DNA from: Planomonospora sp. ID82291
GTDB lineage: Bacteria; Actinomycetota; Actinomycetes; Streptosporangiales; Streptosporangiaceae
Reading direction: 5' to 3'
DNA length: 64,000 nt
Assembly (NCBI RefSeq): GCF_015711645.1
Contig: NZ_JABTEX010000009.1
Location: 62,001 to 126,000, forward strand
The position numbers were made by a program, and so were the translations under genes. The notes beneath the pieces were generated by a model. The model ran no database searches, had not been told where the DNA came from, and was given only the letters and a program-made list of their open reading frames with translations. Of the stretch, positions 1-64,000 are shown one piece after another (the first letter of the stretch is position 1; each line of letters begins with the position of its first letter).

Positions 1-2
1 GC

Positions 3-52
3 GGTACGGCTCCCGCCCGCCGGGGCGGGTTCCGGTGGGCGGGAACCGTACC
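3..52. terminator. long GC-rich stem-loop at the window edge
   Basis: Positions 3-23 and 32-52 form an inverted repeat with 21-nt arms, one G-U pair and one mismatch, around an 8-nt loop. Actinobacterial terminators often lack a U-tract, so this is a plausible intrinsic terminator for a gene ending left of the window. The upstream gene is not visible. Confidence 0.5.
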
Positions 53-54
53 CG

Positions 55-114
55 GAGGACCGGGAGGAGACTGCGAGGACCGGGAGGAGACAGCGAGGAC
101 CGGGAGGAGACCGC
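55..114. repeat. three 20-bp tandem repeats
   Basis: Three consecutive 20-bp copies of a purine-rich unit built on gaggaccgggaggag. Related partial copies continue to about 190. They lie in the untranslated region before the lipid kinase gene. The unit contains Shine-Dalgarno-like ggaggag, but no gene clearly starts here. Confidence 0.8.
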
Positions 115-281
115 GGGGTCCGGGGCCGTGGGTCCGAAAGGTCCGGGGCCGGGAGGACGGCGAGGACCGGGAGGACGATGAGGACCGGGGGAGGGCGTGA
201 CCGCGGCTCTGCGGGGCAGGGTCCGGCCCGGGCGCCGGTCGGCCGGAGGAGCCGCCGCCGGGCCGAGGCGGAGGGACGGGA

Positions 282-1265
282 ATGGCCGAGCTGCTGGCGA
301 TCTGCAACAGGAGGGCGGGCGGTGCGGGCGAGGACGCGCTGGAGGCGGCCCTCGGCACGCTGCGCGAGGGGGCCGACGTGGTGGAGACGGAGGCCGGCGA
401 CGGGCTGGACGAGGCACTCGACGCCCACCCCGGCCGGGACACGGTCGTGCTCGGCGGGGACGGCTCGCTGCACGCGGCGGTCGCCGCCCTGCACCGCCGG
501 GGCGAGCTCGGCGTCCGCACCGTGGGCCTGGTCCCACTGGGCACCGGCAACGACTTCGCCCGCGCGCTCGGGCTCCCGTCCGCCCCCGGGGCCGCGGCCC
601 GCGTGGTGCTCGCCGGGCGCCGCCGCCCGATGGACCTGCTGGTGGACGACGACGGGGGGATCGTCGTCAACGCCGTCCACCTCGGCGCGGGCGCGGAGGC
701 CTCGGAACGGGCGGCGCCGCTCAAGCCGGTGCTCGGGAGGCTGGCCTATCCGCTCGGCGGGCTGCTGGCGGGGGTGCGGGGCCGGGGATGGCGGCTGCGG
801 GTGACGGTGGACGGGCGGCCGCTCGCGCACGGGCGCCGGGTCCTGATGGTCGCCGTCGGCAACGGCGTCACGATCGGCGGCGGCACGCCCCTCACCCCTC
901 GCGCCCGGCCCGACGACGGGAAGGTGGACGTGGTGGTCGCCGCGACGACCGGCCCGCTGGCCCGGCTGGCCTACGCCCTGCGGCTGCGCCGGGGGACGCA
1001 CCTGGGCCTGCGCGACGTGGTCGCCGACCGGGGCGGGGAGGTGACCGTGTCGGGCGACGCCGTCCCGGTGAACGCCGACGGCGAGCTGACCGGCCCCGTC
1101 ACCGGCCGCCGCTGGACGGTCCTGCCCGCGGCCTGGCGGATCTACGCGGGCGACGCGCCGCCCGTCGTGCCCGGGTCATCCGGGCCGCCCGTCGTGCCCG
1201 GGCCGTCCGGGTCGTCCGGGCCGCCCGTGCCCGGGCCGTCCGGGCCGCCCGTCGCGCCCGGGTGA
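282..1265 (+). CDS. diacylglycerol kinase-family lipid kinase
   Basis: 327 aa. The DAGK catalytic domain is clear: nucleotide-binding GGDGS at residues 58-62 and PLGTGNDFAR at 85-94, with the usual YegS/DgkB-like second lobe following. Such enzymes phosphorylate diacylglycerol or a related lipid at the membrane, using ATP. The ATG has a purine-rich ribosome-binding stretch about 5 nt upstream. The last ~35 residues are a Pro/Gly/Ser/Val tandem repeat (PVVPGPSG-like) that is not part of the family. This tail overlaps, on the opposite strand, the 3' end of the small membrane protein gene. The exact lipid substrate cannot be read from sequence. Confidence 0.88.
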   Translation: MAELLAICNRRAGGAGEDALEAALGTLREGADVVETEAGDGLDEALDAHPGRDTVVLGGDGSLHAAVAALHRRGELGVRTVGLVPLGTGNDFARALGLPSAPGAAARVVLAGRRRPMDLLVDDDGGIVVNAVHLGAGAEASERAAPLKPVLGRLAYPLGGLLAGVRGRGWRLRVTVDGRPLAHGRRVLMVAVGNGVTIGGGTPLTPRARPDDGKVDVVVAATTGPLARLAYALRLRRGTHLGLRDVVADRGGEVTVSGDAVPVNADGELTGPVTGRRWTVLPAAWRIYAGDAPPVVPGSSGPPVVPGPSGSSGPPVPGPSGPPVAPG

Positions 1266-1510
1266 CCGGCGCCGGATCCGCCGGAGGCCGCCCGGCCGGA
1301 GCGGACCCGGCCGGAGAGGCGTTCCCCCTCCGCGTCGGCCTCCCGCCCGGCGGGCCGTTCCGCCGAGGCCTCCTCCAGGCGGGCGCGGAGCCGCGTGCGG
1401 ATCTCATCGGGGGTGTAGGCGCGGCGGCGCCGTTCCGCGCGGGCGACCACCGCTCCGGTCGCCGCGACGCCCGCGATCCCCGCAAGGCCGAGTATCTTCC
1501 ACCAGCGCAT
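1142..1510 (-). CDS. small N-terminally anchored membrane protein
   Basis: 122 aa, unknown function. Residues 6-24 form one hydrophobic segment, followed by a basic cluster RAERRRR and a conserved-looking YTPDEIRTRLRARLEEA helix. The C-terminal half is low-complexity Gly/Pro/Asp. A single-pass anchor with a short cytosolic helical part is the likely form. The 3' 124 bp overlap the antisense 3' end of the lipid kinase gene, and both C-terminal tails come from the same tandem repeat. Its start is only 17 bp from the divergent NlpC/P60-like gene, so the two share a very compact promoter region. I judge the N-terminal half real and the tail possibly a read-through extension. Confidence 0.65.
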   Translation of the reverse strand: MRWWKILGLAGIAGVAATGAVVARAERRRRAYTPDEIRTRLRARLEEASAERPAGREADAEGERLSGRVRSGRAASGGSGAGHPGATGGPDGPGTGGPDDPDGPGTTGGPDDPGTTGGASPA

Positions 1511-1527
1511 GTACTTAGAGTAGGGGA

Positions 1528-2163
1528 ATGTCCGCTACGAGCATCAGCCTCGACGAGGCACTGGATCTGACGCGAACCGGCGACGTGTGGCTGTTCCGCG
1601 GGCGCTCGGTGCCGGACCGGGCCATCCAGACCGTGACCAACAGCCCGGTCAACCACGTCGGGATGTCCGTCGTCATCGACGACATGCCGCCGCTGATGTG
1701 GCACGCCGAGCTCGGCAGGTCGCTGCCCGACCTGTGGTCGGGCACCCACCAGCGCGGGGTCCAGCTGCACGACCTGCGCGAGGCCGTGCAGGTCTGGGCC
1801 ACCCGGTACGGCCAGCGCGGCTGGCTGCGCCAGCTCCATCCGGAGACGACCGCCGCGATGGAGGAGGCCGTCCTGCGCACGATCGCCCGCCTGGACGGCA
1901 CGCCGTTCCCCTCCACGGCCCGGCTGGCCGGGCGGTGGGCCCGCGGACGCCTGCCGAGGATCCTCAAGCGCGGCGGTGAGCAGAGCGCCCTGGAGAGCGC
2001 CTACTGCGCCGAGGTCGTGGCCGTCACCTACGAGGCGATGGGCCTGCTGCCCGGCGGGCGCCGCCCGAACTGGTACGACCCGGGCCGGTTCTGGAGCGGG
2101 GACGACCTGGAGCTGAGCGGCGGTTTCCACCTCGGCGGGGAGATCACCGTCAAGGTCGGCTGA
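1528..2163 (+). CDS. YiiX/NlpC-P60-like cysteine hydrolase
   Basis: 211 aa. The pattern fits the permuted NlpC/P60 (YebB/YiiX-like) papain fold, in which the catalytic His comes before the Cys: NHVGMSVV places His43 early and the segment AYCAEVVAVTYEAMGLL places Cys160 late. Members hydrolyse amide or thioester bonds; substrates are mostly unknown. There is no signal peptide, so the protein is probably cytosolic. The ATG follows tagagtagggga, an unusually short leader. It is convergent with the ATP-binding protein gene, with a 14-bp perfect palindrome in the 15-bp gap. Confidence 0.72.
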   Translation: MSATSISLDEALDLTRTGDVWLFRGRSVPDRAIQTVTNSPVNHVGMSVVIDDMPPLMWHAELGRSLPDLWSGTHQRGVQLHDLREAVQVWATRYGQRGWLRQLHPETTAAMEEAVLRTIARLDGTPFPSTARLAGRWARGRLPRILKRGGEQSALESAYCAEVVAVTYEAMGLLPGGRRPNWYDPGRFWSGDDLELSGGFHLGGEITVKVG

Positions 2164-2165
2164 CC

Positions 2166-2179
2166 ACCGGCGCGCCGGT
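2166..2179. terminator. palindrome between convergent genes
   Basis: Perfect 14-bp palindrome accggcgcgccggt between two converging genes. It may serve as a compact bidirectional transcription stop. Short for a terminator, hence the low confidence. Confidence 0.35.
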
Positions 2180-2754
2180 CAGCGGCAGGGCTCCAGGTGC
2201 CGGGGGTGCGCCGCGACGGGCAGGAACGCCGCCCACACGGCCTTGCCCCCGGTCTCCAGCGGGGACCACCCCCAGGTGTGGCTGACCCCCCGGACGATCT
2301 GCAGCCCCCGGCCGCACTCCGCCTCGTCGTCGAAGTCCCGCAACCGGGGCCCCTGGTCGCAGGGGTCGGTGACCGCGCACAGCACCGAGCGCTCCGTGCT
2401 GCACAGCACGACCCTGGTGGGTTTGCGGGGGACCGCGTAGGACGCGTTCACGGCCCCGTGGCGCAGGGCGTTGGTCACCAGCTCCGAGACCGCGAGCGTG
2501 ACGTCGTCGACCAGGTGGTCGAGTCCCCAGCCCCGCAGGGAGCAGGAGGTGAAATCCCGTGCCGTCCGGGTGGCGCACGATTCGTCGCGCAGGCTCCGGA
2601 CCGCCATCTGCACCTGGTCGAGCCGGCCGTCCCCGTCCGACCAGGGCGGCAGGCCGCTGGGCGGGAGCAGGTGGTCGAGCATCGACAGCCAGCGCTCCCA
2701 GCCGTAGATCTCTGCCCGGGCGGAAGCGACGTCATGTCGTGGATAACCAGTCAT
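2179..2754 (-). CDS. ATP-binding protein, RsbW/SpoIIAB-like HATPase
   Basis: 191 aa. A GHKL ATPase fold is visible: N box AVSELVTNALRHG at residues 88-100, Asp130 in the G1 region and the G2 motif ECGRGLQIV at 146-154. Proteins of this type act as anti-sigma factors/kinases or as unassigned regulatory ATPases in actinomycetes. The N-terminal ~65 residues are an extension. The start has aagg 6 nt upstream on its strand. It is divergent from a DUF397 gene and an XRE gene; this triple (ATP-binding protein, DUF397, XRE) is common in Streptomyces and relatives and suggests a small regulatory module. The partner protein is not identifiable. Confidence 0.8.
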   Translation of the reverse strand: MTGYPRHDVASARAEIYGWERWLSMLDHLLPPSGLPPWSDGDGRLDQVQMAVRSLRDESCATRTARDFTSCSLRGWGLDHLVDDVTLAVSELVTNALRHGAVNASYAVPRKPTRVVLCSTERSVLCAVTDPCDQGPRLRDFDDEAECGRGLQIVRGVSHTWGWSPLETGGKAVWAAFLPVAAHPRHLEPCR

Positions 2755-2843
2755 CGGCGACCTTGGGGGAGAGGCGGCGATCGCGTAACGAGGGGTCTAG
2801 CCCAGTCATCTTGCCTGGGTGGGATGTGCGAACGCAAGTACAG

Positions 2844-2860
2844 ATGCACGTGCATATGCA
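2844..2860. promoter_or_regulatory. overlapping palindromes in the divergent promoter region
   Basis: atgcacgtgcat (2844-2855) is a perfect 12-bp palindrome and tgcatatgca (2851-2860) a perfect 10-bp palindrome; they overlap by 5 bp. They lie mid-way between the divergent ATP-binding protein and DUF397/XRE genes in a locally AT-richer stretch, the expected place for an operator, possibly of the nearby XRE protein. Confidence 0.5.
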
Positions 2861-2913
2861 CACAGGTCTATGCTGCTTCCAGTTTCCCCTGCCTGATTCG
2901 GTGAGAGGCGAGG

Positions 2914-3159
2914 ATGGATCAGCTGTGTAACGGCATGGCCGCGACCCTGTTGGGCGAGGCGGAGTGGCGCAAGAGCCGCTTCAGCAATCCCAGCGGAAAC
3001 TGCGTGGAGGTGGCCGGGCTGCCCGGCGGCGCGGTGGCCGTACGGAACTCGCGCGACCCCGGGGGGCCCGCGCTGATCTACACCCGCGCGGAGGTCGACG
3101 CCTTCGTCCGGGGGGTGAAGGACGGCGAGTTCGACGACCTCATCGGCGGAGACGGTTGA
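2914..3159 (+). CDS. DUF397 protein
   Basis: 81 aa. The family signature is clear: EAEWRKSRFSNPSGNCVEVA, then AVRNSRDPGGPALIYTRAE and the terminal AFVRGVKDGEFDDL. DUF397 proteins nearly always sit beside an Scr1-type XRE regulator and are thought to act as its partner, in an antitoxin-like or regulator-modulator pair. The ATG at 2914 has gaggcgagg directly upstream. An in-frame ATG at 2935 would remove 7 residues. The XRE gene follows about 110 bp downstream on the same strand. Confidence 0.88.
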   Translation: MDQLCNGMAATLLGEAEWRKSRFSNPSGNCVEVAGLPGGAVAVRNSRDPGGPALIYTRAEVDAFVRGVKDGEFDDLIGGDG

Positions 3160-3266
3160 AGAATAAAGTTCCATATGGTCCTGGGCGGCCCGCCGGAGTA
3201 CCGTGAAGGCCGCGACGGCCACGAGGGGTGGGCGCAGACTCGCATTCCGTGCACGAAGGACCGCCG

Positions 3267-4172
3267 ATGACCAGATCCCCCGCTCATGCGGAGCCCGCCG
3301 ATCCCGTCCTCATGACCGGGCCCCGGGGCAGTTCGACGGTGCTGCGGATCGTGCTCGGCGCCCAGCTGCGCCGGCTCCGCGAGGCGCGGCACATCACCCT
3401 GGAGCAGGCCGGCCGGACGATCCGCGCCTCCCACTCGAAGATCAGCCGGATGGAGCTCGGCCGGGTCGGCTTCCGGATCCGGGACGTGGCCGACCTGCTC
3501 ACGCTGTACGGCGTGCTGGACGACGGCGAGCGCGGGGCGCTGCTGGGCCTCGTCGGGCAGGCCAACCAGCCCGGCTGGTGGCACAACTACGGCGACGTCC
3601 TGCCGAACTGGTTCGAGACCTACGTCGGGCTGGAGGAGTCCGCCTCCGTCATCCGCAACTACGAGGTCCAGTTCGTCCCGGGCCTGCTGCAGAGCGAGGA
3701 GTACGCGCGGGCGGTGATCCGGCTGGGCCACGCGGACGCCTCCGAGGAGGAGATCCGCAGGCGGGTGGGGCTGCGCACGGCGCGCCAGCGGCTCCTGCGC
3801 GCCCCCGAGCCGCCCCACCTGTGGGCGGTGCTGGACGAGGCGGTGCTGCGCCGTCCGCTCGGCGGGCCCGAGGTCATGCGCGGCCAGATCGACCACCTCC
3901 TCGACGCGGTCGAGCTGCCCAACGTGACGGTCCAGATCGCGCCGTTCAGCATCGGCGGCCACGCCGCGGCGGGCGGCCCCTTCAGCATCCTGCGCTTCGC
4001 CCAGCCCGACCTCCCCGACATCGTCTACACGGAGCAGCTGACCAGCGCGGTCTACCTGGAGAAGCGCGACGAGGTGGAGCGCTACCTGGAGGTGATGGAG
4101 CGCCTGTGCATCGCGGCCGAGCCCGCGTCGGAGACCGCGGCGATCCTCACCCGGATCCGCGCGGAGCTGTAG
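3267..4172 (+). CDS. Scr1-like XRE regulator (DUF5753)
   Basis: 301 aa. N-terminal helix-turn-helix around residues 30-85 (LGAQLRRLREARHITLEQAG, ASHSKISRMELGR), then a DUF5753 domain with the typical QFVPGLLQSEEYARAV and the C-terminal PFSILRFAQPDLPDIVYTE. Proteins of this type control development and DUF397 partners in streptomycetes. I chose the ATG at 3267 because gaagga lies 6 nt upstream; the reading frame is open from a GTG at 3228, but that start lacks a good ribosome-binding site. It forms a likely unit with the upstream DUF397 gene. A stem-loop follows the stop. Confidence 0.88.
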   Translation: MTRSPAHAEPADPVLMTGPRGSSTVLRIVLGAQLRRLREARHITLEQAGRTIRASHSKISRMELGRVGFRIRDVADLLTLYGVLDDGERGALLGLVGQANQPGWWHNYGDVLPNWFETYVGLEESASVIRNYEVQFVPGLLQSEEYARAVIRLGHADASEEEIRRRVGLRTARQRLLRAPEPPHLWAVLDEAVLRRPLGGPEVMRGQIDHLLDAVELPNVTVQIAPFSIGGHAAAGGPFSILRFAQPDLPDIVYTEQLTSAVYLEKRDEVERYLEVMERLCIAAEPASETAAILTRIRAEL

Positions 4173-4177
4173 TTCCC

Positions 4178-4210
4178 GGCGTACGCCGACCGGCCGGACC
4201 GCCGTACGCC
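4178..4210 (+). terminator. stem-loop after the XRE gene
   Basis: Arms 4178-4188 and 4200-4210 pair over 10 of 11 positions (ggcgtacgccg with cgccgtacgcc), 6 bp after the XRE stop codon. Probable intrinsic terminator without a U-tract. Confidence 0.5.
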
Positions 4211-4264
4211 GTCAGGCCATCACCCGCACCGGTGAGAAGTCTGTCCCGTTCGTAAAAAACCGGT

Positions 4265-4456
4265 ATGACAGCAGACGAATCCGGGCACAGCTCTGCGGTG
4301 TGGCAGATGATCAGCGAGGTCATGACCATTGCGATCGTGCTCGGCATCGCCGGGCTGGCGATGCTCGTCCTGTCCGTCGTCGTCCTGGTGGCGCTCGTGG
4401 TGCTGGCCCTCGCCACGGGGAGGGAGCAGGATGGGAACGGAACCTTCCGGAGGTAG
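4265..4456 (+). CDS. small single-pass membrane protein
   Basis: 63 aa, not assigned to a family. Residues ~15-50 are almost wholly hydrophobic (about one long or two short transmembrane segments), followed by a polar tail. Its stop codon overlaps the ggagg ribosome-binding site of the next gene, with ATG only 3 nt after the stop, so translation of the acyltransferase is probably coupled to it. The start follows an A-tract (taaaaaa), so the transcript may have a very short leader. It might be a membrane tether or accessory of the acyltransferase; that is inference from position only. Confidence 0.6.
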   Translation: MTADESGHSSAVWQMISEVMTIAIVLGIAGLAMLVLSVVVLVALVVLALATGREQDGNGTFRR

Positions 4457-4459
4457 GCG

Positions 4460-5896
4460 ATGCGGCAACTCAGCGCGGTCGACACGCAGTTCCTGAACTT
4501 CGAGACCGCGACGAACGTCGCGAACATCGCCGGGCTGGCCATCCTGGACGGCGTGCTGACCCGGGGGGACCTGCTCTCCCTGCTGGCCGGCCGGCTCCAC
4601 CTGGCGGCGCCGCTGCGCCAGAGGCTGGCCTTCGTCCCGTTCGGCCTGGACCATCCGTACTGGGTGGAGGAGCCCCGGATCGACCTGGACTACCACGTGC
4701 GGGAGCTGGGCCTGCCCCCGCCGGGCGACGACGAGCAGCTGGGCGAGCAGGTGGCCCGGCTGCACGCCCGCCCCCTGGACCGGCGCCGCCCGCTCTGGGA
4801 GATGTACCTCATCCACGGCCTGGTCGGCGACCGGATGGCCCTCTACACCAAGGTCCACCACGCCGCGGTCGACGGCATCACCGGCGCCGACGTGCTCGCC
4901 TCGCTGCTGGACACCTCACCCGAGCCCGCCACCGCCTCCCCGGTCCCCGCGGCCGGGACCCAGGAGCGGATCAGCGCGGGGGAGATGCTCGCCAAGGGGG
5001 TGGCCAAGGCCGTCGCCAACCCGGCGAACACCGTCCGGTTCCTCGTCGACGCGGTCCCGCACCTGGACGAGATCCCCGTCGTCTCGCAGCTGCCCGGCGC
5101 GGGACTGGTCTCACGGGTCACGCGCGACCTGGCGGGCCGGCTGACCGGTCGGGACCCCGCGCCCGCGCTGCCCCGGATGACTCCGCCCCGCACCCCGTTC
5201 AGCGGGCGGATCAGCGGCCACCGCAGGTTCGCCTTCACCGCCCTGTCGCTGGCGGACGTCAAACGGGTCAAGAACGCCTTCGGCGTCACGGTGAACGACG
5301 TGGTGATGACCGTCTGCGCCGGGGCGCTGCGGCAGTGGCTGATCAAGCACGACGCGCTGCCCGGCGGGCCGCTCATCGCCGGCGTGCCGTTCTCCCTGCG
5401 CACGATGGGCAACCAGAGCGCGGGCAACCAGGTCACCATCATGATCACGCAGTTGGCCACGCAGGTCGCCGACCCGGTGGAGCGGCTGCTGGCCGTGCGG
5501 GACGCCATGAGGGTGATCAAGAACCGCTCGTCGCTGGCCCCCGCCCACTGGCTCCAGCAGGTCAGCGACATGATGCCCTCGGCCTTGACCGGGTTGGCCG
5601 CGCGGGCGGCCTTCGACCTGTTCGCCGGGACCGCGGGACCGATCAACGTGGTGATCTCCAACGTCCCGGGCCCGCAGATCCCCCTGTACGTCAGCGGCGC
5701 CCGGCTGCTGGCCTACCACCCCGTGTCGGTGATCACCGATATCAGCGGCGGCGTCAACATCACCGTCTTCTCCTACGACGGCTCACTCGACGTCGGCGTG
5801 ATCGCCTGCCGGGAGATGGTCCCCGACGTGTGGACGATCACCGACCACCTCCGGGCGGCCCTATCGGAGCTGGTGCTCATCGTCGAGGAGCAGTGA
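4460..5896 (+). CDS. wax ester synthase/diacylglycerol acyltransferase (WS/DGAT)
   Basis: 478 aa, full length for the family. The acyltransferase catalytic motif HHAAVDG (HHxxxDG) is at residues 133-139; the N-terminal MRQLSAVDTQFL start and the C-terminal NVVISNVPGP segment are typical of the bacterial WS/DGAT family. It transfers acyl groups from acyl-CoA to diacylglycerol or fatty alcohol, making storage lipid at the membrane. The ATG has ggagg 6 nt upstream, overlapping the preceding small gene's stop. The 3' 36 bp overlap the convergent RsbW-like gene. Actinomycetes carry several paralogues, so which lipid this one makes is open. Confidence 0.9.
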   Translation: MRQLSAVDTQFLNFETATNVANIAGLAILDGVLTRGDLLSLLAGRLHLAAPLRQRLAFVPFGLDHPYWVEEPRIDLDYHVRELGLPPPGDDEQLGEQVARLHARPLDRRRPLWEMYLIHGLVGDRMALYTKVHHAAVDGITGADVLASLLDTSPEPATASPVPAAGTQERISAGEMLAKGVAKAVANPANTVRFLVDAVPHLDEIPVVSQLPGAGLVSRVTRDLAGRLTGRDPAPALPRMTPPRTPFSGRISGHRRFAFTALSLADVKRVKNAFGVTVNDVVMTVCAGALRQWLIKHDALPGGPLIAGVPFSLRTMGNQSAGNQVTIMITQLATQVADPVERLLAVRDAMRVIKNRSSLAPAHWLQQVSDMMPSALTGLAARAAFDLFAGTAGPINVVISNVPGPQIPLYVSGARLLAYHPVSVITDISGGVNITVFSYDGSLDVGVIACREMVPDVWTITDHLRAALSELVLIVEEQ

Positions 5897-6313
5897 CGCC
5901 CCGGGGGCGTCGTCGTCGAAGCGCAGCACCTTCTCCAGGCAGACGATCGAGCCCTTCTCCCGCCGCTTGACGAAGCGGATGTCGTCGGCGAGGGCCCGCA
6001 TGATCTGCAGCCCCCGCCCGGACTCCGCGGTCGGAGCGGCCTGCGGGCGCGTCCCGGAGAACTCGAAGCCGCCCCCGGCGTCCACGACCTTGATCACGCA
6101 CCGGTCGCGGGACAGTTCGGTGCGGACCATGTAGTCGTCGCTCTCGGTGGCGTGCTTGATCACGTTGGAGCACGCCTCGGAGAGCATGAGCTGGATGTCG
6201 TCGCGGATGTGCGTCTGCACGCCCAGTGCGCCCAGCGACGAGTCCAGCATCTGCCTGATGACCGGAACGCTCGCGGCGTCGCGCGGCAGGCGCAACGCGA
6301 TGGTGGCTTCCAC
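5861..6313 (-). CDS. RsbW-like anti-sigma factor/ATP-binding protein
   Basis: 150 aa, the usual length of RsbW/SpoIIAB. N box LSEACSNVIKHA at residues 44-55, VDAGGGF at 77-83 and SGRGLQIM at 98-105 define the ATP site. Such proteins hold a sigma factor inactive and phosphorylate an anti-anti-sigma protein. No sigma or STAS gene is adjacent, so the partner lies elsewhere. Its 3' end overlaps that of the WS/DGAT gene by 36 bp in opposite orientation. Confidence 0.85.
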   Translation of the reverse strand: MEATIALRLPRDAASVPVIRQMLDSSLGALGVQTHIRDDIQLMLSEACSNVIKHATESDDYMVRTELSRDRCVIKVVDAGGGFEFSGTRPQAAPTAESGRGLQIMRALADDIRFVKRREKGSIVCLEKVLRFDDDAPGASLLLDDEHQLR

Positions 6314-6438
6314 GGTCTCCCCCTTCCCGGTGGCCTTGCCGACCCCTGCCCCGCGAGGACGGGCCTAACCGCGCGGCGGGGACGGGTTCGATCACATCCC
6401 GGGCCCCCGCCCGCCGGAAAACCCGGAAACGGAGTACG

Positions 6439-6478
6439 CCGCGGGCTCCCGCCCGCCGGAGACGGGGGGAGTCCGCGG
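6439..6478 (-). terminator. stem-loop after the DJ-1/PfpI gene
   Basis: Arms 6439-6450 (ccgcgggctccc) and 6467-6478 (gggagtccgcgg) pair over 11 of 12 positions, 15 bp beyond the stop of the minus-strand DJ-1/PfpI gene. Probable terminator. Confidence 0.5.
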
Positions 6479-6493
6479 CGCGGACGGCGGGGC

Positions 6494-7039
6494 TCAGCGC
6501 GCGAAGGCGTCCAGGGCGGCCTCACAGAAGGCCTTGAGGTCGTCCGGCTTCCGGCTGGTGACCAGGGTGTTCGGCCCGGCGTCGCAGACCACGACCTCCC
6601 GGTCCGCCCACGTCGCACCGGCGTTGCGCAGGTCGGTCTGGAGACTCGGCCAGGAGGTGACCGTCCGGCCGCCCACCGCGTCGGCCTCGACGAGCGTCCA
6701 GGGCGCGTGGCAGATCGCGGCGACGGGCTTGCCGGCGTCGAAGAACGCCTTGGTGAACCGTACGGCCCCGGGCACGGTCCGCAGGAGGTCGGGGTTGGCG
6801 ACGCCGCCGGGCAGGACCAGCCCGTCGAAGTCGTCCGCCGCGACCTCGTCCACCACGGCGTCCACCGGGAAGCGGTCGGCCCGGTCCAGGTGGTTGAAGG
6901 CCTGGACCTCCCCCGCCTGGGTGGAGATCAGCTTCGGGGTGCCGCCCGCCTGCCGTACGGCCTGCCACGGCTCGGTGAGCTCCACCTGCTCGATGCCCTC
7001 GGGGGCCACCAGGAACGCGATCGTCTTGCCGTTGAGCAT
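6494..7039 (-). CDS. DJ-1/PfpI family protein
   Basis: 181 aa. The fold is shown by the N-terminal KTIAFLVAPEGIEQVELTEP, the GLVLPGGVANPD segment and the nucleophile elbow AAICHAPW with Cys110-His111. Members closest to this pattern (YhbO/PfpI-like) are stress-related proteins with proposed protein-deglycase or chaperone-like activity; the exact chemistry is debated. It is cytosolic, with no signal. A DUF4031 gene lies upstream on the same strand, 52 bp away, so a two-gene transcript is possible. Confidence 0.88.
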   Translation of the reverse strand: MLNGKTIAFLVAPEGIEQVELTEPWQAVRQAGGTPKLISTQAGEVQAFNHLDRADRFPVDAVVDEVAADDFDGLVLPGGVANPDLLRTVPGAVRFTKAFFDAGKPVAAICHAPWTLVEADAVGGRTVTSWPSLQTDLRNAGATWADREVVVCDAGPNTLVTSRKPDDLKAFCEAALDAFAR

Positions 7040-7091
7040 GATCTCCCCTTTTTCTGAGGTGTCGTCCGGATGTGTGCCTTGCAGCGGGACG

Positions 7092-7451
7092 TCATGCCCG
7101 GCGGGCGGGGAACCATGCGGGCTGCACGGTCTCGGCGGTCTCCACGGCTGCGGCGGGCTCGGCGGTCTCCACGGACTCCGCGGCCGGGCGGCGGGTCTTG
7201 CGCCTGCGCAGCCCCGCGGCGGTGAGCCGGGCGACCAGCTCGCGGGAGGAGACCGCCTCGGCGCCCAGCGCGCGGGCCCGATCGTAGACGGTCTCCGGGA
7301 CGTCGTAGTGGTCCCGGTCGAAGGCCCGGGGCGGCACGCCCAGCCGGGCGGCGAAGGCGTGCAGCTCCTCGGTCGAGGAGTCGCTGACCAGATGGGACCA
7401 GAGCAGCCCGCGGGGGCCCGGCCAGTTCGGCGGGTCGATCAGCACGCTCAC
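7092..7451 (-). CDS. DUF4031 protein
   Basis: 119 aa. The N-terminal ~80 residues carry the DUF4031 pattern: VLIDPPNWPGPRGLLWSHLVSD, then ELHAFAARLGVPPRAFDRDHYD and the closing ELVARLTAAGLRRR. Function is unknown. The C-terminal ~35 residues are a low-complexity Ala/Glu/Thr/Val tail made of near-repeats, unlike the compact family core. Upstream lies a stretch of gtcacc-type microsatellite. Confidence 0.75.
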   Translation of the reverse strand: MSVLIDPPNWPGPRGLLWSHLVSDSSTEELHAFAARLGVPPRAFDRDHYDVPETVYDRARALGAEAVSSRELVARLTAAGLRRRKTRRPAAESVETAEPAAAVETAETVQPAWFPARRA

Positions 7452-7529
7452 CGGCGCACCGCCCCGCGGCCGGCGGGTCGCGGACGCCCCGGGAGTGTCG
7501 TCGCGGTCCTGGCCGCCGCCGCGGTCGCG

Positions 7530-7600
7530 CCTGCCGTCACCGTCACCGTCACCGTCATCGCCGTCACCGCTGTCGTCACCGTCGCCGTCGTCACCGCCGG
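7530..7600. repeat. gtcaccgtc microsatellite between genes
   Basis: Imperfect 6-bp tandem repeats (gtcacc, gtcatc, gtcgcc) filling the gap between the DUF4031 and TetR genes and running just past the TetR stop codon. The unit is a multiple of three, as in most other tandem repeats of this window. Confidence 0.65.
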
Positions 7601-8142
7601 ATGAGGTCGAGCGCGACCTCCAGGGCGGCGGCCCTGCGCTCGTCGTCGGACAGCTCGTCGCCGGAGAGCAGGAACCCGGAGGCGTGCAGGGCGAACAGCG
7701 CCAGGGAGCTCCGCAGCCGGACGACCGCAGAGTCGCCGGGCTCGACCAGGAAGCCGATCAGGTGGAGCATGCGCTCGCGGGTCTTGCCCATCACCGGGTG
7801 GTTCTTCAGCGCGGTCTGGTTGCGCTCGAAGAACCGCATGATCTGGTGGTGCCGCTCGTGGTAGAGGTCGTCGGCGTAGCGGCGGAGCAGCTCGCGGCGG
7901 GTCTCCTCGGTGCGTGGCCGCGACTCGACCCAGGCGATCAGCTCCTCGACGATGCGCAGCCGCTCCCCGGCCAGGCTGGCGACGATGTCGTCCTTGGTCT
8001 TGAAGTGGTAGTAGAGGGCGGCCTTGGTCACGCCGAGGATCTCGGCGATCTCCCGGAGCGAGGTCGCCTCGTAGCCCTGCTCGACGAAGAGCCGCAGGGC
8101 GGTCTCCTGGATGCGTGTGCGCGTGTCGGCCTGTTCCCGCAT
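7591..8142 (-). CDS. TetR family repressor
   Basis: 183 aa. Typical TetR N-terminus: RIQETALRLFVEQGYEATSLREIA, then recognition helix GVTKAALYYHFKTKDD at about residues 36-51. The C-terminal ligand domain is not assigned. I chose the ATG at 8142 because gaagga lies 5 nt upstream on its strand; an upstream in-frame start at 8205 would run through the operator. It is divergent from a DHA2 exporter gene, and two near-identical 20-bp operator candidates lie in or next to the gap, the standard layout of a drug-responsive repressor-exporter pair. Confidence 0.9.
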   Translation of the reverse strand: MREQADTRTRIQETALRLFVEQGYEATSLREIAEILGVTKAALYYHFKTKDDIVASLAGERLRIVEELIAWVESRPRTEETRRELLRRYADDLYHERHHQIMRFFERNQTALKNHPVMGKTRERMLHLIGFLVEPGDSAVVRLRSSLALFALHASGFLLSGDELSDDERRAAALEVALDLIRR

Positions 8143-8181
8143 GGTGTCCTTCGCCGCTGAGTTCGAATGCCGGAGAATCAA

Positions 8182-8248
8182 CTTGACGGTCGGCAAGTAA
8201 GTCACTTACATTCCTAGCATATCGGACACTTGCCGGTCGGCAGGTAAG
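8182..8248. promoter_or_regulatory. two TetR operator candidates
   Basis: Two direct copies of a 20-bp box, 8182-8201 and 8229-8248, match at 18 of 20 positions and start 47 bp apart. Each is a near-palindrome of the form cttgccggtcggcaag with one arm mismatch. Between them gtaagtcacttac (8197-8209) is a perfect 6+1+6 palindrome. The position between repressor and exporter fits control of both promoters by the TetR protein. Confidence 0.7.
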
Positions 8249-8275
8249 GCGGATTCTCTCACGGGGGGCGAACAA

Positions 8276-9859
8276 GTGACACAGACCGAAGCGGCACCCG
8301 CACGGCGGCGCGAGGTCATGGTGGTGCTGCCGGGCCTGATGCTGGCCATGGTCCTGGCGATGCTGGACAACATGATCGTCGGCACCGCGATGCCCCGCAT
8401 CGTCGGCGAGCTCGGCGGGCTGAACCACCTCTCCTGGGTGGTGACGGCCTACGTGCTCGGCACCACCGTCTCGACCCCCATCTGGGGCAAGATCGGCGAC
8501 CTGTACGGCCGGAAGGCCATCTTCCTCGCCTCGATCGCCATCTTCATGATCGGCTCCGTGCTCTGCGGCATGGCCGGCTCCGACCTCCTGGGCGGCCCCG
8601 AGGGCGGCATGACCCAGCTCATCGCCTTCCGCGCGCTCCAGGGCCTGGGCGCGGGCGGCCTGATGGTCAACGCGATGGCCATCATCGGCGACCTGGTCCC
8701 GCCCCGCGAGCGCGGCCAGTACCAGGGGATGATGGCCGGCGTGATGTCCCTGGCGATGATCGCCGGACCGCTGGTCGGCGGGTTCATCACCGACCACCTC
8801 GACTGGCGCTGGGCCTTCTATGTGAACCTGCCCGTCGGGTTCGTCGCCCTGGCGCTGCTCGCCGCCAAGCTGAAGCTGCCCCGCCGCCGCACCGAGCACC
8901 GCATCGACTGGCTCGGCGCCGCCCTGCTCTCCACCGGCATCACCGCCCTGGTCCTCATCACCACCTGGGGCGGGAACGACTACGCCTGGGGCTCGCCGCA
9001 GATCCTCGGCCTGGCCGGACTCGCCGCGGCGACCCTCGCGCTCTTCGTCGCCGTCGAGCGCCGCGCCGCCGAGCCCATCCTGCCGCTCGGCCTGTTCCGC
9101 AACCGCAACTTCACGCTGATCTCGCTGATCGGCTTCCTGCTCGGCTTCGCCATGTTCGGCGCGATCAACTTCCTGCCGCTGTTCCAGCAGACCGTCCAGG
9201 GCGCCTCGGCCACCAACTCCGGCCTGCTGCTGCTGCCCATGATGGGCGCGGCCATGGTCGTCTCCCTCTTCGTCGGCCGGGCCATCACCAAGACCGGCAG
9301 GTACAAGGCCTACCCGATCATCGGCGGCGTCGGCATGGTCGCCGGCATGGGGCTGCTGTCCCTGATGGACGTGCACACCCCCTCCTGGCAGACCGGCGTG
9401 TTCATCGCCGTCCTCGGCCTCGGCATGGGCTTTCTGATGCAGACCACCATGCTGATCGCGCAGAACAGCGTGGACGCCAAGGACCTGGGCGTCTCCAGCA
9501 GCACCGCGACCTTCTTCCGCTCCATCGGCGGCTCGTTCGGCGTCTCCCTGTTCGGCGCGGTGTTCAACAACCGGCTCGGCGACGAGCTGGCGGCCCGGTT
9601 CGGCCCGGCCGGGGAGAAGCTCGCCACCGCGGGCGGCCAGGTCACCCCGGAGGCGCTGGGGCGGCTGCCCCAGCCCGTGCGCACCGGCCTGCTGGAGTCG
9701 CTGGCCGCCTCCATCTCCGGCGTGTTCTGGTGGGCGATCCTGTTCGCCGTCGCGGTCCCGCTGCTGGCCGCCTTCATCAAGGAGATCCCGCTGCGCGGCG
9801 GCCCGGGGGAGGGCGGGAAGGCCGACGAGCCGGCCGCGCCGGTCCCGGCGCTGGACTGA
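8276..9859 (+). CDS. DHA2-type MFS drug exporter
   Basis: 527 aa, fitting the 14-helix DHA2 group. The first helix is preceded by a short basic N-terminus; LDNMIVGTAMPRI in helix 1 (motif D1-like) and the helix 2-3 loop GKIGDLYGRKAIF (motif A) are clear. It is a proton-driven exporter of drugs or lipophilic compounds in the cytoplasmic membrane. The GTG start has acggggggcg upstream. The neighbouring divergent TetR gene is its likely repressor. A strong bidirectional terminator overlaps the stop codon. Confidence 0.9.
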   Translation: MTQTEAAPARRREVMVVLPGLMLAMVLAMLDNMIVGTAMPRIVGELGGLNHLSWVVTAYVLGTTVSTPIWGKIGDLYGRKAIFLASIAIFMIGSVLCGMAGSDLLGGPEGGMTQLIAFRALQGLGAGGLMVNAMAIIGDLVPPRERGQYQGMMAGVMSLAMIAGPLVGGFITDHLDWRWAFYVNLPVGFVALALLAAKLKLPRRRTEHRIDWLGAALLSTGITALVLITTWGGNDYAWGSPQILGLAGLAAATLALFVAVERRAAEPILPLGLFRNRNFTLISLIGFLLGFAMFGAINFLPLFQQTVQGASATNSGLLLLPMMGAAMVVSLFVGRAITKTGRYKAYPIIGGVGMVAGMGLLSLMDVHTPSWQTGVFIAVLGLGMGFLMQTTMLIAQNSVDAKDLGVSSSTATFFRSIGGSFGVSLFGAVFNNRLGDELAARFGPAGEKLATAGGQVTPEALGRLPQPVRTGLLESLAASISGVFWWAILFAVAVPLLAAFIKEIPLRGGPGEGGKADEPAAPVPALD

Positions 9860-9887
9860 CCGGCGCCACCGGTCGGTCCAGCGCCGG
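9845..9887. terminator. strong bidirectional terminator
   Basis: Arms 9845-9863 and 9869-9887 pair over 18 of 19 positions around a 5-nt loop. It includes the exporter stop codon and ends 7 bp before the stop of the convergent NRPS gene, so it can end transcription from both sides. Confidence 0.75.
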
Positions 9888-9894
9888 CGCGGGG

Positions 9895-12800
9895 TCACCG
9901 GGCCCGGCCGGCGCCCTCCAGCAGGACGGCGTCGGCCTCGGCCTGGACCGCGTCCAGATCCTCGGCGATCTCGGCGCCCGCGACCGCGTCGGGCAGCGCG
10001 TCCTCCATGCGCCGCAGCGGCCGGTACCACAGCCCCAGCGCCCCCCAGAGCATCAGCAGCGCGCCGCAGGCGGCCAGCAGCAGCCCGGCGCCGCGCCCCG
10101 GCCCCACCCCGACGACGTCGCCGACGACCGTGTCCGCCAGCGCCCCGCCCGGGACCAGCAGCGGGCCGAAGACGTCGTCGGCCAGCACCGGGGCGGTGAG
10201 GAACGCCAGCGGCGTCATCGACACCGCCAACATCTGGTTGGTGGCCAGCACCCGGCCCTGCAGCTCCAGGCCGACCTTGAGCTGGATGAGCGCGAGCCAG
10301 TGGGCGTTCAGCACGGTCAGGAACGCCCACGACATCAGCCCGCCGAAGGCCGCCAGGACCAGCGAGGGCCGCAGCCCGACCAGCAGCACCCCGGCCCCGA
10401 ACCCGATCACGAAGCCGACCATGCCGACCGCGCGCCGCTCGGTGCCGCCCCAGAAGACCATGACCAGGGAGCCGGCCACCGCGCCCAGGCCCTGCATCGC
10501 GGTCACCAGGCCCACCCCCGTGACGTCGCTGAACGACAGCACCGCCGGCACGGTCACCGACAGGGCGAGCATGCCGAGGTAGTTCTCCACCACGAAGAAC
10601 CCGATCATGATCATCAGGGGGCGGCGCCGGACGAGGAAGCGCCAGCCGCCGGCGATGGCCTGGCCGAAGGACTCCTCCAGGCGGTGGAAGAGCCGGTCGG
10701 GGAAGCGGACCAGCAGCAGCGTGCCGAGCCCGGCCAGGAACGTGGCGATGTTGACCGCCACCACGCCGTGCAGCCCGACCAGCGTGATGAGCGCGGCGCC
10801 GCCCAGCGGGCCGACGAGCATGCCCAGGCCGGTGCCGAGGTTGGCCAGCGCGTTGGCCTGCATGAGGTACGGCTTGGGCACCAGCTGCGCCACCGCCGCC
10901 AGGTAGGCGGGCCGGTGGAAGGCCGACACCAGCGACAGCAGCCCGGCGATGACCCCGACCTGCCAGACCTCCAGCCGCCCCAGCCACAGCAGGAGCACCA
11001 GCGCCGCGGTGGCCGCGGCCGAGACGCCGTCGCAGACCAGCATGACCAGCCGCCGGTCCACCCGGTCGGCGACCGCGCCGCCCAGCGGCGCCGCCAGCAG
11101 CGACGGCAGCAGGGCGAGCATGGTGACCAGGGCGTAGTCCAGCACCCGGCCGCTCTCCTGGTAGGCCCACACGCCCAGCGCGAAGGAGGTCAGCGCGGCG
11201 CCGAGCAGCGACACGGTCTGCCCGGCCGCGACGGTGTAGAAGCGGCGCAGGTCCCGGCGGGCGCCGCGGCCCGCGACCTCCACCTCCCCGACCGGCTCGG
11301 GCAGGTCCCCGCCGGCCCAGCGGTCCAGGTGCCCGTCGACCAGCAGGGCCAGTTCCCGGGCCTGGTGCTTGAGGAAGTAGTGGCCGGCCCGGGAGATCAC
11401 GGCCAGCTCCACCCGGTCGGCGAACGCCCCCCACTCGCGGTGGCGCTCCTGGTAGAGCTCGGTCGCGCGGTCCCGGTCGCCGATCACGCACAGCAGCGGC
11501 GCGGTGAGCCTGCGCTCCTCGCCGGAGGCGGTGTCGAGCCGGCGGCTGAACCAGGACTGCGCCTCCTGCACGTCGTGCCGGAGCCCGCGCAGCATGACCT
11601 CGGTGTCGCCGAAGTCCTCGTCCAGGGCGCCCAGCATGCGCAGGAAGTCGCGCTGGGTGCGGTCGGAGGCCCACCGGTGGGCCGGGAACCTCCGGTTCCA
11701 CCAGGCCGAGAGCCGTCCGGGCAGCCGGGCGTCGGGGAAGCCGCCGCCGACGAAGACGCCGGCGACCTGCCGGCCGGCCGCCTCCAGCCGGAGCGCCACC
11801 TCGGTCGCGGCGGCCGAGCCGACGCAGTGGCCGTACAGCGCGATCGGACCGGAGACCCCGTCCAGCTCGGCGGCGATCCGGCCGGCCAGTTCCGGCAGCG
11901 AGAGCAGGGCCTCGCCGGGCCGGGCCGGGTCGTGCCCGGGCAGTTCGACGGCGAGCACCGCCGTGCCGGGGGAGGTGCGGGCCAGCTCGGCGGCGAGCGG
12001 CCGGTAGGCGGCGGCCGAGCCGCCGCCGTAGGGCAGGCAGACGACGGTACGGCTCGCCGCGCGCGGACCGGCCAGGCGGTGCAGCAGCCCGGCCTCGGCT
12101 CCGGCGGACGCCGCGCCGCCGTCCAGGTGGGCGGCCAGCTCGCGGACCGTGGGCCGGGTGAACAGGTCGATCACCCGCAGCGCCGGGTCGATCTCGCGGA
12201 CCGCCCGCACCGCGCGGAAGGAGTCGCCGCCCAGGGCGAAGAAGTCGTCGTCGACGCCGATCTCCGCCACGCCCAGCACCTCCGCCCAGACCGCCGCGAT
12301 CCGCAGCTCGGCCGGCCTGCTCGGCGCGACCCGCCCGGCGGCGGGCGCGGCCTCGGGGAGCGGCAGGCGGGCCCGGTCGACCTTGCCCAGCGGGGTGAGC
12401 GGCAGCTCGTCGAGAACGGTGATCACCGGCGGGACCATGTAGTCCGGCAGCCGCCCGCGCAGTCCCGCCCGGACCGCGGCCAGGTCCACCGAGGCGGGCG
12501 CCACCCAGGCGGCCAGCCGCCGGGAGCGGCCCTCGCCGACCGGCAGCACCGCCGCCTCCCCGACCCCGGGCTGCTCCTGCAGGGCGGCCTTCACCTCGCC
12601 CAGCTCCACCCGGAAGCCCCTGATCTTGACCTGGTCGTCGACCCGGCCGAGGAACTCCACCAGCCCGGCGGAGTTCAGCCGGACCCGGTCGCCGGTCCGG
12701 TAGCAGCGGCCGGTCCCGGTCACCGGGTCGGGGACGAACCGCTCGTCGGTCAGGTCGGGCCGGTTCAGGTAGCCGCGGGCCAGGTTCGGGCCCGCCACCC

Positions 12801-15237
12801 ACAGGTCGCCCGGGACGCCGGCGGGCAGCGGGCGGCCCGCGGCGTCCACGACGTGGCACTCGACGCCGGGCAGCGGGCGGCCCAGCGGGACCGAGCCCGG
12901 ACCCGGCGGCCCGTCGGGCACCCGGCCGCCCAGCACCGAGACGGTCGCCTCCGTCGGCCCGCAGTGGATCTGCACCTCCAGGTCGGGCCGGGCCGCGCGG
13001 ACGCGCCCGGCCAGCTCCCACGACGTCGCCTCGCCGGCCAGGATCAGCAGCCGGCGCGGGAGCACCCGGGCCAGGTCGCCGTGGGCGGCCAGCAGCTCCA
13101 GGTGGCTGGGCACCATCTTGACCACGTCGACGGCGTGCGCCGCCAGGTGGGCGGCGTAGGCCTCCGGGTCGGTGGCGGCCTCCTGGTCGACGAAGTGCAC
13201 CGCGGCGCCCCGGGTGAGCGCGCCGTACAGGCAGGTCATGACCAGGTCGGAGGCGATCGTGGAGACCACGCCGTAGGAGGCGTGGACGTCGGGCACCAGC
13301 TCGGCCACGCCGTGCAGGTAGTGCAGCGCGGCGCGGTGCTCGATCCCGACGCCCTTGGGCCGCCCGGTGGAGCCCGACGTGAAGATCACGTGGACCAGGT
13401 GGCCGGGGGTGACCTCGACCTCCACCGGCTCGTCGGGCCCGGCGGCCAGCAGGTCCGGTAGGACCAGCGTGCCGGGGACCCGGCCGGCGTGCTCGCGGTC
13501 GGCCAGCACGATCCGCGCGCCGGCCGTCTCCACCATGTACGCGAGGCGGTCGTCGGGGTAGGCGGGCTCCATCGGCAGGTAGGCGCCGCCCGCCCGCAGC
13601 ACGCCCAGCAGCGCCGGCACCAGGCCGGTGTGCCGGCCGGCCAGCACGCCGACCGGCTCGTCCGGCCGCACCCCGGCCGCGACGAGGTGGCGGGCCAGCC
13701 GGTTCGCCAGCCGGTCCGCCTCGCCGTAGGTGAGCGACCCGGCGGCGTCCACCGCGGCCACCGCCTCCGGCGCACTCCGGATCCGGTCGCCGATCACCGC
13801 GTGCAGCGGGTGCGACAGGTCCATCGCGATGCGCGGGCCCGCGGCGACGGGCCCGGTCACCGGCTCCAGCGGCACGGCCGCCGCCGGGGCGTCCAGGTCG
13901 GCGAGCACGCCCTCCAGCAGGGTCAGGTACCAGCCGGTGACGCGCCGCGCGGTCGCCTCGTCGAACAGGTCGGTGCGGTAGGTCAGCTCGCCGTCGTAGG
14001 CCTCGCCGTCGTTGACGAAGGCCAGGTTCAGGTCGTATTTGGCGGTGCGCGGCGCGACCTGCACGGGTTCGGCGGTCAGGCCGGGGAAGGCCGGCGGCTG
14101 CGGACGGTCGTCCAGGACGTTGAGCAGCACCTGGAAGACCGGTGTGACGGCGAGGCTCCGCTCGGGGTGCAGCCGCTCCACGATCCTCTCGAAGGGCACG
14201 TCCCGGTGGGTGAGCGCGTCCAGCACGGCGTCCCTGGTCCGGGTCAGCAGCTCCCGGCCGGTCGGCTCGCCGGACCGGTCGCCGCGCAGCACGAGCGTGT
14301 TGACGAAGCAGCCGAGCATGCCCGCGGCGCCGGGGTGCAGCCGCCCCGCCTCGGGCACGCCGACCGGCACGTCGTCGGTGCCGGAGATCCGGCCCAGCAG
14401 CTCCTGCCAGGCGGCCAGCAGCACCATGAACGGCGTGCATCCGGTCGCGGCGGCGGCCTCGCGGACCCGGGCGGTCAGCGCGGGCGCCAGCCGTACCGGG
14501 ACGGTGGCGCCCGACCAGTCGGCGACCGAGGGCCGGGGCCGGTCCACCGGCAGGTCCAGGACCGGTTCCAGCCCCGCCAGGCGCCCGGTCCACCAGTCCA
14601 GGTCGCCCTCCGGCCGCCCGGCCAGCCACGCCGCGTAGTCGGCGTACTGCGCCCGCGGCGGCGCGGGCGGCTGCGCCAGGCCGAGCCGGGCCGTGTACAG
14701 GGCGGCCAGCTCGGCCAGCGCGAGGTTGCGCGACCAGGCGTCGAAGGCGATGTGGTGCACGGTCAGCGCCAGCACGTGCTCGTCGCCGCCGGGCAGGCGC
14801 AGCAGCAGGGCGCGGGCGGGCGGCTCGGCGTCCAGCGCGAACGGGCGGGCGAGCTCCTCCTGCAGCCGCGCCTCCAGCGCTGCGGGGTCGTCGAGGTCCT
14901 CGACCGCGACCGGGACCCGTCCGGGATCCACCGGGACGGCGCCCTCGCCGGTGACCAGGCTGCGCAGCACCTCGTGCCGTTCGGCCAGGTCGCGCACGGC
15001 GCCCAGCAGCGCGGCGGTGTCCAGCGGGCCGCGCAGCCGCAGCGCGGCGGGCACGTTGTAGGCGGCCAGGTCGTCGAGCTGGGAGAGGAACCACAGCCGC
15101 GCCTGGGCGGGGGACAGGGGAGCGGGGCCGCCGGCCGCCCGCCGGAGGGGGAGCTCCGGGGCCGCCTGGGCGGCGGCGCGGCGCGCCGCCGACAGCCGGG
15201 CCGCCAGGGCGTCGCGGCGTTCGTCGCTGACGGTCAT
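9895..15237 (-). CDS. NRPS module C-A-PCP-TE fused to MFS exporter
   Basis: 1780 aa. Order: condensation domain ~30-450 (HHIAFDA near residue 160; the usual final Gly of HHxxxDG is Ala), adenylation ~475-900 (TSGSTGRPKG near 622, YRTGD, GKVDRARLP), carrier domain with phosphopantetheine Ser in LGGDS near 1006, thioesterase ~1080-1310, then a 10-12 helix MFS_3 (EntS-like) domain ~1330-1745. The thioesterase elbow reads GHCVG, giving a Cys nucleophile (Cys1138) in place of Ser, with GDRD and AGHYFLKH for the remaining catalytic residues. It should add the last residue, release the product and export it. ATG overlaps the stop of the repeat-built mini-ORF upstream. The amino acid specificity was not determined. 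Confidence 0.88.
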   Translation of the reverse strand: MTVSDERRDALAARLSAARRAAAQAAPELPLRRAAGGPAPLSPAQARLWFLSQLDDLAAYNVPAALRLRGPLDTAALLGAVRDLAERHEVLRSLVTGEGAVPVDPGRVPVAVEDLDDPAALEARLQEELARPFALDAEPPARALLLRLPGGDEHVLALTVHHIAFDAWSRNLALAELAALYTARLGLAQPPAPPRAQYADYAAWLAGRPEGDLDWWTGRLAGLEPVLDLPVDRPRPSVADWSGATVPVRLAPALTARVREAAAATGCTPFMVLLAAWQELLGRISGTDDVPVGVPEAGRLHPGAAGMLGCFVNTLVLRGDRSGEPTGRELLTRTRDAVLDALTHRDVPFERIVERLHPERSLAVTPVFQVLLNVLDDRPQPPAFPGLTAEPVQVAPRTAKYDLNLAFVNDGEAYDGELTYRTDLFDEATARRVTGWYLTLLEGVLADLDAPAAAVPLEPVTGPVAAGPRIAMDLSHPLHAVIGDRIRSAPEAVAAVDAAGSLTYGEADRLANRLARHLVAAGVRPDEPVGVLAGRHTGLVPALLGVLRAGGAYLPMEPAYPDDRLAYMVETAGARIVLADREHAGRVPGTLVLPDLLAAGPDEPVEVEVTPGHLVHVIFTSGSTGRPKGVGIEHRAALHYLHGVAELVPDVHASYGVVSTIASDLVMTCLYGALTRGAAVHFVDQEAATDPEAYAAHLAAHAVDVVKMVPSHLELLAAHGDLARVLPRRLLILAGEATSWELAGRVRAARPDLEVQIHCGPTEATVSVLGGRVPDGPPGPGSVPLGRPLPGVECHVVDAAGRPLPAGVPGDLWVAGPNLARGYLNRPDLTDERFVPDPVTGTGRCYRTGDRVRLNSAGLVEFLGRVDDQVKIRGFRVELGEVKAALQEQPGVGEAAVLPVGEGRSRRLAAWVAPASVDLAAVRAGLRGRLPDYMVPPVITVLDELPLTPLGKVDRARLPLPEAAPAAGRVAPSRPAELRIAAVWAEVLGVAEIGVDDDFFALGGDSFRAVRAVREIDPALRVIDLFTRPTVRELAAHLDGGAASAGAEAGLLHRLAGPRAASRTVVCLPYGGGSAAAYRPLAAELARTSPGTAVLAVELPGHDPARPGEALLSLPELAGRIAAELDGVSGPIALYGHCVGSAAATEVALRLEAAGRQVAGVFVGGGFPDARLPGRLSAWWNRRFPAHRWASDRTQRDFLRMLGALDEDFGDTEVMLRGLRHDVQEAQSWFSRRLDTASGEERRLTAPLLCVIGDRDRATELYQERHREWGAFADRVELAVISRAGHYFLKHQARELALLVDGHLDRWAGGDLPEPVGEVEVAGRGARRDLRRFYTVAAGQTVSLLGAALTSFALGVWAYQESGRVLDYALVTMLALLPSLLAAPLGGAVADRVDRRLVMLVCDGVSAAATAALVLLLWLGRLEVWQVGVIAGLLSLVSAFHRPAYLAAVAQLVPKPYLMQANALANLGTGLGMLVGPLGGAALITLVGLHGVVAVNIATFLAGLGTLLLVRFPDRLFHRLEESFGQAIAGGWRFLVRRRPLMIMIGFFVVENYLGMLALSVTVPAVLSFSDVTGVGLVTAMQGLGAVAGSLVMVFWGGTERRAVGMVGFVIGFGAGVLLVGLRPSLVLAAFGGLMSWAFLTVLNAHWLALIQLKVGLELQGRVLATNQMLAVSMTPLAFLTAPVLADDVFGPLLVPGGALADTVVGDVVGVGPGRGAGLLLAACGALLMLWGALGLWYRPLRRMEDALPDAVAGAEIAEDLDAVQAEADAVLLEGAGRAR

Positions 15238-15380
15238 GCGGTCTCCTTCGCCGGCCCCGCGACCGGGGCGTCGCCTCCGCTGACGGGCTCGGTCACGGGG
15301 TCTCCTCCACGTGGGCGAGGGCCGAGGGGTCCGGTCACGGGGTCTCCTCCACGTGGGTGAGGGCCGAGGGGTCCGGTCAC
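15234..15380 (-). CDS. 48-codon coupling mini-ORF between the NRPS genes
   Basis: The GTG at 15380 overlaps the stop of the upstream NRPS gene (GTGA), and its own stop overlaps the ATG of the downstream NRPS gene (ATGA). The 48-aa product contains two full and one partial copy of a 14-residue unit (VTGPLGPHPRGGDP) encoded by the 42-bp repeat, then AKETA at its end. Each repeat carries ggaggag followed by GTG. The most economical reading is a translational relay that carries ribosomes from the first NRPS gene to the second; whether the peptide itself does anything is unknown. Confidence 0.5.
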   Translation of the reverse strand: MTGPLGPHPRGGDPVTGPLGPRPRGGDPVTEPVSGGDAPVAGPAKETA

Positions 15381-15393
15381 GGGGTCTCCTCCA
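15291..15393. repeat. 42-bp tandem repeat at the NRPS gene junction
   Basis: Two full 42-bp copies (15301-15342 and 15343-15384, differing at one base) with partial copies on both sides. The unit is 14 codons and spans the stop of the first NRPS gene, so the duplication arose from its 3' end together with a ribosome-binding site. Confidence 0.85.
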
Positions 15394-18300
15394 GGTCGGC
15401 CAGAAGCAGGGCCTCCAGGCGCGCGGCGTAGTCGGACAGCGTCCGCCGTTCGAACAGCAGGCGCACGGGCACCCGCAGGCCCAGCGCGTCGCCCAGCCGG
15501 GCCGCCACGAGGGCGGCGGTCGCGGAGTGCCCGCCCAGCGCGAAGAAGTCGTCGTGCCTGCCCAGGCCGGAGCGGCCCAGCGCGGCGGACCACACCTCGG
15601 CCACCAGCAGCTCCGCCTCCGTCTCCGGCGGCGCCGGCGGCGCCTGCCCGGAGGGGGCGGGCAGCGCGGCGCGGTCCACCTTGCCGGAGGCCGTGACGGG
15701 CAGGGCGTCCAGGACCACCCAGCGGCGGGGGATCATGAACTCGGGGAGCCGGGCCGCCAGGGAACGCTCCAGCTCGCCGGTGTCGATCCCCCGCGGCGCG
15801 GCGAGGTGACCGACCAGGTGGTCGCCGCCGTGCACGGTCACGGCCGCGTCGGCCACGTGCTCGCGGAGCGCGGCCTCGATCTCGCCCGGCTCGATCCGGT
15901 GGCCGCGGACCTTCACCTGCAGGTCCCGGCGGCCGAGGAAGTCGAGCGTGCCGTCGGGCCGCCAGCGGGCCAGGTCGCCGGTGCGGTAGCGGCGCCCGCC
16001 CCGGGGGTCCAGGGGGTCGTCGGTGAAGGCCGTGGCGGTCTGCTCCGGCCGGCCGCGGTAGCCGCGGGCCACGCCGGCGCCGCCGATCCACAGCTCGCCG
16101 GTCACCCCGGCGGGCAGCAGGCGGCCCGCCCGGTCCAGGACGTAGGCCCGCTCGCCGGCCAGCGGCGTGCCGATCGGCACCCGGTCGCCGACCGGGGCGG
16201 TGACCCGGGCCATGGTGGAGTAGACGGTGGTCTCGGTGGGACCGTAGGCGTTCCACAGCTCGGCGGTCCGCTCCAGCAGATCACCGGCCAGGGCGGGGTC
16301 GAGCACCTCGCCGATGCCGACCACGCGCACGTCCCCGCCGCGCCAGCCGGAGGCGACCAGCATGCGCAGCGCCGTCGGGGTCGCGGTCATCAGCGTGACC
16401 CCGGCCTCCTCGATCCGCCGCGCCACGGCCCGCCCGTCGAGCACGTCGTCGCGGCCCAGCAGCTCCAGCCGGAGGCCGTGGCAGAGGCTCACCCACACGT
16501 CGAAGCCGAACACGTCGAAGGAGAACGGTGTCAGGCCGAGCATCACGTCGTCCGGCCGGATCCCCGGGGCGACCCTCATCGAGGCGGTGAACGCGGCCAG
16601 GTTGGCGTGGGTGACCTCCACGCCCTTGGGGCTGCCGGTGGAGCCGGAGGTGTACAGGACGTAGGCGAGATCGCCGGGGTCCACCCGAGGCAGGCCGTCG
16701 GGCCCGGTCCCCGGCGGGTCGCCGGGTTCGGCCCGCTCCGGCGGGGACTGCGCCGAGGAGAGCCGGGACAGGTCGACGACGGTGCCGCCCAGCTCCCGGG
16801 CCGTCGCCAGGGCGCCGCCCGCCGCGGCGATCAGCTTGATCCCGGCGTCGCCGACCTGGTGGCGCAGGCGCAGGGGCGGGTGGCCGGGGTCGAGCGGGAC
16901 GTAGGCGGCCCCGGCGAGCAGCACGCCCAGCAGCGCCGCGGGCAGGTACCGGTCGCGGGGCAGGCACACGCCCACGCAGGCGCCCGCCGCCGCCGGGCCG
17001 AGCGCCGCGGCGACCCGCCGGGCCAGGCCCGCCAGCTCGCCGTAGGTCAGGACGCCGCCGGCGTCGGCGACCGCCGGGGCGTCCGCGCGCCGTACGGCCT
17101 GCTCCAGCACGGCCTCCACCACGGTCCGCGGCGCGTCCGCGGGCAGCGGCGCGCCGGTCCCCGCGGCCAGCAGCGCCGCCCGCTCCTCCGGGCCGGTCAC
17201 CTCGAACTCCGACAGCGGCCGGTCGGGACGGGCCGGCGCGTCCGTCAGCAGGCGGACCAGGCGGTCGGTGAGGACCTCGGCCCCGGCCCGGTCCAGGTGC
17301 TCCAGGTCGTACTCCACCTGGAGCTCGGGCCCGTCCGCGGTGGCGTTGACGTAGACGACCAGCGGCGCCTGGACCCCGCCCGTGCCCAGCTCGCCGACCA
17401 GGTCCACGCCGACGCCTCCGCGCTCCAGCGACAGGGGGACCTCCGGCGGCTGGACCGAGAGCGTGACGGGCGTCAGGATCGCACCGGGCGGGCGCTGCAC
17501 GCCCCCGGCGTCGGCCCGGTCCCGCGAGGGCAGCGCCCGGTGGTCCATCGCCCGGACGGTCACCGCTCCCGCGTGCCGTACCGCCTCGCGCAGCGACAGT
17601 CCGTCCGCCAGGCGCAGTCGCACCGGCAGCACGTCGACCAGCAGGCCGACCATGGCCTCCAGCCCGGGGTCGGCGCGGTCGGCCACGGCGGCGCCGAGGA
17701 GGACGTCGCGCCGGTCGGTCAGCCCGGCGACCAGCAGGCCGAGCACGGCCAGGTGGACGGCGAACGGGGTGGTGCCGCACTCGGCCGCGAGCTCGGCGAT
17801 CCGCGCGGTCGTCGCCGGGTCGAGCCGGCGCACCAGGCGTTCGCCGCGCAGCCGGCTGGGGCGGTCGTCGGCGCGGGGCAGCAGCTCGTACGGCGGGACC
17901 GCACCGGCGAGCTCCTCGGCCCAGAAGTCCCGCAGCGCCCCGACGCCCGGTGCGGCGTTCGCCCCGGTGTCCGGTGCGGTGTCCGGCCCGGTGCCCGGTG
18001 CGGTGTCCGGCCCGGTGTCCGGCCCGGTGTCCGGCCCGGCCGCCTGCTCGCGCAGCGCGGCGTCGCCCAGCTGGAACGGCGGATCGGCGATGTCGCCGGA
18101 GCCGGTGAGCCCGTCGAGGAGCTCCCGCATGACGATCCCCAGCGACCAGCCGTCGAACGCGGTGTGGTCGGTGAGGAGCACCAGCTCCGCGCTGTCCGGC
18201 CCCGACCACAGCAGGGTGGCCCGCAGCAGTGGCGACTCCCGGGAGACGTCGAAGTCGTGGGCGACGGCGGCCCGGCGCAGCCGGTCGGCCTCCTCCGCCG

Positions 18301-20464
18301 AGGCCGGGCGGTGCTCGGTCAGCGGGACGGGGGAGGGCGGCCGGACCTCGCAGGTCCGGCCGTCCACGATGACGGAGCGCAGCGCCTCGTGGCGGCGCAC
18401 GACCGCGTCCAGCGCGGCCCGCAGCGGCCGGGCGGAGGCGAGGCCGCGCAACCCGAGCCGGAAGGCGATGGCGGTGGCGCCGGGGTTGTGGCTGACCTCG
18501 CGCAGCAGGTGCAGGCCGCGCTGGATGTCGGTCAGCGGGTAGCCGGTGCGCCCGGCGTGGCGCACCAGCGGTCGCACGGGGGCCGGGGCGGCCCCGGCGA
18601 CGTACGGCGCCAGCTCGGCGACCGTGGGCCGCGCCAGGAACGCCGTCAGCGGGACCCGGACCCCGAACGCGTGCTCGATCCCGGCGCAGATCCTGGCGGC
18701 GGCCAGCGAGTGCCCGCCCAGGTCGAGGAAGTGGTCGTGGACGCCGACCCGCTCGACGCCGAGCGCCTCGGCGGTGAGGTCGGCCAGGCGCCGCTCGGTC
18801 GCGTCGCGCGGGGCGGCGTATCCGGTTCCGGCCGCGAGGGCGGGGGATTCGGTGGGATCCGCGGCGGGGGATTCGGCGGGATCCGCGGCGGGATCCGCGG
18901 CGGGGGATTCGACGGGATCCGCGGCGGGATCCGCGGCGGGGGATTCGGCGGGGGATTCGGCGGCCGGTTCCGGGGAGGCGGCGGGGCCCGCCGCGGAGGA
19001 GAAAGCCACCGCGGGCAGCCGGGAGCGGTCGGCCTTGCCCGTGGGTCCCACGGGGATGGCGTCGAGGAACACGATCCTGGCGGGGATCATGTAGTCGGGC
19101 AGCCAGTCGCGCAGCCAGGACCGCAGCTCCCCGTCACCCAGGCCGGGACCGGACGGTTCGACGTAGGCGACCAGCCGCCGGGTGCCCTCCTCGTCGGTGG
19201 GGGCGAGCACGACGGCGTGGCGCACCAGCGGGTGGCGCACCAGCCTGCCCTGCACCTCGCCCAGCTCGACCCGGAACCCCGCGACCTTCACCTGGTCGTC
19301 GATCCGCCCCTCGTAGAAGTGGACCCCGCCCTCCCGGCGGACCAGGTCGCCGGTGCGGTAGTGGCGCACGCCCCCGGCGTCGGTGACGAACCGCTCGGCG
19401 GTCAGCTCGGGCCGGTTCAGGTAGCCCCGGCCGACCAGCGGACCGGCGACCCACAGCTCGCCGAGCTCGCCGTCGCCGAGCGCCCGGCCGTCGGCGTCGC
19501 GCACCGACAGCTCCGACCAGGCGTACGGCGTGCCGATCGGCGGTTCGCCCGTCCCGTCCCTGGCGATCTCGTGGGCGCAGCAGTGCACGGTGCACTCGGT
19601 CGGTCCGTACAGGTTCACCATGCGCCGCACGCCGGGGTTGGCGAAGACCCGGTCGGCCAGCGCCCGGCTCACCGGCTCGCCGCTGGACAGCACCGTGCGC
19701 ACGTTCGGGGGCAGCGGCTCCCGCAGCAGCGCGGTCAGCGCCGAGGCCGCCGCGCTGATCATCGTGACCTCGTCCCGGGCGGGCAGGGCGTGCAGCGCCA
19801 GGGGGTTCTCCGCCATGATCACCGTGCCGCCCAGCAGCAGGGGCAGGTAGAGCTGGGGGACGGACGGGTCGAAGCAGACCGAGGTCGAGGCGAGGAAGCC
19901 GGCCGTCTCCTCGGCGGTGAAGTGCCCGGAGTCCCAGCCCAGCAGCGCCATCACGCTGCGGTGCTCGATCACGACCCCCTTGGGGCGGCCGGTCGAGCCG
20001 GAGGTGTACATGACGTAGGCCCGATCGTCCGGGTCGCTCGGCAGGTCCAGGCCGTCGCACGGGCGGTCGCCGACCGACTCCACGAGGACGAGGTCGTGCT
20101 CCGGCAGCCGCCCGGCCAGCGCCGCGGAGGTCACCGTGTGCGAGATGCCGGCGTCCTCGACGACGAAGCCCAGGCGGTCGGCCGGGAAGGCGGTGTCCAG
20201 CGGGACGTAGGCGGCGCCGGTCTTCCAGACGCCCAGGAGCGCCGCGATCAGCGTCTCGTCGCGGTTCAGGAACACCCCGACGGCCGAGTCGCGTCCGACT
20301 CCCCGGGAGACGAGCTCGCGGGCGATCCGGTTGGCCAGGGCGTCGAGGTCGGCGTAGGTCGTGCGGGTCGTCCCGGTGACGACCGCGGTGTGCTGCGGAG
20401 TTCGTCGTACCTGCCGCTCGAAGGCCTTGTGGACCGGTTCGAGCAGCGCGCGGCTGCCAGCCAC
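15377..20464 (-). CDS. two-module NRPS, A-PCP-C-A-PCP
   Basis: 1695 aa from the GTG at 20464, chosen because aagaggaga lies 6 nt upstream; the frame is open further up. Order: A1 ~15-500 (YTSGSTGRPKG near 150), carrier 1 with LGGHS Ser near 586, condensation ~640-1065 with DHTAFDG near 765, A2 ~1115-1590 (YTSGSTGSPKG near 1270), carrier 2 with LGGHS near 1646. There is no N-terminal condensation domain, so A1-PCP1 is the starter module. With the downstream gene it gives a three-module line, suggesting a tripeptide-sized product if used once. No MbtH gene or tailoring enzyme is adjacent. Two interdomain linkers are tandem repeats. A-domain specificities are not called. Confidence 0.9.
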   Translation of the reverse strand: MAGSRALLEPVHKAFERQVRRTPQHTAVVTGTTRTTYADLDALANRIARELVSRGVGRDSAVGVFLNRDETLIAALLGVWKTGAAYVPLDTAFPADRLGFVVEDAGISHTVTSAALAGRLPEHDLVLVESVGDRPCDGLDLPSDPDDRAYVMYTSGSTGRPKGVVIEHRSVMALLGWDSGHFTAEETAGFLASTSVCFDPSVPQLYLPLLLGGTVIMAENPLALHALPARDEVTMISAAASALTALLREPLPPNVRTVLSSGEPVSRALADRVFANPGVRRMVNLYGPTECTVHCCAHEIARDGTGEPPIGTPYAWSELSVRDADGRALGDGELGELWVAGPLVGRGYLNRPELTAERFVTDAGGVRHYRTGDLVRREGGVHFYEGRIDDQVKVAGFRVELGEVQGRLVRHPLVRHAVVLAPTDEEGTRRLVAYVEPSGPGLGDGELRSWLRDWLPDYMIPARIVFLDAIPVGPTGKADRSRLPAVAFSSAAGPAASPEPAAESPAESPAADPAADPVESPAADPAADPAESPAADPTESPALAAGTGYAAPRDATERRLADLTAEALGVERVGVHDHFLDLGGHSLAAARICAGIEHAFGVRVPLTAFLARPTVAELAPYVAGAAPAPVRPLVRHAGRTGYPLTDIQRGLHLLREVSHNPGATAIAFRLGLRGLASARPLRAALDAVVRRHEALRSVIVDGRTCEVRPPSPVPLTEHRPASAEEADRLRRAAVAHDFDVSRESPLLRATLLWSGPDSAELVLLTDHTAFDGWSLGIVMRELLDGLTGSGDIADPPFQLGDAALREQAAGPDTGPDTGPDTAPGTGPDTAPDTGANAAPGVGALRDFWAEELAGAVPPYELLPRADDRPSRLRGERLVRRLDPATTARIAELAAECGTTPFAVHLAVLGLLVAGLTDRRDVLLGAAVADRADPGLEAMVGLLVDVLPVRLRLADGLSLREAVRHAGAVTVRAMDHRALPSRDRADAGGVQRPPGAILTPVTLSVQPPEVPLSLERGGVGVDLVGELGTGGVQAPLVVYVNATADGPELQVEYDLEHLDRAGAEVLTDRLVRLLTDAPARPDRPLSEFEVTGPEERAALLAAGTGAPLPADAPRTVVEAVLEQAVRRADAPAVADAGGVLTYGELAGLARRVAAALGPAAAGACVGVCLPRDRYLPAALLGVLLAGAAYVPLDPGHPPLRLRHQVGDAGIKLIAAAGGALATARELGGTVVDLSRLSSAQSPPERAEPGDPPGTGPDGLPRVDPGDLAYVLYTSGSTGSPKGVEVTHANLAAFTASMRVAPGIRPDDVMLGLTPFSFDVFGFDVWVSLCHGLRLELLGRDDVLDGRAVARRIEEAGVTLMTATPTALRMLVASGWRGGDVRVVGIGEVLDPALAGDLLERTAELWNAYGPTETTVYSTMARVTAPVGDRVPIGTPLAGERAYVLDRAGRLLPAGVTGELWIGGAGVARGYRGRPEQTATAFTDDPLDPRGGRRYRTGDLARWRPDGTLDFLGRRDLQVKVRGHRIEPGEIEAALREHVADAAVTVHGGDHLVGHLAAPRGIDTGELERSLAARLPEFMIPRRWVVLDALPVTASGKVDRAALPAPSGQAPPAPPETEAELLVAEVWSAALGRSGLGRHDDFFALGGHSATAALVAARLGDALGLRVPVRLLFERRTLSDYAARLEALLLADLEETP
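17944..18040. repeat. 12-bp repeats inside the condensation domain gene segment
   Basis: Tandem 12-bp units (ggtgtccggccc and variants) encode PDTG/PDTA tetrapeptide repeats in a surface insertion of the condensation domain of the first NRPS gene. They are in frame, so length variation would be tolerated. Confidence 0.75.
18840..18965. repeat. 15/30-bp repeats in the A1-PCP1 linker
   Basis: Tandem ~15-bp units (gcggcgggatcc, gcgggggattcg) encode a (A)ADPAADP/ESP-type linker between the first adenylation and carrier domains of the first NRPS gene. It forms a flexible Pro/Ala spacer, in frame throughout. Confidence 0.75.
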
Positions 20465-20678
20465 CCTTGGTCTCCTCTTGGTATGTGGAAGAGGACGTAC
20501 GTGGTCGTACGCGGGCAAGGGTGGCAAAATGCGCTTGGTCGAGATAGGGCAAAGATCGCTCTGTTACTCGAAAGATATTCAGCCCGGCTGATCATTCCGA
20601 GCGGCGTCCTCCGGCGGCCGGGGCCGGGCCAAGCCGCGATTCAGCCGATCCCAAGTCGGGCCGGGCAGGCTCGGGGAC
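20465..20678. promoter_or_regulatory. divergent promoter region, NRPS and acetyltransferase
   Basis: 214 bp between the start of the NRPS operon and the acetyltransferase gene. The part near 20530-20600 is markedly AT-richer than the surroundings (aaagatattc and similar), as expected for promoters. No convincing operator or iron-box-like motif was recognised. Confidence 0.4.
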
Positions 20679-21656
20679 ATGGACACCACCGCACCGGACA
20701 CCGTCCCCACCGCCGCCGGCTACGCGACCCGGCGGCCCGAGGCGGCCGACGCCGCCGCCGTCCACGAGCTGGTCTCCCTGTGCGACACGCAGGTGATCGG
20801 CAAGGCCGACATGACCCTGGACGACGTCACCGACCAGCTGAACGATCCGGCCTTCGACCGGGAGCGGGACGGCTGGCTCGTCCACGACGCGGCCGGCCGC
20901 CTCGTCGCCTGGGCCTGGGCCTGCCGCAAGGGCGCCGGCGACAACGTCGACATCGACGTGGTGGTCCACCCCGACGCCCAGGCCCTCACCGGCGGGCTCT
21001 GGGACGCCGTGACCGAGCGGGCGCGGCAGATCACCGCCGGGCTCGGCCACGACCGCGCCGTGGTCGACATCGGCCTGTACCGGGAGGACAGCGGCAAGCG
21101 CGCCGTCGCCGCCGCCCGCGGGTTCGTCCCCGCCACCAGCTTCATCCGGCTCCTCGCCGACCACTCCGGTCACGCCGGCCGGGTCGCCGACCCCGTGCCG
21201 CCCGCCGGGCTCACCCTGCACGACGGCCGGACCGAGGAGGTCCGCCGCCAGGGCCACGCCGTCCAGCAGGCGGGCTTCGCCGACCACTTCGGGTTCGCCC
21301 CGCAGGGGTTCGACGCGTGGTCCGCCGAGCTCGACGCCTCGGCCAGCACCGACTGGTCCCAGCTGCTGGTGGCCCGGCTCGACGGCGAACCGGTCGCGAT
21401 GCTGCTGGGCACCGACATGTTCGCCGGAGACGAGAACTGCGGCTACGTCCGCCGGCTCGCCGTCCTGCCCGCCCACCGCGGCCGGGGCCTGGGCCGGTTC
21501 ATGCTCCGCACGGCGTTCGCCGCCGACGCGCGGCGCGGCCGGATCGGCACCTACCTGCACGTCGACGCCGGCAACAGCACCCCCGCGCTGGACCTGTACC
21601 TGTCGGCGGGCATGCGCCAGGTCCTGGCCATCGACGTCTGGCGCCGCACGCTCTGA
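20679..21656 (+). CDS. tandem-GNAT acetyltransferase
   Basis: 325 aa. Two GNAT folds in one chain, as in mycothiol synthase and its relatives. The C-terminal one has the acetyl-CoA site RRLAVLPAHRGRGLGRFMLR at about residues 260-280 and the closing NSTPALDLYLSAGM. The N-terminal half is a degenerate copy. Substrate is unknown: it is not clearly MshD itself, and many actinobacterial homologues modify antibiotics or amines. It is divergent from the NRPS operon, so resistance or tailoring is possible but only suggested by position. Confidence 0.82.
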   Translation: MDTTAPDTVPTAAGYATRRPEAADAAAVHELVSLCDTQVIGKADMTLDDVTDQLNDPAFDRERDGWLVHDAAGRLVAWAWACRKGAGDNVDIDVVVHPDAQALTGGLWDAVTERARQITAGLGHDRAVVDIGLYREDSGKRAVAAARGFVPATSFIRLLADHSGHAGRVADPVPPAGLTLHDGRTEEVRRQGHAVQQAGFADHFGFAPQGFDAWSAELDASASTDWSQLLVARLDGEPVAMLLGTDMFAGDENCGYVRRLAVLPAHRGRGLGRFMLRTAFAADARRGRIGTYLHVDAGNSTPALDLYLSAGMRQVLAIDVWRRTL

Positions 21657-21684
21657 GCCCCCGCGCCCCGCGGCGGCTTCCCGA

Positions 21685-21792
21685 GCCCGCACGCCCGCGG
21701 ACGCGGTCGGAGCCCGTACGCCCGCGGACGTGCTCCGGGCCCGCACGCCCGCGGACGTGCTCCGGGCCCGCACGCCCGCGGGCGTGGTCCGG
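21685..21792. repeat. four 27-bp tandem repeats
   Basis: Four 27-bp copies of gcccgcacgcccgcgg plus 11 bp, in the gap between the convergent acetyltransferase and MFS genes. The unit is nine codons and stays open in several frames, but there is no supported gene here. Confidence 0.85.
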
Positions 21793-21814
21793 GCCCGCGG
21801 GCTCCGGGTGCGGC

Positions 21815-23200
21815 TCAGCGGGCGGGCCGCACCCGGAGCAGCGGCAGCGCGCACGCCCCGGCCGCCAGGGCCGCGGCGGCCAGCGCCGTCCCCGTGCCCG
21901 CCACCGACCCCTGACCCAGGTACAGCGTGCCGAACGTCGCCACCCCCACGACCTGGCCCAGCTGCGTCACCATCACGAACAGCCCGCCGGCGTCGGAGGC
22001 GTCGGAGGGCGCGACGTGGGCGAGGGCCACCGTGAGCACCGGGCTGAACGCCCCGCCCAGCCCCAGACCGATCACCGCCATCGCCGCCGCCAGCAGCGGC
22101 TGCCCGTGCCCGTCGCCGCCCAGCGCCACGGCCAGCCCCAGGTAGCCGAGCGCGGCCACGGCGAACGACACCACGATCATCCGCCGGTGCAGCCGCTCGG
22201 GCACCCGCCGCCAGTTCAGGCTGGCCACCGCGAAGGCGACCATCCCCGGCAGGAACGTCAGCCCCGCCTCGATCGGGCTGTCGCCCAGCCGGCCCTGCAG
22301 GTGCAGGGCGACGGCGAACAGGAAACCGCCGTAGGTCGCCATCGCCCCGAACACCGCCAGCGCGGACGCGAGCACCCCCGGTGCCCCGAGCACCCGGCCC
22401 GGGACCAACGGGGCCGCGGCCCGCCGCTCCACCAGGGCGAAGACCCCCGCCACGACCGCGCTCGCCGCCAACGCCGCCCAGGCCCACAGCGGCCAGTGCT
22501 GCTCGTGGCCCAGCACCAGCGGGACGACCAGGAGGCTGACCGCCAGCGAGAGCGTCACCAGGCCCGCCAGGTCGAGGGGGCGGCGGGCGGCGGGGGCGCC
22601 GCCCGCGGCGGGCAGCAGCCGGACGCCGGCGGCGAGCAGGACCAGGCCGATCGGCACGTTCACCAGGAACACCGGCCGCCATCCGCCGCCCAGCAGGTCG
22701 GCGGAGACCAGCACCCCGCCCAGCACCTGGCCGGCGATCGCGGCACCGGAGATCACCGCGGCGTAGAGGCTGAGCGCGCGGGCGCGGGCGGCCCCGGTGA
22801 AACCGGTCTGGATCATGCTCAGCACCTGCGGCACCATCAGGGCCGCCCCCGCCCCCTGCAGCAGCCGGAAGGCGATCAGCTGCCCGGCCGAGGAGGCCAG
22901 GCCGCAGGCGAGCGAGGCGGCGGTGAACAGCGCCAGCCCCGACAGGAACAGCGGCCGCCCGCCGTGCCGGCCGCCGAGGCGGGCGCCGGTGACCAGGAGC
23001 ATGGCGTAGGCGACGGTGTAGCCGGAAATGATCATCTGGAGCCCCGAGCCGGACACGTCGAGATCGGAGCGGATCACCGGGGCGGCGACGTTGACGATGG
23101 AGACGTCCAGGACGGCCATGAACTGCCCGGTCAGGAGGATCGTCAGCAGCCACGGCGTGCGCAGGGCCGGGGCCCCGGTCGGAAGGGAGATCGCGGTCAT
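21815..23200 (-). CDS. MFS drug exporter (DHA2-like)
   Basis: 461 aa. Helix 1 FMAVLDVSIVNVAAPVIRSD and the helix 2-3 loop GARLGGRHGGRPLF are typical of multidrug MFS proteins, with 12-14 hydrophobic helices overall. It is a cytoplasmic-membrane proton antiporter; substrate unknown. It is divergent from an MmyB-type XRE gene 107 bp away, a common pairing in which the XRE protein represses the exporter. Confidence 0.88.
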   Translation of the reverse strand: MTAISLPTGAPALRTPWLLTILLTGQFMAVLDVSIVNVAAPVIRSDLDVSGSGLQMIISGYTVAYAMLLVTGARLGGRHGGRPLFLSGLALFTAASLACGLASSAGQLIAFRLLQGAGAALMVPQVLSMIQTGFTGAARARALSLYAAVISGAAIAGQVLGGVLVSADLLGGGWRPVFLVNVPIGLVLLAAGVRLLPAAGGAPAARRPLDLAGLVTLSLAVSLLVVPLVLGHEQHWPLWAWAALAASAVVAGVFALVERRAAAPLVPGRVLGAPGVLASALAVFGAMATYGGFLFAVALHLQGRLGDSPIEAGLTFLPGMVAFAVASLNWRRVPERLHRRMIVVSFAVAALGYLGLAVALGGDGHGQPLLAAAMAVIGLGLGGAFSPVLTVALAHVAPSDASDAGGLFVMVTQLGQVVGVATFGTLYLGQGSVAGTGTALAAAALAAGACALPLLRVRPAR

Positions 23201-23238
23201 GGCACGAGCCTGGCGGCGCGGGGATCAGGGTGGTGAGA

Positions 23239-23274
23239 GCCTGCCGATCCTGGTATCACCGGTACCTGGCAGGC
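23239..23274. promoter_or_regulatory. operator candidate between exporter and XRE gene
   Basis: gcctgcc at 23239-23245 and ggcaggc at 23268-23274 are perfect 7-nt inverted arms that flank an inner ggta-N7-tacc palindrome at 23252-23266. The nested symmetry in a divergent regulator-exporter gap suggests the binding site of the XRE protein. Confidence 0.5.
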
Positions 23275-23307
23275 CGGCCGCCCGTCGGCCAGCATGGAGG
23301 GGTGACC

Positions 23308-24237
23308 GTGACCCAGCCCGACGCCCGCGCCGCGAGCGGTTCCGACGCCCGGCGCGCGGCCGGTTCCGATGCCCGTTCCGCGGCCGGTTCCGCCGCTCGG
23401 CGAGCCGAGCTCGCCGCCTTCCTGCGCACCCGCCGCGGCCGCATCACCCCCCAGGACGTCGGCCTGCCCCCCGGTTCGCGCCGCCGCACCCCCGGACTGC
23501 GCCGCGAGGAGGTCGCCCAGCTCGCCGGGGTCGGCGTCACCTGGTACACCTGGCTGGAGCAGGGCCGGCCGATCAACGCCAGCACGCAGGTCCTCGACGC
23601 GGTCTCCCGGACCCTCCGCCTGGACCAGGCCGAGCACGAGCACCTCTACCGGCTCGCCGACGTGCCCGCGGTGGCCGAGACGGAAGACCACCGGGGCCTG
23701 GAACCCGAGACGCGGCTCATCCTCGACCAGCTGGGGCCGCTCCCCGCCGCCGTCTACAACGGCCGCTACGACCTGATGGCCTGGAACGCCGCCTACGAGC
23801 GGCTCTTCCCCGCCCTGACGGCGCAGCCGCCCGCCGTCCGCAACGCGCTCTGGCAGCTGTTCACCACCCGCGACTGCTGCAACCCGGTGGTCAACACGGA
23901 GGAGGAGCTGCCGCAGATGGTGGCCACCCTGCGCGCCGGGTTCGGCCGCCACCTCGGCGAACCGGCCTGGACCGGCTTCGTCCGGCGGCTCTCGGCCGTC
24001 AGCCCCGACTTCGTCCGCATGTGGGCCGCCCACGACGTGGCCAGGCCCGGCAGCCGGATGAAGATCTTCCATCACTGCGCCGTCGGGCTGATCCGCACGG
24101 TCTCGACCAGCATGGCCCTGCCGTCGCCGCCCGAGGCACGGATGGTCGTCTACACCCCGCTCGACGACGAGAGCCGCGAGCGCATCGCCTGGCTCCGCGC
24201 GCACCCCGGCGTCCCCGCGACCGACCACACCCACTGA
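23308..24237 (+). CDS. XRE regulator with MmyB-like ligand domain
   Basis: 309 aa. The N-terminal HTH begins LAAFLRTRRGRITPQDVGLP and continues with RRTPGLRREEVAQLAGVG and TWYTWLEQGR, the hallmark of this family. The following MmyB-like domain (YNGRYDLMAWNAAYERLF) is PAS-like and may bind a fatty acid-type ligand. I chose the GTG at 23308 because ggagg lies 7 nt upstream; an in-frame GTG at 23302 is too close. The residues just after the start are Ala/Arg/Gly repeats (SDARRAAG). It probably represses the divergent MFS exporter. Confidence 0.85.
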   Translation: MTQPDARAASGSDARRAAGSDARSAAGSAARRAELAAFLRTRRGRITPQDVGLPPGSRRRTPGLRREEVAQLAGVGVTWYTWLEQGRPINASTQVLDAVSRTLRLDQAEHEHLYRLADVPAVAETEDHRGLEPETRLILDQLGPLPAAVYNGRYDLMAWNAAYERLFPALTAQPPAVRNALWQLFTTRDCCNPVVNTEEELPQMVATLRAGFGRHLGEPAWTGFVRRLSAVSPDFVRMWAAHDVARPGSRMKIFHHCAVGLIRTVSTSMALPSPPEARMVVYTPLDDESRERIAWLRAHPGVPATDHTH

Positions 24238-24253
24238 CCGACCACACCCACTG
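24220..24253. repeat. 17-bp tandem duplication over the XRE stop codon
   Basis: accgaccacacccactg occurs twice in a row (24220-24236 and 24237-24253). The first copy encodes the C-terminal TDHTH and enters the stop codon. This duplication is not a multiple of three, but it lies outside the reading frame. Confidence 0.8.
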
Positions 24254-24363
24254 ACCGGCCGCCGTCGGCGGGACGGCCGGGCGTACCCGCTGACCGGCCG
24301 GCGGGCCGACCGGCGGCATCCGGGCACCGGCCGGCCGCACCCGCGAACCGGCCGGGCCGCCGC

Positions 24364-25728
24364 TCAGTCGGAGGCCACCCGGTGCTCGGCGAGGTGGGCC
24401 AGCACCGCCTGGTTGGCCTCCCACCCGTCGGGGAACTTCACCGGCACGCCCAGCTGCACCGGCTCCGCCGACGGATGGGCGTCCAGCAGCTCCGGGATGC
24501 CCGCCCGCGCCACCACGATGCACGCGTGCCGGTGCCGGGAGGTCAGCACGCACAGCCGCCCCGACTCCAGGTGGAACGCCGTGGCGTCGCGCCGCCCCGA
24601 CAGCGGGTGCAGCACGATCGTCACGTCGTACTCGCGCCCCTGCAGCCGGTTGGCGGTGTCCACCGTGATCTCCTCCGGCACCCCCGCCGCCCGGATCGCC
24701 GCCACCTGGTCGCGGTGCGCCGCCCCGATGGCGATCCGGTCGGCCGTCACCGGGTGGCTGCTGCGCTCGGAGTGCGCGACCGGCGCCCGCTGCAGCAGCC
24801 GTACGGCCAGCAGCGCCACCGCCCGCACCGCCTCGGCGTCGGTGCGGACCGTGTGCCGGCTCGGCAGCTCGTACAGCGCCCAGCCCGAACCCGCCGCCTC
24901 CTCCAGCGCCCGGTCGTAGGAGGTCCGCATGCCGTCCACCGTCAGCTCCAGCGACCGGTCGGCGCGACCGGTGCCCGCCCGGAAGCCGGTGAACGGGTAG
25001 AACGCCTCCGACACCACCGGCGCCGCCGACGCCGGCAGCCGCCACGACACCGGCAGCCGGTGCACCGGCAGGTCCGGGTTGTGCCGCAGCAGCACCGAGA
25101 CGGCGCTCTGCACCGGATCCCACGACAGTCCCGCCCACCGGTCGCCGTCCACGATCGAGAACGGGTCGAGCTGCCCCGGATCGCCCACGAACAGCGAGCG
25201 CTCGAACAGCGAGGCGATCCGCAGCAGCTTGTCCGAGCGCATCTGGTACGCCTCGTCCACGATCGCCCACGGCCAGGTCCGGTCGCCGACCCAGGCCCAC
25301 TTGTCGGCCGTGGCGATCACCACCGCCGGGTCGCCCAGGTCCGGCAGCTTGCCCGCCACCGAGACGTTGGGGTGCGCCAGGATCCGCTGCGGCGTGACGT
25401 ACCCGCTCGCCGACAGGCGGCCGACGGTCAGATCCGGATGGCCGGTCGCGAGCCGCTCCACCAGGTCGTCGACCTGCTCGTTGGTCTGCGCGACGATCAT
25501 CAGCGGCTCGCCGGTCTCCGCGATGTGCCCGGCGGCCCGCACCACCAGCGTCGACTTGCCCGCCCCCGGCGGGGAGTCCACGACGACGCCGCGGTGGCGC
25601 GGCAGGTCCGCCAGCACGCCCGCGACCACCCCCGCCGCCTCCTGCTGCGGGGTCAGCACCGACACCGGCACCCGCGGCCCGGCCGGGACCGGCTCCGGGG
25701 CCGGGTCCCGCACGACCTTGAGCGTCAC
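24364..25728 (-). CDS. SF1 (Upf1/DNA2-like) helicase
   Basis: 454 aa from the GTG at 25728, chosen because its GTGA overlaps the stop of the upstream gene and aggaggag sits 6 nt before it. Motifs in order: Q-like LTPQQEAA, Walker A SPPGAGKST (Lys near 58), Walker B/II AIVDEAYQM near 160, motif III FVGDPGQLDP, motif V TVDTANRLQGREYDVTIV and VI-like VLTSRHRHACIVV. This is the compact two-RecA core of the SF1B group, expected to translocate on DNA or RNA using ATP. It lacks the usual N-terminal accessory domains. It is the last gene of a coupled operon with a Cas4-like nuclease, so a nucleic-acid processing complex is likely. Confidence 0.85.
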   Translation of the reverse strand: MTLKVVRDPAPEPVPAGPRVPVSVLTPQQEAAGVVAGVLADLPRHRGVVVDSPPGAGKSTLVVRAAGHIAETGEPLMIVAQTNEQVDDLVERLATGHPDLTVGRLSASGYVTPQRILAHPNVSVAGKLPDLGDPAVVIATADKWAWVGDRTWPWAIVDEAYQMRSDKLLRIASLFERSLFVGDPGQLDPFSIVDGDRWAGLSWDPVQSAVSVLLRHNPDLPVHRLPVSWRLPASAAPVVSEAFYPFTGFRAGTGRADRSLELTVDGMRTSYDRALEEAAGSGWALYELPSRHTVRTDAEAVRAVALLAVRLLQRAPVAHSERSSHPVTADRIAIGAAHRDQVAAIRAAGVPEEITVDTANRLQGREYDVTIVLHPLSGRRDATAFHLESGRLCVLTSRHRHACIVVARAGIPELLDAHPSAEPVQLGVPVKFPDGWEANQAVLAHLAEHRVASD

Positions 25729-27257
25729 TCCCACTCCTCCTGCGCGTCGTCGTCACCGGGCACGTACTCCTCGGGCGGGCCGCCGTGGGTCCACGGCGTC
25801 TCCTCCGGGTCCGGGAGCGCCGCCGAGGTCTGGAAGTCGTCGGTCAGCGAGGTGTAGCAGACCCGCTCGCCCGGCTCGGGCACCGCCCCCGGGGCGGGCG
25901 TCTTCCCGCGCCCCATCCCCTTGGTCACCTTGAGCACGACCTCGACCGGGCCGCCGCCCGCCCCGCCCGCCCCGGCGCCGGACACCCCATCCGCCCCGGT
26001 GCCGGCCACCTCGACCACCTCGACCACCTCGGCGCCGTGGCCGCGCCGCTCCGGGCTGCCCACCGCCGCGCCCGGCGCCAGCCGTACCGGGTCGTCGGTG
26101 CGGACGGTGACCAGCGGCCGGAGCTTGCGCGAGCGGCCCTCGCCCTCGAAGTGCTCCGGCTCCACCGCCGTCACCACCCCGGCGAACGCCTCCCCGGTCA
26201 GCCGGTACTCCGCCATGACCAGCGGATCGTCGTAGGCCCGCTGCACGTCGTAGGAGGCCCGCGCCCGCTCCAGCCCCGCCAGCCGCGCCGCCGCGCCCAC
26301 CGCGCCGTCCCGGCGCGCCTGCGGCGGGCCGCCCTCGGCGATCCGCTCGACGAACCGGGTGAACGAGCCGCGGTCGGCCTCCCAGCGCCCGGCGACCCGC
26401 GAGCCCTCCGGCAGCGCGCGCAGCAGTTCCACCGAACGCCACATCAACCGCCACGTCGGCTCCAGCTGGGTGCGCAGCGCCTCGGCCACGCGCGCCACCG
26501 CCCGGTCCGTCGGCGCCTCCTCGTAGGCCTGCACGGCCGGGGCGAGCACCTCGTTGTCGAACCCCGGATCGGTGGCCGGCCCCGCCGGGGGCCACAGCAG
26601 CGGGTCCTCGGCCTCCTCGGCGGCCCGCTGCCCGGTCGTCCCGGCGGGCGGGTCGATCCAGCCCAGCAGCGCCGCCAGGTTCGCGTCCTCCAGCGCGCTC
26701 TGCCCGGTCGCCCAGTGCGCGCCCAGCGCCTCGGTCGCCGCCAGCAGCAGCGACGAGCCCGGCTGCCGCGACCGGTCGGCGAAGTAGGTCAGCCACCGGC
26801 CCAGCAGCGGCACCGACGGGTGCACCGGGTACGGGCCGTCGGCCCGCCGGAACCGGGTGGACCGGCCCAGCAGCCCGGTGAACTCCGCCGCCGGCCGGTT
26901 CGGCACCAACAGCTGCGGCGCCTCCAGGCACCGCTCGTACGGCTCGCCGCCCTTGCGCTCGACCGTCTCCGTCGCCTTCTGGAAACCCTCGACGTACGGC
27001 AGCAGCACCTCGGCCAGCTCGGCGGCGAACGCGAACCGCAGGTCCCGGTTGCGCGGCTGCGGCACCACCAGCAGCCGGGGGTGGTCCGGATCGGTGCCGA
27101 CCATCGCGCCGAGCGGGGCGGCGGCCTCACCGGCCATCTTCACCGGGACGAACACCATGGGGCGGTCGGAGACGTGGCAGTGCCGGACCGTGGTGATCCG
27201 CTGCGCCGTACCCTCCCGCATCGCCCGCAGCCGCGCCAGCGCGGTCAGCGCGCTCAT
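25725..27257 (-). CDS. uncharacterised 510-aa protein of the nuclease-helicase operon
   Basis: No family recognised. The N-terminal ~120 residues are mixed alpha/beta (RPMVFVPVKMAGE, RLLVVPQPRNRDL). The middle is mainly helical and Ala/Glu-rich. Residues ~360-480 look beta-rich: RLTGEAFAGVVTAVEPEHFE, KLRPLVTVRTDDP, PVEVVLKVTKGMGRG, ERVCYTSLTDDF, a pattern reminiscent of the OB/beta-barrel that precedes the core in Upf1-like helicases. I infer it may supply the missing accessory domains of the adjacent helicase. A Gly/Ala insertion (~415-435) is low complexity. ATG overlaps the stop of an 18-codon mini-ORF; its stop overlaps the helicase start. Confidence 0.75.
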   Translation of the reverse strand: MSALTALARLRAMREGTAQRITTVRHCHVSDRPMVFVPVKMAGEAAAPLGAMVGTDPDHPRLLVVPQPRNRDLRFAFAAELAEVLLPYVEGFQKATETVERKGGEPYERCLEAPQLLVPNRPAAEFTGLLGRSTRFRRADGPYPVHPSVPLLGRWLTYFADRSRQPGSSLLLAATEALGAHWATGQSALEDANLAALLGWIDPPAGTTGQRAAEEAEDPLLWPPAGPATDPGFDNEVLAPAVQAYEEAPTDRAVARVAEALRTQLEPTWRLMWRSVELLRALPEGSRVAGRWEADRGSFTRFVERIAEGGPPQARRDGAVGAAARLAGLERARASYDVQRAYDDPLVMAEYRLTGEAFAGVVTAVEPEHFEGEGRSRKLRPLVTVRTDDPVRLAPGAAVGSPERRGHGAEVVEVVEVAGTGADGVSGAGAGGAGGGPVEVVLKVTKGMGRGKTPAPGAVPEPGERVCYTSLTDDFQTSAALPDPEETPWTHGGPPEEYVPGDDDAQEEWE

Positions 27258-27310
27258 GCCGCGCCTCCCCGCGTCGCCCGCAGCCGCACCGGCGCGGTGA
27301 GCGCGCTCAT
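27254..27310 (-). CDS. 18-codon mini-ORF, duplicated start of the next gene
   Basis: ATG at 27310 overlaps the nuclease stop (ATGA) and its TGA overlaps the ATG of the 510-aa gene. The peptide MSALTAPVRLRATRGGAA matches the first 18 residues of the next protein (MSALTALARLRAMREGTA) at 13 positions, so the segment is a ~54-bp tandem duplication of that gene's start. It may simply relay ribosomes. Peptide function is unknown. Confidence 0.5.
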   Translation of the reverse strand: MSALTAPVRLRATRGGAA

Positions 27311-28407
27311 GCCACGCACTCCCGGTGCAGGCGGTCCGCCAGGCGGAGCAGGCGGGAGATCTCCTCCTGGCCCTCGCCCGGCTCGCGCACGCCCTCGGCC
27401 AGTCCCAGCGCCTCGTCCATCCCGGACACGCCGCCGAGCTGGTCGCGGACCTGGCGGCCGAGCAGGTCCGTGGAGCCGCAGCCGCGCGCCTCGTCCCGGC
27501 AGAACATGCACAGGTCGCACGCCGCCAGGCAGTCCGGCGCGTACCGGGCCGGCACCCGGCGCAGCGCCTCGGCCAGCTCGCCCGCCGACCGCGTCGGCAC
27601 GCCGTCGGCGTCCGGCTCCAGGGAGAAGGTCAGCCCCTCCGGCAGGCCCTCCAGCAGCCGGTCCACCCGGGTCATCCGGGCCAGCTGCCGCCGGAGCACC
27701 GCCAGCTGCCGGCGCACGTCCACCAGCGAGGCCACCGGGCGGTTGGCGAAGTTCTCCGGGCAGACGAGCACCACGTCGTGGGAGACCAGCTCCGGGTCGT
27801 GCCCCAGCTCCTCCAGGAGCGCGCGCAGCGCCAGCACGTAGACCGCCGCCTGCCGCGCCGCCGCCGCCACCTTCTCCGGCTCGGCCTGCCCGTCGATCAC
27901 GGAGAACGACTTGATCTCCACGATGTGGAAGCGCCCGCCGAGCCGGAACGCCACCACGTCCGGCTCCAGGTAGGAGGTGTGCCCGGCGATCCGCAGGCTC
28001 AGCAGCGGATGGTCGTAGAAGACCGCGGAGTCCTCGCTCTCCCTCGCCGCCCGGTCGATCAGGGCCCGGGTGTGCGAGGCCCGCAGGTGGGAGCCGACGC
28101 TCTCCACGTCCCGGTAGCCGACCTGCTCGATCGGCAGCCCCATCAGCTCGCGCAGCAGCCGCAGCAGCTCGGCGCAGCCGTTCTCCTTGACCAGCGACTC
28201 GAAGACGTTCCCGCGGGTGATCGCGAACTGCGACTGGCCGAAGGGCGCGGGGAAGCCGACGTGCCGGGCCGCGGCGTCCTTGTCGACCCCGGCGGCGTCC
28301 AGCAGCGACCGCCGGGCGCACCCGGGGTTGGCCGCCAGCGCCGCGATGGCCCGCGCGTCGTGCGCGCGGGCCGGCACGGGCCCGCGCAGGTCGTCCAGCC
28401 GGCTCAC
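27307..28407 (-). CDS. Cas4/RecB-like PD-(D/E)XK nuclease with cysteine cluster
   Basis: 366 aa. The nuclease core is visible as EPDVVAF (Asp near 150) followed by HIVEIKSF (Glu near 165, Lys near 167) and the helical QAAVYVLALR, matching motifs II-III and the Q-helix of RecB/Cas4. Near residues 297-311 the sequence CLAACDLCMFCRDEARGC provides five cysteines, as in the Fe-S modules of Cas4 and AddB. I start at the GTG at 28407: ggagg is 6 nt upstream and GTGA overlaps the stop of a 24-codon ORF. It is expected to cut or resect DNA in concert with the helicase three reading frames downstream. No CRISPR genes are near. Confidence 0.78.
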   Translation of the reverse strand: MSRLDDLRGPVPARAHDARAIAALAANPGCARRSLLDAAGVDKDAAARHVGFPAPFGQSQFAITRGNVFESLVKENGCAELLRLLRELMGLPIEQVGYRDVESVGSHLRASHTRALIDRAARESEDSAVFYDHPLLSLRIAGHTSYLEPDVVAFRLGGRFHIVEIKSFSVIDGQAEPEKVAAAARQAAVYVLALRALLEELGHDPELVSHDVVLVCPENFANRPVASLVDVRRQLAVLRRQLARMTRVDRLLEGLPEGLTFSLEPDADGVPTRSAGELAEALRRVPARYAPDCLAACDLCMFCRDEARGCGSTDLLGRQVRDQLGGVSGMDEALGLAEGVREPGEGQEEISRLLRLADRLHRECVA

Positions 28408-28478
28408 CGCACGCCTCCGCAACAGCCGTGGAGGACGTTCCCGGAACGGTCCCAGAGGACCTCGTGATACCCGCTCAT
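28404..28478 (-). CDS. 24-aa coupled small ORF
   Basis: MSGYHEVLWDRSGNVLHGCC followed by GGVR and stop. Its ATG overlaps the TGA of the upstream coiled-coil gene by one base (TGATG) and its stop overlaps the GTG of the nuclease (GTGA). Perfect coupling at both ends and a non-repetitive sequence argue that it is translated. The vicinal Cys pair is notable next to a Cys-cluster nuclease. Too short to classify. Confidence 0.5.
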   Translation of the reverse strand: MSGYHEVLWDRSGNVLHGCCGGVR

Positions 28479-29332
28479 CAGCAGGCCCCCCTCAATGTGC
28501 TCAGTGCGGCCGCGCCGAACAGGCGCTCCACGTCGGTCAGCTGATCGCCCGCCCGGGCCGCCACCTCGGCCCGCTGGGCGGTGTCGGCGGGCAGGTGCAC
28601 CTCCAGTTCCGCCCGGGCCGCCCCGACCACGGTCGCCGGGTCGACCGGGCCGAACCCGCCCTCCACGGCCCCCGGGATGTTCTGCGCCATCCGCGAGAGC
28701 AGCCGCACCGCGCCCGGCGGCGGTTCGGCGAGCCGGGCCAGGTGCTCGGCGATGCGGGTCGCCGCGGTGAGGAAGTCGACCCGCGGGCTCAGCGGCCCCA
28801 CCACCCGCGCCTCCAGCGGCCAGGTGCTGGCGGCCAGCAGCCCGCGGGCGGGGGAGAGGCGGTCGGTCAGCGCCGCGCACAGGTAGTACGGCCGGGCGTA
28901 GGGGTCGCTGCGGAAGGACCGCTCCTCGTCCCGGCGGAGGCTGGACAGCTGGGGGCTGCGCAGCCCTCCGGCGAAGAACGCCTCGTTGACCGCGACGACC
29001 AGCTTGGCGGCGGTCGGCACCCCCAGCAGGAGCAGCGCCTGGTGCACCTGCTCCCGGATCGGCATCAGCGCCGCCCCGGCCTCGCGCGGGAGGGGGCCCG
29101 CCCCCTCGGGTCCCTCGGCGCTCCCGGGTCCCTCGGCTCTCCCGCGTCCCCCGGACTCCCCGGATTCCGCGGACTCCTCGGTGACGACCGCCTCGTCCCA
29201 GGCCCGCTCGGCCCGGCGCAGGTCGGCCCGCAGGAGGCGGGCCAGGGAGGTGTCGCGGGCCTTGACCGCCCGCCGCACCTCGGCGCGGAGCTCGGCGATC
29301 CGCCGCTCCAGCGCGTCCAGTGGTTCACTCAC
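28478..29332 (-). CDS. coiled-coil protein of the nuclease-helicase operon
   Basis: 284 aa, unknown family. Residues 1-50 are heptad-like and charged (LDALERRIAELRAEVRRAV, LLRADLRRAERAWDE), predicting a coiled coil. A Glu/Gly/Ser low-complexity segment follows, then a ~200-residue mostly helical domain. I chose the GTG at 29332 because the coiled coil begins there; no strong Shine-Dalgarno is visible. It is the first gene of the operon, divergent from the NYN RNase gene across an AT-rich ~100-bp promoter region. It could act as an oligomerisation or sensor subunit; this is inference. Confidence 0.65.
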   Translation of the reverse strand: MSEPLDALERRIAELRAEVRRAVKARDTSLARLLRADLRRAERAWDEAVVTEESAESGESGGRGRAEGPGSAEGPEGAGPLPREAGAALMPIREQVHQALLLLGVPTAAKLVVAVNEAFFAGGLRSPQLSSLRRDEERSFRSDPYARPYYLCAALTDRLSPARGLLAASTWPLEARVVGPLSPRVDFLTAATRIAEHLARLAEPPPGAVRLLSRMAQNIPGAVEGGFGPVDPATVVGAARAELEVHLPADTAQRAEVAARAGDQLTDVERLFGAAALSTLRGAC

Positions 29333-29436
29333 GGCCCGGATCGTAACAGGAGTTCCACCCGTCTCCCTTGAATTCCAGCGATTTCCAGCATTAAAGTGCA
29401 AGACATGTGGTGATATATGGGCGAAAGGGGCATTTC

Positions 29437-29895
29437 ATGCGCAACTTGTCGCAGGGGCGAACCGTCCACCTGCTGGACGTGGAGAACCTGGTAGGAGCCC
29501 CGCGCCCCGCCCTCGGCGAGGTCCTCACCATGATGCGCCTCTACCGCCGCCGCGTCCCCGCGGGCGGCATGGACCAGTACGTCGCCGCCGTCAACCACGG
29601 CGCCCTGCTCCCCGTCGGCCTCGCCCTGACCGGGATCCAGCTCCTGGTCCGCTCCGGCCGCGACGGCGCCGACGAGGCGCTGCGCGAGGTGATCCGCCTC
29701 GACCACCTGCACATCCGGTTCGAGCGCGTGGTCATCGGCTCCGGCGACGGGGCCTTCACCGACCTGGTCGACTGGCTCCGCGGCCGGGGCGTCCAGGTCG
29801 TCGTGGTCTCCCGCCCCGGCGCCCTCAGCCACCGGCTCCGCCGTACGGCAGGCCAGGTCATCTCCCTCGAACCGCCCCTGGACCTGGCGGCCTGA
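29437..29895 (+). CDS. NYN-domain RNase-like protein
   Basis: 152 aa. NYN/PIN-like fold: first acidic residue in VHLLDVENLVG (Asp14), DGADEALREVI in the middle, then VIGSGDGAFTDLVDWLRGRG and VQVVVVSR. NYN proteins are metal-dependent RNases, several involved in tRNA/rRNA decay or toxin-like roles. The ATG at 29437 has gaaagggg 6 nt upstream. It is divergent from the nuclease-helicase operon. A 224-bp fragment of this gene occurs again at 31943-32166 with four substitutions. Confidence 0.82.
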   Translation: MRNLSQGRTVHLLDVENLVGAPRPALGEVLTMMRLYRRRVPAGGMDQYVAAVNHGALLPVGLALTGIQLLVRSGRDGADEALREVIRLDHLHIRFERVVIGSGDGAFTDLVDWLRGRGVQVVVVSRPGALSHRLRRTAGQVISLEPPLDLAA

Positions 29896-29903
29896 CGCCT
29901 GCA

Positions 29904-29943
29904 CCCGAGATCCGCCCGGTCTGCCCGAGATCCGCCTAGTCTG
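29904..29943. repeat. 20-bp tandem duplication
   Basis: cccgagatccgcccggtctg occurs twice in a row (second copy cccgagatccgcctagtctg) just before the next gene's start. It carries no obvious ribosome-binding site. Confidence 0.8.
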
Positions 29944-29949
29944 GCGGTC

Positions 29950-30852
29950 ATGAGCGCGGGCAACGCCCACTACGTCGTCGTCGACCGCCACGGGCACCGG
30001 GTCTGGTCGCGGTACGGCGGCGCCGCCACCTTCCACCGGGATCTGCTCCGGGGGCCGGAACGCACCCTCGACTTCGTCCGCCGGCAGCAGGGCGGCCACG
30101 CGGCCTTCTGGACGAACTCCGTGTGGTGGCGGGCCGTGGCGCTGCTCGACCTGAGCGAGCGGCGGCTCTGCGTCCACACCGAGCGCGAGATCGTCGGGTA
30201 CCCCCGCACCGGCCTGCGGGAGGTCCGCGCCTGGCTCGCGATCCTGGCCGCCCTGTGGCCGGGGTGGGCGGTGACGTGGATGCCGCGCGGGCTGTACCAG
30301 GTCATGGAGTATCTCGGCCTGCCGTACGACACCGTGCGCTACCTGGACGAGCCGCCGTCTCCGCTGGCGGGCCAGTGGGCGCTGGCGCCCGCCGAGGAGG
30401 ACGACCTGACCCGGGTCGCCCCCACCCTCGTCGCCGTCCGCGACGAGGGCGGCGCCCTGTCCTTCGGCGGCTGCTGGGCGAGCGGGCTGGCCGAGCCGCT
30501 GATGGCCGGGCCCGCCGTGCTCGCCTCCGCCCAGGAGGAGGCCACCGGGTTCGCGGTGCTGGAGTCGGTCCCCTGGAACGGGGCCTTCCTGGACGTCCCC
30601 GGCCGCCGCCTGGACTGGTGGGCGCTGGACCGCCTCCTCGATCCGGCGTGGGCGGCGGACCGCTGGCGCGGCTGGACGCTGACCGACCACGGAGACGCCT
30701 TCGAGGAGGTCGCCGCCCTCATCGGTCCCGAACTGCTACTGGACGCGGGCACGGACGACGACGCCCTGCGGGACCTCGCGGAGTGGTTCGCCCGCGGCAC
30801 CGCCGACCCCGGCGTCCGCGAGCGCCTGCTCCGGATCCACCGGAGCGGCTGA
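29950..30852 (+). CDS. uncharacterised 300-aa protein
   Basis: No family recognised. It begins HYVVVDRHGHRVWSRYGGAA and is rich in Trp (about 13), with a central WLAILAALWPGWAVTWMPRG segment that could be amphipathic but is not a clear transmembrane helix. The C-terminus is acidic and helical. Such protein-level features resemble soluble orphan proteins of actinomycetes; no catalytic motif is visible. It follows the NYN gene on the same strand by 54 bp, so co-transcription is likely. Confidence 0.65.
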   Translation: MSAGNAHYVVVDRHGHRVWSRYGGAATFHRDLLRGPERTLDFVRRQQGGHAAFWTNSVWWRAVALLDLSERRLCVHTEREIVGYPRTGLREVRAWLAILAALWPGWAVTWMPRGLYQVMEYLGLPYDTVRYLDEPPSPLAGQWALAPAEEDDLTRVAPTLVAVRDEGGALSFGGCWASGLAEPLMAGPAVLASAQEEATGFAVLESVPWNGAFLDVPGRRLDWWALDRLLDPAWAADRWRGWTLTDHGDAFEEVAALIGPELLLDAGTDDDALRDLAEWFARGTADPGVRERLLRIHRSG

Positions 30853-30891
30853 GCGGAGCGGCGTGCGCGATCGACGCGCCCCGGTCCCCGC

Positions 30892-31779
30892 TCACCGGAT
30901 CTCCGCGGCGCGGAGACGCGATCCTCGCGGATCCCCCCGGCGTAATTCCAGGGTCAGCGAGCGCAGCCAGGCCTGGGTGAAGGACGGTTCCGCCGAAATC
31001 CGGCGGGCGAGGTCGTCGCGTACCCGGCGGCTGCGGCCCAGCTCTACCAGGGCGACCGCCTGGGCGAGGGCGCCCAGGGTCTCGTCGTCGCGGCACGGTA
31101 CGGCGACCGCCTCGTCGGCCCAGAGCGTCCGCCGGAACGACGGGGTGAGCTTGTGCTGCTCATTGCCGAGGTAGTTCCAGAGCCACGGTTCGACGGACAC
31201 GCTCGTCACGGCCCTGCGGGGCAGGGACCCGGTCCAAGGGGCGTTCTGCCACCATCGCCAGGTGTTGGGGCTGGTCTTCTTGCGCGAGGTGATGCCGAGG
31301 AAGCGTAGTTTGAGGCGGATGACGTCCCAGGTCTCCCGCTCGTCGCGGATCCAGTCGTGCAGCAGGCCGTACAGGTGGGTGAAGGTGGCTCCGCCATACA
31401 CCAGGTCGGTGAGGACGATCGGGCGCTTGCGGCGGGCCAGGCCGTGCGGGGTGATGCCCACTGCGGCGAGGTTGGCTCTCAGCTGCCGGACCTCGACGGT
31501 CTGCAGCGGATCTTCCAGGCGGTAGGAGAAGGGCAGCAGGTGCAGCCGGTCGCGGTGCGGGGTCCGTGCCAGGGCGCCGGAGATCAGGTCGTGGACGCTG
31601 TCGGCGGAGCGGCCGACGAAGTACAGGTCGCCGTCTGCGCTGCGGGCCACCACCTTGGCGGCGCAGTCCACCAGTTCGTCCGGATAGGGGAACTCCGGTT
31701 CGGGACGGTCACGCAGGAGGTCTCCGAGCCGGTCGCGGCGGACCAGGTCCCAGCGGAACGGCCGGTTCGGGACCGTCAT
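30892..31779 (-). CDS. uncharacterised protein, possibly phosphoribosyltransferase-like
   Basis: 295 aa. Two segments suggest a type I PRTase fold: an early strand-loop GDLYFVGRSADSVHDLISG, and RPIVLTDLVYGGATFTHLYG, which resembles the PRPP loop (hydrophobic strand, acidic residue, Gly-Gly/Ala-Thr). The acidic pair of classic PRTases is only partly present. A Trp-rich middle (WRWWQNAPW) is unusual. ATG at 31779 overlaps the stop of an upstream fragment (ATGA). It sits within a disrupted region next to a duplicated NYN fragment, so it may belong to a once larger operon. The functional call is weak; the reading frame itself looks real. Confidence 0.6.
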   Translation of the reverse strand: MTVPNRPFRWDLVRRDRLGDLLRDRPEPEFPYPDELVDCAAKVVARSADGDLYFVGRSADSVHDLISGALARTPHRDRLHLLPFSYRLEDPLQTVEVRQLRANLAAVGITPHGLARRKRPIVLTDLVYGGATFTHLYGLLHDWIRDERETWDVIRLKLRFLGITSRKKTSPNTWRWWQNAPWTGSLPRRAVTSVSVEPWLWNYLGNEQHKLTPSFRRTLWADEAVAVPCRDDETLGALAQAVALVELGRSRRVRDDLARRISAEPSFTQAWLRSLTLELRRGDPRGSRLRAAEIR

Positions 31780-31942
31780 GGACCGTGCTCGTCGTGGGGT
31801 TCGGCCATCCCCTGCGGGTCGTGCTCGGGTGTATGCGCGCGGATCTGCCGGTAGGGCGGGTGCATGCCCATCAGCGTGACGAAGCCGGCCCCGCCGGGCA
31901 ACACGATTACCGCCGACCCGGCGGCCTCCTCTCCCGGGGGGT
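31776..31942 (-). pseudogene. truncated 3' end of an unknown gene upstream of the PRTase-like gene
   Basis: Reading on the minus strand, an open frame of ~55 codons (AVIVLPGGAGFVTLMGMHPP and onward, ending DEHGP) stops in an ATGA overlap with the PRTase-like gene. Its upstream part runs straight into the duplicated NYN fragment, where the frame loses meaning. This looks like the surviving C-terminus of a gene cut off by the rearrangement. An intact mini-ORF from the ATG at 31871 is the alternative. Confidence 0.4.
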
Positions 31943-32166
31943 GCCGACGAGGCGCTGCACGAGGTGATCCGCCTCGACCAGCTGCATATCCGGTTCGAGC
32001 GCGTGGTCATCGGCTCCGGCGACGGGGCCTTCACCGACCTGGTCGACCGGCTCCGCGGCCGGGGCGTCCAGGTCGTCGTGGTCTCCCGCCCCGGCGCCCT
32101 CAGCCACCGGCTCCGCCGTACGGCAGGCCAGGTCATCTCCCTCGAACCGCCCCTGGACCTGGCGGC
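31943..32166 (+). pseudogene. truncated copy of the NYN RNase gene
   Basis: 224 bp matching 29668-29891 with four base differences (about 98% identity), same orientation, missing the first half including the Asp14 region. The frame ends differently (one base lost near the stop), adding about ten unrelated residues. The copy lacks part of the active site, so it is a pseudogene. Such high identity means a recent duplication or recombination. Confidence 0.85.
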
Positions 32167-32346
32167 TGATCACTTCGCCTTCTACGTGAATTGGTGAGTC
32201 TCCTGTCGCAGAGTCATGATCGGCTTTACGCGGCGGTGGCCTAGGCAGGTCCGGGGTGTGAGCAGTGAGAGGGCTTTACGTGAGCTGATGTCCCCTTCGT
32301 CGCTTGCACCGGACAGTTCGGGCTGGTCAGGGTGCAACCCGCTGGG

Positions 32347-32793
32347 CTACGGGCGTGGCTGAACGAACAAACCCGGCTCGGTCTCCATGAGGACGCCGTG
32401 GCCGACCAGGCGCTTGAGCTTGGCGCGGAGGTTCTGGATGCCGGTGTGAGCCAGGGACAGGTCGAGTGCCTCGCACAGCTCACGCGCCCGAAGGGGACGG
32501 CCGAGATCAGCGAATACGGTCAGAATCTGTCGATAGGCCGGATTGTCGGGCAGCTCGGAAGGCACCGTGACCGGCTCGCGGTCGGGCGCGTTGGCGAGTG
32601 AGAACAGGGTTTTGCGGGTGATCCGCAGGTGCTCGATCTCTTCGTTGAGGTCGCCGAGGCGAGCGGTCAGCGTGTCGATCTCCGTCTGGGCCTGCTCGAT
32701 CTGGCAGGTCAGCGCCTGCTCGCGGTTGTCGATCCTGTTGAGGAGCCACGTGCCGGGGTCGGGCTCCGAGGCGCTGGGCCTCGTCATGTCCAC
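32347..32793 (-). CDS. coiled-coil/winged-helix protein carried in the IS-like element
   Basis: 148 aa. Residues ~22-65 form a strong coiled coil (REQALTCQIEQAQTEIDTLT, NEEIEHLRITRKTLF). Residues ~85-145 look like a winged helix: AYRQILTVFADLGRPLRARE, CEALDLSLAHTGIQNLRAKL, LVGHGVLMETEPGLF. A DNA-binding regulatory role is likely. GC content is visibly lower than in neighbouring genes. It lies inside the inverted repeats and its 5' end touches the end of the transposase remnant, so it may be a passenger gene of the element. Confidence 0.68.
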   Translation of the reverse strand: MDMTRPSASEPDPGTWLLNRIDNREQALTCQIEQAQTEIDTLTARLGDLNEEIEHLRITRKTLFSLANAPDREPVTVPSELPDNPAYRQILTVFADLGRPLRARELCEALDLSLAHTGIQNLRAKLKRLVGHGVLMETEPGLFVQPRP

Positions 32794-33372
32794 CGCCCTG
32801 ACGAGGCCGGAGCGCGCGTCAGCCGCCGGGACATCACGGCGGTCATCGCCCAGCGCACCCGCGATTCGGAACTGGCGGGCAGATGTTCGTAATCACGGAC
32901 CAGACGCCGGTGGAGCATCAAGGTGCCGTTGGTCTGCTCGACGACCCAGCGCTTCTCCTGGGGGACGGACCCCTGGTCGGCGGGGTTGCGTTGGACGATC
33001 TCCACGTCGATCCCCAGCCTGGCGCCATGGTCGACGACGGTCTTCTTGAGGCCCTGGTCGACCAGGGCCTTGGTCACCGTGCCGGAAGTCGTCGCGGCGA
33101 CCTTGTCCAGCAAGGCGGTCCCCGCGACGTTGTCGTGCGTCGAGGCGGCCAGCACGATCACCGCGATGACCAGGCCGAACACATCCACGGCCAGGCCCCT
33201 CTTGCGGCCTGGCGTCTTCTTCGCGGCGTCCCGGCCATTTGCCCTGGTGGCCGCTGACCGAGGGGTGCGCCGCCTTCCACGCGGTGATCACCGGCTCGAT
33301 CAGTGCCCACTGCTCGTCGGATACGTCGCTGCGGTACGGCTTGCGCTCGCTCACCGAGCCATCCCAGCACAT
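32790..33372 (-). pseudogene. broken IS5-family transposase
   Basis: The N-terminal piece is typical (SERKPYRSDVSDEQWALIEP, then AAHPSVSGHQGKW). The sequence then jumps, in another frame, to DAAKKTPGRKRGLAVDVFGL, VLAASTHDNVAG and the C-terminal VEQTNGTLMLHRRLVRDYE. About 100 codons including the first catalytic Asp are missing, and the two parts are out of frame, so the gene is dead by internal deletion. The likely original start is the GTG at 33354. Confidence 0.85.
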
Positions 33373-33563
33373 TCGAGGCCGTCACCGGCGGTAACGCTAC
33401 AAATCCAATCGATCGCACTGTGACATCAAAGACTTCGGCTCACATAAAGCCCTCTCATCGCCCCTACGAGGGGTCGCAACGCATGTTCGGCGTTGGGGCC
33501 GCCTCCGTTGACGATGCTCACGGCGGTCGACCGGCGGGCCGGGTCCCGCTGTCGCCATGGAGG

Positions 33564-33938
33564 TCAACCACGGCGCTGCGCGCCCCAGTCCCAGAGCGCC
33601 TGCAGGACCGGGCCGAGGTCGCGTCCGTGCGGGGTGAGCGTGTAGCGGACCCGGGGCGGCCGTCCGGGCAGGCGGTGGCGGGTCAGCACACCGGCCTCGG
33701 CCAGCTGCGCCAGCCTGTCGGTCAGGACCTTGTCCGACAGCGCGGGCAGGGCGCGGCGCAGGTCGGTGAAGCTGCGGTCGCCCCGCAGCAGCTCGCGGAC
33801 CACCAGGGTGGTCCAGCGGCCGCGCAGCGCCGCCAGGGTGATCTCCACCGGGCAGCTGGGAACGGGTGCGGCGGTGTCCGCGCGGGGGTCGTCGGGCAGG
33901 CCGGGCCGTGGCCGGTGACCAACCGTTTGGTGAGTCAC
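33564..33938 (-). CDS. HxlR family regulator
   Basis: 124 aa. Winged-helix HxlR/MarR-like: CPVEITLAALRGRWTTLVVR, the recognition region SFTDLRRALPALSDKVLTDR and the wing around RVRYTLTPHGRDL. The single Cys near residue 29, at the usual site before helix 1, fits redox- or aldehyde-sensing HxlR proteins. It is divergent from an NTF2-like gene. A palindrome overlaps its first codons and could be an autoregulatory operator. Confidence 0.88.
   Translation of the reverse strand: MTHQTVGHRPRPGLPDDPRADTAAPVPSCPVEITLAALRGRWTTLVVRELLRGDRSFTDLRRALPALSDKVLTDRLAQLAEAGVLTRHRLPGRPPRVRYTLTPHGRDLGPVLQALWDWGAQRRG
33915..33938. promoter_or_regulatory. inverted repeat over the HxlR start
   Basis: gtgac at 33915-33919 and gtcac at 33934-33938 flank accaaccgtttggt (33918-33931), itself a palindrome with 5-nt arms. 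It covers the first codons of the HxlR gene and faces the divergent NTF2-like gene, a plausible binding site for the HxlR dimer. Confidence 0.4.
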
Positions 33939-34010
33939 GAGGGCTCCTCCTACCGTTGCCGCATCCGATCGGTCGTCCCCTGATTCCTACTTCACGGAAG
34001 GCGTGTGTCG

Positions 34011-34418
34011 ATGATGCGGAAGCTGGCCGAACGTCCCGAGGACGTGCCCGCGGTGTTCGCCGAGCGGTTCAACAGCGGTGACGCGCAGGCGGTGGCGGAG
34101 GTCTACGAGGGCGGCGCGGTCTTCGTCGCGGAGCCGGGCGCGGCGCTGACCGGGGAGGAGCTCCACGCCGCCAACGCCCGGTTCATGGACCTCGGCGTGC
34201 CGATCACCGTCCGACCGCGGCACGTCTACGCCGCGGGGGACCTCGCCCTGCTGATCGTCGACTGGGTGATCGACGGCACGGGCCGCGACGGCCGGCCCGT
34301 GCGCGTCGAGGGCACCGCCACCGACGTCGCCCGGCGCGGACGGGACGGATACTGGCGCTACGCCGTCGACAACCCCTTCGGCGTTCGGGCGGAGGCCGAA
34401 CGCCGAGCGAACCGCTGA
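34011..34418 (+). CDS. NTF2/SnoaL-like protein
   Basis: 135 aa. A cone-shaped NTF2-like fold is suggested by the helix RPEDVPAVFAERFNSGDAQA followed by VAEVYEGGAVFV and the strands GDLALLIVDWVI, GYWRYAVDNPFG. Similar proteins include polyketide cyclases, dehydratases and YybH-like small-molecule binders; no catalytic set is evident. I use the ATG at 34011, 8 nt after ggaagg; a GTG at 34005 is too close. It is probably controlled by the divergent HxlR protein. A long terminator follows. Confidence 0.75.
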   Translation: MMRKLAERPEDVPAVFAERFNSGDAQAVAEVYEGGAVFVAEPGAALTGEELHAANARFMDLGVPITVRPRHVYAAGDLALLIVDWVIDGTGRDGRPVRVEGTATDVARRGRDGYWRYAVDNPFGVRAEAERRANR

Positions 34419-34445
34419 GCGAACCGCCGCGCGCCGAACGGCCCG

Positions 34446-34494
34446 GCGTGTGACGCGCCGGCCGCAGGCGGGCCCCGGCCGGCGCGTCACACGC
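34446..34494. terminator. perfect 18-bp stem terminator between convergent genes
   Basis: Arms 34446-34463 and 34477-34494 are exact reverse complements (18 bp), loop 13 nt. It lies between the NTF2-like gene and the convergent alpha/beta hydrolase gene, touching the stop codon of the latter; probably bidirectional. Confidence 0.75.
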
Positions 34495-35246
34495 TACGCG
34501 GCGGCGGCCTCTCGGAGGTGCCGGGCGAAGAACCGCAGCGCGTCGTCGGTCTCGTGCGCGGGGATCCCGCCGTGGTCGCCCGGGTTGGCGTGCAGCGTCT
34601 TGTCGGCCGAGCCCAGCGCGTCGAACAGCGCCAGGGCCTGCTCCCTGGACACCCGCGTGTCGTCCCACTGGAGCAGGAACCGCACCGGCGCGGTGACCCG
34701 GGCGGCGGACGCGGCCAGCCCGTGCACGCCGAGCAGTCCCAGCACCGCGGCGCGGATCCGGGGCTCGGCGGCGAGCAGCGGCACGCCGAGCCCGCATCCC
34801 ATCGACACGCCCCAGTAGCCGACCGGGCCGCCGCCCACGTGGTCGAGCTCCTGGATCGCGGTCAGCACGGCCTGCCAGTCGGCGACGGTCTGCTCGGCCA
34901 GCAGGTCGTGCATGGTCGCGAGCAGCTCGGCCGGGTCGTCCCCGGCGGCCATGCGGGCCCTCATGTCGCCCGCGAACCGGAGGAACCGCTCGTCCTTCGG
35001 CCGGTCGCCGTGGTTGGGGGCGTCGATCGCGACGACGGCGAAACCCCCTTCGGCGGCGAACCGGTGGGCGCCGGCCAGGACGCCGGGGGCCTTCTTGTGC
35101 TGGCCGCCACCGTGTCCCATCAGGATCAGCGGGCGGGGACCGGTGGCGCCCCGCGGCGTGAACAGCACGCCGGGGATCTCGCCGAGGGTGAAGGACTGCT
35201 CGGTGACGCCGTCGGTCGACGTCGGAGAGGTCAAGCTGAAGCGCAT
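34494..35246 (-). CDS. alpha/beta hydrolase (dienelactone hydrolase-like)
   Basis: 250 aa. The nucleophile elbow is YWGVSMGCG (Ser in GVSMG, near residue 149), the acid lies in LQWDDTRV and the His in PGDHGGIP. The oxyanion region is LILMGHGGGQHKK. Members cleave esters or lactones; the substrate is not readable. There is no signal peptide, so it is cytosolic. It stands alone between a convergent NTF2-like gene and the LacI gene; the 160-bp leader is AT-richer near 35380-35390 and holds no identified operator. Confidence 0.85.
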   Translation of the reverse strand: MRFSLTSPTSTDGVTEQSFTLGEIPGVLFTPRGATGPRPLILMGHGGGQHKKAPGVLAGAHRFAAEGGFAVVAIDAPNHGDRPKDERFLRFAGDMRARMAAGDDPAELLATMHDLLAEQTVADWQAVLTAIQELDHVGGGPVGYWGVSMGCGLGVPLLAAEPRIRAAVLGLLGVHGLAASAARVTAPVRFLLQWDDTRVSREQALALFDALGSADKTLHANPGDHGGIPAHETDDALRFFARHLREAAAA

Positions 35247-35409
35247 GGCGTTTCAAAGCCTTTCGGGGTGCCTTGTTCGGGCGCTCCCTAGACCATGCGG
35301 GGGAGGGAGGCCCGACCTGTCGTCACAGCGTTGATCGGTCTCACCTCCCTCAGTCGTGGTGTCGCACGGCAGCGGTGAACATATCACACGGGCGTCGCCC
35401 GGCGCGGTG

Positions 35410-36480
35410 TCAGCGCGCCCCCCGCCAGGGGCCCGAGCTGTCGCGGACCACCAGCTCCACCGGGACCAGGTGGACCCGGGTCTCGGGCTGCCTGCGGGTC
35501 GTGATCTGCTCCACCAGGAGTTCCACGCAGATCCGCCCGCCCTGGTCGAAGTCCTGGCGGACCGAGGTGAGCCCCGGCCAGAAGTAGGCCGACTCCGGCA
35601 TGTCGTCGAAGCCCACGACGCTGACGTCGCCGGGTACGGCGCGGCCCGCCTCGTGCAGGGCGCGGATCACCCCCAGGGCCATCTGGTCGTTGGCCGCGAA
35701 GACCGCGCTGACCTCGGGGTCGTCGGCGAGATAGCGGCCCAGCCGGTGGCCGGACTCCGCGGTCCAGTCGCCGAAGAGCACCGGCGGGACCGGGCGGCCC
35801 CGGCCCTCCAGGGTGCGGCGCCAGGAGGCGTGCCGGTGCCGGGCGGAGTTGGAGGTGGCGGGACCCGCCACGTGCCGGACGGTGGGGTGGCCGAGGTCGA
35901 GCAGGTGCTCGGTGGCCAGGCGCGCGCCGGCGGCCTGGTCGGAGTCGACCATGGGGTACTCCTGGCCGTCGTGCCCGTCGGAGACGACGACGGGCACGCC
36001 CTGGGGGAGGCGGAACGACGGCTGGTCGAACACCTCGGCCTCGACGATCACGACGCCGTCGACGGACTGGGTGCTGAGCCGGGCGAAGGCCTCGTCGACC
36101 TCCTTGAGCGTCGGGGTGGTGATGCCGATGAGGTCGATGGAGAACCCGGCCTCGCGGGCGGCGCTGGAGATGCTGTCCAGGGTGCGCATGTTGCCGTACC
36201 GGCTGAGCGTGAAGCTGATCACGCCGATCATGCCGAAGCGGCCGGTGGCCAGGGCGCGGGCGGCGATGTTGGGCTGGTAGCCCAGGGCCCGCATCGCGCT
36301 GAGCACCCGTTCGCGGGTGGTGTCCTCGACGTTGGTGCGGTTGTTGGCCACCCGGGACACGGTCTGCGGGGAGACCCCGGCCAGCCGCGCCACGTCCGTC
36401 ATGGACGGTGCCCGATGGCTGCGTCCCTTGCCGCTCTTGCCGCTCTTGCCGGCCTGTGACCCGCCGTCTGCTGCGGCCAC
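35410..36480 (-). CDS. LacI family repressor of the galactoside locus
   Basis: 356 aa. HTH MTDVARLAGVSPQTVSRVAN at residues 27-46, then the PBP-like effector domain (GMIGVISFTLSRYG, DGVVIVEAEVFD, SAVFAANDQMALGVIRALHE, PGDVSVVGFDDMPES). A 26-residue Lys/Ser/Gly N-terminal extension precedes the HTH. It is divergent from a sugar ABC operon with beta- and alpha-galactosidase, and two LacI-type operators flank the gap, so it most likely represses both itself and that operon, with a galactoside as inducer. Confidence 0.9.
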   Translation of the reverse strand: MAAADGGSQAGKSGKSGKGRSHRAPSMTDVARLAGVSPQTVSRVANNRTNVEDTTRERVLSAMRALGYQPNIAARALATGRFGMIGVISFTLSRYGNMRTLDSISSAAREAGFSIDLIGITTPTLKEVDEAFARLSTQSVDGVVIVEAEVFDQPSFRLPQGVPVVVSDGHDGQEYPMVDSDQAAGARLATEHLLDLGHPTVRHVAGPATSNSARHRHASWRRTLEGRGRPVPPVLFGDWTAESGHRLGRYLADDPEVSAVFAANDQMALGVIRALHEAGRAVPGDVSVVGFDDMPESAYFWPGLTSVRQDFDQGGRICVELLVEQITTRRQPETRVHLVPVELVVRDSSGPWRGAR

Positions 36481-36546
36481 CTGAACGCCCCCTTTTTGCT
36501 GCTAAGTCCGGTTCAATGCTGTATGCACCATCGATTCCTGATTTCA

Positions 36547-36560
36547 TGGCAGCGCTAACA
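36547..36560. promoter_or_regulatory. LacI-type operator 1
   Basis: tggcagcgctaaca, an imperfect palindrome centred on cg, 67 bp upstream of the LacI start. The identical 14 bp (with an extra ca before) recurs at 36677. Fits autoregulation. Confidence 0.75.
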
Positions 36561-36676
36561 GGGTATCGCGCCCGTCGGCTGATGGTGAAACGCCCGGTCG
36601 CGGAAATCTTTGCAGTTCATGCCGGGATCTATTGACGCGCCCGCAGTGCGCTGTGAGGCTCATGGTCGTGCCGCCA

Positions 36677-36690
36677 TGGCAGCGCTAACA
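36677..36690. promoter_or_regulatory. LacI-type operator 2
   Basis: Second exact copy of tggcagcgctaaca, 130 bp from the first and only 5 bp before the aaggagg ribosome-binding site of the permease gene. A repressor bound here would block the transport operon; two sites 130 bp apart could also loop. Confidence 0.78.
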
Positions 36691-36713
36691 CGGACAAGGA
36701 GGTCATACGTCGT

Positions 36714-37646
36714 ATGGCAGACACGCCCGTTGTCGCCCCGAGGGCACGACCGCCCACCTTCCGGAGGCGACCGCCCACCCCCCGGAAGCGCCCGCCCCGT
36801 CCGGCCGCGCGGTACCACCGGGCGGCCTGGGCCTTCAGCGCCCCCTTCTGCGCGGTGTTCGCGATCGCCATCGTGGCGCCCCTGGCGTACGCGACGTATC
36901 TGAGCCTCTTCCAGGACCGGCTCGTCGGCGGGACCGTCTTCGTGGGCCTGGACAACTACCTCACCGCGTTCGGCGACCGGCTCCTCCACGTGGGCCTGCT
37001 CCGGGTGGCGCTGTTCCTGGCGGTGCAGGTCCCGATCATGCTGGGCCTCGCCCTGCTCGCCGCGCTCGCGCTCGACAGCGGCCGGCTCCGCTTCGCCGGG
37101 GTCTACCGCATCGGGATCTTCGCGCCCTACGCGGTGCCCGCCGTCGTCGCCGCGCTGATGTGGGGCTACCTGTACGGCGACGAGTTCGGCCTGGCCGGGG
37201 GCGCGGCGCTGTCGGGGCCCTGGATCCTCACGTCGATCGGCAACATCGTCACCTGGGAGTGGACCGGGTACAACATGCTGATCCTCTACGCGGCGCTGCG
37301 CGTGGTCCCCGGGGAGCTGTACGAGGCGGCCGAGATCGACGGCGCGGGGGAGATCCGCAAGGCGGTGAGCATCAAGCTGCCCGCACTGCGCCCGGCCCTG
37401 CTGCTGGCCGCGATCTTCTCGATCATCGGCAGCTTCCAGCTCTTCAACGAGCCGAACGTGCTGGCCGTGCTCGCCCCGGCGGAGATCGCCACCTCCTACA
37501 CGCCCAACATGTACGCCTACAACCTCGCCTTCAACGGCCAGCAGTACAACTACGCGGCGGCGGTGGCCGTGGTGCTGGGCGGCGTGACCATCGTCGTGGC
37601 CTACGCCGTACAGCTGACCGCCGCGCGAAGGGAGCGCCGGTCATGA
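36714..37646 (+). CDS. sugar ABC transporter permease (MalF-like)
   Basis: 310 aa. After a Pro/Arg-rich cytosolic N-terminus (~35 residues), six transmembrane helices follow. The EAA loop is EAAEIDGAGEIRKAVSIKLP near residue 203-222, which docks to the ATPase. It forms the channel for a galactoside with the next permease and the binding protein. No ATPase gene is present; actinomycetes commonly use a shared MsiK-type ATPase. ATG follows aaggagg. Its stop overlaps the next start (ATGA). Confidence 0.92.
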   Translation: MADTPVVAPRARPPTFRRRPPTPRKRPPRPAARYHRAAWAFSAPFCAVFAIAIVAPLAYATYLSLFQDRLVGGTVFVGLDNYLTAFGDRLLHVGLLRVALFLAVQVPIMLGLALLAALALDSGRLRFAGVYRIGIFAPYAVPAVVAALMWGYLYGDEFGLAGGAALSGPWILTSIGNIVTWEWTGYNMLILYAALRVVPGELYEAAEIDGAGEIRKAVSIKLPALRPALLLAAIFSIIGSFQLFNEPNVLAVLAPAEIATSYTPNMYAYNLAFNGQQYNYAAAVAVVLGGVTIVVAYAVQLTAARRERRS

Positions 37647-37786
37647 GCGGGGCGCCGGTCACGAGCGGAGCGTCGGCCATGAGCGGAGCGTCGGCCATGA
37701 GCGGAGCGTCGGCCATGAGCGGAGCGTCGGCCATGAGCGGAGCGTCGGCCATGAGTGGAGAGCCGGTCATGAGCGGGGCGCAGGTC
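37643..37786. repeat. 18-bp tandem repeat creating serial ATG codons
   Basis: Eight 18-bp units (consensus atgagcggagcgtcggcc) at the very 5' end of the second permease gene; the four central units are identical. Seven of the eight contain an in-frame ATG preceded by gcggagcg-type purines. Confidence 0.9.
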
Positions 37787-38674
37787 GTCGGCGGAGCGCC
37801 GGGGCGGGCGCGGGCCGGGCGGGGGGCGTCGATCGCCGGACGCGTCGCGCTGACGGTGCCGATGCTGGCCATGCTGCTGTACTGCCTGCTGCCGCTGGTC
37901 TGGCTGCTGGTCAACGCCACCAAGTCCAACGCCGGCCTGCTGGAGAGCCCCGGCCTCTGGTTCGCCGACGACTTCGCCCTGTTCGACAACGTCCGGGAGG
38001 TCTTCGCCTACCAGGACGGCGTCTACGGCCGCTGGTTCCTCAACACGCTGCTGTACGCCGTGCTCGGCGCCGGCGGGGCCACCGCGATCGCCGCGATGGG
38101 CGGCTACGCCCTGGCCGTCTACGACTTCCCCGGCGGCCGGGTGCTGTTCGCCGTCGTCCTGGGCGCCATCACGGTGCCCACCACCGCGCTGGCCGTGCCC
38201 ACCTTCCTGCTGTTCACGAAGCTCGGCCTGGTCAACACGCCGTGGGCGGTGCTGATCCCGGCGCTGGCCAGCCCGTTCGGGCTCTACCTGATGCGCGTCT
38301 ACGCCGCCGACGCGGTGCCCGTCTCGATGCTGGAGGCCGCCCGGCTGGACGGGGCGGGGGAACTGCGCATCTTCCTCGGCATCGCGCTGCGGCTGCTCCG
38401 GCCCGGCCTGGTCACCGTGCTGCTGTTCACCCTCGTCGCGACCTGGAACAACTACTTCCTGCCGCTGATCGTGCTGAGCGAGCCGGAGTGGTATCCGCTC
38501 ACCGTCGGCCTGAACCAGTGGAACAGCCAGCTGGGCAGCGCCGCGGGCGGCCAGGCGGTCTACAACCTGGTGATCACCGGCTCGCTCGTCGCGATCGTCC
38601 CGCTCGTGGCGGCCTTCCTCCTCCTCCAGCGCCACTGGCGGTCCGGCCTGTCGGCCGGGGCCGTCAAGCAGTGA
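37643..38674 (+). CDS. sugar ABC transporter permease (MalG-like) with repeat N-terminus
   Basis: 343 aa. The transporter part (from ~residue 60) has six helices and the EAA loop EAARLDGAGELRIFLGIALR. The first 48 residues are eight hexapeptide repeats (MSGASA and variants) encoded by an 18-bp tandem repeat, each but one starting with Met. The true protein may begin at any of seven in-frame ATGs; the first overlaps the upstream stop (ATGA). The repeat array is not part of the family and is predicted disordered. Confidence 0.9.
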   Translation: MSGAPVTSGASAMSGASAMSGASAMSGASAMSGASAMSGEPVMSGAQVVGGAPGRARAGRGASIAGRVALTVPMLAMLLYCLLPLVWLLVNATKSNAGLLESPGLWFADDFALFDNVREVFAYQDGVYGRWFLNTLLYAVLGAGGATAIAAMGGYALAVYDFPGGRVLFAVVLGAITVPTTALAVPTFLLFTKLGLVNTPWAVLIPALASPFGLYLMRVYAADAVPVSMLEAARLDGAGELRIFLGIALRLLRPGLVTVLLFTLVATWNNYFLPLIVLSEPEWYPLTVGLNQWNSQLGSAAGGQAVYNLVITGSLVAIVPLVAAFLLLQRHWRSGLSAGAVKQ

Positions 38675-38700
38675 CCCCCCACCCCCCACGGAGGTTTCCC

Positions 38701-40083
38701 ATGCGCAAGCCAGCGATCGCCGCGCTCTTCCTGGCGATCCTCACCGCCGCCCTCACCGGCACCGCCGCGTGCTCGCCCGCCGCGGACCCCGCGGACCCCG
38801 CGGGCGCGGGCGCGTCCGGAGACGCCGGGCGGCGGGCCACCGCGGCCGACATCGAGAAGGCGCTGCAGACCGAGACCACGCTCACCTTCTGGTCCTGGGT
38901 GCCCGACATCGACAAGACGGTCGCGCTGTTCGAGCGGAAGTACCCCAAGGTCAAGATCAATCTGGTCAACGCCGGCCAGTCGGCCGCGCACTACACCAAG
39001 CTCCAGTCGGTGGTGAAGGCCGGCAGCGGCGCACCCGACGTGGCGCAGCTGGAGTACTTCGCGCTGCCCCAGTTCGCCCTCTCCAAGGCGGTGGTCGACC
39101 TCAACCGGTACGGCGCGGCGGAGACGAAGGACGCGTTCACCCCCTCGGCCTGGGAGCAGGTGACCGTCAACGGCGGCGTCTACGGCGTCCCGCAGGACAC
39201 CGGCCCGATGGTCATGTTCTACCGCACCGACGTCTTCGACCGGCTCAAGCTCGACCCGCCGAAGACCTGGGAGGAGTTCCGCACCGTCGCGGAGAAGATC
39301 AAGGCCGACGACCCGGACGCGTTCGTCACCTCCGTCGACCCCAGCGACGCGGGCGGCGTGGACAGCCTGATCTGGCAGGCCGGCGGCCGGCCGTTCGCCA
39401 TCCAGGACGCCACCACCGTCCGGGTGAACCTGCGGGACGAGGGCACCGGGCGCTGGGCCGCCCTCTGGGGCGACCTGGCCAAACGCAAACTCGTCGATCC
39501 GGCCGTCGGCTGGAACGACGCCTGGTGGCGCGACATGGCGAGCGGCAAGTACGCGGTGTGGATCGCCGGAGCCTGGGCTCCCGGCGCCATCGCGAGCACG
39601 ATCCCGCAGAGCACGGGCAAGTGGCGGGCCGCGCCCATGCCCCAGTGGGACCCCGCCGCGCCCGCCGCCGCGGAGAACGGGGGCTCGGCCGTGTCCGTGC
39701 TCACGCAGAGCAGGAACCCCCTCGCGGCGGTCGGCTTCGCCCGGTGGCTCAACTCCGACCCCGAGGCGGTCCGGTCGCTCAACACCGCCTCCGGCCTGTT
39801 CCCCGCGACCAGGGAACTGCTCGGCAGCGCCGAGTTCACCGAGGCGGAGATCCCGGTCCTCGGCGGGCAGAAGGCGAACAAGGTGTTCGCCGAGGCGTCG
39901 GCCCGGGTGGCTCCGGGCTGGCAGTACCTGCCCTTCCAGGTCTACGCCAACAGCGTCATGAAGGACACCCTCGGCCGGGCCGTGGCGGCGGGCACCGACC
40001 TCGGCGCGGGCCTGACCGCCTGGCAGGAGCAGATCACCGCCTACGCCCGGCAGCAGGGCTTCACCCTCGCCTCCGGCTCCTGA
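38701..40083 (+). CDS. sugar-binding lipoprotein of the ABC transporter
   Basis: 460 aa. A signal peptide with lipobox LTGTAAC places Cys near residue 24 as the lipid anchor; a flexible Ala/Pro/Gly linker follows. The mature part is a family 1 solute-binding protein (TLTFWSWVPDIDKTVALFER, DVAQLEYFALPQF, YGVPQDTGPMVMFYRTDVFD). Trp-rich segments (WNDAWWRDMASG) probably stack on sugar rings. ATG has ggaggttt upstream. It sits 26 bp after the second permease and delivers substrate to it. Confidence 0.92.
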   Translation: MRKPAIAALFLAILTAALTGTAACSPAADPADPAGAGASGDAGRRATAADIEKALQTETTLTFWSWVPDIDKTVALFERKYPKVKINLVNAGQSAAHYTKLQSVVKAGSGAPDVAQLEYFALPQFALSKAVVDLNRYGAAETKDAFTPSAWEQVTVNGGVYGVPQDTGPMVMFYRTDVFDRLKLDPPKTWEEFRTVAEKIKADDPDAFVTSVDPSDAGGVDSLIWQAGGRPFAIQDATTVRVNLRDEGTGRWAALWGDLAKRKLVDPAVGWNDAWWRDMASGKYAVWIAGAWAPGAIASTIPQSTGKWRAAPMPQWDPAAPAAAENGGSAVSVLTQSRNPLAAVGFARWLNSDPEAVRSLNTASGLFPATRELLGSAEFTEAEIPVLGGQKANKVFAEASARVAPGWQYLPFQVYANSVMKDTLGRAVAAGTDLGAGLTAWQEQITAYARQQGFTLASGS

Positions 40084-40089
40084 CGTCCC

Positions 40090-40118
40090 GGGCGGGGCCG
40101 GCGAGCCCGGCCCCGCCC
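40090..40118 (+). terminator. stem-loop after the binding-protein gene
   Basis: gggcggggccgg (40090-40101) pairs perfectly with ccggccccgccc (40107-40118), followed by tt. Between transporter and glycosidase genes it may partly terminate or protect the 3' end of the abundant binding-protein mRNA. Confidence 0.55.
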
Positions 40119-40144
40119 TTCCTCCCGGACCCCGAAGGACGCAC

Positions 40145-42280
40145 ATGCCCCACCGCTGGATCCGCAGGCCCGAGCCGACCGGCCTGGTCTACGGGGCCGA
40201 CTACAACCCCGAGCAGTGGCCGCAGGACGTCTGGCCCGAGGACGTCCGGCTGATGCGCGAGGCGGGCGTCACCATGGTCAGCGTCGGGGTCTTCTCCTGG
40301 GCGCGGCTCCAACCGACCGCCGCGACCTGGGACTTCGGCTGGCTCGACCGGGTGCTGGACCTGCTGCACGGGGGAGGGATCGCCGTCGACCTCGCCACCG
40401 CCACCGCCTCCCCGCCGCCGTGGCTGACCCACGCCCACCCCGAGGTGCTGCCCGTCGACGCCGAGGGCCGCCGGCTGCACCACGGCGGACGCCAGGCCTG
40501 GTGCCCCAGCTCGCCGGTCTACCGCGAACACGCCCTGCGACTGGTGGAGGAGATGGCCACCCGGTACGGCGGGCATCCCGCCCTGGTCCTGTGGCACGTC
40601 TCCAACGAGCTGGGCTGCCACAACGCCCGCTGCCACTGCGAGGTGTCGGCCGCCGCCTTCCGCGGCTGGCTCCGCCGCCGGCACGGCGACCTGGACGGGC
40701 TCAACGCCGCCTGGGGCACCGACTTCTGGAGCCAGGTCTACTCCGACTGGGAGGAGATCCTGCCGCCCCGGCTGGCCGCCTCCTACGTCAACCCCACCCA
40801 GCAGCTCGACTTCGCCCGCTTCTGCTCCGACGAGCTGCGCGGCCAGCTCCGGGCCGAACGCGACGTGCTGCGGCGCCTCACCCCGGACGTGCCGGTGACC
40901 ACCAACTTCATGATCATGGGCGGGACCCGGGACATGGACTACGCCTCCTGGGCGGCCGACGTCGACCTGGTCGCCAACGACCACTACCCCGACGCGGCGC
41001 GGGCCAGGCCGGAGATCGAGCTGGCCTTCTCCGCCGACCTGACCCGGGGCGTCGCGGGCGGGCGCCCCTGGCTGCTGATGGAGCACGCCACCAGCGCGGT
41101 GAACTGGCAGCCGGTCAACGTCGCCAAGCCCGCCGGGAGCCTGCGGCTGGGCAGCCTGGCGCACGTGGCGCGCGGCGCCGACGGCGCGTGCTTCTTCCAG
41201 TGGCGGGCCTCCCGCGCGGGCGCGGAGAAGTACCACTCGGGCATGGTCCCGCACGCGGGCACCCGCTCGAAGGTCTGGCGGGACGTGGTGGCGCTCGGCC
41301 GCGACCTGGCCGCCCTGGCGGAGGTCGCCGGCTCCCGGGTGGTCTCCGAGGTCGCGCTGCTGTTCGACTGGGAGTCGTGGTGGGCGGCCGAGCTCGACGC
41401 CCACCCGAGCGACCGGATCCGCTACCGCGAGATCGCCCTCGGCTGGTACGAGGCGCTGTGGCGGGCGGGCGTGTCCGCCGACGTCGTCCCGCCGGACGCC
41501 GACCTGTCCGGGTACCGGCTCGTCCTGGCGCCCACGCTCCACCTGACCACCGACGAGACGAACCGCCGCCTGGCCGGCTACACCGCGGCGGGCGGCCACC
41601 TGCTCGTCACCTACTTCTCCGGCATCGTGGACGAGAACGACCACATCCGCCTCGGCGGCTACCCCGGCGCCTTCCGCGACCTGCTCGGCGTCCGCGTCGA
41701 GGAGTTCTTCCCCCTGCCGCCCGGGACCGCCGTCCGCGTGCGCGACGAGGACCCCGGCCCGGAGCGGACCGGCACGCAGTGGACCGGCGCGGAGCGGACC
41801 GGCACGCAGTGGACCGGCGCGGAGCGGACCGGCACGCAGTGGACCGGCCCGGAGCGGACCGGCACGCAGTGGACCGGCACGCACTGGACGGAGCTGCTGG
41901 AGACCGGCACCGCGACCGCCGTCGCGCGCTACACGGACGGCCCGCTGGCGGGGGTGCCCGCGGTCACGGTCAACCGGTACGGCGAGGGCCGCGCCTGGTA
42001 CGTCGCCACCCAGCCCGCCCCGGACGCCGCCGCGGCGCTGCTGGCCCGGGTGCGGGCGGAGGCCGGGGCGGGACCCGTCGCCGAGGCCGCCCCCGGCCTG
42101 GAACTGGTACGGCGCAGCGGACCGGAGGCCGACTACCTGTTCGCCCTCAACCACTCCGCCGAGCCCGCCTGGCTGCGCGCCGGCGGCACCGACCTGCTCA
42201 CCGGGACCGAGCACGACCCCGGCGGCCGGACCGCGGTGCCGCCGAACGACCTGGTGGTGCTGCGCACCCGCCGCCGGTGA
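40145..42280 (+). CDS. GH42 beta-galactosidase
   Basis: 711 aa. GH42 layout: TIM barrel start VYGADYNPEQWPQDVWPEDV, acid/base Glu155 in WHVSNELGCHN, nucleophile Glu313 in WLLMEHATSAVNWQP, and the Cys cluster HNARCHCEV (zinc site in the family). Trimerisation and C-terminal domains follow (to ~690). It hydrolyses terminal beta-D-galactosides; without a signal peptide it acts on imported sugars. A 40-residue insertion (540-579) of four 10-residue repeats (ERTGTQWTGA) interrupts the trimerisation-domain region. It is part of the LacI-controlled locus. Confidence 0.92.
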   Translation: MPHRWIRRPEPTGLVYGADYNPEQWPQDVWPEDVRLMREAGVTMVSVGVFSWARLQPTAATWDFGWLDRVLDLLHGGGIAVDLATATASPPPWLTHAHPEVLPVDAEGRRLHHGGRQAWCPSSPVYREHALRLVEEMATRYGGHPALVLWHVSNELGCHNARCHCEVSAAAFRGWLRRRHGDLDGLNAAWGTDFWSQVYSDWEEILPPRLAASYVNPTQQLDFARFCSDELRGQLRAERDVLRRLTPDVPVTTNFMIMGGTRDMDYASWAADVDLVANDHYPDAARARPEIELAFSADLTRGVAGGRPWLLMEHATSAVNWQPVNVAKPAGSLRLGSLAHVARGADGACFFQWRASRAGAEKYHSGMVPHAGTRSKVWRDVVALGRDLAALAEVAGSRVVSEVALLFDWESWWAAELDAHPSDRIRYREIALGWYEALWRAGVSADVVPPDADLSGYRLVLAPTLHLTTDETNRRLAGYTAAGGHLLVTYFSGIVDENDHIRLGGYPGAFRDLLGVRVEEFFPLPPGTAVRVRDEDPGPERTGTQWTGAERTGTQWTGAERTGTQWTGPERTGTQWTGTHWTELLETGTATAVARYTDGPLAGVPAVTVNRYGEGRAWYVATQPAPDAAAALLARVRAEAGAGPVAEAAPGLELVRRSGPEADYLFALNHSAEPAWLRAGGTDLLTGTEHDPGGRTAVPPNDLVVLRTRRR
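41762..41881. repeat. 30-bp repeat inside the beta-galactosidase gene
   Basis: Four in-frame 30-bp units encode ERTGTQWTGA/P. They insert extra residues into a region where homologues normally have a loop. Units are nearly identical at DNA level, so the expansion is recent. Confidence 0.9.
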
Positions 42281-42395
42281 CCCGGGACCGGCCCTCCCGG
42301 TCCCGAGGAGGACGGGGTCCCGAGGAGGACGGCGACCCCGCGGCGGCCCCCGATCCCCCGGGCCGGCTCGATCGCTCCACGGACGGAGGACCCCG

Positions 42396-44573
42396 ATGTC
42401 CCGCGTGACCCATCTCGCCGAGCACCGCCTCTGGCTGCTCACCACGCCCGCGACGTCGTACGCGCTGCGCCTCGACGACGAGGACCGCCCCCGGCACGTG
42501 CACTGGGGCGCCCGGCTGACCGCCGAGCAGGCGGCCACCGTGCCGCCGCCCGTCAGCCGGGACGCCGGCAGCTTCCAGACGGGCGGCCCCGGCGGCGAGC
42601 TGGAGGGACCCGGCTTCGGACCGCCGTCGCTCGACGTCCGCTTCGCCGACGGGGGCGCGGGCGTCGAGTGGCGCTACCGCGGCCACGCGATCGACGGCGG
42701 CGACCTGGCGGTCCGCTTCGCCGACCGGCACCACCCCCTGGAGATCACGCTGCACTACCGCGTGCACGACGACACCGACGTGATCGAACGCTGGACCGTC
42801 CTGCGGCACACCGGCGACGGCGATTCCCGCGATCCCGTCGGGCTGCTCCGGTGGGACTCGGCCGCCTGGACGCTCCCGCCGCTGCCCGCGCCGCGGCTGA
42901 GCCACGTCGCCGGGGGCTGGGCCGCGGAGACCCTGCTCCGGCGCGAGGCCCTGCCGTACGGCGAGACCGTGCTGACCAGCCGCCGCGGGACCACCGGCCA
43001 CCAGGCCAACCCGTGGGTCATGCTGGACGGCGGCCAGGCCACGGAGGAGCACGGCGAGGTGTGGAGCGCGGCACTCGCCTGGAGCGGGAGCTGGCGGATC
43101 ACCGTGCACCGGCCCGCCTTCGACGCCGTCGGTCTCACCGGCGGCTCCGGCCACGACGGGCTGAGCTGGCGGCTCGCCCCGGGCGAGACCTGGCGCAGCC
43201 CGGTCTTCGCCGGCGTGTACGGCGCCGCGGGCTTCGGCGGGATCAGCCGCCAGTGGCACTCCTACGCGCTGCGCCACGTCCTGCCCCACCCGGACGAGCT
43301 GCGGCCGGTGGTCTACGACTCGTGGGAGGCCACCGGCTTCGACGTCGACCTGGCCGGGCAGCTCCGCCTGGTGGAGCGGGCCGCCGCCCTGGGCGCGGAG
43401 CTGTACGTCCTGGACGACGGCTGGTTCGGCGCCCGCCGCAGCCAGCGGGCGGGGCTGGGCGACTGGCGGGTCGCGCGCGACCGGTTCCCGGGCGGCCTGG
43501 ACCCGCTGATCGAGGCGGTGCGCGCCCGCGGCATGCGGTTCGGGCTCTGGGTCGAACCGGAAATGGTCAACCCCGACAGCGACCTGTACCGGGAGCGGCC
43601 CGACTGGGTCCTGCACCTGCCGAACCGGCGCCGCACCACGCTGCGCGACCAGCTCGTGCTCGACTTCGCCCGGCCCGAGGTGGCCGGCTGGGCGTACGAC
43701 TGGCTGGACCGGCTGCTCACCGGGCACCGGATCGACTTCCTGAAGTGGGACTTCAACCGCCCCCTCACCGAGGTGGGCCGGCCCGGCCACGACGACCCCG
43801 GCCGCCTGTGGACCGACCACGTCCGCAGCGTGTACGCGGTCATCGACCGGCTGCGGGCCGCCCACCCGCACCTGCGGATCGAGACCTGCGCGGGCGGCGG
43901 CGGGCGCGTCGACTTCGGCATCCTGGCCAGGACCGACGAGGCGTGGGCCTCCGACAACACCGACGCCGTCGACCGGATCGGCATCCAGCACGGCTACGGC
44001 CAGGTCTACCCCGCCCGCACCATGGCGGCCTGGGTGACCGACAGCCCCAACCCGCTCACCGGACGCGCGGTGCCGCTGCGCTTCCGCTTCCACGTCGCCA
44101 TGTCGGGCGTCCTGGGCCTCGGCGGCGACCTGACCCGGTGGTCCGCCGCCGAGCTGGCCGAGGCCGCCGGGCTGGTCGCGCTGTACAAGGAGGTCCGGCC
44201 GGCCGTCCAGCACGGCGCCCTGCACCGCCTGACCCGCGCCGACGCGCCGGTGACGGCGGTGCAGTACGTCCTCGGGGACGCGGCCGGCGCGGCCGACGAG
44301 GTCGTGGTCCTCGCCTGGCGGGTGACGGCGCGTTTCGGCCACACCGCGGCGCCGCTGCGCCTGGCCGCGCTCGACCCCGGCGCCGTCTACCGGGACACCG
44401 GCACCGGGGCCGCGCACCACGGCGCGGTCCTGCTGGCCCACGGCCTGCCCCTGGACCTGCCGCCCGGCGACCACGCCAGCGGCCTGACCCGCCTCGTGCG
44501 CCTCCCCGCCGGCGCCCCGCACGGTCCGCCGTCCCCGGTACCGGGCGGGCGTGTGGGAACGTCTGAGGCATGA
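42396..44573 (+). CDS. GH36 alpha-galactosidase
   Basis: 725 aa, full length. N-terminal beta-supersandwich, then the TIM barrel with YVLDDGWFGARR, nucleophile Asp452 in FLKWDFNRP and acid/base Asp520 in WASDNTD. It removes alpha-1,6-galactose from raffinose-type or galactomannan oligosaccharides. Cytosolic, no signal peptide. Together with the GH42 enzyme it indicates that the transporter imports mixed alpha/beta galactosides. Its stop overlaps the next start (ATGA). Upstream is a ~115-bp gap with gaggaggacgg repeats. Confidence 0.92.
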   Translation: MSRVTHLAEHRLWLLTTPATSYALRLDDEDRPRHVHWGARLTAEQAATVPPPVSRDAGSFQTGGPGGELEGPGFGPPSLDVRFADGGAGVEWRYRGHAIDGGDLAVRFADRHHPLEITLHYRVHDDTDVIERWTVLRHTGDGDSRDPVGLLRWDSAAWTLPPLPAPRLSHVAGGWAAETLLRREALPYGETVLTSRRGTTGHQANPWVMLDGGQATEEHGEVWSAALAWSGSWRITVHRPAFDAVGLTGGSGHDGLSWRLAPGETWRSPVFAGVYGAAGFGGISRQWHSYALRHVLPHPDELRPVVYDSWEATGFDVDLAGQLRLVERAAALGAELYVLDDGWFGARRSQRAGLGDWRVARDRFPGGLDPLIEAVRARGMRFGLWVEPEMVNPDSDLYRERPDWVLHLPNRRRTTLRDQLVLDFARPEVAGWAYDWLDRLLTGHRIDFLKWDFNRPLTEVGRPGHDDPGRLWTDHVRSVYAVIDRLRAAHPHLRIETCAGGGGRVDFGILARTDEAWASDNTDAVDRIGIQHGYGQVYPARTMAAWVTDSPNPLTGRAVPLRFRFHVAMSGVLGLGGDLTRWSAAELAEAAGLVALYKEVRPAVQHGALHRLTRADAPVTAVQYVLGDAAGAADEVVVLAWRVTARFGHTAAPLRLAALDPGAVYRDTGTGAAHHGAVLLAHGLPLDLPPGDHASGLTRLVRLPAGAPHGPPSPVPGGRVGTSEA

Positions 44574-45373
44574 GGATTCTGACTTTCAACGTGCTCGTCG
44601 GCGGCGAGGAGCGGTTCGACGCGATCCGCTCGATCGTGGCGGCCGAGCGCCCCGACCTGCTGGTGCTGCAGGAGTGCGTCGGCTGGGAGGACGGCGAGCG
44701 GCTCCGCGGGCTGGCCGCGGCGGTCGGGATCCCCGACGGGGACGGGCACCTGGTCGTCGGGACGGCGAACCGGCGGCCGAGCGGCCGCCGGTACAACGTC
44801 TGCCTGGCGTCCCGCGCGCCGATCCTGCGCCGCGCGGTGCACGCGCCGCCGTCCATGGCGCACTGCGTCGTGGAGGTGGAGCTCGAATCCGGCGGCGGGG
44901 GCGAGCCGCTGCTCGTCCTGGGCACCCACCTGGTCGCCGGCGACGAGGACGCGCGGCTGGCCGAGGTGGACGAGCTGCTCCGCCTCGTCCCGCCCGGTCT
45001 GCTGGCCGTACGCGACTGCCTGCTGGTCGGCGACCTCAACGGGCTCTCCCGCCGCGACCCCTACCCCGCCGACCTGGCGGACCGCCTGGCGCGCGCCGGG
45101 ATCGGCAAGTACGGCCGGCCGCCCCGGTTCGAGGTGGTGGACCGGCTGGAGAAGGCCGGCTGGGTGGACGCCCTGCGGGCCCGGCCGCGCTCGTCGCGCT
45201 GGGCCACCGCGCCCCGCGGCGGCGCCGGGGTGGTGGTCGACACGCGCAGCGACTACATCATGCTGTCGCAGCCGCTGGCCGCCCGCCTGGAGTGGGCCGA
45301 CGTGGTGGAGACCGGCACGGCCTCCGACCACCACGCCGTCGTGGCGCTGCTCGACGGGCGGGACGGCTACTGA
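44570..45373 (+). CDS. endonuclease/exonuclease/phosphatase-fold protein
   Basis: 267 aa. EEP fold: MRILTFNVLVGG with the first Asn, DLLVLQECVG with catalytic Glu, LLVGDLNGLS and the final TGTASDHHAVVALL. Such enzymes hydrolyse phosphodiesters of DNA, lipids or nucleotides; this sequence does not decide which. No signal peptide. ATG overlaps the stop of the alpha-galactosidase gene, so it is the last gene of the galactoside operon, an odd partner for sugar breakdown. Confidence 0.85.
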   Translation: MRILTFNVLVGGEERFDAIRSIVAAERPDLLVLQECVGWEDGERLRGLAAAVGIPDGDGHLVVGTANRRPSGRRYNVCLASRAPILRRAVHAPPSMAHCVVEVELESGGGGEPLLVLGTHLVAGDEDARLAEVDELLRLVPPGLLAVRDCLLVGDLNGLSRRDPYPADLADRLARAGIGKYGRPPRFEVVDRLEKAGWVDALRARPRSSRWATAPRGGAGVVVDTRSDYIMLSQPLAARLEWADVVETGTASDHHAVVALLDGRDGY

Positions 45374-45396
45374 CGCCGGGCGGCGTCGGGAGGTGT

Positions 45397-45545
45397 CGGG
45401 CGGCGCCGGCGGGCCCGGACCGTCGGGCGGCGGCGGGCCCGGACCGTCGGGCGGCGCCGGCGGGCCCGGACCGTCGGGCGGCGCCGGGCCCGGACCGTCG
45501 GGCGGCGCCGGGCCCGGACCGTCAGGCCGCGCCGGACCCGGCCGT
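45397..45545. repeat. 24/27-bp tandem repeats between convergent operons
   Basis: Five or so units (gtcgggcggcgccgggcccgga, 24 or 27 bp, always multiples of three) fill the gap between the EEP gene and the convergent GT4 gene, reaching into the last codons of the latter (C-terminal RTAGSGAA). No clean terminator stem could be separated from the repeats. Confidence 0.85.
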
Positions 45546-46802
45546 CCGCCCGGCGTCCGGGCCCGCCAGCGCCGCCCGGTACACCGCGAGCGTCTCCTGC
45601 GCGGCGCGGGCCCAGCTCAGCCGCTCCCGGACGAACCGCTCGCCGTTCTCACCGAGCGCCCGGCGCAGGTCCGGGTCCGTCATCACGTCGATCACGCAGC
45701 GGGCGATGTCGTCGGGGTCGGCGGCGCGCACGAACCGCGCCGCGGGCCGCTCCGGGTCGCCGAGGAAGATCCGGGAGAACCCGTCGCCGAGGATCGTCGG
45801 CCGGGCCAGCGCCATGGCCTCGGTCGCCACCAGGCCGAAGGGCTCGAACAGGGAGGGGAAGACGCAGGCGTCGGCCATCGCGTAGTACTCCAGCAGGTCC
45901 CGCCCCTCGACGAACCCGTCCGAGGTGAGCACGCGCCCGTCCAGCTTGCTCTCGGCGGCGATCCGTTCGACGCCGGCCCGGTCGCCCTCCCCGACGAGGA
46001 CCAGCCGCAGCCCGGGGACGGCGGGCGCGATCCGCCGCATCGCCTCCAGCAGCTGGTAGACGCCCTTCTGCCGTTCCAGGCGGCCGACGAACAGCAGGAC
46101 CGGGTCCTCCGCCGGGATGCCGAGCCGGGCGCGCAGCGCCTCGGCGCCCGCGCGGAGCCCGTCCCGGTCGAGGCCGGGATCGGCGAGCACCCGCTCGAAC
46201 GTGCCGCCCAGGCACACGACGTCCAGCGTCGCCGGGTCCCAGCCGGCGGCGACGAGCTGCTCGCGGACCTCCGGGGTGGCGACGACGACGCGGCGGGCGA
46301 TCCGCCCGAGCCACCGCTCCACGGCGGCGAACACGTCGAGCGGGTCGGTGATGCTGCGCTGCGGGGCCACGCCGTACTCGGTGGTGTGCACGTGCAGGAC
46401 GACCGGCAGCCGCAGCACGTGGTGGCAGAGCAGCCCGGCCAGGAAGTTCGTCGAGTCGTGCACGGCGACCAGGTCGGGCCGCCCGCTCCGGCCCGCGCGC
46501 AGCAGCCGCAGGAAGTAGCGCCAGTTGCTCGCCACGACGCTCGCCGCGAGCAGGGCGAACTCGGTCCGGCGGGTGCGGTTGAGACGCCGCCTGCGGCCGA
46601 TCGCGCCGAGGATCCGGCCCGGCGGCCGGTACACGGTGACGGCGCCGCGCCGCTCGTGCACCGGGCGGTCCCCGGTGTCGTTGAGGGTGAAGACCGCCAG
46701 CGGCCGGTGGCCGGCCAGGTGGGGGACGATCTCCTCGGCGTAGCGGCCGAGCCCCGCGGTGATGTTGGGCGGGAACTGGTTGATGATGTGGACGATCTTC
46801 AT
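45522..46802 (-). CDS. GT4-family glycosyltransferase (last gene of glycan operon)
   Basis: 426 aa. GT-B fold of family 4: N-terminal MKIVHIINQFPPNITAGLGR with the acceptor-site Gly-rich loop, then the nucleotide-sugar domain LLFVGRLERQKGVYQLLEAM and the EX7E motif in FPSLFEPFGLVATEAMALAR. It transfers a sugar from an activated donor, probably to a lipid-linked acceptor at the cytoplasmic face. ATG overlaps the flippase stop (ATGA). Donor and acceptor are unknown. Confidence 0.9.
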   Translation of the reverse strand: MKIVHIINQFPPNITAGLGRYAEEIVPHLAGHRPLAVFTLNDTGDRPVHERRGAVTVYRPPGRILGAIGRRRRLNRTRRTEFALLAASVVASNWRYFLRLLRAGRSGRPDLVAVHDSTNFLAGLLCHHVLRLPVVLHVHTTEYGVAPQRSITDPLDVFAAVERWLGRIARRVVVATPEVREQLVAAGWDPATLDVVCLGGTFERVLADPGLDRDGLRAGAEALRARLGIPAEDPVLLFVGRLERQKGVYQLLEAMRRIAPAVPGLRLVLVGEGDRAGVERIAAESKLDGRVLTSDGFVEGRDLLEYYAMADACVFPSLFEPFGLVATEAMALARPTILGDGFSRIFLGDPERPAARFVRAADPDDIARCVIDVMTDPDLRRALGENGERFVRERLSWARAAQETLAVYRAALAGPDAGRTAGSGAA

Positions 46803-48106
46803 GGTGCGGTCTCCCGGGGACGTGGCGCGCCCGCCGCCGGATCCGCCCGCCGGTACGTCCGGGCGGCGGTCGCGGCCACGAGGGCGACGAGGACGAGATT
46901 GCTCAGCGCGAACGCGGTCAGCGCCCCGGTCAGGCCCTGCCAGGCGGTGAGCGCCGCCTGGCAGGCCAGGGCGACGGGCGTCCCCGCCGCCAGGCAGGCG
47001 ATGAGCACCTTCGCGCCGCGCACCCCGTCCATCAGCAGGGCGGCGGAGTAGAGGTTGAAGACCATGTGGACGCCCATCCCCGCGGCCGACAGCGCCATCA
47101 GGCCGAGCGCGTACGGGTACTGCTCGCGGAGCAGGAGGAAGAACACGGCGCCGGCCGCGAACGACAGCAGCGCCGTGCCCGCGGCGACCAGCGGGGTGAT
47201 CCGGCCGATGCGCCGCAGCACCGCGGTCTTGTCCATGGTGGCCAGGGCGGGCAGCAGCACCAGGCCGATCCCGTCGGTGAACAGCACGCCGAACAACCGC
47301 TTCGGGAAGCCGTTGTACACCGAGTACACGCCGACGTCGGCCTGCCCCGCCCAGTGGTTGAGGAAGATCACATCCACCCCGAACACCAGGGAGGTGAACG
47401 CGGCCAGGACGGTCACGTAGGCGCCGTGCCGGTACAGCGAGCGCGCCAGCGCCGCGGACCAGGTCCGGGGGGCGATCTCCAGGCCCGGCACGGCCGCGAC
47501 GGCGAAGGCGGCGGTCGTGGCGATGAGCGCGACCAGGTAGAACGCGGCGTCCCGGATGCCCAGGACGAGCAGGCAGTAGGACGAGCCGCCCAGGTAGGCG
47601 ACGGCGACGGCGAGCTTGAGGACGGCGGTGCGGGCGTACCTCTTCAGGCCCCGCAGGAGGCTTTCGGTCAGCTGGTTGGCCGTCATCGCCGCCGCCAGCG
47701 CCAGGGAGAAGCACAGCGTGCGCACGTCGACGCCGAGCAGGGCGGTCAGCGGCGCGGCGGCCAGCAGTCCGGCGGCGGTCAGGGCCGTCCCCAGTCCCAG
47801 CGAGGCCAGCAGCGCCGTGGTCACCAGGGCCGGGCGGTCCGCGGGCTCGGCCCGGGGCAGCTCCTGGTACATGACGTAGTTGAGGCTCATCAGCATGCCG
47901 ACGGTGAGGATCGTGGCGATCGTCAGGACCACGGTGAAGTGGCCGAACGCCGCGGCGCCGATCTCCCGGGCGATGACGAGCCCGGTCGCCGCGGACAGCC
48001 CGCTGGCGACGGCGCCCGTCACCGTCGGGCCGACCGCCCAGCCGCGGCCGTGCAGCAGCCGCGCGGTCCGGGCGCGCACGCCTCCGGCCGTCCGGCGGAG
48101 CGTCAT
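46799..48106 (-). CDS. Wzx/MATE-like polysaccharide flippase
   Basis: 435 aa with about 12 transmembrane helices (examples: GAVASGLSAATGLVIAREIG, FGVDVIFLNHWAGQADVGVY). Polysaccharide-transporter/MOP superfamily pattern, including YSVYNGFPKRLFG and the late LLPALATM segment. It should flip the completed lipid-linked glycan across the membrane. Located between two GT4 genes with ATGA overlaps on both sides, so expression is tightly linked. Confidence 0.85.
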   Translation of the reverse strand: MTLRRTAGGVRARTARLLHGRGWAVGPTVTGAVASGLSAATGLVIAREIGAAAFGHFTVVLTIATILTVGMLMSLNYVMYQELPRAEPADRPALVTTALLASLGLGTALTAAGLLAAAPLTALLGVDVRTLCFSLALAAAMTANQLTESLLRGLKRYARTAVLKLAVAVAYLGGSSYCLLVLGIRDAAFYLVALIATTAAFAVAAVPGLEIAPRTWSAALARSLYRHGAYVTVLAAFTSLVFGVDVIFLNHWAGQADVGVYSVYNGFPKRLFGVLFTDGIGLVLLPALATMDKTAVLRRIGRITPLVAAGTALLSFAAGAVFFLLLREQYPYALGLMALSAAGMGVHMVFNLYSAALLMDGVRGAKVLIACLAAGTPVALACQAALTAWQGLTGALTAFALSNLVLVALVAATAARTYRRADPAAGAPRPRETAP

Positions 48107-49374
48107 CGGGCGGCCTCGCCGTAGGCCGTCAGGGTGAGTTCGGCGGTCCGCGCCCAGGTGAACCGGTCGCGGACGTGCGCGGCGCCGCGAGCGGCGAGCC
48201 GGGCGGCGGTCTCGCGGTCGTCGAGGCAGCGCGACAGGGCTTCGGCCAGTTCCTCCGGTGAGTCGTGCGCGTACCGGAGCGCGCCGTCCCCGACCACCTC
48301 GGGGGAGTAGCCGGGTCCGACGACCACCGGCCGGCCCAGCGCCATGGCCTCCACCGCCACCAGCCCGAACGGCTCGTAGACGGACGGGAAGACGCACACG
48401 TCGGCGGCGAGGAAGTGCGCGAAGACCTCGGGCGCGTCCACGAACCGGTAGCCGGCCGCCACGTGCCGGCCGACGCCCTCCTGCTCGATCAGCCGTGCCG
48501 TCTCCGCGTCGTCGTCGGTGCGCGGGGCCTGCGCGCCCAGGAGCACGATCCGCACGTCGTCGTGTTCCCGCGCCACCCGGGAGGCCGCCCGGATCAGGGT
48601 GCGCACGCCCTTGTGCGGTGACAGGCGTCCGGCGAAGACCACCAGCCGGCCCTCGCCGCCGGGCAGGTGGCGGCGCCGGACCTGCGCGCGGAGGCGGTCG
48701 CGGTCCGCGTCGGGCAGTGCGGCCAGCCGCAGCAGGTCGGGGTCCTCGAAGCCGTGCGGCACGACCCGCAGTCGGTCGCGCGGCCAGCCGCGGGCCGCCA
48801 GGTCGTCGCGCATGCCGTCGCTCGGGACCACGATCAGCCGCGCCGTGCGCGCCTGGAGCGTCTCGAGCGCGGAGACGGCGGCGGCCACGGGGGAGCGCCG
48901 GGGGGACGGGGCGGCGTTGAGCTCGCGGGTGTGCACGTGGAAGACCACCGGCAGCCGTCCGATCAGCCGGCACAGGATGCCGGCCAGGCAGCCCATCCAG
49001 TCGTGCACCGCGACGACCGTTCCGCCGCGTTCGGCCCTGGGCCTGCGCGCCTCGGCGCGCAGGACGCGGACCGCGACGCGCACGTTGAAGGCGACCAGCC
49101 CGGCGATCCGGGCCAGTTGCCGCACGGGCAGCGGCGTCCGCGAGTCTCCGGCGCGACCGGCGCCGACCGTGCGCACCCGGTGCAGCGTGACGTCACCGGC
49201 CCGCTCGGTCCGCGGGGACCGGGAACGCGGCCCGGCGGTGCCGTACACCTCCACCGGGACGCCGGAGTGCTCCAGCGCGGCGGTCACGCGTTCGGCGTAG
49301 CGGCCGAGTCCGCCGACGACGTCGGGCGGGATCTCCGAGCAGACGACGTGGACCCGGTGCGGGCGGGCGCTCAC
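48103..49374 (-). CDS. GT4-family glycosyltransferase
   Basis: 423 aa. VCSEIPPDVVGGLGRYAERV at the N-terminus, VVFAGRLSPHKGVRTLIRAA and the EX7E motif in YEPFGLVAVEAMALGRPVVV. It is a retaining GT-B enzyme and is clearly similar to the other GT4 of the operon, so the two may arise from an old duplication and add successive sugars. ATG overlaps the preceding nucleotidyltransferase stop. Confidence 0.9.
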   Translation of the reverse strand: MSARPHRVHVVCSEIPPDVVGGLGRYAERVTAALEHSGVPVEVYGTAGPRSRSPRTERAGDVTLHRVRTVGAGRAGDSRTPLPVRQLARIAGLVAFNVRVAVRVLRAEARRPRAERGGTVVAVHDWMGCLAGILCRLIGRLPVVFHVHTRELNAAPSPRRSPVAAAVSALETLQARTARLIVVPSDGMRDDLAARGWPRDRLRVVPHGFEDPDLLRLAALPDADRDRLRAQVRRRHLPGGEGRLVVFAGRLSPHKGVRTLIRAASRVAREHDDVRIVLLGAQAPRTDDDAETARLIEQEGVGRHVAAGYRFVDAPEVFAHFLAADVCVFPSVYEPFGLVAVEAMALGRPVVVGPGYSPEVVGDGALRYAHDSPEELAEALSRCLDDRETAARLAARGAAHVRDRFTWARTAELTLTAYGEAAR

Positions 49375-50189
49375 CGGGTGCTCCGCAGGAACGCCCGGCG
49401 GACGAACTCCAGGTCGGCGGGCGTGTTGACGCCGCGGGCCTCGTCGGGGTCGGTGACCGGCACGACGGTGGTGCGCCAGCCGCGGTCGCGGGACAGGTGG
49501 GGCAGGAAGGGCAGGAAGTTGACCTCGCCGGTGGCGGTGCCGGGGGCGGCGCCGGCCAGGTAGTCCCGCCAGGCCGCGGTCAGGCCGCCGGTGCTGAGGC
49601 AGAAGACGCCGACGTCGCTGAGGCCGCCGGGACGGCAGTCGTCGCCTTCGCGGGACATGCGGACCCGGGTCAGGGCGGGTCCGGTCAGTTCGTATTCGAC
49701 ATAGGGGTCGGGCAGGGGGACCAGGGGCAGGGTGAGCGCGGGCCGGGCGGCATCGGCGGCGGGGGAGCCTGCGGGGGCATCCGCGGGGGCGCCTGCGGGG
49801 TCGTCGCCGCGGTGGGCGTGGACGACGCGTCGGACGGTCCGGGGGGACAGGTTGGCCTGGTCGCCCCAGACGATCAGGATGGATTCGTAGGGGCGCCAGT
49901 GGGGGGCGGCGCCGAAGATGGCGTCGCCCATGCCGGTGGGGGTGTGCTGGACGCTGACGGAGACGGCGCCGCGGGCGATCTCGTCGGCGGCCAGCTCCTG
50001 GAAGGGCCCGTGGCCGGCGGGGGACAGGACGACGTGGATGTGGTCGGTCCAGGGGCGCAGCCGCCGGTGGAGCAGGTGCCAGACGGTGGTGCCGTCGGCG
50101 ATCTCGGTCATGATCTTGGGGACGTCGAGGCCGAGCCGGGTGCCCTGCCCGGCCGCGGGGATCACCGCGCAGATCCGCCGGTCATCCAC
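49371..50189 (-). CDS. nucleotidyltransferase (MobA/IspD/CofC-like fold)
   Basis: 272 aa. N-terminal signature CAVIPAAGQGTRLG at residues 7-20, with Lys25 in VPKIM, the nucleotide-binding loop of NTP-transferases; ESILIVWGDQANL supplies the acidic metal-binding strand. It activates a phosphorylated sugar or acid with an NTP. A repeat-rich insertion (GAPADAPAGSPAADAAR, ~131-148) lies before the second half. The adjoining CofD/YvcK-like gene makes a CofC-CofD-style pair conceivable, but sugar-nucleotide synthesis for the GTs is the simpler reading. Confidence 0.82.
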   Translation of the reverse strand: MDDRRICAVIPAAGQGTRLGLDVPKIMTEIADGTTVWHLLHRRLRPWTDHIHVVLSPAGHGPFQELAADEIARGAVSVSVQHTPTGMGDAIFGAAPHWRPYESILIVWGDQANLSPRTVRRVVHAHRGDDPAGAPADAPAGSPAADAARPALTLPLVPLPDPYVEYELTGPALTRVRMSREGDDCRPGGLSDVGVFCLSTGGLTAAWRDYLAGAAPGTATGEVNFLPFLPHLSRDRGWRTTVVPVTDPDEARGVNTPADLEFVRRAFLRSTR

Positions 50190-50889
50190 GGGGGTTCACC
50201 TCCATGCCGGGAGTCTCGGTGTCGAGGAGGGCCACGATCGCGTCCAGATTCTGCACGGTGACGGCTCCCGGAGCGGGTTCGGCGCCGTGGACCTGGAGGG
50301 TGAGCAGGCCGGCGCCGGTGGCGGAGGCGACTCCGTGGGCGGAGTCCTCCACGGCGAGGGCGTCGGCGGGGTCGACGGCCCACCGGTGGCAGGCCTGCCG
50401 GTAGAAGCGCGGGTCGGGCTTGCTCCAGGGTGCGTCGTCGGCGGTGAGCACGGCGCGGAACGACCCGGTCAGCGCGCAGGCGGTCAGGACCCGGGTGACC
50501 GAGTCGCGGCTGCCGCTGGTGACCAGGTAGGGGATGCGGCCGAGGTCGGCCAGCAGGCCGAGGAGCCGGCGTGCTCCGGGAAGGACGGCCACGGCCCCGT
50601 CCGCGGCGTAGGCCCGGTACAGCTCCTGCTTGCGTTCGGCCGCCCGCCGGGCGAGGTCCGGGCGCAGCCCCAGTCCCTGCATGACCTGCCGGGTACTCGT
50701 TCCGGCGTGGGCGGTGTAGTCGAAGGAGTCGAGCAGGTCGGGGGCGGTCTCGGCGAGGGCGGTGCGGAACGCCGCCTCGTGGGCGGGGGCGGAGTCCACG
50801 AGCGTGCCGTCCAGGTCGAACAGCCAGGCCCGCCGCCCGGCGATCGTCGCGGCCACGGTGGCGGTGACCGGCTCCGGCGCCGGGTTCAT
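50182..50889 (-). CDS. HAD hydrolase (beta-phosphoglucomutase-like)
   Basis: 235 aa. Motif I FDLDGTLVDS (Asp25, Asp27), motif II PYLVTSGSRD, motif III Lys in WSKPDPRFY and motif IV AVEDSAHGVASA. Cap type C1, as in PgmB, phosphoglycolate phosphatase and sugar-phosphate phosphatases. It may remove phosphate from, or isomerise, the precursor sugar for the neighbouring nucleotidyltransferase, whose start it overlaps by 8 bp. Confidence 0.88.
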   Translation of the reverse strand: MNPAPEPVTATVAATIAGRRAWLFDLDGTLVDSAPAHEAAFRTALAETAPDLLDSFDYTAHAGTSTRQVMQGLGLRPDLARRAAERKQELYRAYAADGAVAVLPGARRLLGLLADLGRIPYLVTSGSRDSVTRVLTACALTGSFRAVLTADDAPWSKPDPRFYRQACHRWAVDPADALAVEDSAHGVASATGAGLLTLQVHGAEPAPGAVTVQNLDAIVALLDTETPGMEVNPRG

Positions 50890-52133
50890 CCTGCACCCAC
50901 CAGGGACGTCCCGGCGGCGATGCGGGTCAGCGCGGCGACGGTGCGCCGGCCGCAGTGCGCGCCGGGCCGCCGCGGGTCCTCCAGGTCCTCGGTGATCCAG
51001 CGTGCTGCCGTCCGGCCGGGCCCGGTGTCACCGGAGGCCGGCGCGGTCCGTGTCCGGTGGCACAGGACGTGGGTGACGGTGCGCCGTTCGTTGAGGGGGT
51101 CGGCCAGGTAGGCCAGGGTGCGTTCGAGCAGGGCGGGTGCGTCCAGGCCTTGGACGTCGTGGTCGTCGTCGATGTTGACGATGAAGACCTTGGCGGCGGT
51201 GGGGTTGGCGGTGATGGCGTCGCTCAGGCCCGGGGTGAGGTAGCTGGGCAGCAGGGAGGAATGGGGGGTGCCGGGTCCGTAGACGATGAGGTCGGCGTGG
51301 GTGAGGGCGTGGCGGGCGTGGGGGTTGAGGGTCAGGGGGGCGCGGGCGCCGGTCAGCGCGGCGCGCAGCCGGTCGGGGGGCAGGGCCTGCAGCGCGGCCT
51401 GCCGGTGCGGGGTCAGGGGCGCGTCGAGCAGGAACAGGTCGGTGATGGCGACGGCGTCCTGGGGGGCGACGATGTCGGCTTCGTCGGTCAGCAGGCGGCC
51501 GTCGTGCTTGAGGGCGGTCAGGAAGGCGTTGCGGCCGTCGGTGACGTTCAGGAGGCGGGCGGGGGTGGCGAAGGTGGCCGCGCAGGAGGTGACGGCGGCG
51601 TTGAAGTCGCGGTTGAGGCGCAGGTAGGCGCCGGTCAGGACGAGGTTGCCCAGGGCGCAGTCGGCCAGGTCGAGGCCGGGGTGGTGGTGGAGGTGGTGCA
51701 GGAAGGCGGTCAGGTCGCGGGTGATGGCGGTACGGGCGGCGGCGGGCAGGGCGGGCAGGGCGGTGCCGCGGGCCAACCGGTCGGTGAGGGTGGTGAGGTC
51801 GTCGGGGGTGCTGGCGGGGGGCAGGCGGTGTTCGAGGACGGTGCGCAGCGCGGTGTGGCGGGGGTCGGTGTCGTTCAGGTGCAGCAGCAGGTTCTTGCGG
51901 AAGTCGGAGGGGCCGAGCATGCCGGGCAGGTAGCGGCGTAGCGCCCCGGTGGAGTGGCCGTTGTCGTAGCCGTTGATGAGCAGGGACAGGTCGGTGCGGG
52001 GGGTGCGCAGGAGGTGGCGGGCGATGCTGGCGCCGCCGCGTCCGCCGCTGAACAGGGCGATCCTCAGCCGGCCGGGTGGCGGGTCCGCGGGCGTGCGGTC
52101 GGCGGGTGGGTGGCCGGCGGCGGGCGGGGTCAT
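50886..52133 (-). CDS. CofD/YvcK-like protein in glycan operon
   Basis: 415 aa. LRIALFSGGRGGASIARHLL (Gly-rich loop), LLINGYDNGHSTGALRRYLP and the following GMLGPSDFRKNLLLHL match the 2-phospho-L-lactate transferase / YvcK superfamily; ADLIVYGPGTPHSSLLPSYL is the second conserved region. CofD transfers a phospho-acid from a GDP-linked donor; YvcK binds UDP-sugars. A role in F420 synthesis is unlikely here: all neighbours are glycan genes. I infer a phosphotransfer or UDP-sugar sensing role. ATG overlaps the GT2 stop; its stop overlaps the HAD start. Confidence 0.78.
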   Translation of the reverse strand: MTPPAAGHPPADRTPADPPPGRLRIALFSGGRGGASIARHLLRTPRTDLSLLINGYDNGHSTGALRRYLPGMLGPSDFRKNLLLHLNDTDPRHTALRTVLEHRLPPASTPDDLTTLTDRLARGTALPALPAAARTAITRDLTAFLHHLHHHPGLDLADCALGNLVLTGAYLRLNRDFNAAVTSCAATFATPARLLNVTDGRNAFLTALKHDGRLLTDEADIVAPQDAVAITDLFLLDAPLTPHRQAALQALPPDRLRAALTGARAPLTLNPHARHALTHADLIVYGPGTPHSSLLPSYLTPGLSDAITANPTAAKVFIVNIDDDHDVQGLDAPALLERTLAYLADPLNERRTVTHVLCHRTRTAPASGDTGPGRTAARWITEDLEDPRRPGAHCGRRTVAALTRIAAGTSLVGAG

Positions 52134-53134
52134 CGGGCCTCCCGCGCCGTGCCGGACAGGTCGTGGGCGGCCGTGGTGCCGGATGGGGCCGTGCGCGCCG
52201 TGCCGGTCGGGTGGAGGGTGGCCGTGGGGTCGGTCAGGTCGGGGACGGCCGGGGCGCGCAGCACGCCGCGGTGCAGCAGCCATCGCCGGTAGCCGAGGTA
52301 GGCCACGAACAGGGCGCGGTCGAGGGCGCCGCGCCAGAAGCGCCAGCCGCGCCGGCCGCCGCCGCGGGGGTGGTGCTCGATCGGGATCTCGGTCCAGGTG
52401 TGGCCGGTCTCGGTGAGGCGGGCGGTGATCTCGGTGGAGCAGTTCATGCCGCCGGATTCCAGGGGCAGGGCGCGCAGCAGGGGGCCGCGGACGACTTTGA
52501 AGATGGAGTTGAAGTCGCGGTAGCGGGTGCGGTGCAGCAGGTTGCTGACGGCGCCGCTGGCGGCCGAGCCCCAGCGGTAGGGCAGGGTGTCGGCTTTGTG
52601 GAGGCGGGCGCCGGAGAAGGCGGTGGCGGTGCCGGTCTGCAGGTGGGGCAGGAAGCGGTCGAGGTTGGTGATGGGGAACTGGCCGTCGGAGTCGAGCAGG
52701 ACGATCCAGTCGTGGCGGGTGGCGGCGATGGCGGCGGCGATGGCGGCGCCGGCGCCGCGGTTGCGGTCGAAGCCGATGATGACGAGGTGGGGGCAGCGGT
52801 GTTGCAGGTCGGTCAGGAGGGCGCGGGTGGTGTCGGTGCTGCCGTCGTCGCAGACGACGATCTCCCAGGCGCCGACGGCGGGGTGGCGGTCGAGGTAGGT
52901 GTGCCACCGGGTGATGGCGGTGGTGATGTTGTCGGCTTCGTTGTAGGCGGGCGCGGCCACCGAGATGCTGACCGGTGCGCCGACGGCCGTGCCGGGGGCC
53001 GTGGCGGTGCCGGGGGTCGTGGCGGTGCCGACGGCCGTGCCGGGGGCCGTGCCGGGGGTCGTGGCGGGGGGCGTTTCGGCGACGAGATCCGCGGTCGCGC
53101 CGCCGGGGTGGGGGGTGTCGTGGGGGTGCGGCAC
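52130..53134 (-). CDS. GT2-family glycosyltransferase
   Basis: 334 aa from the GTG at 53134, which has gaggagg 6 nt upstream. GT-A fold: SVAAPAYNEADNITTAITRW, VVCDDGSTDTTR and LLDSDGQFPITNL (metal-binding DxD-type), in the style of polyprenyl-phosphate mannosyl/glucosyl transferases. C-terminal hydrophobicity is low, so it is peripheral. Residues ~20-50 are a PGTA/GTAV tandem repeat. It may load the first sugar on a polyprenyl carrier. Confidence 0.88.
   Translation of the reverse strand: MPHPHDTPHPGGATADLVAETPPATTPGTAPGTAVGTATTPGTATAPGTAVGAPVSISVAAPAYNEADNITTAITRWHTYLDRHPAVGAWEIVVCDDGSTDTTRALLTDLQHRCPHLVIIGFDRNRGAGAAIAAAIAATRHDWIVLLDSDGQFPITNLDRFLPHLQTGTATAFSGARLHKADTLPYRWGSAASGAVSNLLHRTRYRDFNSIFKVVRGPLLRALPLESGGMNCSTEITARLTETGHTWTEIPIEHHPRGGGRRGWRFWRGALDRALFVAYLGYRRWLLHRGVLRAPAVPDLTDPTATLHPTGTARTAPSGTTAAHDLSGTAREAR
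52970..53075. repeat. repeats in the GT2 N-terminus
   Basis: Imperfect tandem units (gtgccgggggccgtggcg and variants, multiples of three) encode the Pro/Gly/Thr/Ala leader of the GT2 protein. Confidence 0.75.
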
Positions 53135-53175
53135 GCTTCGCCTCCTCGTGGTGGTCCCGGTCCTCGTGGTGGCGG

Positions 53176-53916
53176 TCACCGCGCCGGGGCTTCCCCGGCC
53201 CCCAGCAGGCGGCCGATCCAGCGGTCCAGGGGGAGCAGGTTGATCACGATGAGGACCGGCAGGTGGGCCAGGGTGAACAGGATCGCCGCGCCGAACGAGA
53301 TCGGCCCGCCGGTGAACAGGTTGATGTGCGGGGCGTCGATGAGGTCGGGGATCTCGACGGGGTTGACGACCTGCCACATGACGTCGAGCAGGCCGGAGAA
53401 GACGATGAGGATGCCGCTGGCCGCGACCTGCAGGCAGCGCCCCGGGGTGCCGCCGCCGATCCGGTAGGCGGCCGCGACGGTGAGCACGATCCCGGGGTAG
53501 AGCAGCAGGTACAGGTGGGTGTAGAAGCCGTCGCCCTGGGCGCGGGCGACGTCGCCGTAGTAGAACCAGCTGACCCGGGGGATCACGTACGCGGTGAAGA
53601 ACACGAACGGGATGTACAGCAGCCAGTGCAGGCGGCGCGAGACCCAGGGGAAGAACGCGATCGCGCAGCACAGGCAGGCGAACGCGAGCAGTTTGACGAC
53701 GAGTTCCCAGACCGCCTGGATCTCCCTGCCGTGGGGGGCCAGCCACGAGACGCCGGCGCCGGCGGCACCGGCGAGCAGGGCGATCCACCACACGTGCGGC
53801 GCCCAGCGACGCCGGGCGGTCAGCACGATGTCGGCGGCGCCGTCCGGAAGCCGCCCGGCCGGGGCTCCGCCGTCGTCGAGGCGCGGCGGGGAGGTTCTGT
53901 CGCTGTGCGCGCTCAC
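53176..53916 (-). CDS. multi-pass membrane protein (first gene of glycan operon)
   Basis: 246 aa with about 6-7 hydrophobic helices after a polar 38-residue N-terminus. No family recognised. Aromatic loops (PRVSWFYYGDVARAQGDGFY, DAPHINLFTG) are exposed between helices. It could be an anchor, polymerase-like or carrier-modifying protein for the glycan made by the downstream genes. The downstream GT2 gene starts 41 bp later. The following seven genes overlap by 4-8 bp each, so this gene heads the transcript. Confidence 0.7.
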   Translation of the reverse strand: MSAHSDRTSPPRLDDGGAPAGRLPDGAADIVLTARRRWAPHVWWIALLAGAAGAGVSWLAPHGREIQAVWELVVKLLAFACLCCAIAFFPWVSRRLHWLLYIPFVFFTAYVIPRVSWFYYGDVARAQGDGFYTHLYLLLYPGIVLTVAAAYRIGGGTPGRCLQVAASGILIVFSGLLDVMWQVVNPVEIPDLIDAPHINLFTGGPISFGAAILFTLAHLPVLIVINLLPLDRWIGRLLGAGEAPAR

Positions 53917-54618
53917 GGGTTCCGGTCCCTTCCCTGGGACGCCTGCGGCGCCGCCGCCGAGGGCGCGCCGGCGGACCGGCGCCTACCGGCCGGGCCGATA
54001 TCCGGACACCCGTTATCCGGGTTCGGACGTGGCGCGTCCGCAGTCGTCTTCGTGCTGTCTCGGTGAATTCCGGCGCAGGGCATGCCGCGCTTCTCCATAT
54101 TCTTTATGTGAACGTGCCGTCCGGCGGATCGTTTCCGGCGGCGAAGCGGACCGGTGGCCGTCGGCCGGGTATTGATTTCCTTTTCCCGGCCGCGATGTCG
54201 AGCAGGGCGGATGCACGGAATCCCGTGCTCGTCACCGCCCGGACCGCCGACCGCCGGATCGCGGAATCCTCGACGGGGAGCCGCCTGAGCGCCTCACCGG
54301 TCGCCGTGGGGACACCATAGGGCCGATGCCGTTCGATGCGGTAGGCCGACGGGCGGGTTTCTCCGGCGGAGGCTTTCCCGTCCCTCCGGCCTCCGCGGTA
54401 AGGCTTCTTTCCTGGCCCGGGGTTTTCTCTCCCGGCCCGGGGCAGTCGCGCCCAGCCGATTCGCTTTCATTTGTGGTCCACCGTAGTGGGACCCGATACG
54501 GTATTCAATACGTGCGGACCAAAACTTGGGAGCGCTCCCATGGCGGCCCTCCGATCACCGCGGAGACCTCCCCGCCGGGTAGCGCCGCCCTGCGCGGGCG
54601 GGTGGCAGTGTGGTGGGC
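53917..54618. other. 700-bp gap without a gene
   Basis: No open frame here has convincing codon use or a ribosome-binding site. It must hold the promoter of the minus-strand glycan operon (left part, AT-richer around 54050-54180) and of the epoxide hydrolase gene (right part, with a perfect CebR-type palindrome at 54527-54540). Nothing else recognised. Confidence 0.6.
54527..54540. promoter_or_regulatory. CebR-like operator (perfect palindrome)
   Basis: tgggagcgctccca is a perfect 14-bp palindrome identical to the CebR box that controls cello-oligosaccharide genes in streptomycetes. It lies 79 bp before the epoxide hydrolase start, downstream of an AT-rich stretch. No cellulose or beta-glucoside gene is in the window. 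Confidence 0.72.
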
Positions 54619-55770
54619 ATGAGCGATGACGCCGCGATCCGGCCCTTCCGCATCGACATCCCCCAGGCCGACCTCGACGACCTGCGCGACCGGCTGCGCC
54701 GTACCCGGTTCCCCGACGGGCTGCCGGACGCGGGCTGGGACCTGGGGGTGCCGCCGGACTACCTCCGGGAACTCGCCGACCACTGGGCCACCGCCTACGA
54801 CTGGCGGGCGCACGAGGCGCACATCAACTCCTTCCCGCAGTTCACCACCGTGATCGACGGGCAGAACGTGCACTTCCTGCACGTCCGCTCACCCGAGCCC
54901 GGCGCGCTGCCGCTCGTCCTCACCCACGGCTGGCCCGGCTCCGTCGTGGAGTTCCTGGACGTCATCGGCCCGCTGTCCGACCCCCGCGCGCACGGCGGGG
55001 ACCCCGCCGACGCCTTCCACCTCGTCATCCCGTCCATGCCCGGCTACGGGTTCTCCGGCCCGACCACCGAGCGGGGCTGGACGGTGCGCCGCATCGCCCG
55101 GGCGTGGGCCGCGCTGATGGCCCGGCTGGGCTACGACCGCTACGGGGCCCAGGGCGGCGACTGGGGGTCGATGGTCTCCCGCGACCTCGGCCTGGTCGAC
55201 TCCGGACACGTGGTCGGCGTGCACCTGAACTTCCTGCTGACCGTCCCGTCCGGCGCGCCCGGGGAACTGGACGACCTGAGCGAGGCCGAGCGGGCGCGGC
55301 TGGACGGCCTCGGCCGCTACCTGGACGACATGTCCGGCTACCTGAAGATCCAGTCCACCCGGCCGCAGACGCTCGCCTACGGCCTGGCCGACTCCCCGGC
55401 CGGGCAGCTGGCCTGGATCGCGGAGAAGTTCAAGGAGTGGACCGACTCGGCGGAGGTCCCCGAGGACGCCGTGGACCGCGACCGGCTGCTCACCAACGTG
55501 ACGGTGTACTGGCTGACCAACACGGCGGGCTCCTCGGCGCGGCTGTACTACGAGTTCGCGCACGGGGGCGGCCCGCCGGAGGTCTCCGCGACCCCCACGG
55601 GGGTCGCGGTCTTCCCCCGGGAGATCGTCCCGCCCGTCCGGCGGTTCGCCGAGCGGAGCGAGAACATCGTGCACTGGACCGAGTTCGACCGCGGCGGCCA
55701 CTTCGCCGCCCTGGAGCAGCCCGAGCTCCTGGTCGGGGACGTGCGGGAGTTCTTCCGCCGGTTCCGCTGA
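54619..55770 (+). CDS. epoxide hydrolase (EHN family)
   Basis: 383 aa. N-terminal EHN domain ([40 protein letters not shown]), then an alpha/beta hydrolase with [10 protein letters not shown] oxyanion region, nucleophile Asp in [11 protein letters not shown] (near 180) and His in [14 protein letters not shown]; cap Tyr residues ([16 protein letters not shown]) activate the epoxide. It opens epoxides with water; likely detoxification or secondary metabolism. I take the ATG at 54619; GTGs 6-9 nt upstream are possible. No signal peptide. Confidence 0.9.
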
Positions 55771-55842
55771 CGCGGGTACGGCGGGCGGCGGCGGGGAAGA
55801 CGAGAGAGACGGTGTTCGCGCAGGGGGTGGAAGCGGGATGGG

Positions 55843-56907
55843 ATGACCGTCGACTCGTGGGGAGCCTGGGCCGCCGTCGTGGGGATCGTGGTCGTCCTGC
55901 TGGTTCTCGACTTCATGGTGGCCGCCCGCCGGCCGCACGCCGTGGAACTGAAGGAGGCCGCCTTCTGGTCGGTGTTCTACCTGGGGGCGGGCCTCCTCTT
56001 CGGGCTCGCGCTCTGGCCGCTGGCGGGCCCGGACATCGCGACGGAGTACTTCGCCGGGCTGGTGGTCGAGAAGAGCCTCTCGGTCGACAACCTCTTCGTC
56101 TTCGTGGTCATCATGAGCCGGTTCGCGGTCCCCGCCCGCAACCGGCAGAAGACGCTGCTGTTCGGCATCGCGGCGGCCCTGGTGATGCGGATGGTCCTCA
56201 TCACCGCGGGCGCGGCGGCGATCTCCCTGTTCTCGCCGACGTTCCTATTGTTCGGGGTGCTCCTGCTCTGGACCGCCGTGCAGCTCTTCCGGCACCGGAA
56301 GAACGCCCCCGACCCCGGGGACAACCCGCTGCTGCGCTGGGTGCGCCGCGTCCTCCCCGTCACCGACGACCTCCACGACGGCCGGCTCCTCGCCCGGGAG
56401 GACGGCCGACGGGTGATCACGCCGCTGTTCCTGGTCTTCGTCGCGATCGGCAGCACCGACCTGCTCTTCGCGCTCGACTCGATTCCGGCGATCTTCGGGA
56501 TCACCCAGCACCCGCTCCTGGTCTTCTCCGCCAACGCCTTCGCCCTGCTCGGCCTGCGCGCCCTCTACTTCCTCATCGAAGGGCTGCTGGAGCGGCTGGT
56601 CCACCTCTCGATCGGGCTCTCCGCCATCCTCGCGTTCATCGGGGTCAAGCTCATCCTGGTCTTCCTGCACCGGGACGTGTCGGCGGAGATCCCGGAGATC
56701 CCCACGCCCGCCTCACTCGGGGTGATCCTCACCATTCTGCTCGTCACCGTCGTCCTGAGCCTCAGGCGGGTCCGGCGGCACCCGGAGGAGCGGGCGCACG
56801 CCGGAGCGCCGTACCGGGGCTCCGGCCCGGACCCGGACGGCGACCCGGGCGGGGGCGTGGGCGGGGGCGTGGACGGCGACCCGGGCGGGGGCGCGGAGGG
56901 AAGGTGA
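55843..56907 (+). CDS. TerC family membrane protein
   Basis: 354 aa. TerC pattern: EYFAGLVVEKSLSVDNLFVF near residues 66-85 and STDLLFALDSIPAIFGI near 204-220, both carrying the conserved acidic residues within membrane helices; about 9 helices. TerC/Alx proteins are linked to tellurite resistance and to manganese/calcium export during secretion. No yybP-ykoY-type leader was recognised in the 72-bp gap upstream. The C-terminal 40 residues are a DPGGGVGGG-type repeat. Confidence 0.9.
   Translation: MTVDSWGAWAAVVGIVVVLLVLDFMVAARRPHAVELKEAAFWSVFYLGAGLLFGLALWPLAGPDIATEYFAGLVVEKSLSVDNLFVFVVIMSRFAVPARNRQKTLLFGIAAALVMRMVLITAGAAAISLFSPTFLLFGVLLLWTAVQLFRHRKNAPDPGDNPLLRWVRRVLPVTDDLHDGRLLAREDGRRVITPLFLVFVAIGSTDLLFALDSIPAIFGITQHPLLVFSANAFALLGLRALYFLIEGLLERLVHLSIGLSAILAFIGVKLILVFLHRDVSAEIPEIPTPASLGVILTILLVTVVLSLRRVRRHPEERAHAGAPYRGSGPDPDGDPGGGVGGGVDGDPGGGAEGR
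56845..56905. repeat. ggcgggggc-type repeats at the TerC 3' end
   Basis: Short in-frame units (cgggcgggggcg) encode the Asp/Pro/Gly tail DPDGDPGGGVGGGVDGDPGG of the TerC protein, again at a gene terminus. Confidence 0.7.
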
Positions 56908-56964
56908 CCCGGACGGGAGGCGACGCGGACGCCGGACGCGGGAGCCGGTCCGCGCCCGACGGGC

Positions 56965-57570
56965 CTACCCGACCACGACCGCGGGATGCCTGGGGTCGTC
57001 CACGCGGACGACGACGTCGGCCGTCTCGGCCGGTTCGGCCTCCAGCTCGTAGCGCTCGTAGGCGGGCAGGGTCCAGCGCAGCTCCGGGTCGGTGCGGCGG
57101 GCCAGCGCGCCGGGGGAGAGCCGCAGGTGCACGGTCAGCTCGAACGGGAGCCACCGGCCCAGCAGCAGCGCCCCGTCCAGCAGCAGCACCGCCCCCGGCG
57201 GCAGGGTGACGTACGGCGCGCGCGTCGCCCGGTCGGTCGCCGTGTTCCACAACGAGGGCAGGACCTTGCCCGAGCCTCCCGGGTCCAGCGGCGCCAGCAC
57301 CTCGCGGGTCAGGCCGCCCGCGTCCAGCCAGTCCTCGTAGAAGGCGTCCGGGTCGGTCCTGCCGTGCTCGAAGCGGAGCGAGGCCGGACGAAGGAAATCC
57401 CACGCGGACACGCGCAGGACCTCGCGGCCGCGCAGCCGGAGCGGCCCGGCCAGCGCGTCGGCGAGCTCCCCGGGCCGGGCGGCGGGCGCGCCGTCGACCG
57501 CCACCCGCACCCAGGAGTCCCGGGGCGCCGCGGCGATCCGGTCGGCGAGTTCCTCGGTCAGAGACGACAT
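56965..57570 (-). CDS. uridine-kinase-like protein with degenerate P-loop
   Basis: 201 aa. The layout follows bacterial uridine/cytidine kinase-like proteins: VRVAVDGAPAARPGELADAL near the start, WDFLRPASLRFEHGR with PDAFYEDWLD, then the lid-proximal LRWTLPAYERYELE. However the GxxGxGKS loop reads DGAPAARPGEL, lacking Gly-Lys-Ser, so ATP binding may be lost or altered. I use the ATG at 57570; an open frame extends upstream without a good ribosome-binding site. Possibly an inactive paralogue or a kinase with a changed loop. Confidence 0.72.
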   Translation of the reverse strand: MSSLTEELADRIAAAPRDSWVRVAVDGAPAARPGELADALAGPLRLRGREVLRVSAWDFLRPASLRFEHGRTDPDAFYEDWLDAGGLTREVLAPLDPGGSGKVLPSLWNTATDRATRAPYVTLPPGAVLLLDGALLLGRWLPFELTVHLRLSPGALARRTDPELRWTLPAYERYELEAEPAETADVVVRVDDPRHPAVVVG

Positions 57571-57730
57571 GGAGACGGGGCGTGCACGCACCCCGCCATC
57601 CTGCCAACAGCGGACGCCGCCCGCGCCGGTGGGCCCGCGGACTCCCGGCGGCTCCCGGCGGTACGGCACGGCGGCCGGGAACCGGCCGTGAACCCTCCAC
57701 GGCGTATCGGGTGAGAGGAAGGTGAACACC

Positions 57731-57820
57731 ATGACGGACCCCGGAGATCCCGGGCCGGACGATCGGAGCCGGATTGATCGCGCGCACAGACCGCGCCGGG
57801 GCGGCCGAGGACGCCGGTGA
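57731..57820 (+). CDS. possible 29-aa leader ORF overlapping the sigma factor start
   Basis: The ATG at 57731 has the strong site agaggaagg 9 nt upstream, better than that of the sigma gene itself. The frame reads MTDPGDPGPDDRSRIDRAHR then ends at 57820, inside the sigma gene in another frame. Either a leader peptide or the original sigma start followed by a frameshift. Confidence 0.35.
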   Translation: MTDPGDPGPDDRSRIDRAHRPRRGGRGRR

Positions 57821-58391
57821 CGCCGGTGACGCCGAGGTGATCCGGAGGTCCCTGGAGGAGCCGGACGCGTTCGCGCTCCTGTTCGACCGGTACGCCCCGG
57901 AGATCCACCGCTACGCCGTCCGGCGGCTGGGCGACTCCTTGGCCGACGACGTGGTCGCCGACACGTTCCTGGCGGCGTTCCGGCGGCGTGACCGCTACGA
58001 CCTGACCCGGCCGGACGCCCGCCCCTGGCTGTACGGCATCGCCGGGAACCTCATCGGCAGGCACCGCCGGGTGGAGATCCGGTCCTACCGGGCGCTGGCC
58101 AGGACCGGAGTCGACGAGGTAGCCGAGAGCTACGCCGACCGGGTGGACGCCCAGGTGAGCGCCTCGGCCGTGCAAAAGGACCTGGCCGGGGCGCTGGCCG
58201 GGCTCTCGGCCGGGGACCGGGAGGTGCTGCTGCTGGTCGCCTGGGCCGATCTCACCTACGGCGAGGTCGCCGAGGCGGTGGGGATCCCCGTCGGCACGGT
58301 CCGCTCACGGCTCAACCGGGCCAGGAGGAAGACCCGCGCCGCGCTCGGCGGCGCCGACCCGACGGCTACCGAGGAGGAGCGTCATGGATGA
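57774..58391 (+). CDS. ECF-type RNA polymerase sigma factor
   Basis: 205 aa. Region 2: DAFALLFDRYAPEIHRYAVR and DDVVADTFLAAFRRRDRYDL; region 4: ALAGLSAGDREVLLLVAWAD, LTYGEVAEAVGIPVGTVRSR. It directs RNA polymerase to alternative promoters. The start used is a TTG with ggag upstream, which is weak; see the overlapping leader ORF. The next gene overlaps by 8 bp and encodes a CU044_5270-type membrane protein, the usual companion of this sigma group and likely its controller. Confidence 0.87.
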   Translation: MIARTDRAGAAEDAGDAGDAEVIRRSLEEPDAFALLFDRYAPEIHRYAVRRLGDSLADDVVADTFLAAFRRRDRYDLTRPDARPWLYGIAGNLIGRHRRVEIRSYRALARTGVDEVAESYADRVDAQVSASAVQKDLAGALAGLSAGDREVLLLVAWADLTYGEVAEAVGIPVGTVRSRLNRARRKTRAALGGADPTATEEERHG

Positions 58392-59418
58392 GCTGAACGC
58401 GCTGCGCGAGATGCGCGCGCAGGCGCCGGAGGCGGACGCCGACCGGCTCGGGCCCGCCCGGGAGCGCCTCATGGCGGCCGCGCGGACCGCCCCCGCAGGA
58501 ACGGCCACCGGCCGTCGCCGGTCCGGTCGTCCGGCACGCCCGCGCTCCGGCGGACTGGGAAGGATCGTGCCGGCCGGGGCGGTCGGCCTGGCGGCCGCCC
58601 TCGCGCTGGTGGCCGTACAGGTCGCGCCGACCGGTCCGCCCGGCGGCGGAGACGGCGCCCCCGCGACGCCTGCGGTGACCGCGCGGTACGCCGAGACTGC
58701 CGTGGTGCTGGAGCGGGCGGCGCTCGTCGCCGAGTCTCGGCCGGCGGCCGCGGCCCCCCGCCCGCACCAGTGGCAGTACCGCAGGTACGTCACCGTGCAG
58801 CCGAACGGGGACGGCGAGGTGCAGGAGCACGAGGAGTGGCTCCGCTACGACGGCCGGCAGAACGCCGGATACGGCCTGGATGGCGCTTTCCGGGTCCAGG
58901 ACGTGCCGCCGGACCCGGGCGACGACGACCTCTCACCGGAGAAGTACGCCGAGAGGCTCCGCAGGCTGCCGACGGACCCCGACGAGCTCCTGGCGCACGT
59001 CACAGGGGACCGGCACTGGATCGACCTGCCGAAGGAGGACCCGGGCGGGGCCGAGCCCCCCGACGCCCGCGCCTTCCGGGTGCTCTCCGTCTACCTGGGC
59101 CAGCGGGCCGTCATGCCGCCGGAACTGGAGGCGGCGATCTACCGCGCGCTGGCGAGGATCCCCGGGGTGGCGGTGGAGCTCGGTGTCCGGGACGCGGCGG
59201 GCCGGGCGGGACTGGGCGTCTTCCACCGTCCCGCGGGAGAGGAGCGGGAGCGCCGCTACCTCATCCTCGAACCGGACACCTTCCGCTACCTGGGGAGCCG
59301 GACCGTGTGGCTGCGCGACGAGGTGATCGGCGGGGAGGTGGCGTTCCCCGCGGGCAGCGCCTATGTCACGGCCGAGCTGGCCTCGACGATCGTGGACCGG
59401 CCCGGGCAGCGGTCCTGA
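58384..59418 (+). CDS. CU044_5270 family protein, sigma factor partner
   Basis: 344 aa. Start MDELNALREMRAQAPEADAD, then an Arg-rich cytosolic stretch, one transmembrane helix around residues 60-80 (IVPAGAVGLAAALALVAVQV) and an extracytoplasmic domain (HQWQYRRYVTVQPNGDGEVQ, and later PAGEERERRYLILEP) typical of CU044_5270. Members pair with ECF sigma factors and probably act as anti-sigma or signal sensors. Overlaps the sigma gene by 8 bp. A 23-bp perfect stem terminator follows. Confidence 0.85.
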   Translation: MDELNALREMRAQAPEADADRLGPARERLMAAARTAPAGTATGRRRSGRPARPRSGGLGRIVPAGAVGLAAALALVAVQVAPTGPPGGGDGAPATPAVTARYAETAVVLERAALVAESRPAAAAPRPHQWQYRRYVTVQPNGDGEVQEHEEWLRYDGRQNAGYGLDGAFRVQDVPPDPGDDDLSPEKYAERLRRLPTDPDELLAHVTGDRHWIDLPKEDPGGAEPPDARAFRVLSVYLGQRAVMPPELEAAIYRALARIPGVAVELGVRDAAGRAGLGVFHRPAGEERERRYLILEPDTFRYLGSRTVWLRDEVIGGEVAFPAGSAYVTAELASTIVDRPGQRS

Positions 59419-59470
59419 CCGCCCGCGGCGGGCCCGCCACCGGGGGCCGGGCCCGCCGCGGGCGGTCAGG
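59414..59470. terminator. perfect 23-bp stem terminator
   Basis: Arms 59414-59436 and 59448-59470 are exact reverse complements, loop 11 nt. It lies between the CU044_5270 gene and the convergent kinase gene and overlaps both stop codons, so it is bidirectional. Confidence 0.8.
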
Positions 59471-61169
59471 ACGGCCGGAAGAGCGTGCCCGTCTCCTCCG
59501 GCCCGAGGATCCCCCCGAGGCAGCGGTAGGTGCGGTCGCCGTCGGCGAACCGCTGCGCCGACGGCGGCAGCACCGTCGAGCGCCACTTCCCGGCGGCGAT
59601 CTTGCGGGCGTCGCCGTACCGGGAGGCGAGCATGATCCGGGACGCGCAGACCTTCTTCACCGTCGGGTTCTTCTCCACCACCTGCTGGACGTAGGTGGAG
59701 ACGTCCGCCGGCAGCGTGGCGACCGCGTAGGTCTCCCAGTAGTGCGCCTCCTCGCAGCCGACCCGCGTGGCACCCGCGTCACCGGCCGAGACGAGCAGCC
59801 CGCTCCAGCACTCGGCCTCCGCCACGCACGCGGCCCCCGCCCCGGAGACCCCGGCGGCGGGGCAGCCGGCGGTGACGGTGTCGACCCCCTCGACCGCCGC
59901 GGGATCGGCCGGAGCGCCGTCCCCGCTGGAGGCCTCGGCCTCGGGGGCCGCGTCTCCGCCTCCCGCCGGCCCGCCCGTGCTCCCCTGCGTGAGGGAGAGG
60001 CCGGCCACGCCCTCCATGCCCCCCTCCATGTACATCAGCCCGGCCCCGGCCAGCAGCAGGATGACGAACGCCACCGCCACGGCGGCGAACACCTTGCCGT
60101 TCGATCCGCCGGACACCGCGGGCACCGCGGGGGCCTGGGTGTGCGCGAGGCTCCGCAGGCCGGGCGAGGTCAGGTGCGCGCGCACCGGTTCCCCGCCGGG
60201 CACGCCCCCCGTGCCGGGCGGCATGCCGTACGGCACGGGCCCGGTGGCGGACGGAGAACCGGCCGGGAGCCCCGCCGCGGGCCCGGACGGGGGCCCCGGC
60301 GGGGGCGGGTTCGCGGGGGAGAAGGGGCGGGAGGCCGCGGAGTGCCGCGCCAGGTGCAGGTCGGTGAGGGCGTCGCGCAGGGCCGCGACCGAGGGGGTGC
60401 GCCGGGCCGGGTCCGAGGCCATCGCCTGCCGGAGCACCTCGGTCAGCTCCGGCGGCACCCCCGGGATCTCGGGGATCGGCTGCCGGTGCAGGGCCATGAT
60501 GACCGCCAGGTTGGCCACGCCGCTCTCCGGGAAGCGCGGCGGGCGGCCCGACAGCAGCGCGTACAGCGTGGCGGCCAGGGAGTAGACGTCCCCGGCCGCG
60601 GTGGGCTCGGTCAGCTCGAACGCCTCGGGCGGGGCGTAGGCGGGCGTGAGCGACTCGCGGGTCACCGACATCTCACCGCCCGCCGACGGCATGGTGGCCA
60701 GCCCGAAGTCCGACAGCACCACGTTGCCGTACCGGTTGACCAGGATGTTGGCGGGCTTGATGTCGCGGTGCAGCACGCCGACGGCGTGCGCGGCCGAGAG
60801 CGCGTCGGCGATCCGCACGCCGATGTCGGCGACCTCGGCGGGCGCCAGCCGCCCCTCGGCGCGCAGCCGGTCCAGCAGCGACCCGCCGGGGCACAGCTCC
60901 AGCACCATGTACGGCCGGCCGTCGGGCAGCACCCCGGCGTCGTAGACGTGGGCGACGTGCGGGTGGCCGGACAGCGCCCCGGCCGAGGTGACCTCGCGCA
61001 TGAACCGGCGCCGGTCCCGTTCGGAGACCAGGACCCGGTTGTCGACCTTGAGTGCGACCTCCCGGTCCACGGCCAGCTGCCGGGCCCGGTAGACGATCCC
61101 GAAACCGCCCTGGCCGAGCACGCCGGACACCTCGTAGCCCGGCACCGCCACGGCACCTGCTTCGGCCAC
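59466..61169 (-). CDS. membrane Ser/Thr protein kinase (PknB-like)
   Basis: 567 aa. Kinase domain ~10-280: LGQGGFGIVYRA, Lys41 in VALKV, HRDIKPAN with catalytic Asp136, DFG at 154-156 and the APE region TPAYAPPEAFELTE. A Pro/Gly juxtamembrane linker follows, then one transmembrane helix near 353-375 (VFAAVAVAFVILLLAGAGLM) and a ~190-residue extracytoplasmic domain with six or more cysteines (CPAAG, CVAEAECWSG, CEEAHYW), not PASTA. It probably senses an external cue through that disulfide-rich domain. The GT4 gene lies 28 bp upstream on the same strand. Confidence 0.92.
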   Translation of the reverse strand: MAEAGAVAVPGYEVSGVLGQGGFGIVYRARQLAVDREVALKVDNRVLVSERDRRRFMREVTSAGALSGHPHVAHVYDAGVLPDGRPYMVLELCPGGSLLDRLRAEGRLAPAEVADIGVRIADALSAAHAVGVLHRDIKPANILVNRYGNVVLSDFGLATMPSAGGEMSVTRESLTPAYAPPEAFELTEPTAAGDVYSLAATLYALLSGRPPRFPESGVANLAVIMALHRQPIPEIPGVPPELTEVLRQAMASDPARRTPSVAALRDALTDLHLARHSAASRPFSPANPPPPGPPSGPAAGLPAGSPSATGPVPYGMPPGTGGVPGGEPVRAHLTSPGLRSLAHTQAPAVPAVSGGSNGKVFAAVAVAFVILLLAGAGLMYMEGGMEGVAGLSLTQGSTGGPAGGGDAAPEAEASSGDGAPADPAAVEGVDTVTAGCPAAGVSGAGAACVAEAECWSGLLVSAGDAGATRVGCEEAHYWETYAVATLPADVSTYVQQVVEKNPTVKKVCASRIMLASRYGDARKIAAGKWRSTVLPPSAQRFADGDRTYRCLGGILGPEETGTLFRPS

Positions 61170-61197
61170 CTGCCACCTCCTGGAGAGAGCGGCAAGA

Positions 61198-62511
61198 TTA
61201 CCCGAAGTTCGCTTTCATCCTGGTTGAATCGCCCGAGGCGAGATCGTCCAGCAGCTCGTCCCACATCGCGCCGACCGTGCCGAGGTCGTACCCGGCGGCC
61301 GTCACCAGGGCGTTCCCGCCGAGCCTGCGGCGCAGCTCCCGGTCCTCGATCAGCCGGCGGACGGCCTCGGCCAGCGCGGACGGCTTCTTGGAGCCCACGA
61401 GCAGCCCGTCGTGCCCGTGGGTGATGATCTCCCCCGGCCCGTGCGGGCAGTCGAAGCTCACCACCGGCACGCCCTTGCTCATCGCCTCCAGGATCGTCAT
61501 GCCGAACCCCTCGTAGCGCGAGCTGACGACGTAGACCGACGCCTTCGACAGCTCCACGCCGAGCTCCGCCGTGCGGCCCATCAGGAAGACCCTGCCGGAC
61601 AGGCCGGCCTCCTCGATCCTCGCGCGCAGCCGGTCCTCCGCCTTCCGGGTGCCCGCGCCGTAGATGCGCAGCACCCAGTCCGGATGCTCGGCCGCGACGT
61701 GCTTCCAGGCCGCGACCAGGCGGTCGAACCCCTTGGCGTGCACCAGCCGGCCGGCGGCCGCCACGACCTTCTCCTCCAGCCCCGAGACGTCGCCCGCGAG
61801 CTCGGGCAGGGCGTTGGGGATGCGGACCAGCCGCCGCGGCGGGGCGGCCCGCAGCAGCCCGGCGTACCGGTCCCGGTCGGCCCGGGTGAGGGTGACGAAG
61901 GCGTCGAGCCTGCCGTACCGGCGCTTGGCCAGGCGCAGGACCTCCGGGGCGTGCACGCCGTAGGTGACGTGCTCCTGGCCGACGGTGACGACCCCGGGCG
62001 GCGCGAACAGCGCGGTGACGAGGTTGAAGGCCGGGCGAGTGGAGATCACCACGCCGGAGCGGAACGAGCGCAGGCGGCGCACCAGGCACAGGTCGGTCCA
62101 GAGGTTCAGCGCGTGGTGGACCCGCTCCTGCTCGGGCACCAGGACGCTGGGGAAACGCGACAGCAGCCGGACGAGCGGCCCGGCGGGCACGGTCCGGTCG
62201 TCCAGGAACGACACCCGCACGCCGGGCGGAACCGGGAAGAACGGCTCGCGGGCCGTGCGGATCACGCTGACGATCTCCACGTCGCGCTCCCGCGCGAGGT
62301 ACCCGGCGAGGTTGAGCACGGTACGGATCGTCCCGCCCATCCCGTGGGCGTGCTGCAGCAGGATCCGGACCGTTCCGGCGTCGGGCGCCGGGGCCCTGCG
62401 CGCCCGCCGGGCGTTGAGCGCCCTCAGCAGCCGCAGCGCCACCCGCGCGATCAGTCTGCGCGTCCTCCCCGACGGCTTCCCCGCCGCCGTCCCCACCGAA
62501 TCACCCGTCAC
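61198..62511 (-). CDS. GT4-family glycosyltransferase
   Basis: 437 aa from the GTG at 62511. GT-B family 4: GTVRILLQHAHGMGGTIRTV (acceptor loop), EKVVAAAGRLVHAKGFDRLV and the EX7E motif in SSRYEGFGMTILEAMSKGVP. Basic N-terminus (RLIARVALRLLRALNARRAR) suggests membrane association. Likely adds a sugar to a wall teichoic acid or exopolysaccharide. A longer frame extends upstream through the 21-bp repeats but is not credible. The kinase gene follows 28 bp downstream, so a shared transcript is probable. Confidence 0.87.
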   Translation of the reverse strand: MTGDSVGTAAGKPSGRTRRLIARVALRLLRALNARRARRAPAPDAGTVRILLQHAHGMGGTIRTVLNLAGYLARERDVEIVSVIRTAREPFFPVPPGVRVSFLDDRTVPAGPLVRLLSRFPSVLVPEQERVHHALNLWTDLCLVRRLRSFRSGVVISTRPAFNLVTALFAPPGVVTVGQEHVTYGVHAPEVLRLAKRRYGRLDAFVTLTRADRDRYAGLLRAAPPRRLVRIPNALPELAGDVSGLEEKVVAAAGRLVHAKGFDRLVAAWKHVAAEHPDWVLRIYGAGTRKAEDRLRARIEEAGLSGRVFLMGRTAELGVELSKASVYVVSSRYEGFGMTILEAMSKGVPVVSFDCPHGPGEIITHGHDGLLVGSKKPSALAEAVRRLIEDRELRRRLGGNALVTAAGYDLGTVGAMWDELLDDLASGDSTRMKANFG

Positions 62512-62876
62512 CCGAAGAGTCCCCTGCTCGACCGGCCCACCCGCCCGAAGGCGCGTCCTGCTGACGTTGGCCCTGCCCGGGATACGGGGAGATATCCGTT
62601 GCAGACCGTCATGAGACCTTAAGGGAGCATCCAGAGACGCCGTACGGTGATCCGCAGGCGTGGCGACCCGTCCACGGAAGGCGGGACCTCCACGGGGTCC
62701 ACGGCGGCTTCCACGGGGTCCACGGCGGCTTCCACGGGGTCCACAGTGGCTTCCACGGGTCTCCACCGGGGGCCACGGCGGCCTCCACGGACAGGATCTT
62801 CCGACGGGGCGGCAACGGGCGGGCCCGGAGCGGGTCCGTCCGCTTATCCTGATCTCTCTTCTGAGAGGGGGCATGC
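62512..62876. other. divergent 365-bp gap with repeats
   Basis: Lies between the GT4 gene (minus) and the TetR gene (plus). It contains three 21-bp tandem repeats at 62689-62751 and an AT-richer part near 62840-62870 just before the TetR ribosome-binding site. No further gene seen. Confidence 0.6.
62689..62751. repeat. three 21-bp tandem repeats
   Basis: tccacggggtccacggcggct, repeated three times (third copy with two changes) with degenerate copies to about 62800. Multiple of three although non-coding. Confidence 0.88.
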
Positions 62877-63494
62877 GTGAGCGGACGGGATCCGGAGCGG
62901 CGGCGGGCGCTCCTGGACGCCGCGGACCGGGTGATCCGGCGGGAGGGCCCGGAGGCGTCCATGGCCGCGATCGCCGCCGAGGCCGGGATCACCAAGCCGA
63001 TCCTCTACCGGCACTTCGGCGACAAGAGCGGCCTCTACCAGTCGCTGGCCGGCCGGCACGTCCGGAGCGTGGTCGCCCTCCTGCGGCCCGAGTTCGACCG
63101 GGCCGGCGCCGACCTGCGCGGCCGGGCCCGCTCCGCGGTCACCGCCTACCTCGACATGATCTCGGCCAATCTGAACCTCTACCGGTTCCTCTTCCACCGG
63201 GCCGGCGCGGAGGACAGCCGGACCCACTCCCAGATGACCGCGGTCGTGCGCGGGCTGGGGGAGGAGCTCGGCCGGGTGATCGCCGCGGAGTCGGACGCCC
63301 TCGACCCGGTCCGCGCCCAGGTGCTCGGGCACGCCTTCGTCGGCATGGTCCAGGCCACCGGGGACTGGTGGCTGGAGCACCCCGAGGTCGACCGGACCGA
63401 GGTCGTCGAGGGCCTGGTCAGCGTGATCGCGGCGACGATGTCCGTCACCCCGGCTCCGGCGGTCCCTTCCCCGGGCCCGTCCCCGCAGACCTGA
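62877..63494 (+). CDS. TetR family regulator
   Basis: 205 aa. HTH region RRRALLDAADRVIRREGPEA, SMAAIAAEAGITKPILYRHF at about residues 28-47. The C-terminal domain (ISANLNLYRFLFHRAGAEDS, VGMVQATGDWWLEHPEVDRT) resembles TetR proteins that control lipid or drug export. GTG start with gagaggggg 7 nt upstream. The next gene, convergent, is an ABC-2 permease, a possible target or neighbour only. Confidence 0.88.
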   Translation: MSGRDPERRRALLDAADRVIRREGPEASMAAIAAEAGITKPILYRHFGDKSGLYQSLAGRHVRSVVALLRPEFDRAGADLRGRARSAVTAYLDMISANLNLYRFLFHRAGAEDSRTHSQMTAVVRGLGEELGRVIAAESDALDPVRAQVLGHAFVGMVQATGDWWLEHPEVDRTEVVEGLVSVIAATMSVTPAPAVPSPGPSPQT

Positions 63495-63554
63495 CCCCGC
63501 TCGGGTCCTGCGGATCCGGCCCGGCCGACCGGCCCTCCACCGCGCCGTGCGCCG

Positions 63555-64000
63555 CTACTCCCCGAAGCGGGACAGCTTCCCGTGGGAGCGGGCGTAGCGC
63601 AGCGTCCACGCGAACACCCCCAGCGTCGCCGCCAGGTAACCGGCGGCCAGCACCGCCGCCCAGGCCAGCTCACCCCACGGTACGGCGCCGCCGTCGAGGA
63701 CGGTCCGCATGCCGGTGAACACGTGCGTCGCCGGAAGGAACGCGGCGACCGCCTGGAGCGGCTCCGGCAGCACGTCGACCGGGTAGAAGATCCCGGCCAG
63801 CGGCTGCACGACGAAGACCAGCGACCAGGCGATCACCTGGGCGTTCTCACCGAAGCGGAGCACGGCCGAGATGCCCACCAGGCCCAGGGACCAGCCCATC
63901 ACCAGCAGCAGCGCCATGAACGGCACCAGGCCGGCACCGAAGGAGGTGACGCCGAAGCCGTAGAAGGCCAGCGCGAGGCCCGCCATGACGGCTATGGCGA
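63555..64000 (-). CDS. ABC-2 type transporter permease, partial
   Basis: C-terminal ~148 residues only; the frame stays open to the window edge. Hydrophobic helices (FMALLLVMGWSLGLVGISAV, AWSLVFVVQPLAGIFYPVDV) and the signature region IFYPVDVLPEPLQAVAAFLPATH define the ABC-2 permease family. These proteins export drugs, lipids or polysaccharides with a separate ATPase, whose gene should lie beyond the window. Confidence 0.85.
   Translation of the reverse strand, partial: AIAVMAGLALAFYGFGVTSFGAGLVPFMALLLVMGWSLGLVGISAVLRFGENAQVIAWSLVFVVQPLAGIFYPVDVLPEPLQAVAAFLPATHVFTGMRTVLDGGAVPWGELAWAAVLAAGYLAATLGVFAWTLRYARSHGKLSRFGE

What the first reader, a model, noticed from the sequence alone, without database searches (positions are those of the whole stretch)
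24364..29332. Coupled four-gene nuclease-helicase operon resembling an undescribed defence module
Seen: coiled-coil protein, Cas4/RecB-like PD-(D/E)XK nuclease with a CX3CX2CX2CX6C cluster, a 510-aa orphan with a beta-rich C-terminus, and a stripped-down SF1 helicase, all joined by start-stop overlaps and two mini-ORFs. Known: helicase plus PD-(D/E)XK nuclease pairs occur in AddAB, Dna2, Cas4 and many phage-defence systems. Inference: the 510-aa protein may supply the accessory barrel the helicase lacks. There is no CRISPR or RecBCD context, and the neighbourhood (NYN RNase, IS element, partial duplications) looks like an accessory island.
Basis: partly seen in the sequence, partly recalled or inferred. 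Interest (0 to 1): 0.78.

Follow-up and report, generated by a model that had tools for sequence, protein, structure and literature searches.

The report
Three-gene split DNA2-like helicase-nuclease operon
Four neighbouring genes of an actinobacterium most likely encode, in separate pieces, a DNA-unwinding-and-cutting machine that other organisms (including humans) make as one protein called DNA2, and extra copies of it sit beside known or predicted anti-plasmid and anti-virus systems in related bacteria.

Summary
The operon is real: minus-strand genes C (28478-29332), N (27307-28407), O (25725-27257) and H (24364-25734), in an order kept in many Actinobacteria. N has a RecB/Cas4-type nuclease site and an iron-staple-like cysteine set; H is a UPF1/DNA2-type motor core without a 1B domain. 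O, an orphan by sequence, models confidently as an exonuclease-like domain lacking DxE plus a stalk and barrel like the 1B of IGHMBP2 and SETX. N-O-H thus looks like DNA2 (or bacterial Bad/TM0106) split over three genes; sequence alone shows this only for H.

The window copy is no accessory island: relatives share its neighbourhood, and an O homologue is in 281 of 295 genomes of a genus taken to be Streptomyces. But the 19 extra copies examined there lie next to SbcCD genes (9) or PIWI-RE (10), four with Wadjet directly downstream. Best reading: a DNA-end-processing helicase-nuclease, probably housekeeping here and recruited into defence islands elsewhere. Function is inferred; nothing was assayed. 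New variant of a known kind.

The parts
28478..29332 (-). Gene C, 284 aa: N-terminal coiled coil (by eye; weak coiled-coil PDB matches), conserved C-terminal part with RRDE (invariant R133, R134, D135, E136), fold not modelled
   Evidence: best library match E 0.073. No C by tblastn in the 10 core-type loci of genus g83 read (L088, L089, L091-L094, L119-L122) nor in L075, L111-L118
28404..28478 (-). Mini-ORF 1 (24 aa) in the C/N junction, not conserved
27307..28407 (-). Gene N, 366 aa: RecB/Cas4-type PD-(D/E)XK nuclease with putative Fe-S cysteines
   Evidence: Model pLDDT 88.5; Cas4 Z 10.1, EXO5 8.1, Dna2 6.6; motifs
27958..27966 (-). N: E148-P-D150, nuclease motif
   Evidence: E148 122/125, D150 120/125
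27910..27918 (-). N: E164-I-K166, nuclease motif
   Evidence: 115/125 and 116/125
27499..27531 (-). N: C293-x3-C297-x5-C303; the fourth cysteine C30 lies at 28318-28320
   Evidence: 125/125 each; C30 114/114
27254..27310 (-). Mini-ORF 2 (18 aa), repeats the start of O; not conserved
25725..27257 (-). Gene O, 510 aa: exonuclease-like domain without DxE, then stalk and 1B-type barrel
   Evidence: Model pLDDT 89.9, pTM 0.87
26388..27173 (-). O residues 29-290: fold like B-family polymerase exonuclease / RNase T; no acid in residues 34-41
   Evidence: Z 10.1 and 8.2; DxE at residues 30-46 in 0 of 129
25791..26312 (-). O residues 316-489: stalk and 1B-type barrel
   Evidence: IGHMBP2 Z 8.4, SETX 8.0, Sen1 7.8
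24364..25734 (-). Gene H, 456 aa: SF1 UPF1/DNA2-type motor core (1A+2A), no room for 1B before motif I
   Evidence: hhalign to fused TM0106-type proteins E 1.3e-22
25552..25575 (-). H: motif I (SPPGAGKS)
   Evidence: GxGK[ST] in 123/123
25246..25257 (-). H: motif II (DEAY)
   Evidence: DE[AS] in 123/123

Best explanation
N, O and H are the separated parts of a DNA2-like helicase-nuclease: N cuts single-stranded DNA (RecB/Cas4-type site, probably held by an Fe-S staple), H is the SF1B motor core, and O gives the motor its missing stalk and 1B barrel and carries a dead exonuclease-like domain, probably a DNA guide or scaffold. C is an accessory subunit, perhaps a loader. The complex is expected to load at a DNA end or ss/ds junction, move 5' to 3' and cut the strand it handles, giving resection or degradation of ends. 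In the window's lineage it is a vertically kept chromosomal locus, most likely DNA-end processing or repair; extra copies have been joined to SbcCD (the bacterial Mre11-Rad50), Wadjet and PIWI-RE, where they would process or destroy the DNA that these systems open. Shown here: operon conservation, motifs, predicted folds, contexts. Inferred: complex formation, Fe-S cluster, polarity, substrate, cellular role.
For: Structure: O model pLDDT 89.9 with IGHMBP2, SETX and Sen1 matches, and Foldseek rank 3 for O is Aquarius, an SF1 helicase (4pj3, E 0.094); N model with Cas4, EXO5, MGME1, AdnA, AddB and Dna2. Sequence: H profile hits SMUBP-2 5.7e-13, DNA2 7.1e-10, UPF1 2e-9 and fused TM0106 proteins 1.3e-22 (4.6e-26 with 24 fused sequences). 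Nuclease and cysteine residues kept in N. Gene order nuclease, middle, motor equals the domain order of fused proteins (nuclease, RNase_H_2, AAA_11/AAA_12). Avoidance: of the same 150 family genomes 83 have O, 35 TIGR03491, 4 both (19.4 expected, Fisher p 2.0e-9; by genus 32, 21 and 3 shared of 68, 9.9 expected, p 4.6e-4). Context: SbcD/SbcC in 18 of 138 loci, in three (L057, L059, L062) starting within about 40 nt after H on the same strand; Wadjet in 9 of 138; PIWI-RE beside 10 extra copies. Precedent: Bad, a single-chain bacterial DNA2-like enzyme with iron, 5'-3' motor and ssDNA endonuclease (PMC7430649: abstract, section 14 and passages read).
Against: O and N are not significantly similar to fused proteins by profile comparison (E 0.52 and 0.21; 0.034 and 0.01 with more sequences, where 20 comparisons were made and the N alignment is out of register). 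Foldseek gives no match for O at E 0.001 or less (best 0.018). Z of 7.8-8.4 for the barrel is middling; unrelated barrels (Ski7 7.5, a ribosomal protein 7.3, F1-ATPase 6.6) score little less. The avoidance test is not corrected for phylogeny. None of the 50 Streptosporangiaceae-type loci (L002-L048, L056, L063, L084) and none of 10 core-type g83 loci has SbcCD or Wadjet in the fetched flanks (tblastn at 1e-8 with references from L083, L085, L095). The host has one SbcD-like match, on another contig, 36% identical. In L068, L097 and L098 no H was found in the locus. C was not modelled. Nothing was assayed.
Confidence: 0.66

Rival explanations
1. C-N-O-H is itself a stand-alone anti-phage or anti-plasmid system, in all copies including the window's.
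For: The 19 extra g83 copies examined sit by SbcCD or PIWI-RE, several with Wadjet; two named Streptomyces plasmids carry it beside Wadjet and SbcCD genes, the latter broken in L082.
Against: Fixed locus in the window's relatives; O homologue in 281 of 295 g83 genomes; core copies have no such neighbours; no PADLOC model fits.
Confidence: 0.22
2. A purely housekeeping repair or replication enzyme; closeness to defence systems reflects only shared islands.
For: Near-universal O homologue in g83; avoidance of the fused DNA2-like protein, as expected of functional substitutes.
Against: sbcD directly after H in L057, L059 and L062, and SbcD/SbcC genes beside all seven best matches of the L095 clade in 295 genomes, argue for coupling; the close sisters L125 and L127 carry different Wadjet types in the same place.
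Confidence: 0.3
3. An RNA or RNA-DNA hybrid helicase complex (UPF1/SETX-like), tied to the neighbouring NYN gene.
For: Barrel matches include SETX and Sen1; an NYN gene adjoins the operon in 11 relatives; PIWI-RE was proposed by its authors to involve R-loops (PMC3702460, abstract and passages read).
Against: NYN was found only in Planomonospora, Planobispora and Streptosporangium loci; N resembles DNA nucleases; SbcCD and Wadjet act on DNA.
Confidence: 0.1

Closest known systems
Bad, bacterial DNA2-like helicase-nuclease of Geobacillus (PMC7430649), and eukaryotic DNA2
   Same: Iron-staple-type RecB nuclease plus SF1B motor; nuclease before motor. Bad lies by a methyltransferase gene, so its authors proposed a restriction role
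   Different: Here three genes plus C; the middle protein adds an exonuclease-like fold; cysteines CX3CX5C; found here in Actinobacteria; linked to SbcCD, Wadjet and PIWI-RE
TM0106 family (TIGR03491): RecB-like nuclease / RNase_H_2 / AAA_11-AAA_12 in one chain
   Same: Same order: nuclease, RNase-H-like fold, motor; motor homologous to H
   Different: One chain of 1055-1243 aa in the 24 sequences used; D334 and E336 of its RNase_H_2 kept in 24 of 24, while O has DxE in 0 of 129; TIGR03491 does not match N, O or H
Mre11-Rad50 (SbcCD) with DNA2 in end resection (recalled)
   Same: SbcD/SbcC genes adjoin C-N-O-H in 18 of 138 loci
   Different: No such neighbour in the window; cooperation is not shown
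AddAB / AdnAB / RecBCD
   Same: RecB-type nuclease plus SF1 motor; N matches AdnA and AddB
   Different: H matches UPF1/DNA2-type models, no UvrD-type Pfam model at E up to 1

Membership tests
DNA2/Bad-type helicase-nuclease | RecB-family nuclease motifs with four iron-staple cysteines | tested here: met
   C30 114/114; C293, C297, C303 125/125; D150, E164, K166, Q186 in 115-120 of 125; Cas4, EXO5, Dna2 folds. The cluster itself is not shown
DNA2/Bad-type helicase-nuclease | SF1B motor core of the UPF1/DNA2 type | tested here: met
DNA2/Bad-type helicase-nuclease | Stalk and 1B barrel | tested here: met
   In O, by predicted fold only, middling Z
DNA2/Bad-type helicase-nuclease | Nuclease and motor in one chain | tested here: not met
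   Separate genes wherever N, O and H were called
DNA2/Bad-type helicase-nuclease | 5'-3' ssDNA motor and ssDNA endonuclease activity | not testable with these tools
   Needs biochemistry
TM0106 / TIGR03491 | Match to the family model | tested here: not met
   No match of N, O or H to it at E up to 1; none in the own genome
TM0106 / TIGR03491 | RNase_H_2 domain with D-x-E | tested here: not met
   DxE in 0 of 129 O proteins
Known anti-phage systems of PADLOC-DB 2.0.0 | Model match to the components | tested here: not met
   none for N or O; C E 0.073; H best MkoA 1.4e-8, motor part only
AddAB/AdnAB/RecBCD | UvrD-type SF1A motor | tested here: not met
CRISPR Cas4 | cas1/cas2 neighbours | tested here: inconclusive
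   None noticed by eye among flanking genes printed; no model search of all flanks

The most novel reading that the evidence does not exclude
SbcCD plus C-N-O-H is a bacterial counterpart of the Mre11-Rad50-DNA2 end-resection machine, built from a three-gene split DNA2, that Actinobacteria keep as a chromosomal enzyme and plug, as a common DNA-destruction unit, behind different sensors (Wadjet type I, Wadjet type II, PIWI-RE).
Probability: 0.33. Interest if true: 0.82.

Novelty: new variant of a known kind. Interest (0 to 1): 0.62.

Why it matters
A DNA2-type enzyme split over three genes would let nuclease, barrel and motor be tested apart, and would explain genes without a family name that most genomes of a large actinobacterial genus carry. 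The SbcCD / C-N-O-H / Wadjet blocks suggest what may happen to DNA after Wadjet cuts it, and one shared processing unit beside Wadjet and PIWI-RE would link two defence mechanisms.

Tried and rejected
Accessory-island reading of the window copy: rejected on synteny. Homology of N and O to fused TM0106 proteins by sequence: not significant or out of register, so not claimed. My notes first called the Wadjet of L095 'type III'; PADLOC names its genes JetA2/B2/C2, so it is written as type II; L125, L126 and L128 are called type II by similarity to L095 (62% for JetA). Wadjet as an obligate partner: rejected, as 106 of 295 g83 genomes have JetA2 (PF09660) and only three such genes (G440, G451, G604) directly adjoin C-N-O-H; others lie about 9 kb (G229), 12 kb (G658) and 16 kb (G589) away. 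Phages: no match in 50,697 records; IMG/VR: none of 29 pattern matches encodes a relative. PDB sequences: no match for O, only designed repeat proteins for N, weak coiled-coil matches for C. 9KWF, hit by H's profile, belongs to a paper on acidophile helicases (listing only), not followed. Of the Foldseek rows for O only 4pj3 is titled Aquarius in full; ranks 1, 2, 6 and 7 are long spliceosome chains that may be the same protein, which I did not check.

Papers: no description of this operon appeared in the listings (open-licence PMC only; some searches listed 15 of 579, 33 and 1,000 papers). Passages were read of PMC7430649 (also its section 14), PMC3702460, PMC10586767, PMC10482375 and PMC12624138.

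Limits: genes in the loci come from my own simple GC-based caller (script, loaded from then on), which missed some genes; tblastn recovered C in 11 of 39 loci where no C had been called. Sequences dropped before counts: N under 320, O under 440, H under 400, C under 200 aa, or holding X. L149, a 864-aa call, was left out of the fused set. Names such as GNAT, TetR and histidine phosphatase for flanking genes are by eye. Loci from L085 on were chosen for diversity of O or as extra copies, so the 18 and 9 of 138 are not population frequencies.
Full report
What is there. Four minus-strand genes lie at 24364-29332: C (284 aa), N (366 aa), O (510 aa) and H (456 aa), in transcription order C-N-O-H. 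tblastn of the window proteins against 80 loci of public genomes finds the same order again and again, with gaps where a contig ends or genes are inserted. Of 137 loci in which an operon gene was called, all four were called in 87, always on one strand; N-O and O-H junctions overlap by 4 nt at the median, C-N is 33 nt apart. The two mini-ORFs are local: the second repeats the start of O, and the Planomonospora relative L003 carries several repeats of that junction. The nearest relative fetched, Planomonospora parontospora (L002), has O 95% identical.

N. Sequence libraries give only a sub-threshold PDDEXK_1 match (E 0.087). The alignment shows E148-P-D150, E164-I-K166 and Q186xxxY190. The model (pLDDT 88.5) aligns with Cas4 (Z 10.1, 192 residues, model 10-309), lambda exonuclease, RecB, EXO5, AdnA, AddB and Dna2 (Z 6.6, 195 residues); Foldseek's best is MGME1 at 9.9e-4. 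This resembles the iron-staple nuclease type described for AddB, DNA2, Cas4 and Bad (PMC7430649, section 14 read).

H. Pfam AAA_30, AAA_11, AAA_12 and AAA_19 match above their cut-offs. A profile of 29 sequences hits SMUBP-2, DNA2 and UPF1 structures (5.7e-13, 7.1e-10, 2e-9). Motif I starts near residue 54, so there is no room before it for a stalk and 1B domain.

O. No match in Pfam, NCBIfam or PADLOC at E up to 1 or in PDB sequences. The model has pLDDT 89.9 and pTM 0.87. Its N-terminal part (29-290) aligns with exonuclease domains of B-family polymerases (Z up to 10.1) and RNase T (Z 8.2); its C-terminal part aligns with IGHMBP2 (316-489 on chain residues 5-159, Z 8.4, 129 residues, rmsd 4.6), SETX (351-472, Z 8.0) and Sen1 (Z 7.8), with other barrels (Ski7 7.5, a ribosomal protein 7.3) close behind. 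Foldseek has no E of 0.001 or less; rank 3 is Aquarius (4pj3, E 0.094). That these stretches are the stalk and 1B of those helicases is my knowledge of their structures. The exonuclease DxE is absent: no acid at residues 34-41 in 128 sequences, no DxE at 30-46 in 129. O therefore looks like a dead exonuclease-like domain fused to the part that H lacks.

Single-chain relatives. TIGR03491 (TM0106) proteins carry RecB-type nuclease, RNase_H_2, then AAA_11/AAA_12 in one chain. H matches their motor (E 1.3e-22; 4.6e-26 with 24 sequences); N and O do not match significantly, and the best N alignment is out of register. In the same 150 family genomes O occurs in 83, TIGR03491 in 35 and both in 4 (19.4 expected); two of the four O matches are weak fragments (E 1.6e-5 and 2.9e-5) and one is the distant 34% form. 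This suggests substitution but is not corrected for phylogeny.

Distribution. O is found in 83 of 150 genomes of the family, 58 of 296 of the class and 281 of 295 of genus g83, which I take to be Streptomyces (see limits). In Planomonospora, Planobispora, Streptosporangium, Nonomuraea and Sphaerisporangium flanking genes are shared (clusters c6, GNAT by eye, in 41 and c5, TetR by eye, in 42 of 80 loci). Ten core-type g83 loci were read (L088, L089, L091-L094, L119-L122): a histidine-phosphatase-like gene (by eye) lies nearby in 10 of 10 and a small conserved gene in 8 of 10; N was not called in L088; C was found in none by tblastn.

Defence links. Two named Streptomyces plasmids show SbcD/SbcC genes, then C-N-O-H, then JetABCD (in L082 the SbcCD genes are broken). 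In g83 the seven best matches to O of L095 all have SbcD or SbcD and SbcC beside them (only an SbcD piece in L125), and four have Wadjet within about 300 nt downstream of H: type II in L125, L126, L128, type I in L127; L129-L131 show none in the stretch fetched. L125 and L127 are close sisters on the O tree yet carry different Wadjet types, so the Wadjet part seems to be exchanged. In L057, L059 and L062 an sbcD gene starts within about 40 nt after H on the same strand. Outside g83, L095 (Wadjet type II), L105 (type I) and L110 have SbcCD and Wadjet genes, L099 SbcCD. Ten further g83 copies adjoin PIWI-RE genes: the L087 partners match PprPDDEXK (2.7e-104) and PprDinG (3.5e-257), and a PF18155 place lies about 5 kb from O in all ten. 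Two more copies (L085, L086) have SbcCD. Thus 19 of 19 extra g83 copies examined lie by SbcCD genes (9) or PIWI-RE (10); the match list was cut off, so more may exist. Over all 138 loci SbcD/SbcC was found in 18 and Wadjet in 9; in none of 50 Streptosporangiaceae-type loci and none of the ten core-type g83 loci. In the other direction the link is loose: 10 of 55 PF18155 places, and three JetA2 genes among those of 106 genomes.

Interpretation. The simplest reading is a DNA2-like helicase-nuclease divided over three genes, with an accessory C. In the window's lineage it is a stable chromosomal locus, so DNA-end processing is the likelier role there; the recruited copies probably process DNA opened by SbcCD, Wadjet or PIWI-RE. 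Complex formation, polarity, Fe-S cluster and function are untested.

Noticed in passing
window 9895-20464: Two very large NRPS-like genes (1780 and 1695 aa; by eye) lie between an MFS gene and the GNAT-like gene that is otherwise close to the operon in relatives, so a biosynthetic insertion is possible.
   Followed up: no
window 29437-29895 and 31964-32197: An NYN-domain gene diverges from the operon in 11 relatives as well, and a C-terminal fragment of it is repeated near an IS-like stretch at about 32900-33400.
   Followed up: partly
L003, stretch before 10001: Tandem copies of a roughly 70-bp unit carrying the ribosome-binding region and start of O; L002 has two longer copies.
   Followed up: partly
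L050 11577-13919; L054 11509-20407; L030 11534-13105: Genes inserted between O and H: a DUF262-like gene by eye (L050), about 9 kb with gas-vesicle-like genes by eye (L054), a reversed gene (L030).
   Followed up: no
L068, L097 and L098: N-O pairs with no H found in the locus; L097 and L098 also lack C.
   Followed up: partly
L050, L062, L064, L073: An SMC-like ATPase gene (819 aa in L050) lies upstream of C in these Micromonosporaceae; the L050 protein has mad3/LmuB-like PADLOC matches.
   Followed up: partly
L130 (G507:C1:1-20000): An SbcCD / C-N-O-H block lies within the first 10 kb of an 8.3-Mb contig, perhaps near a linear chromosome end.
   Followed up: no
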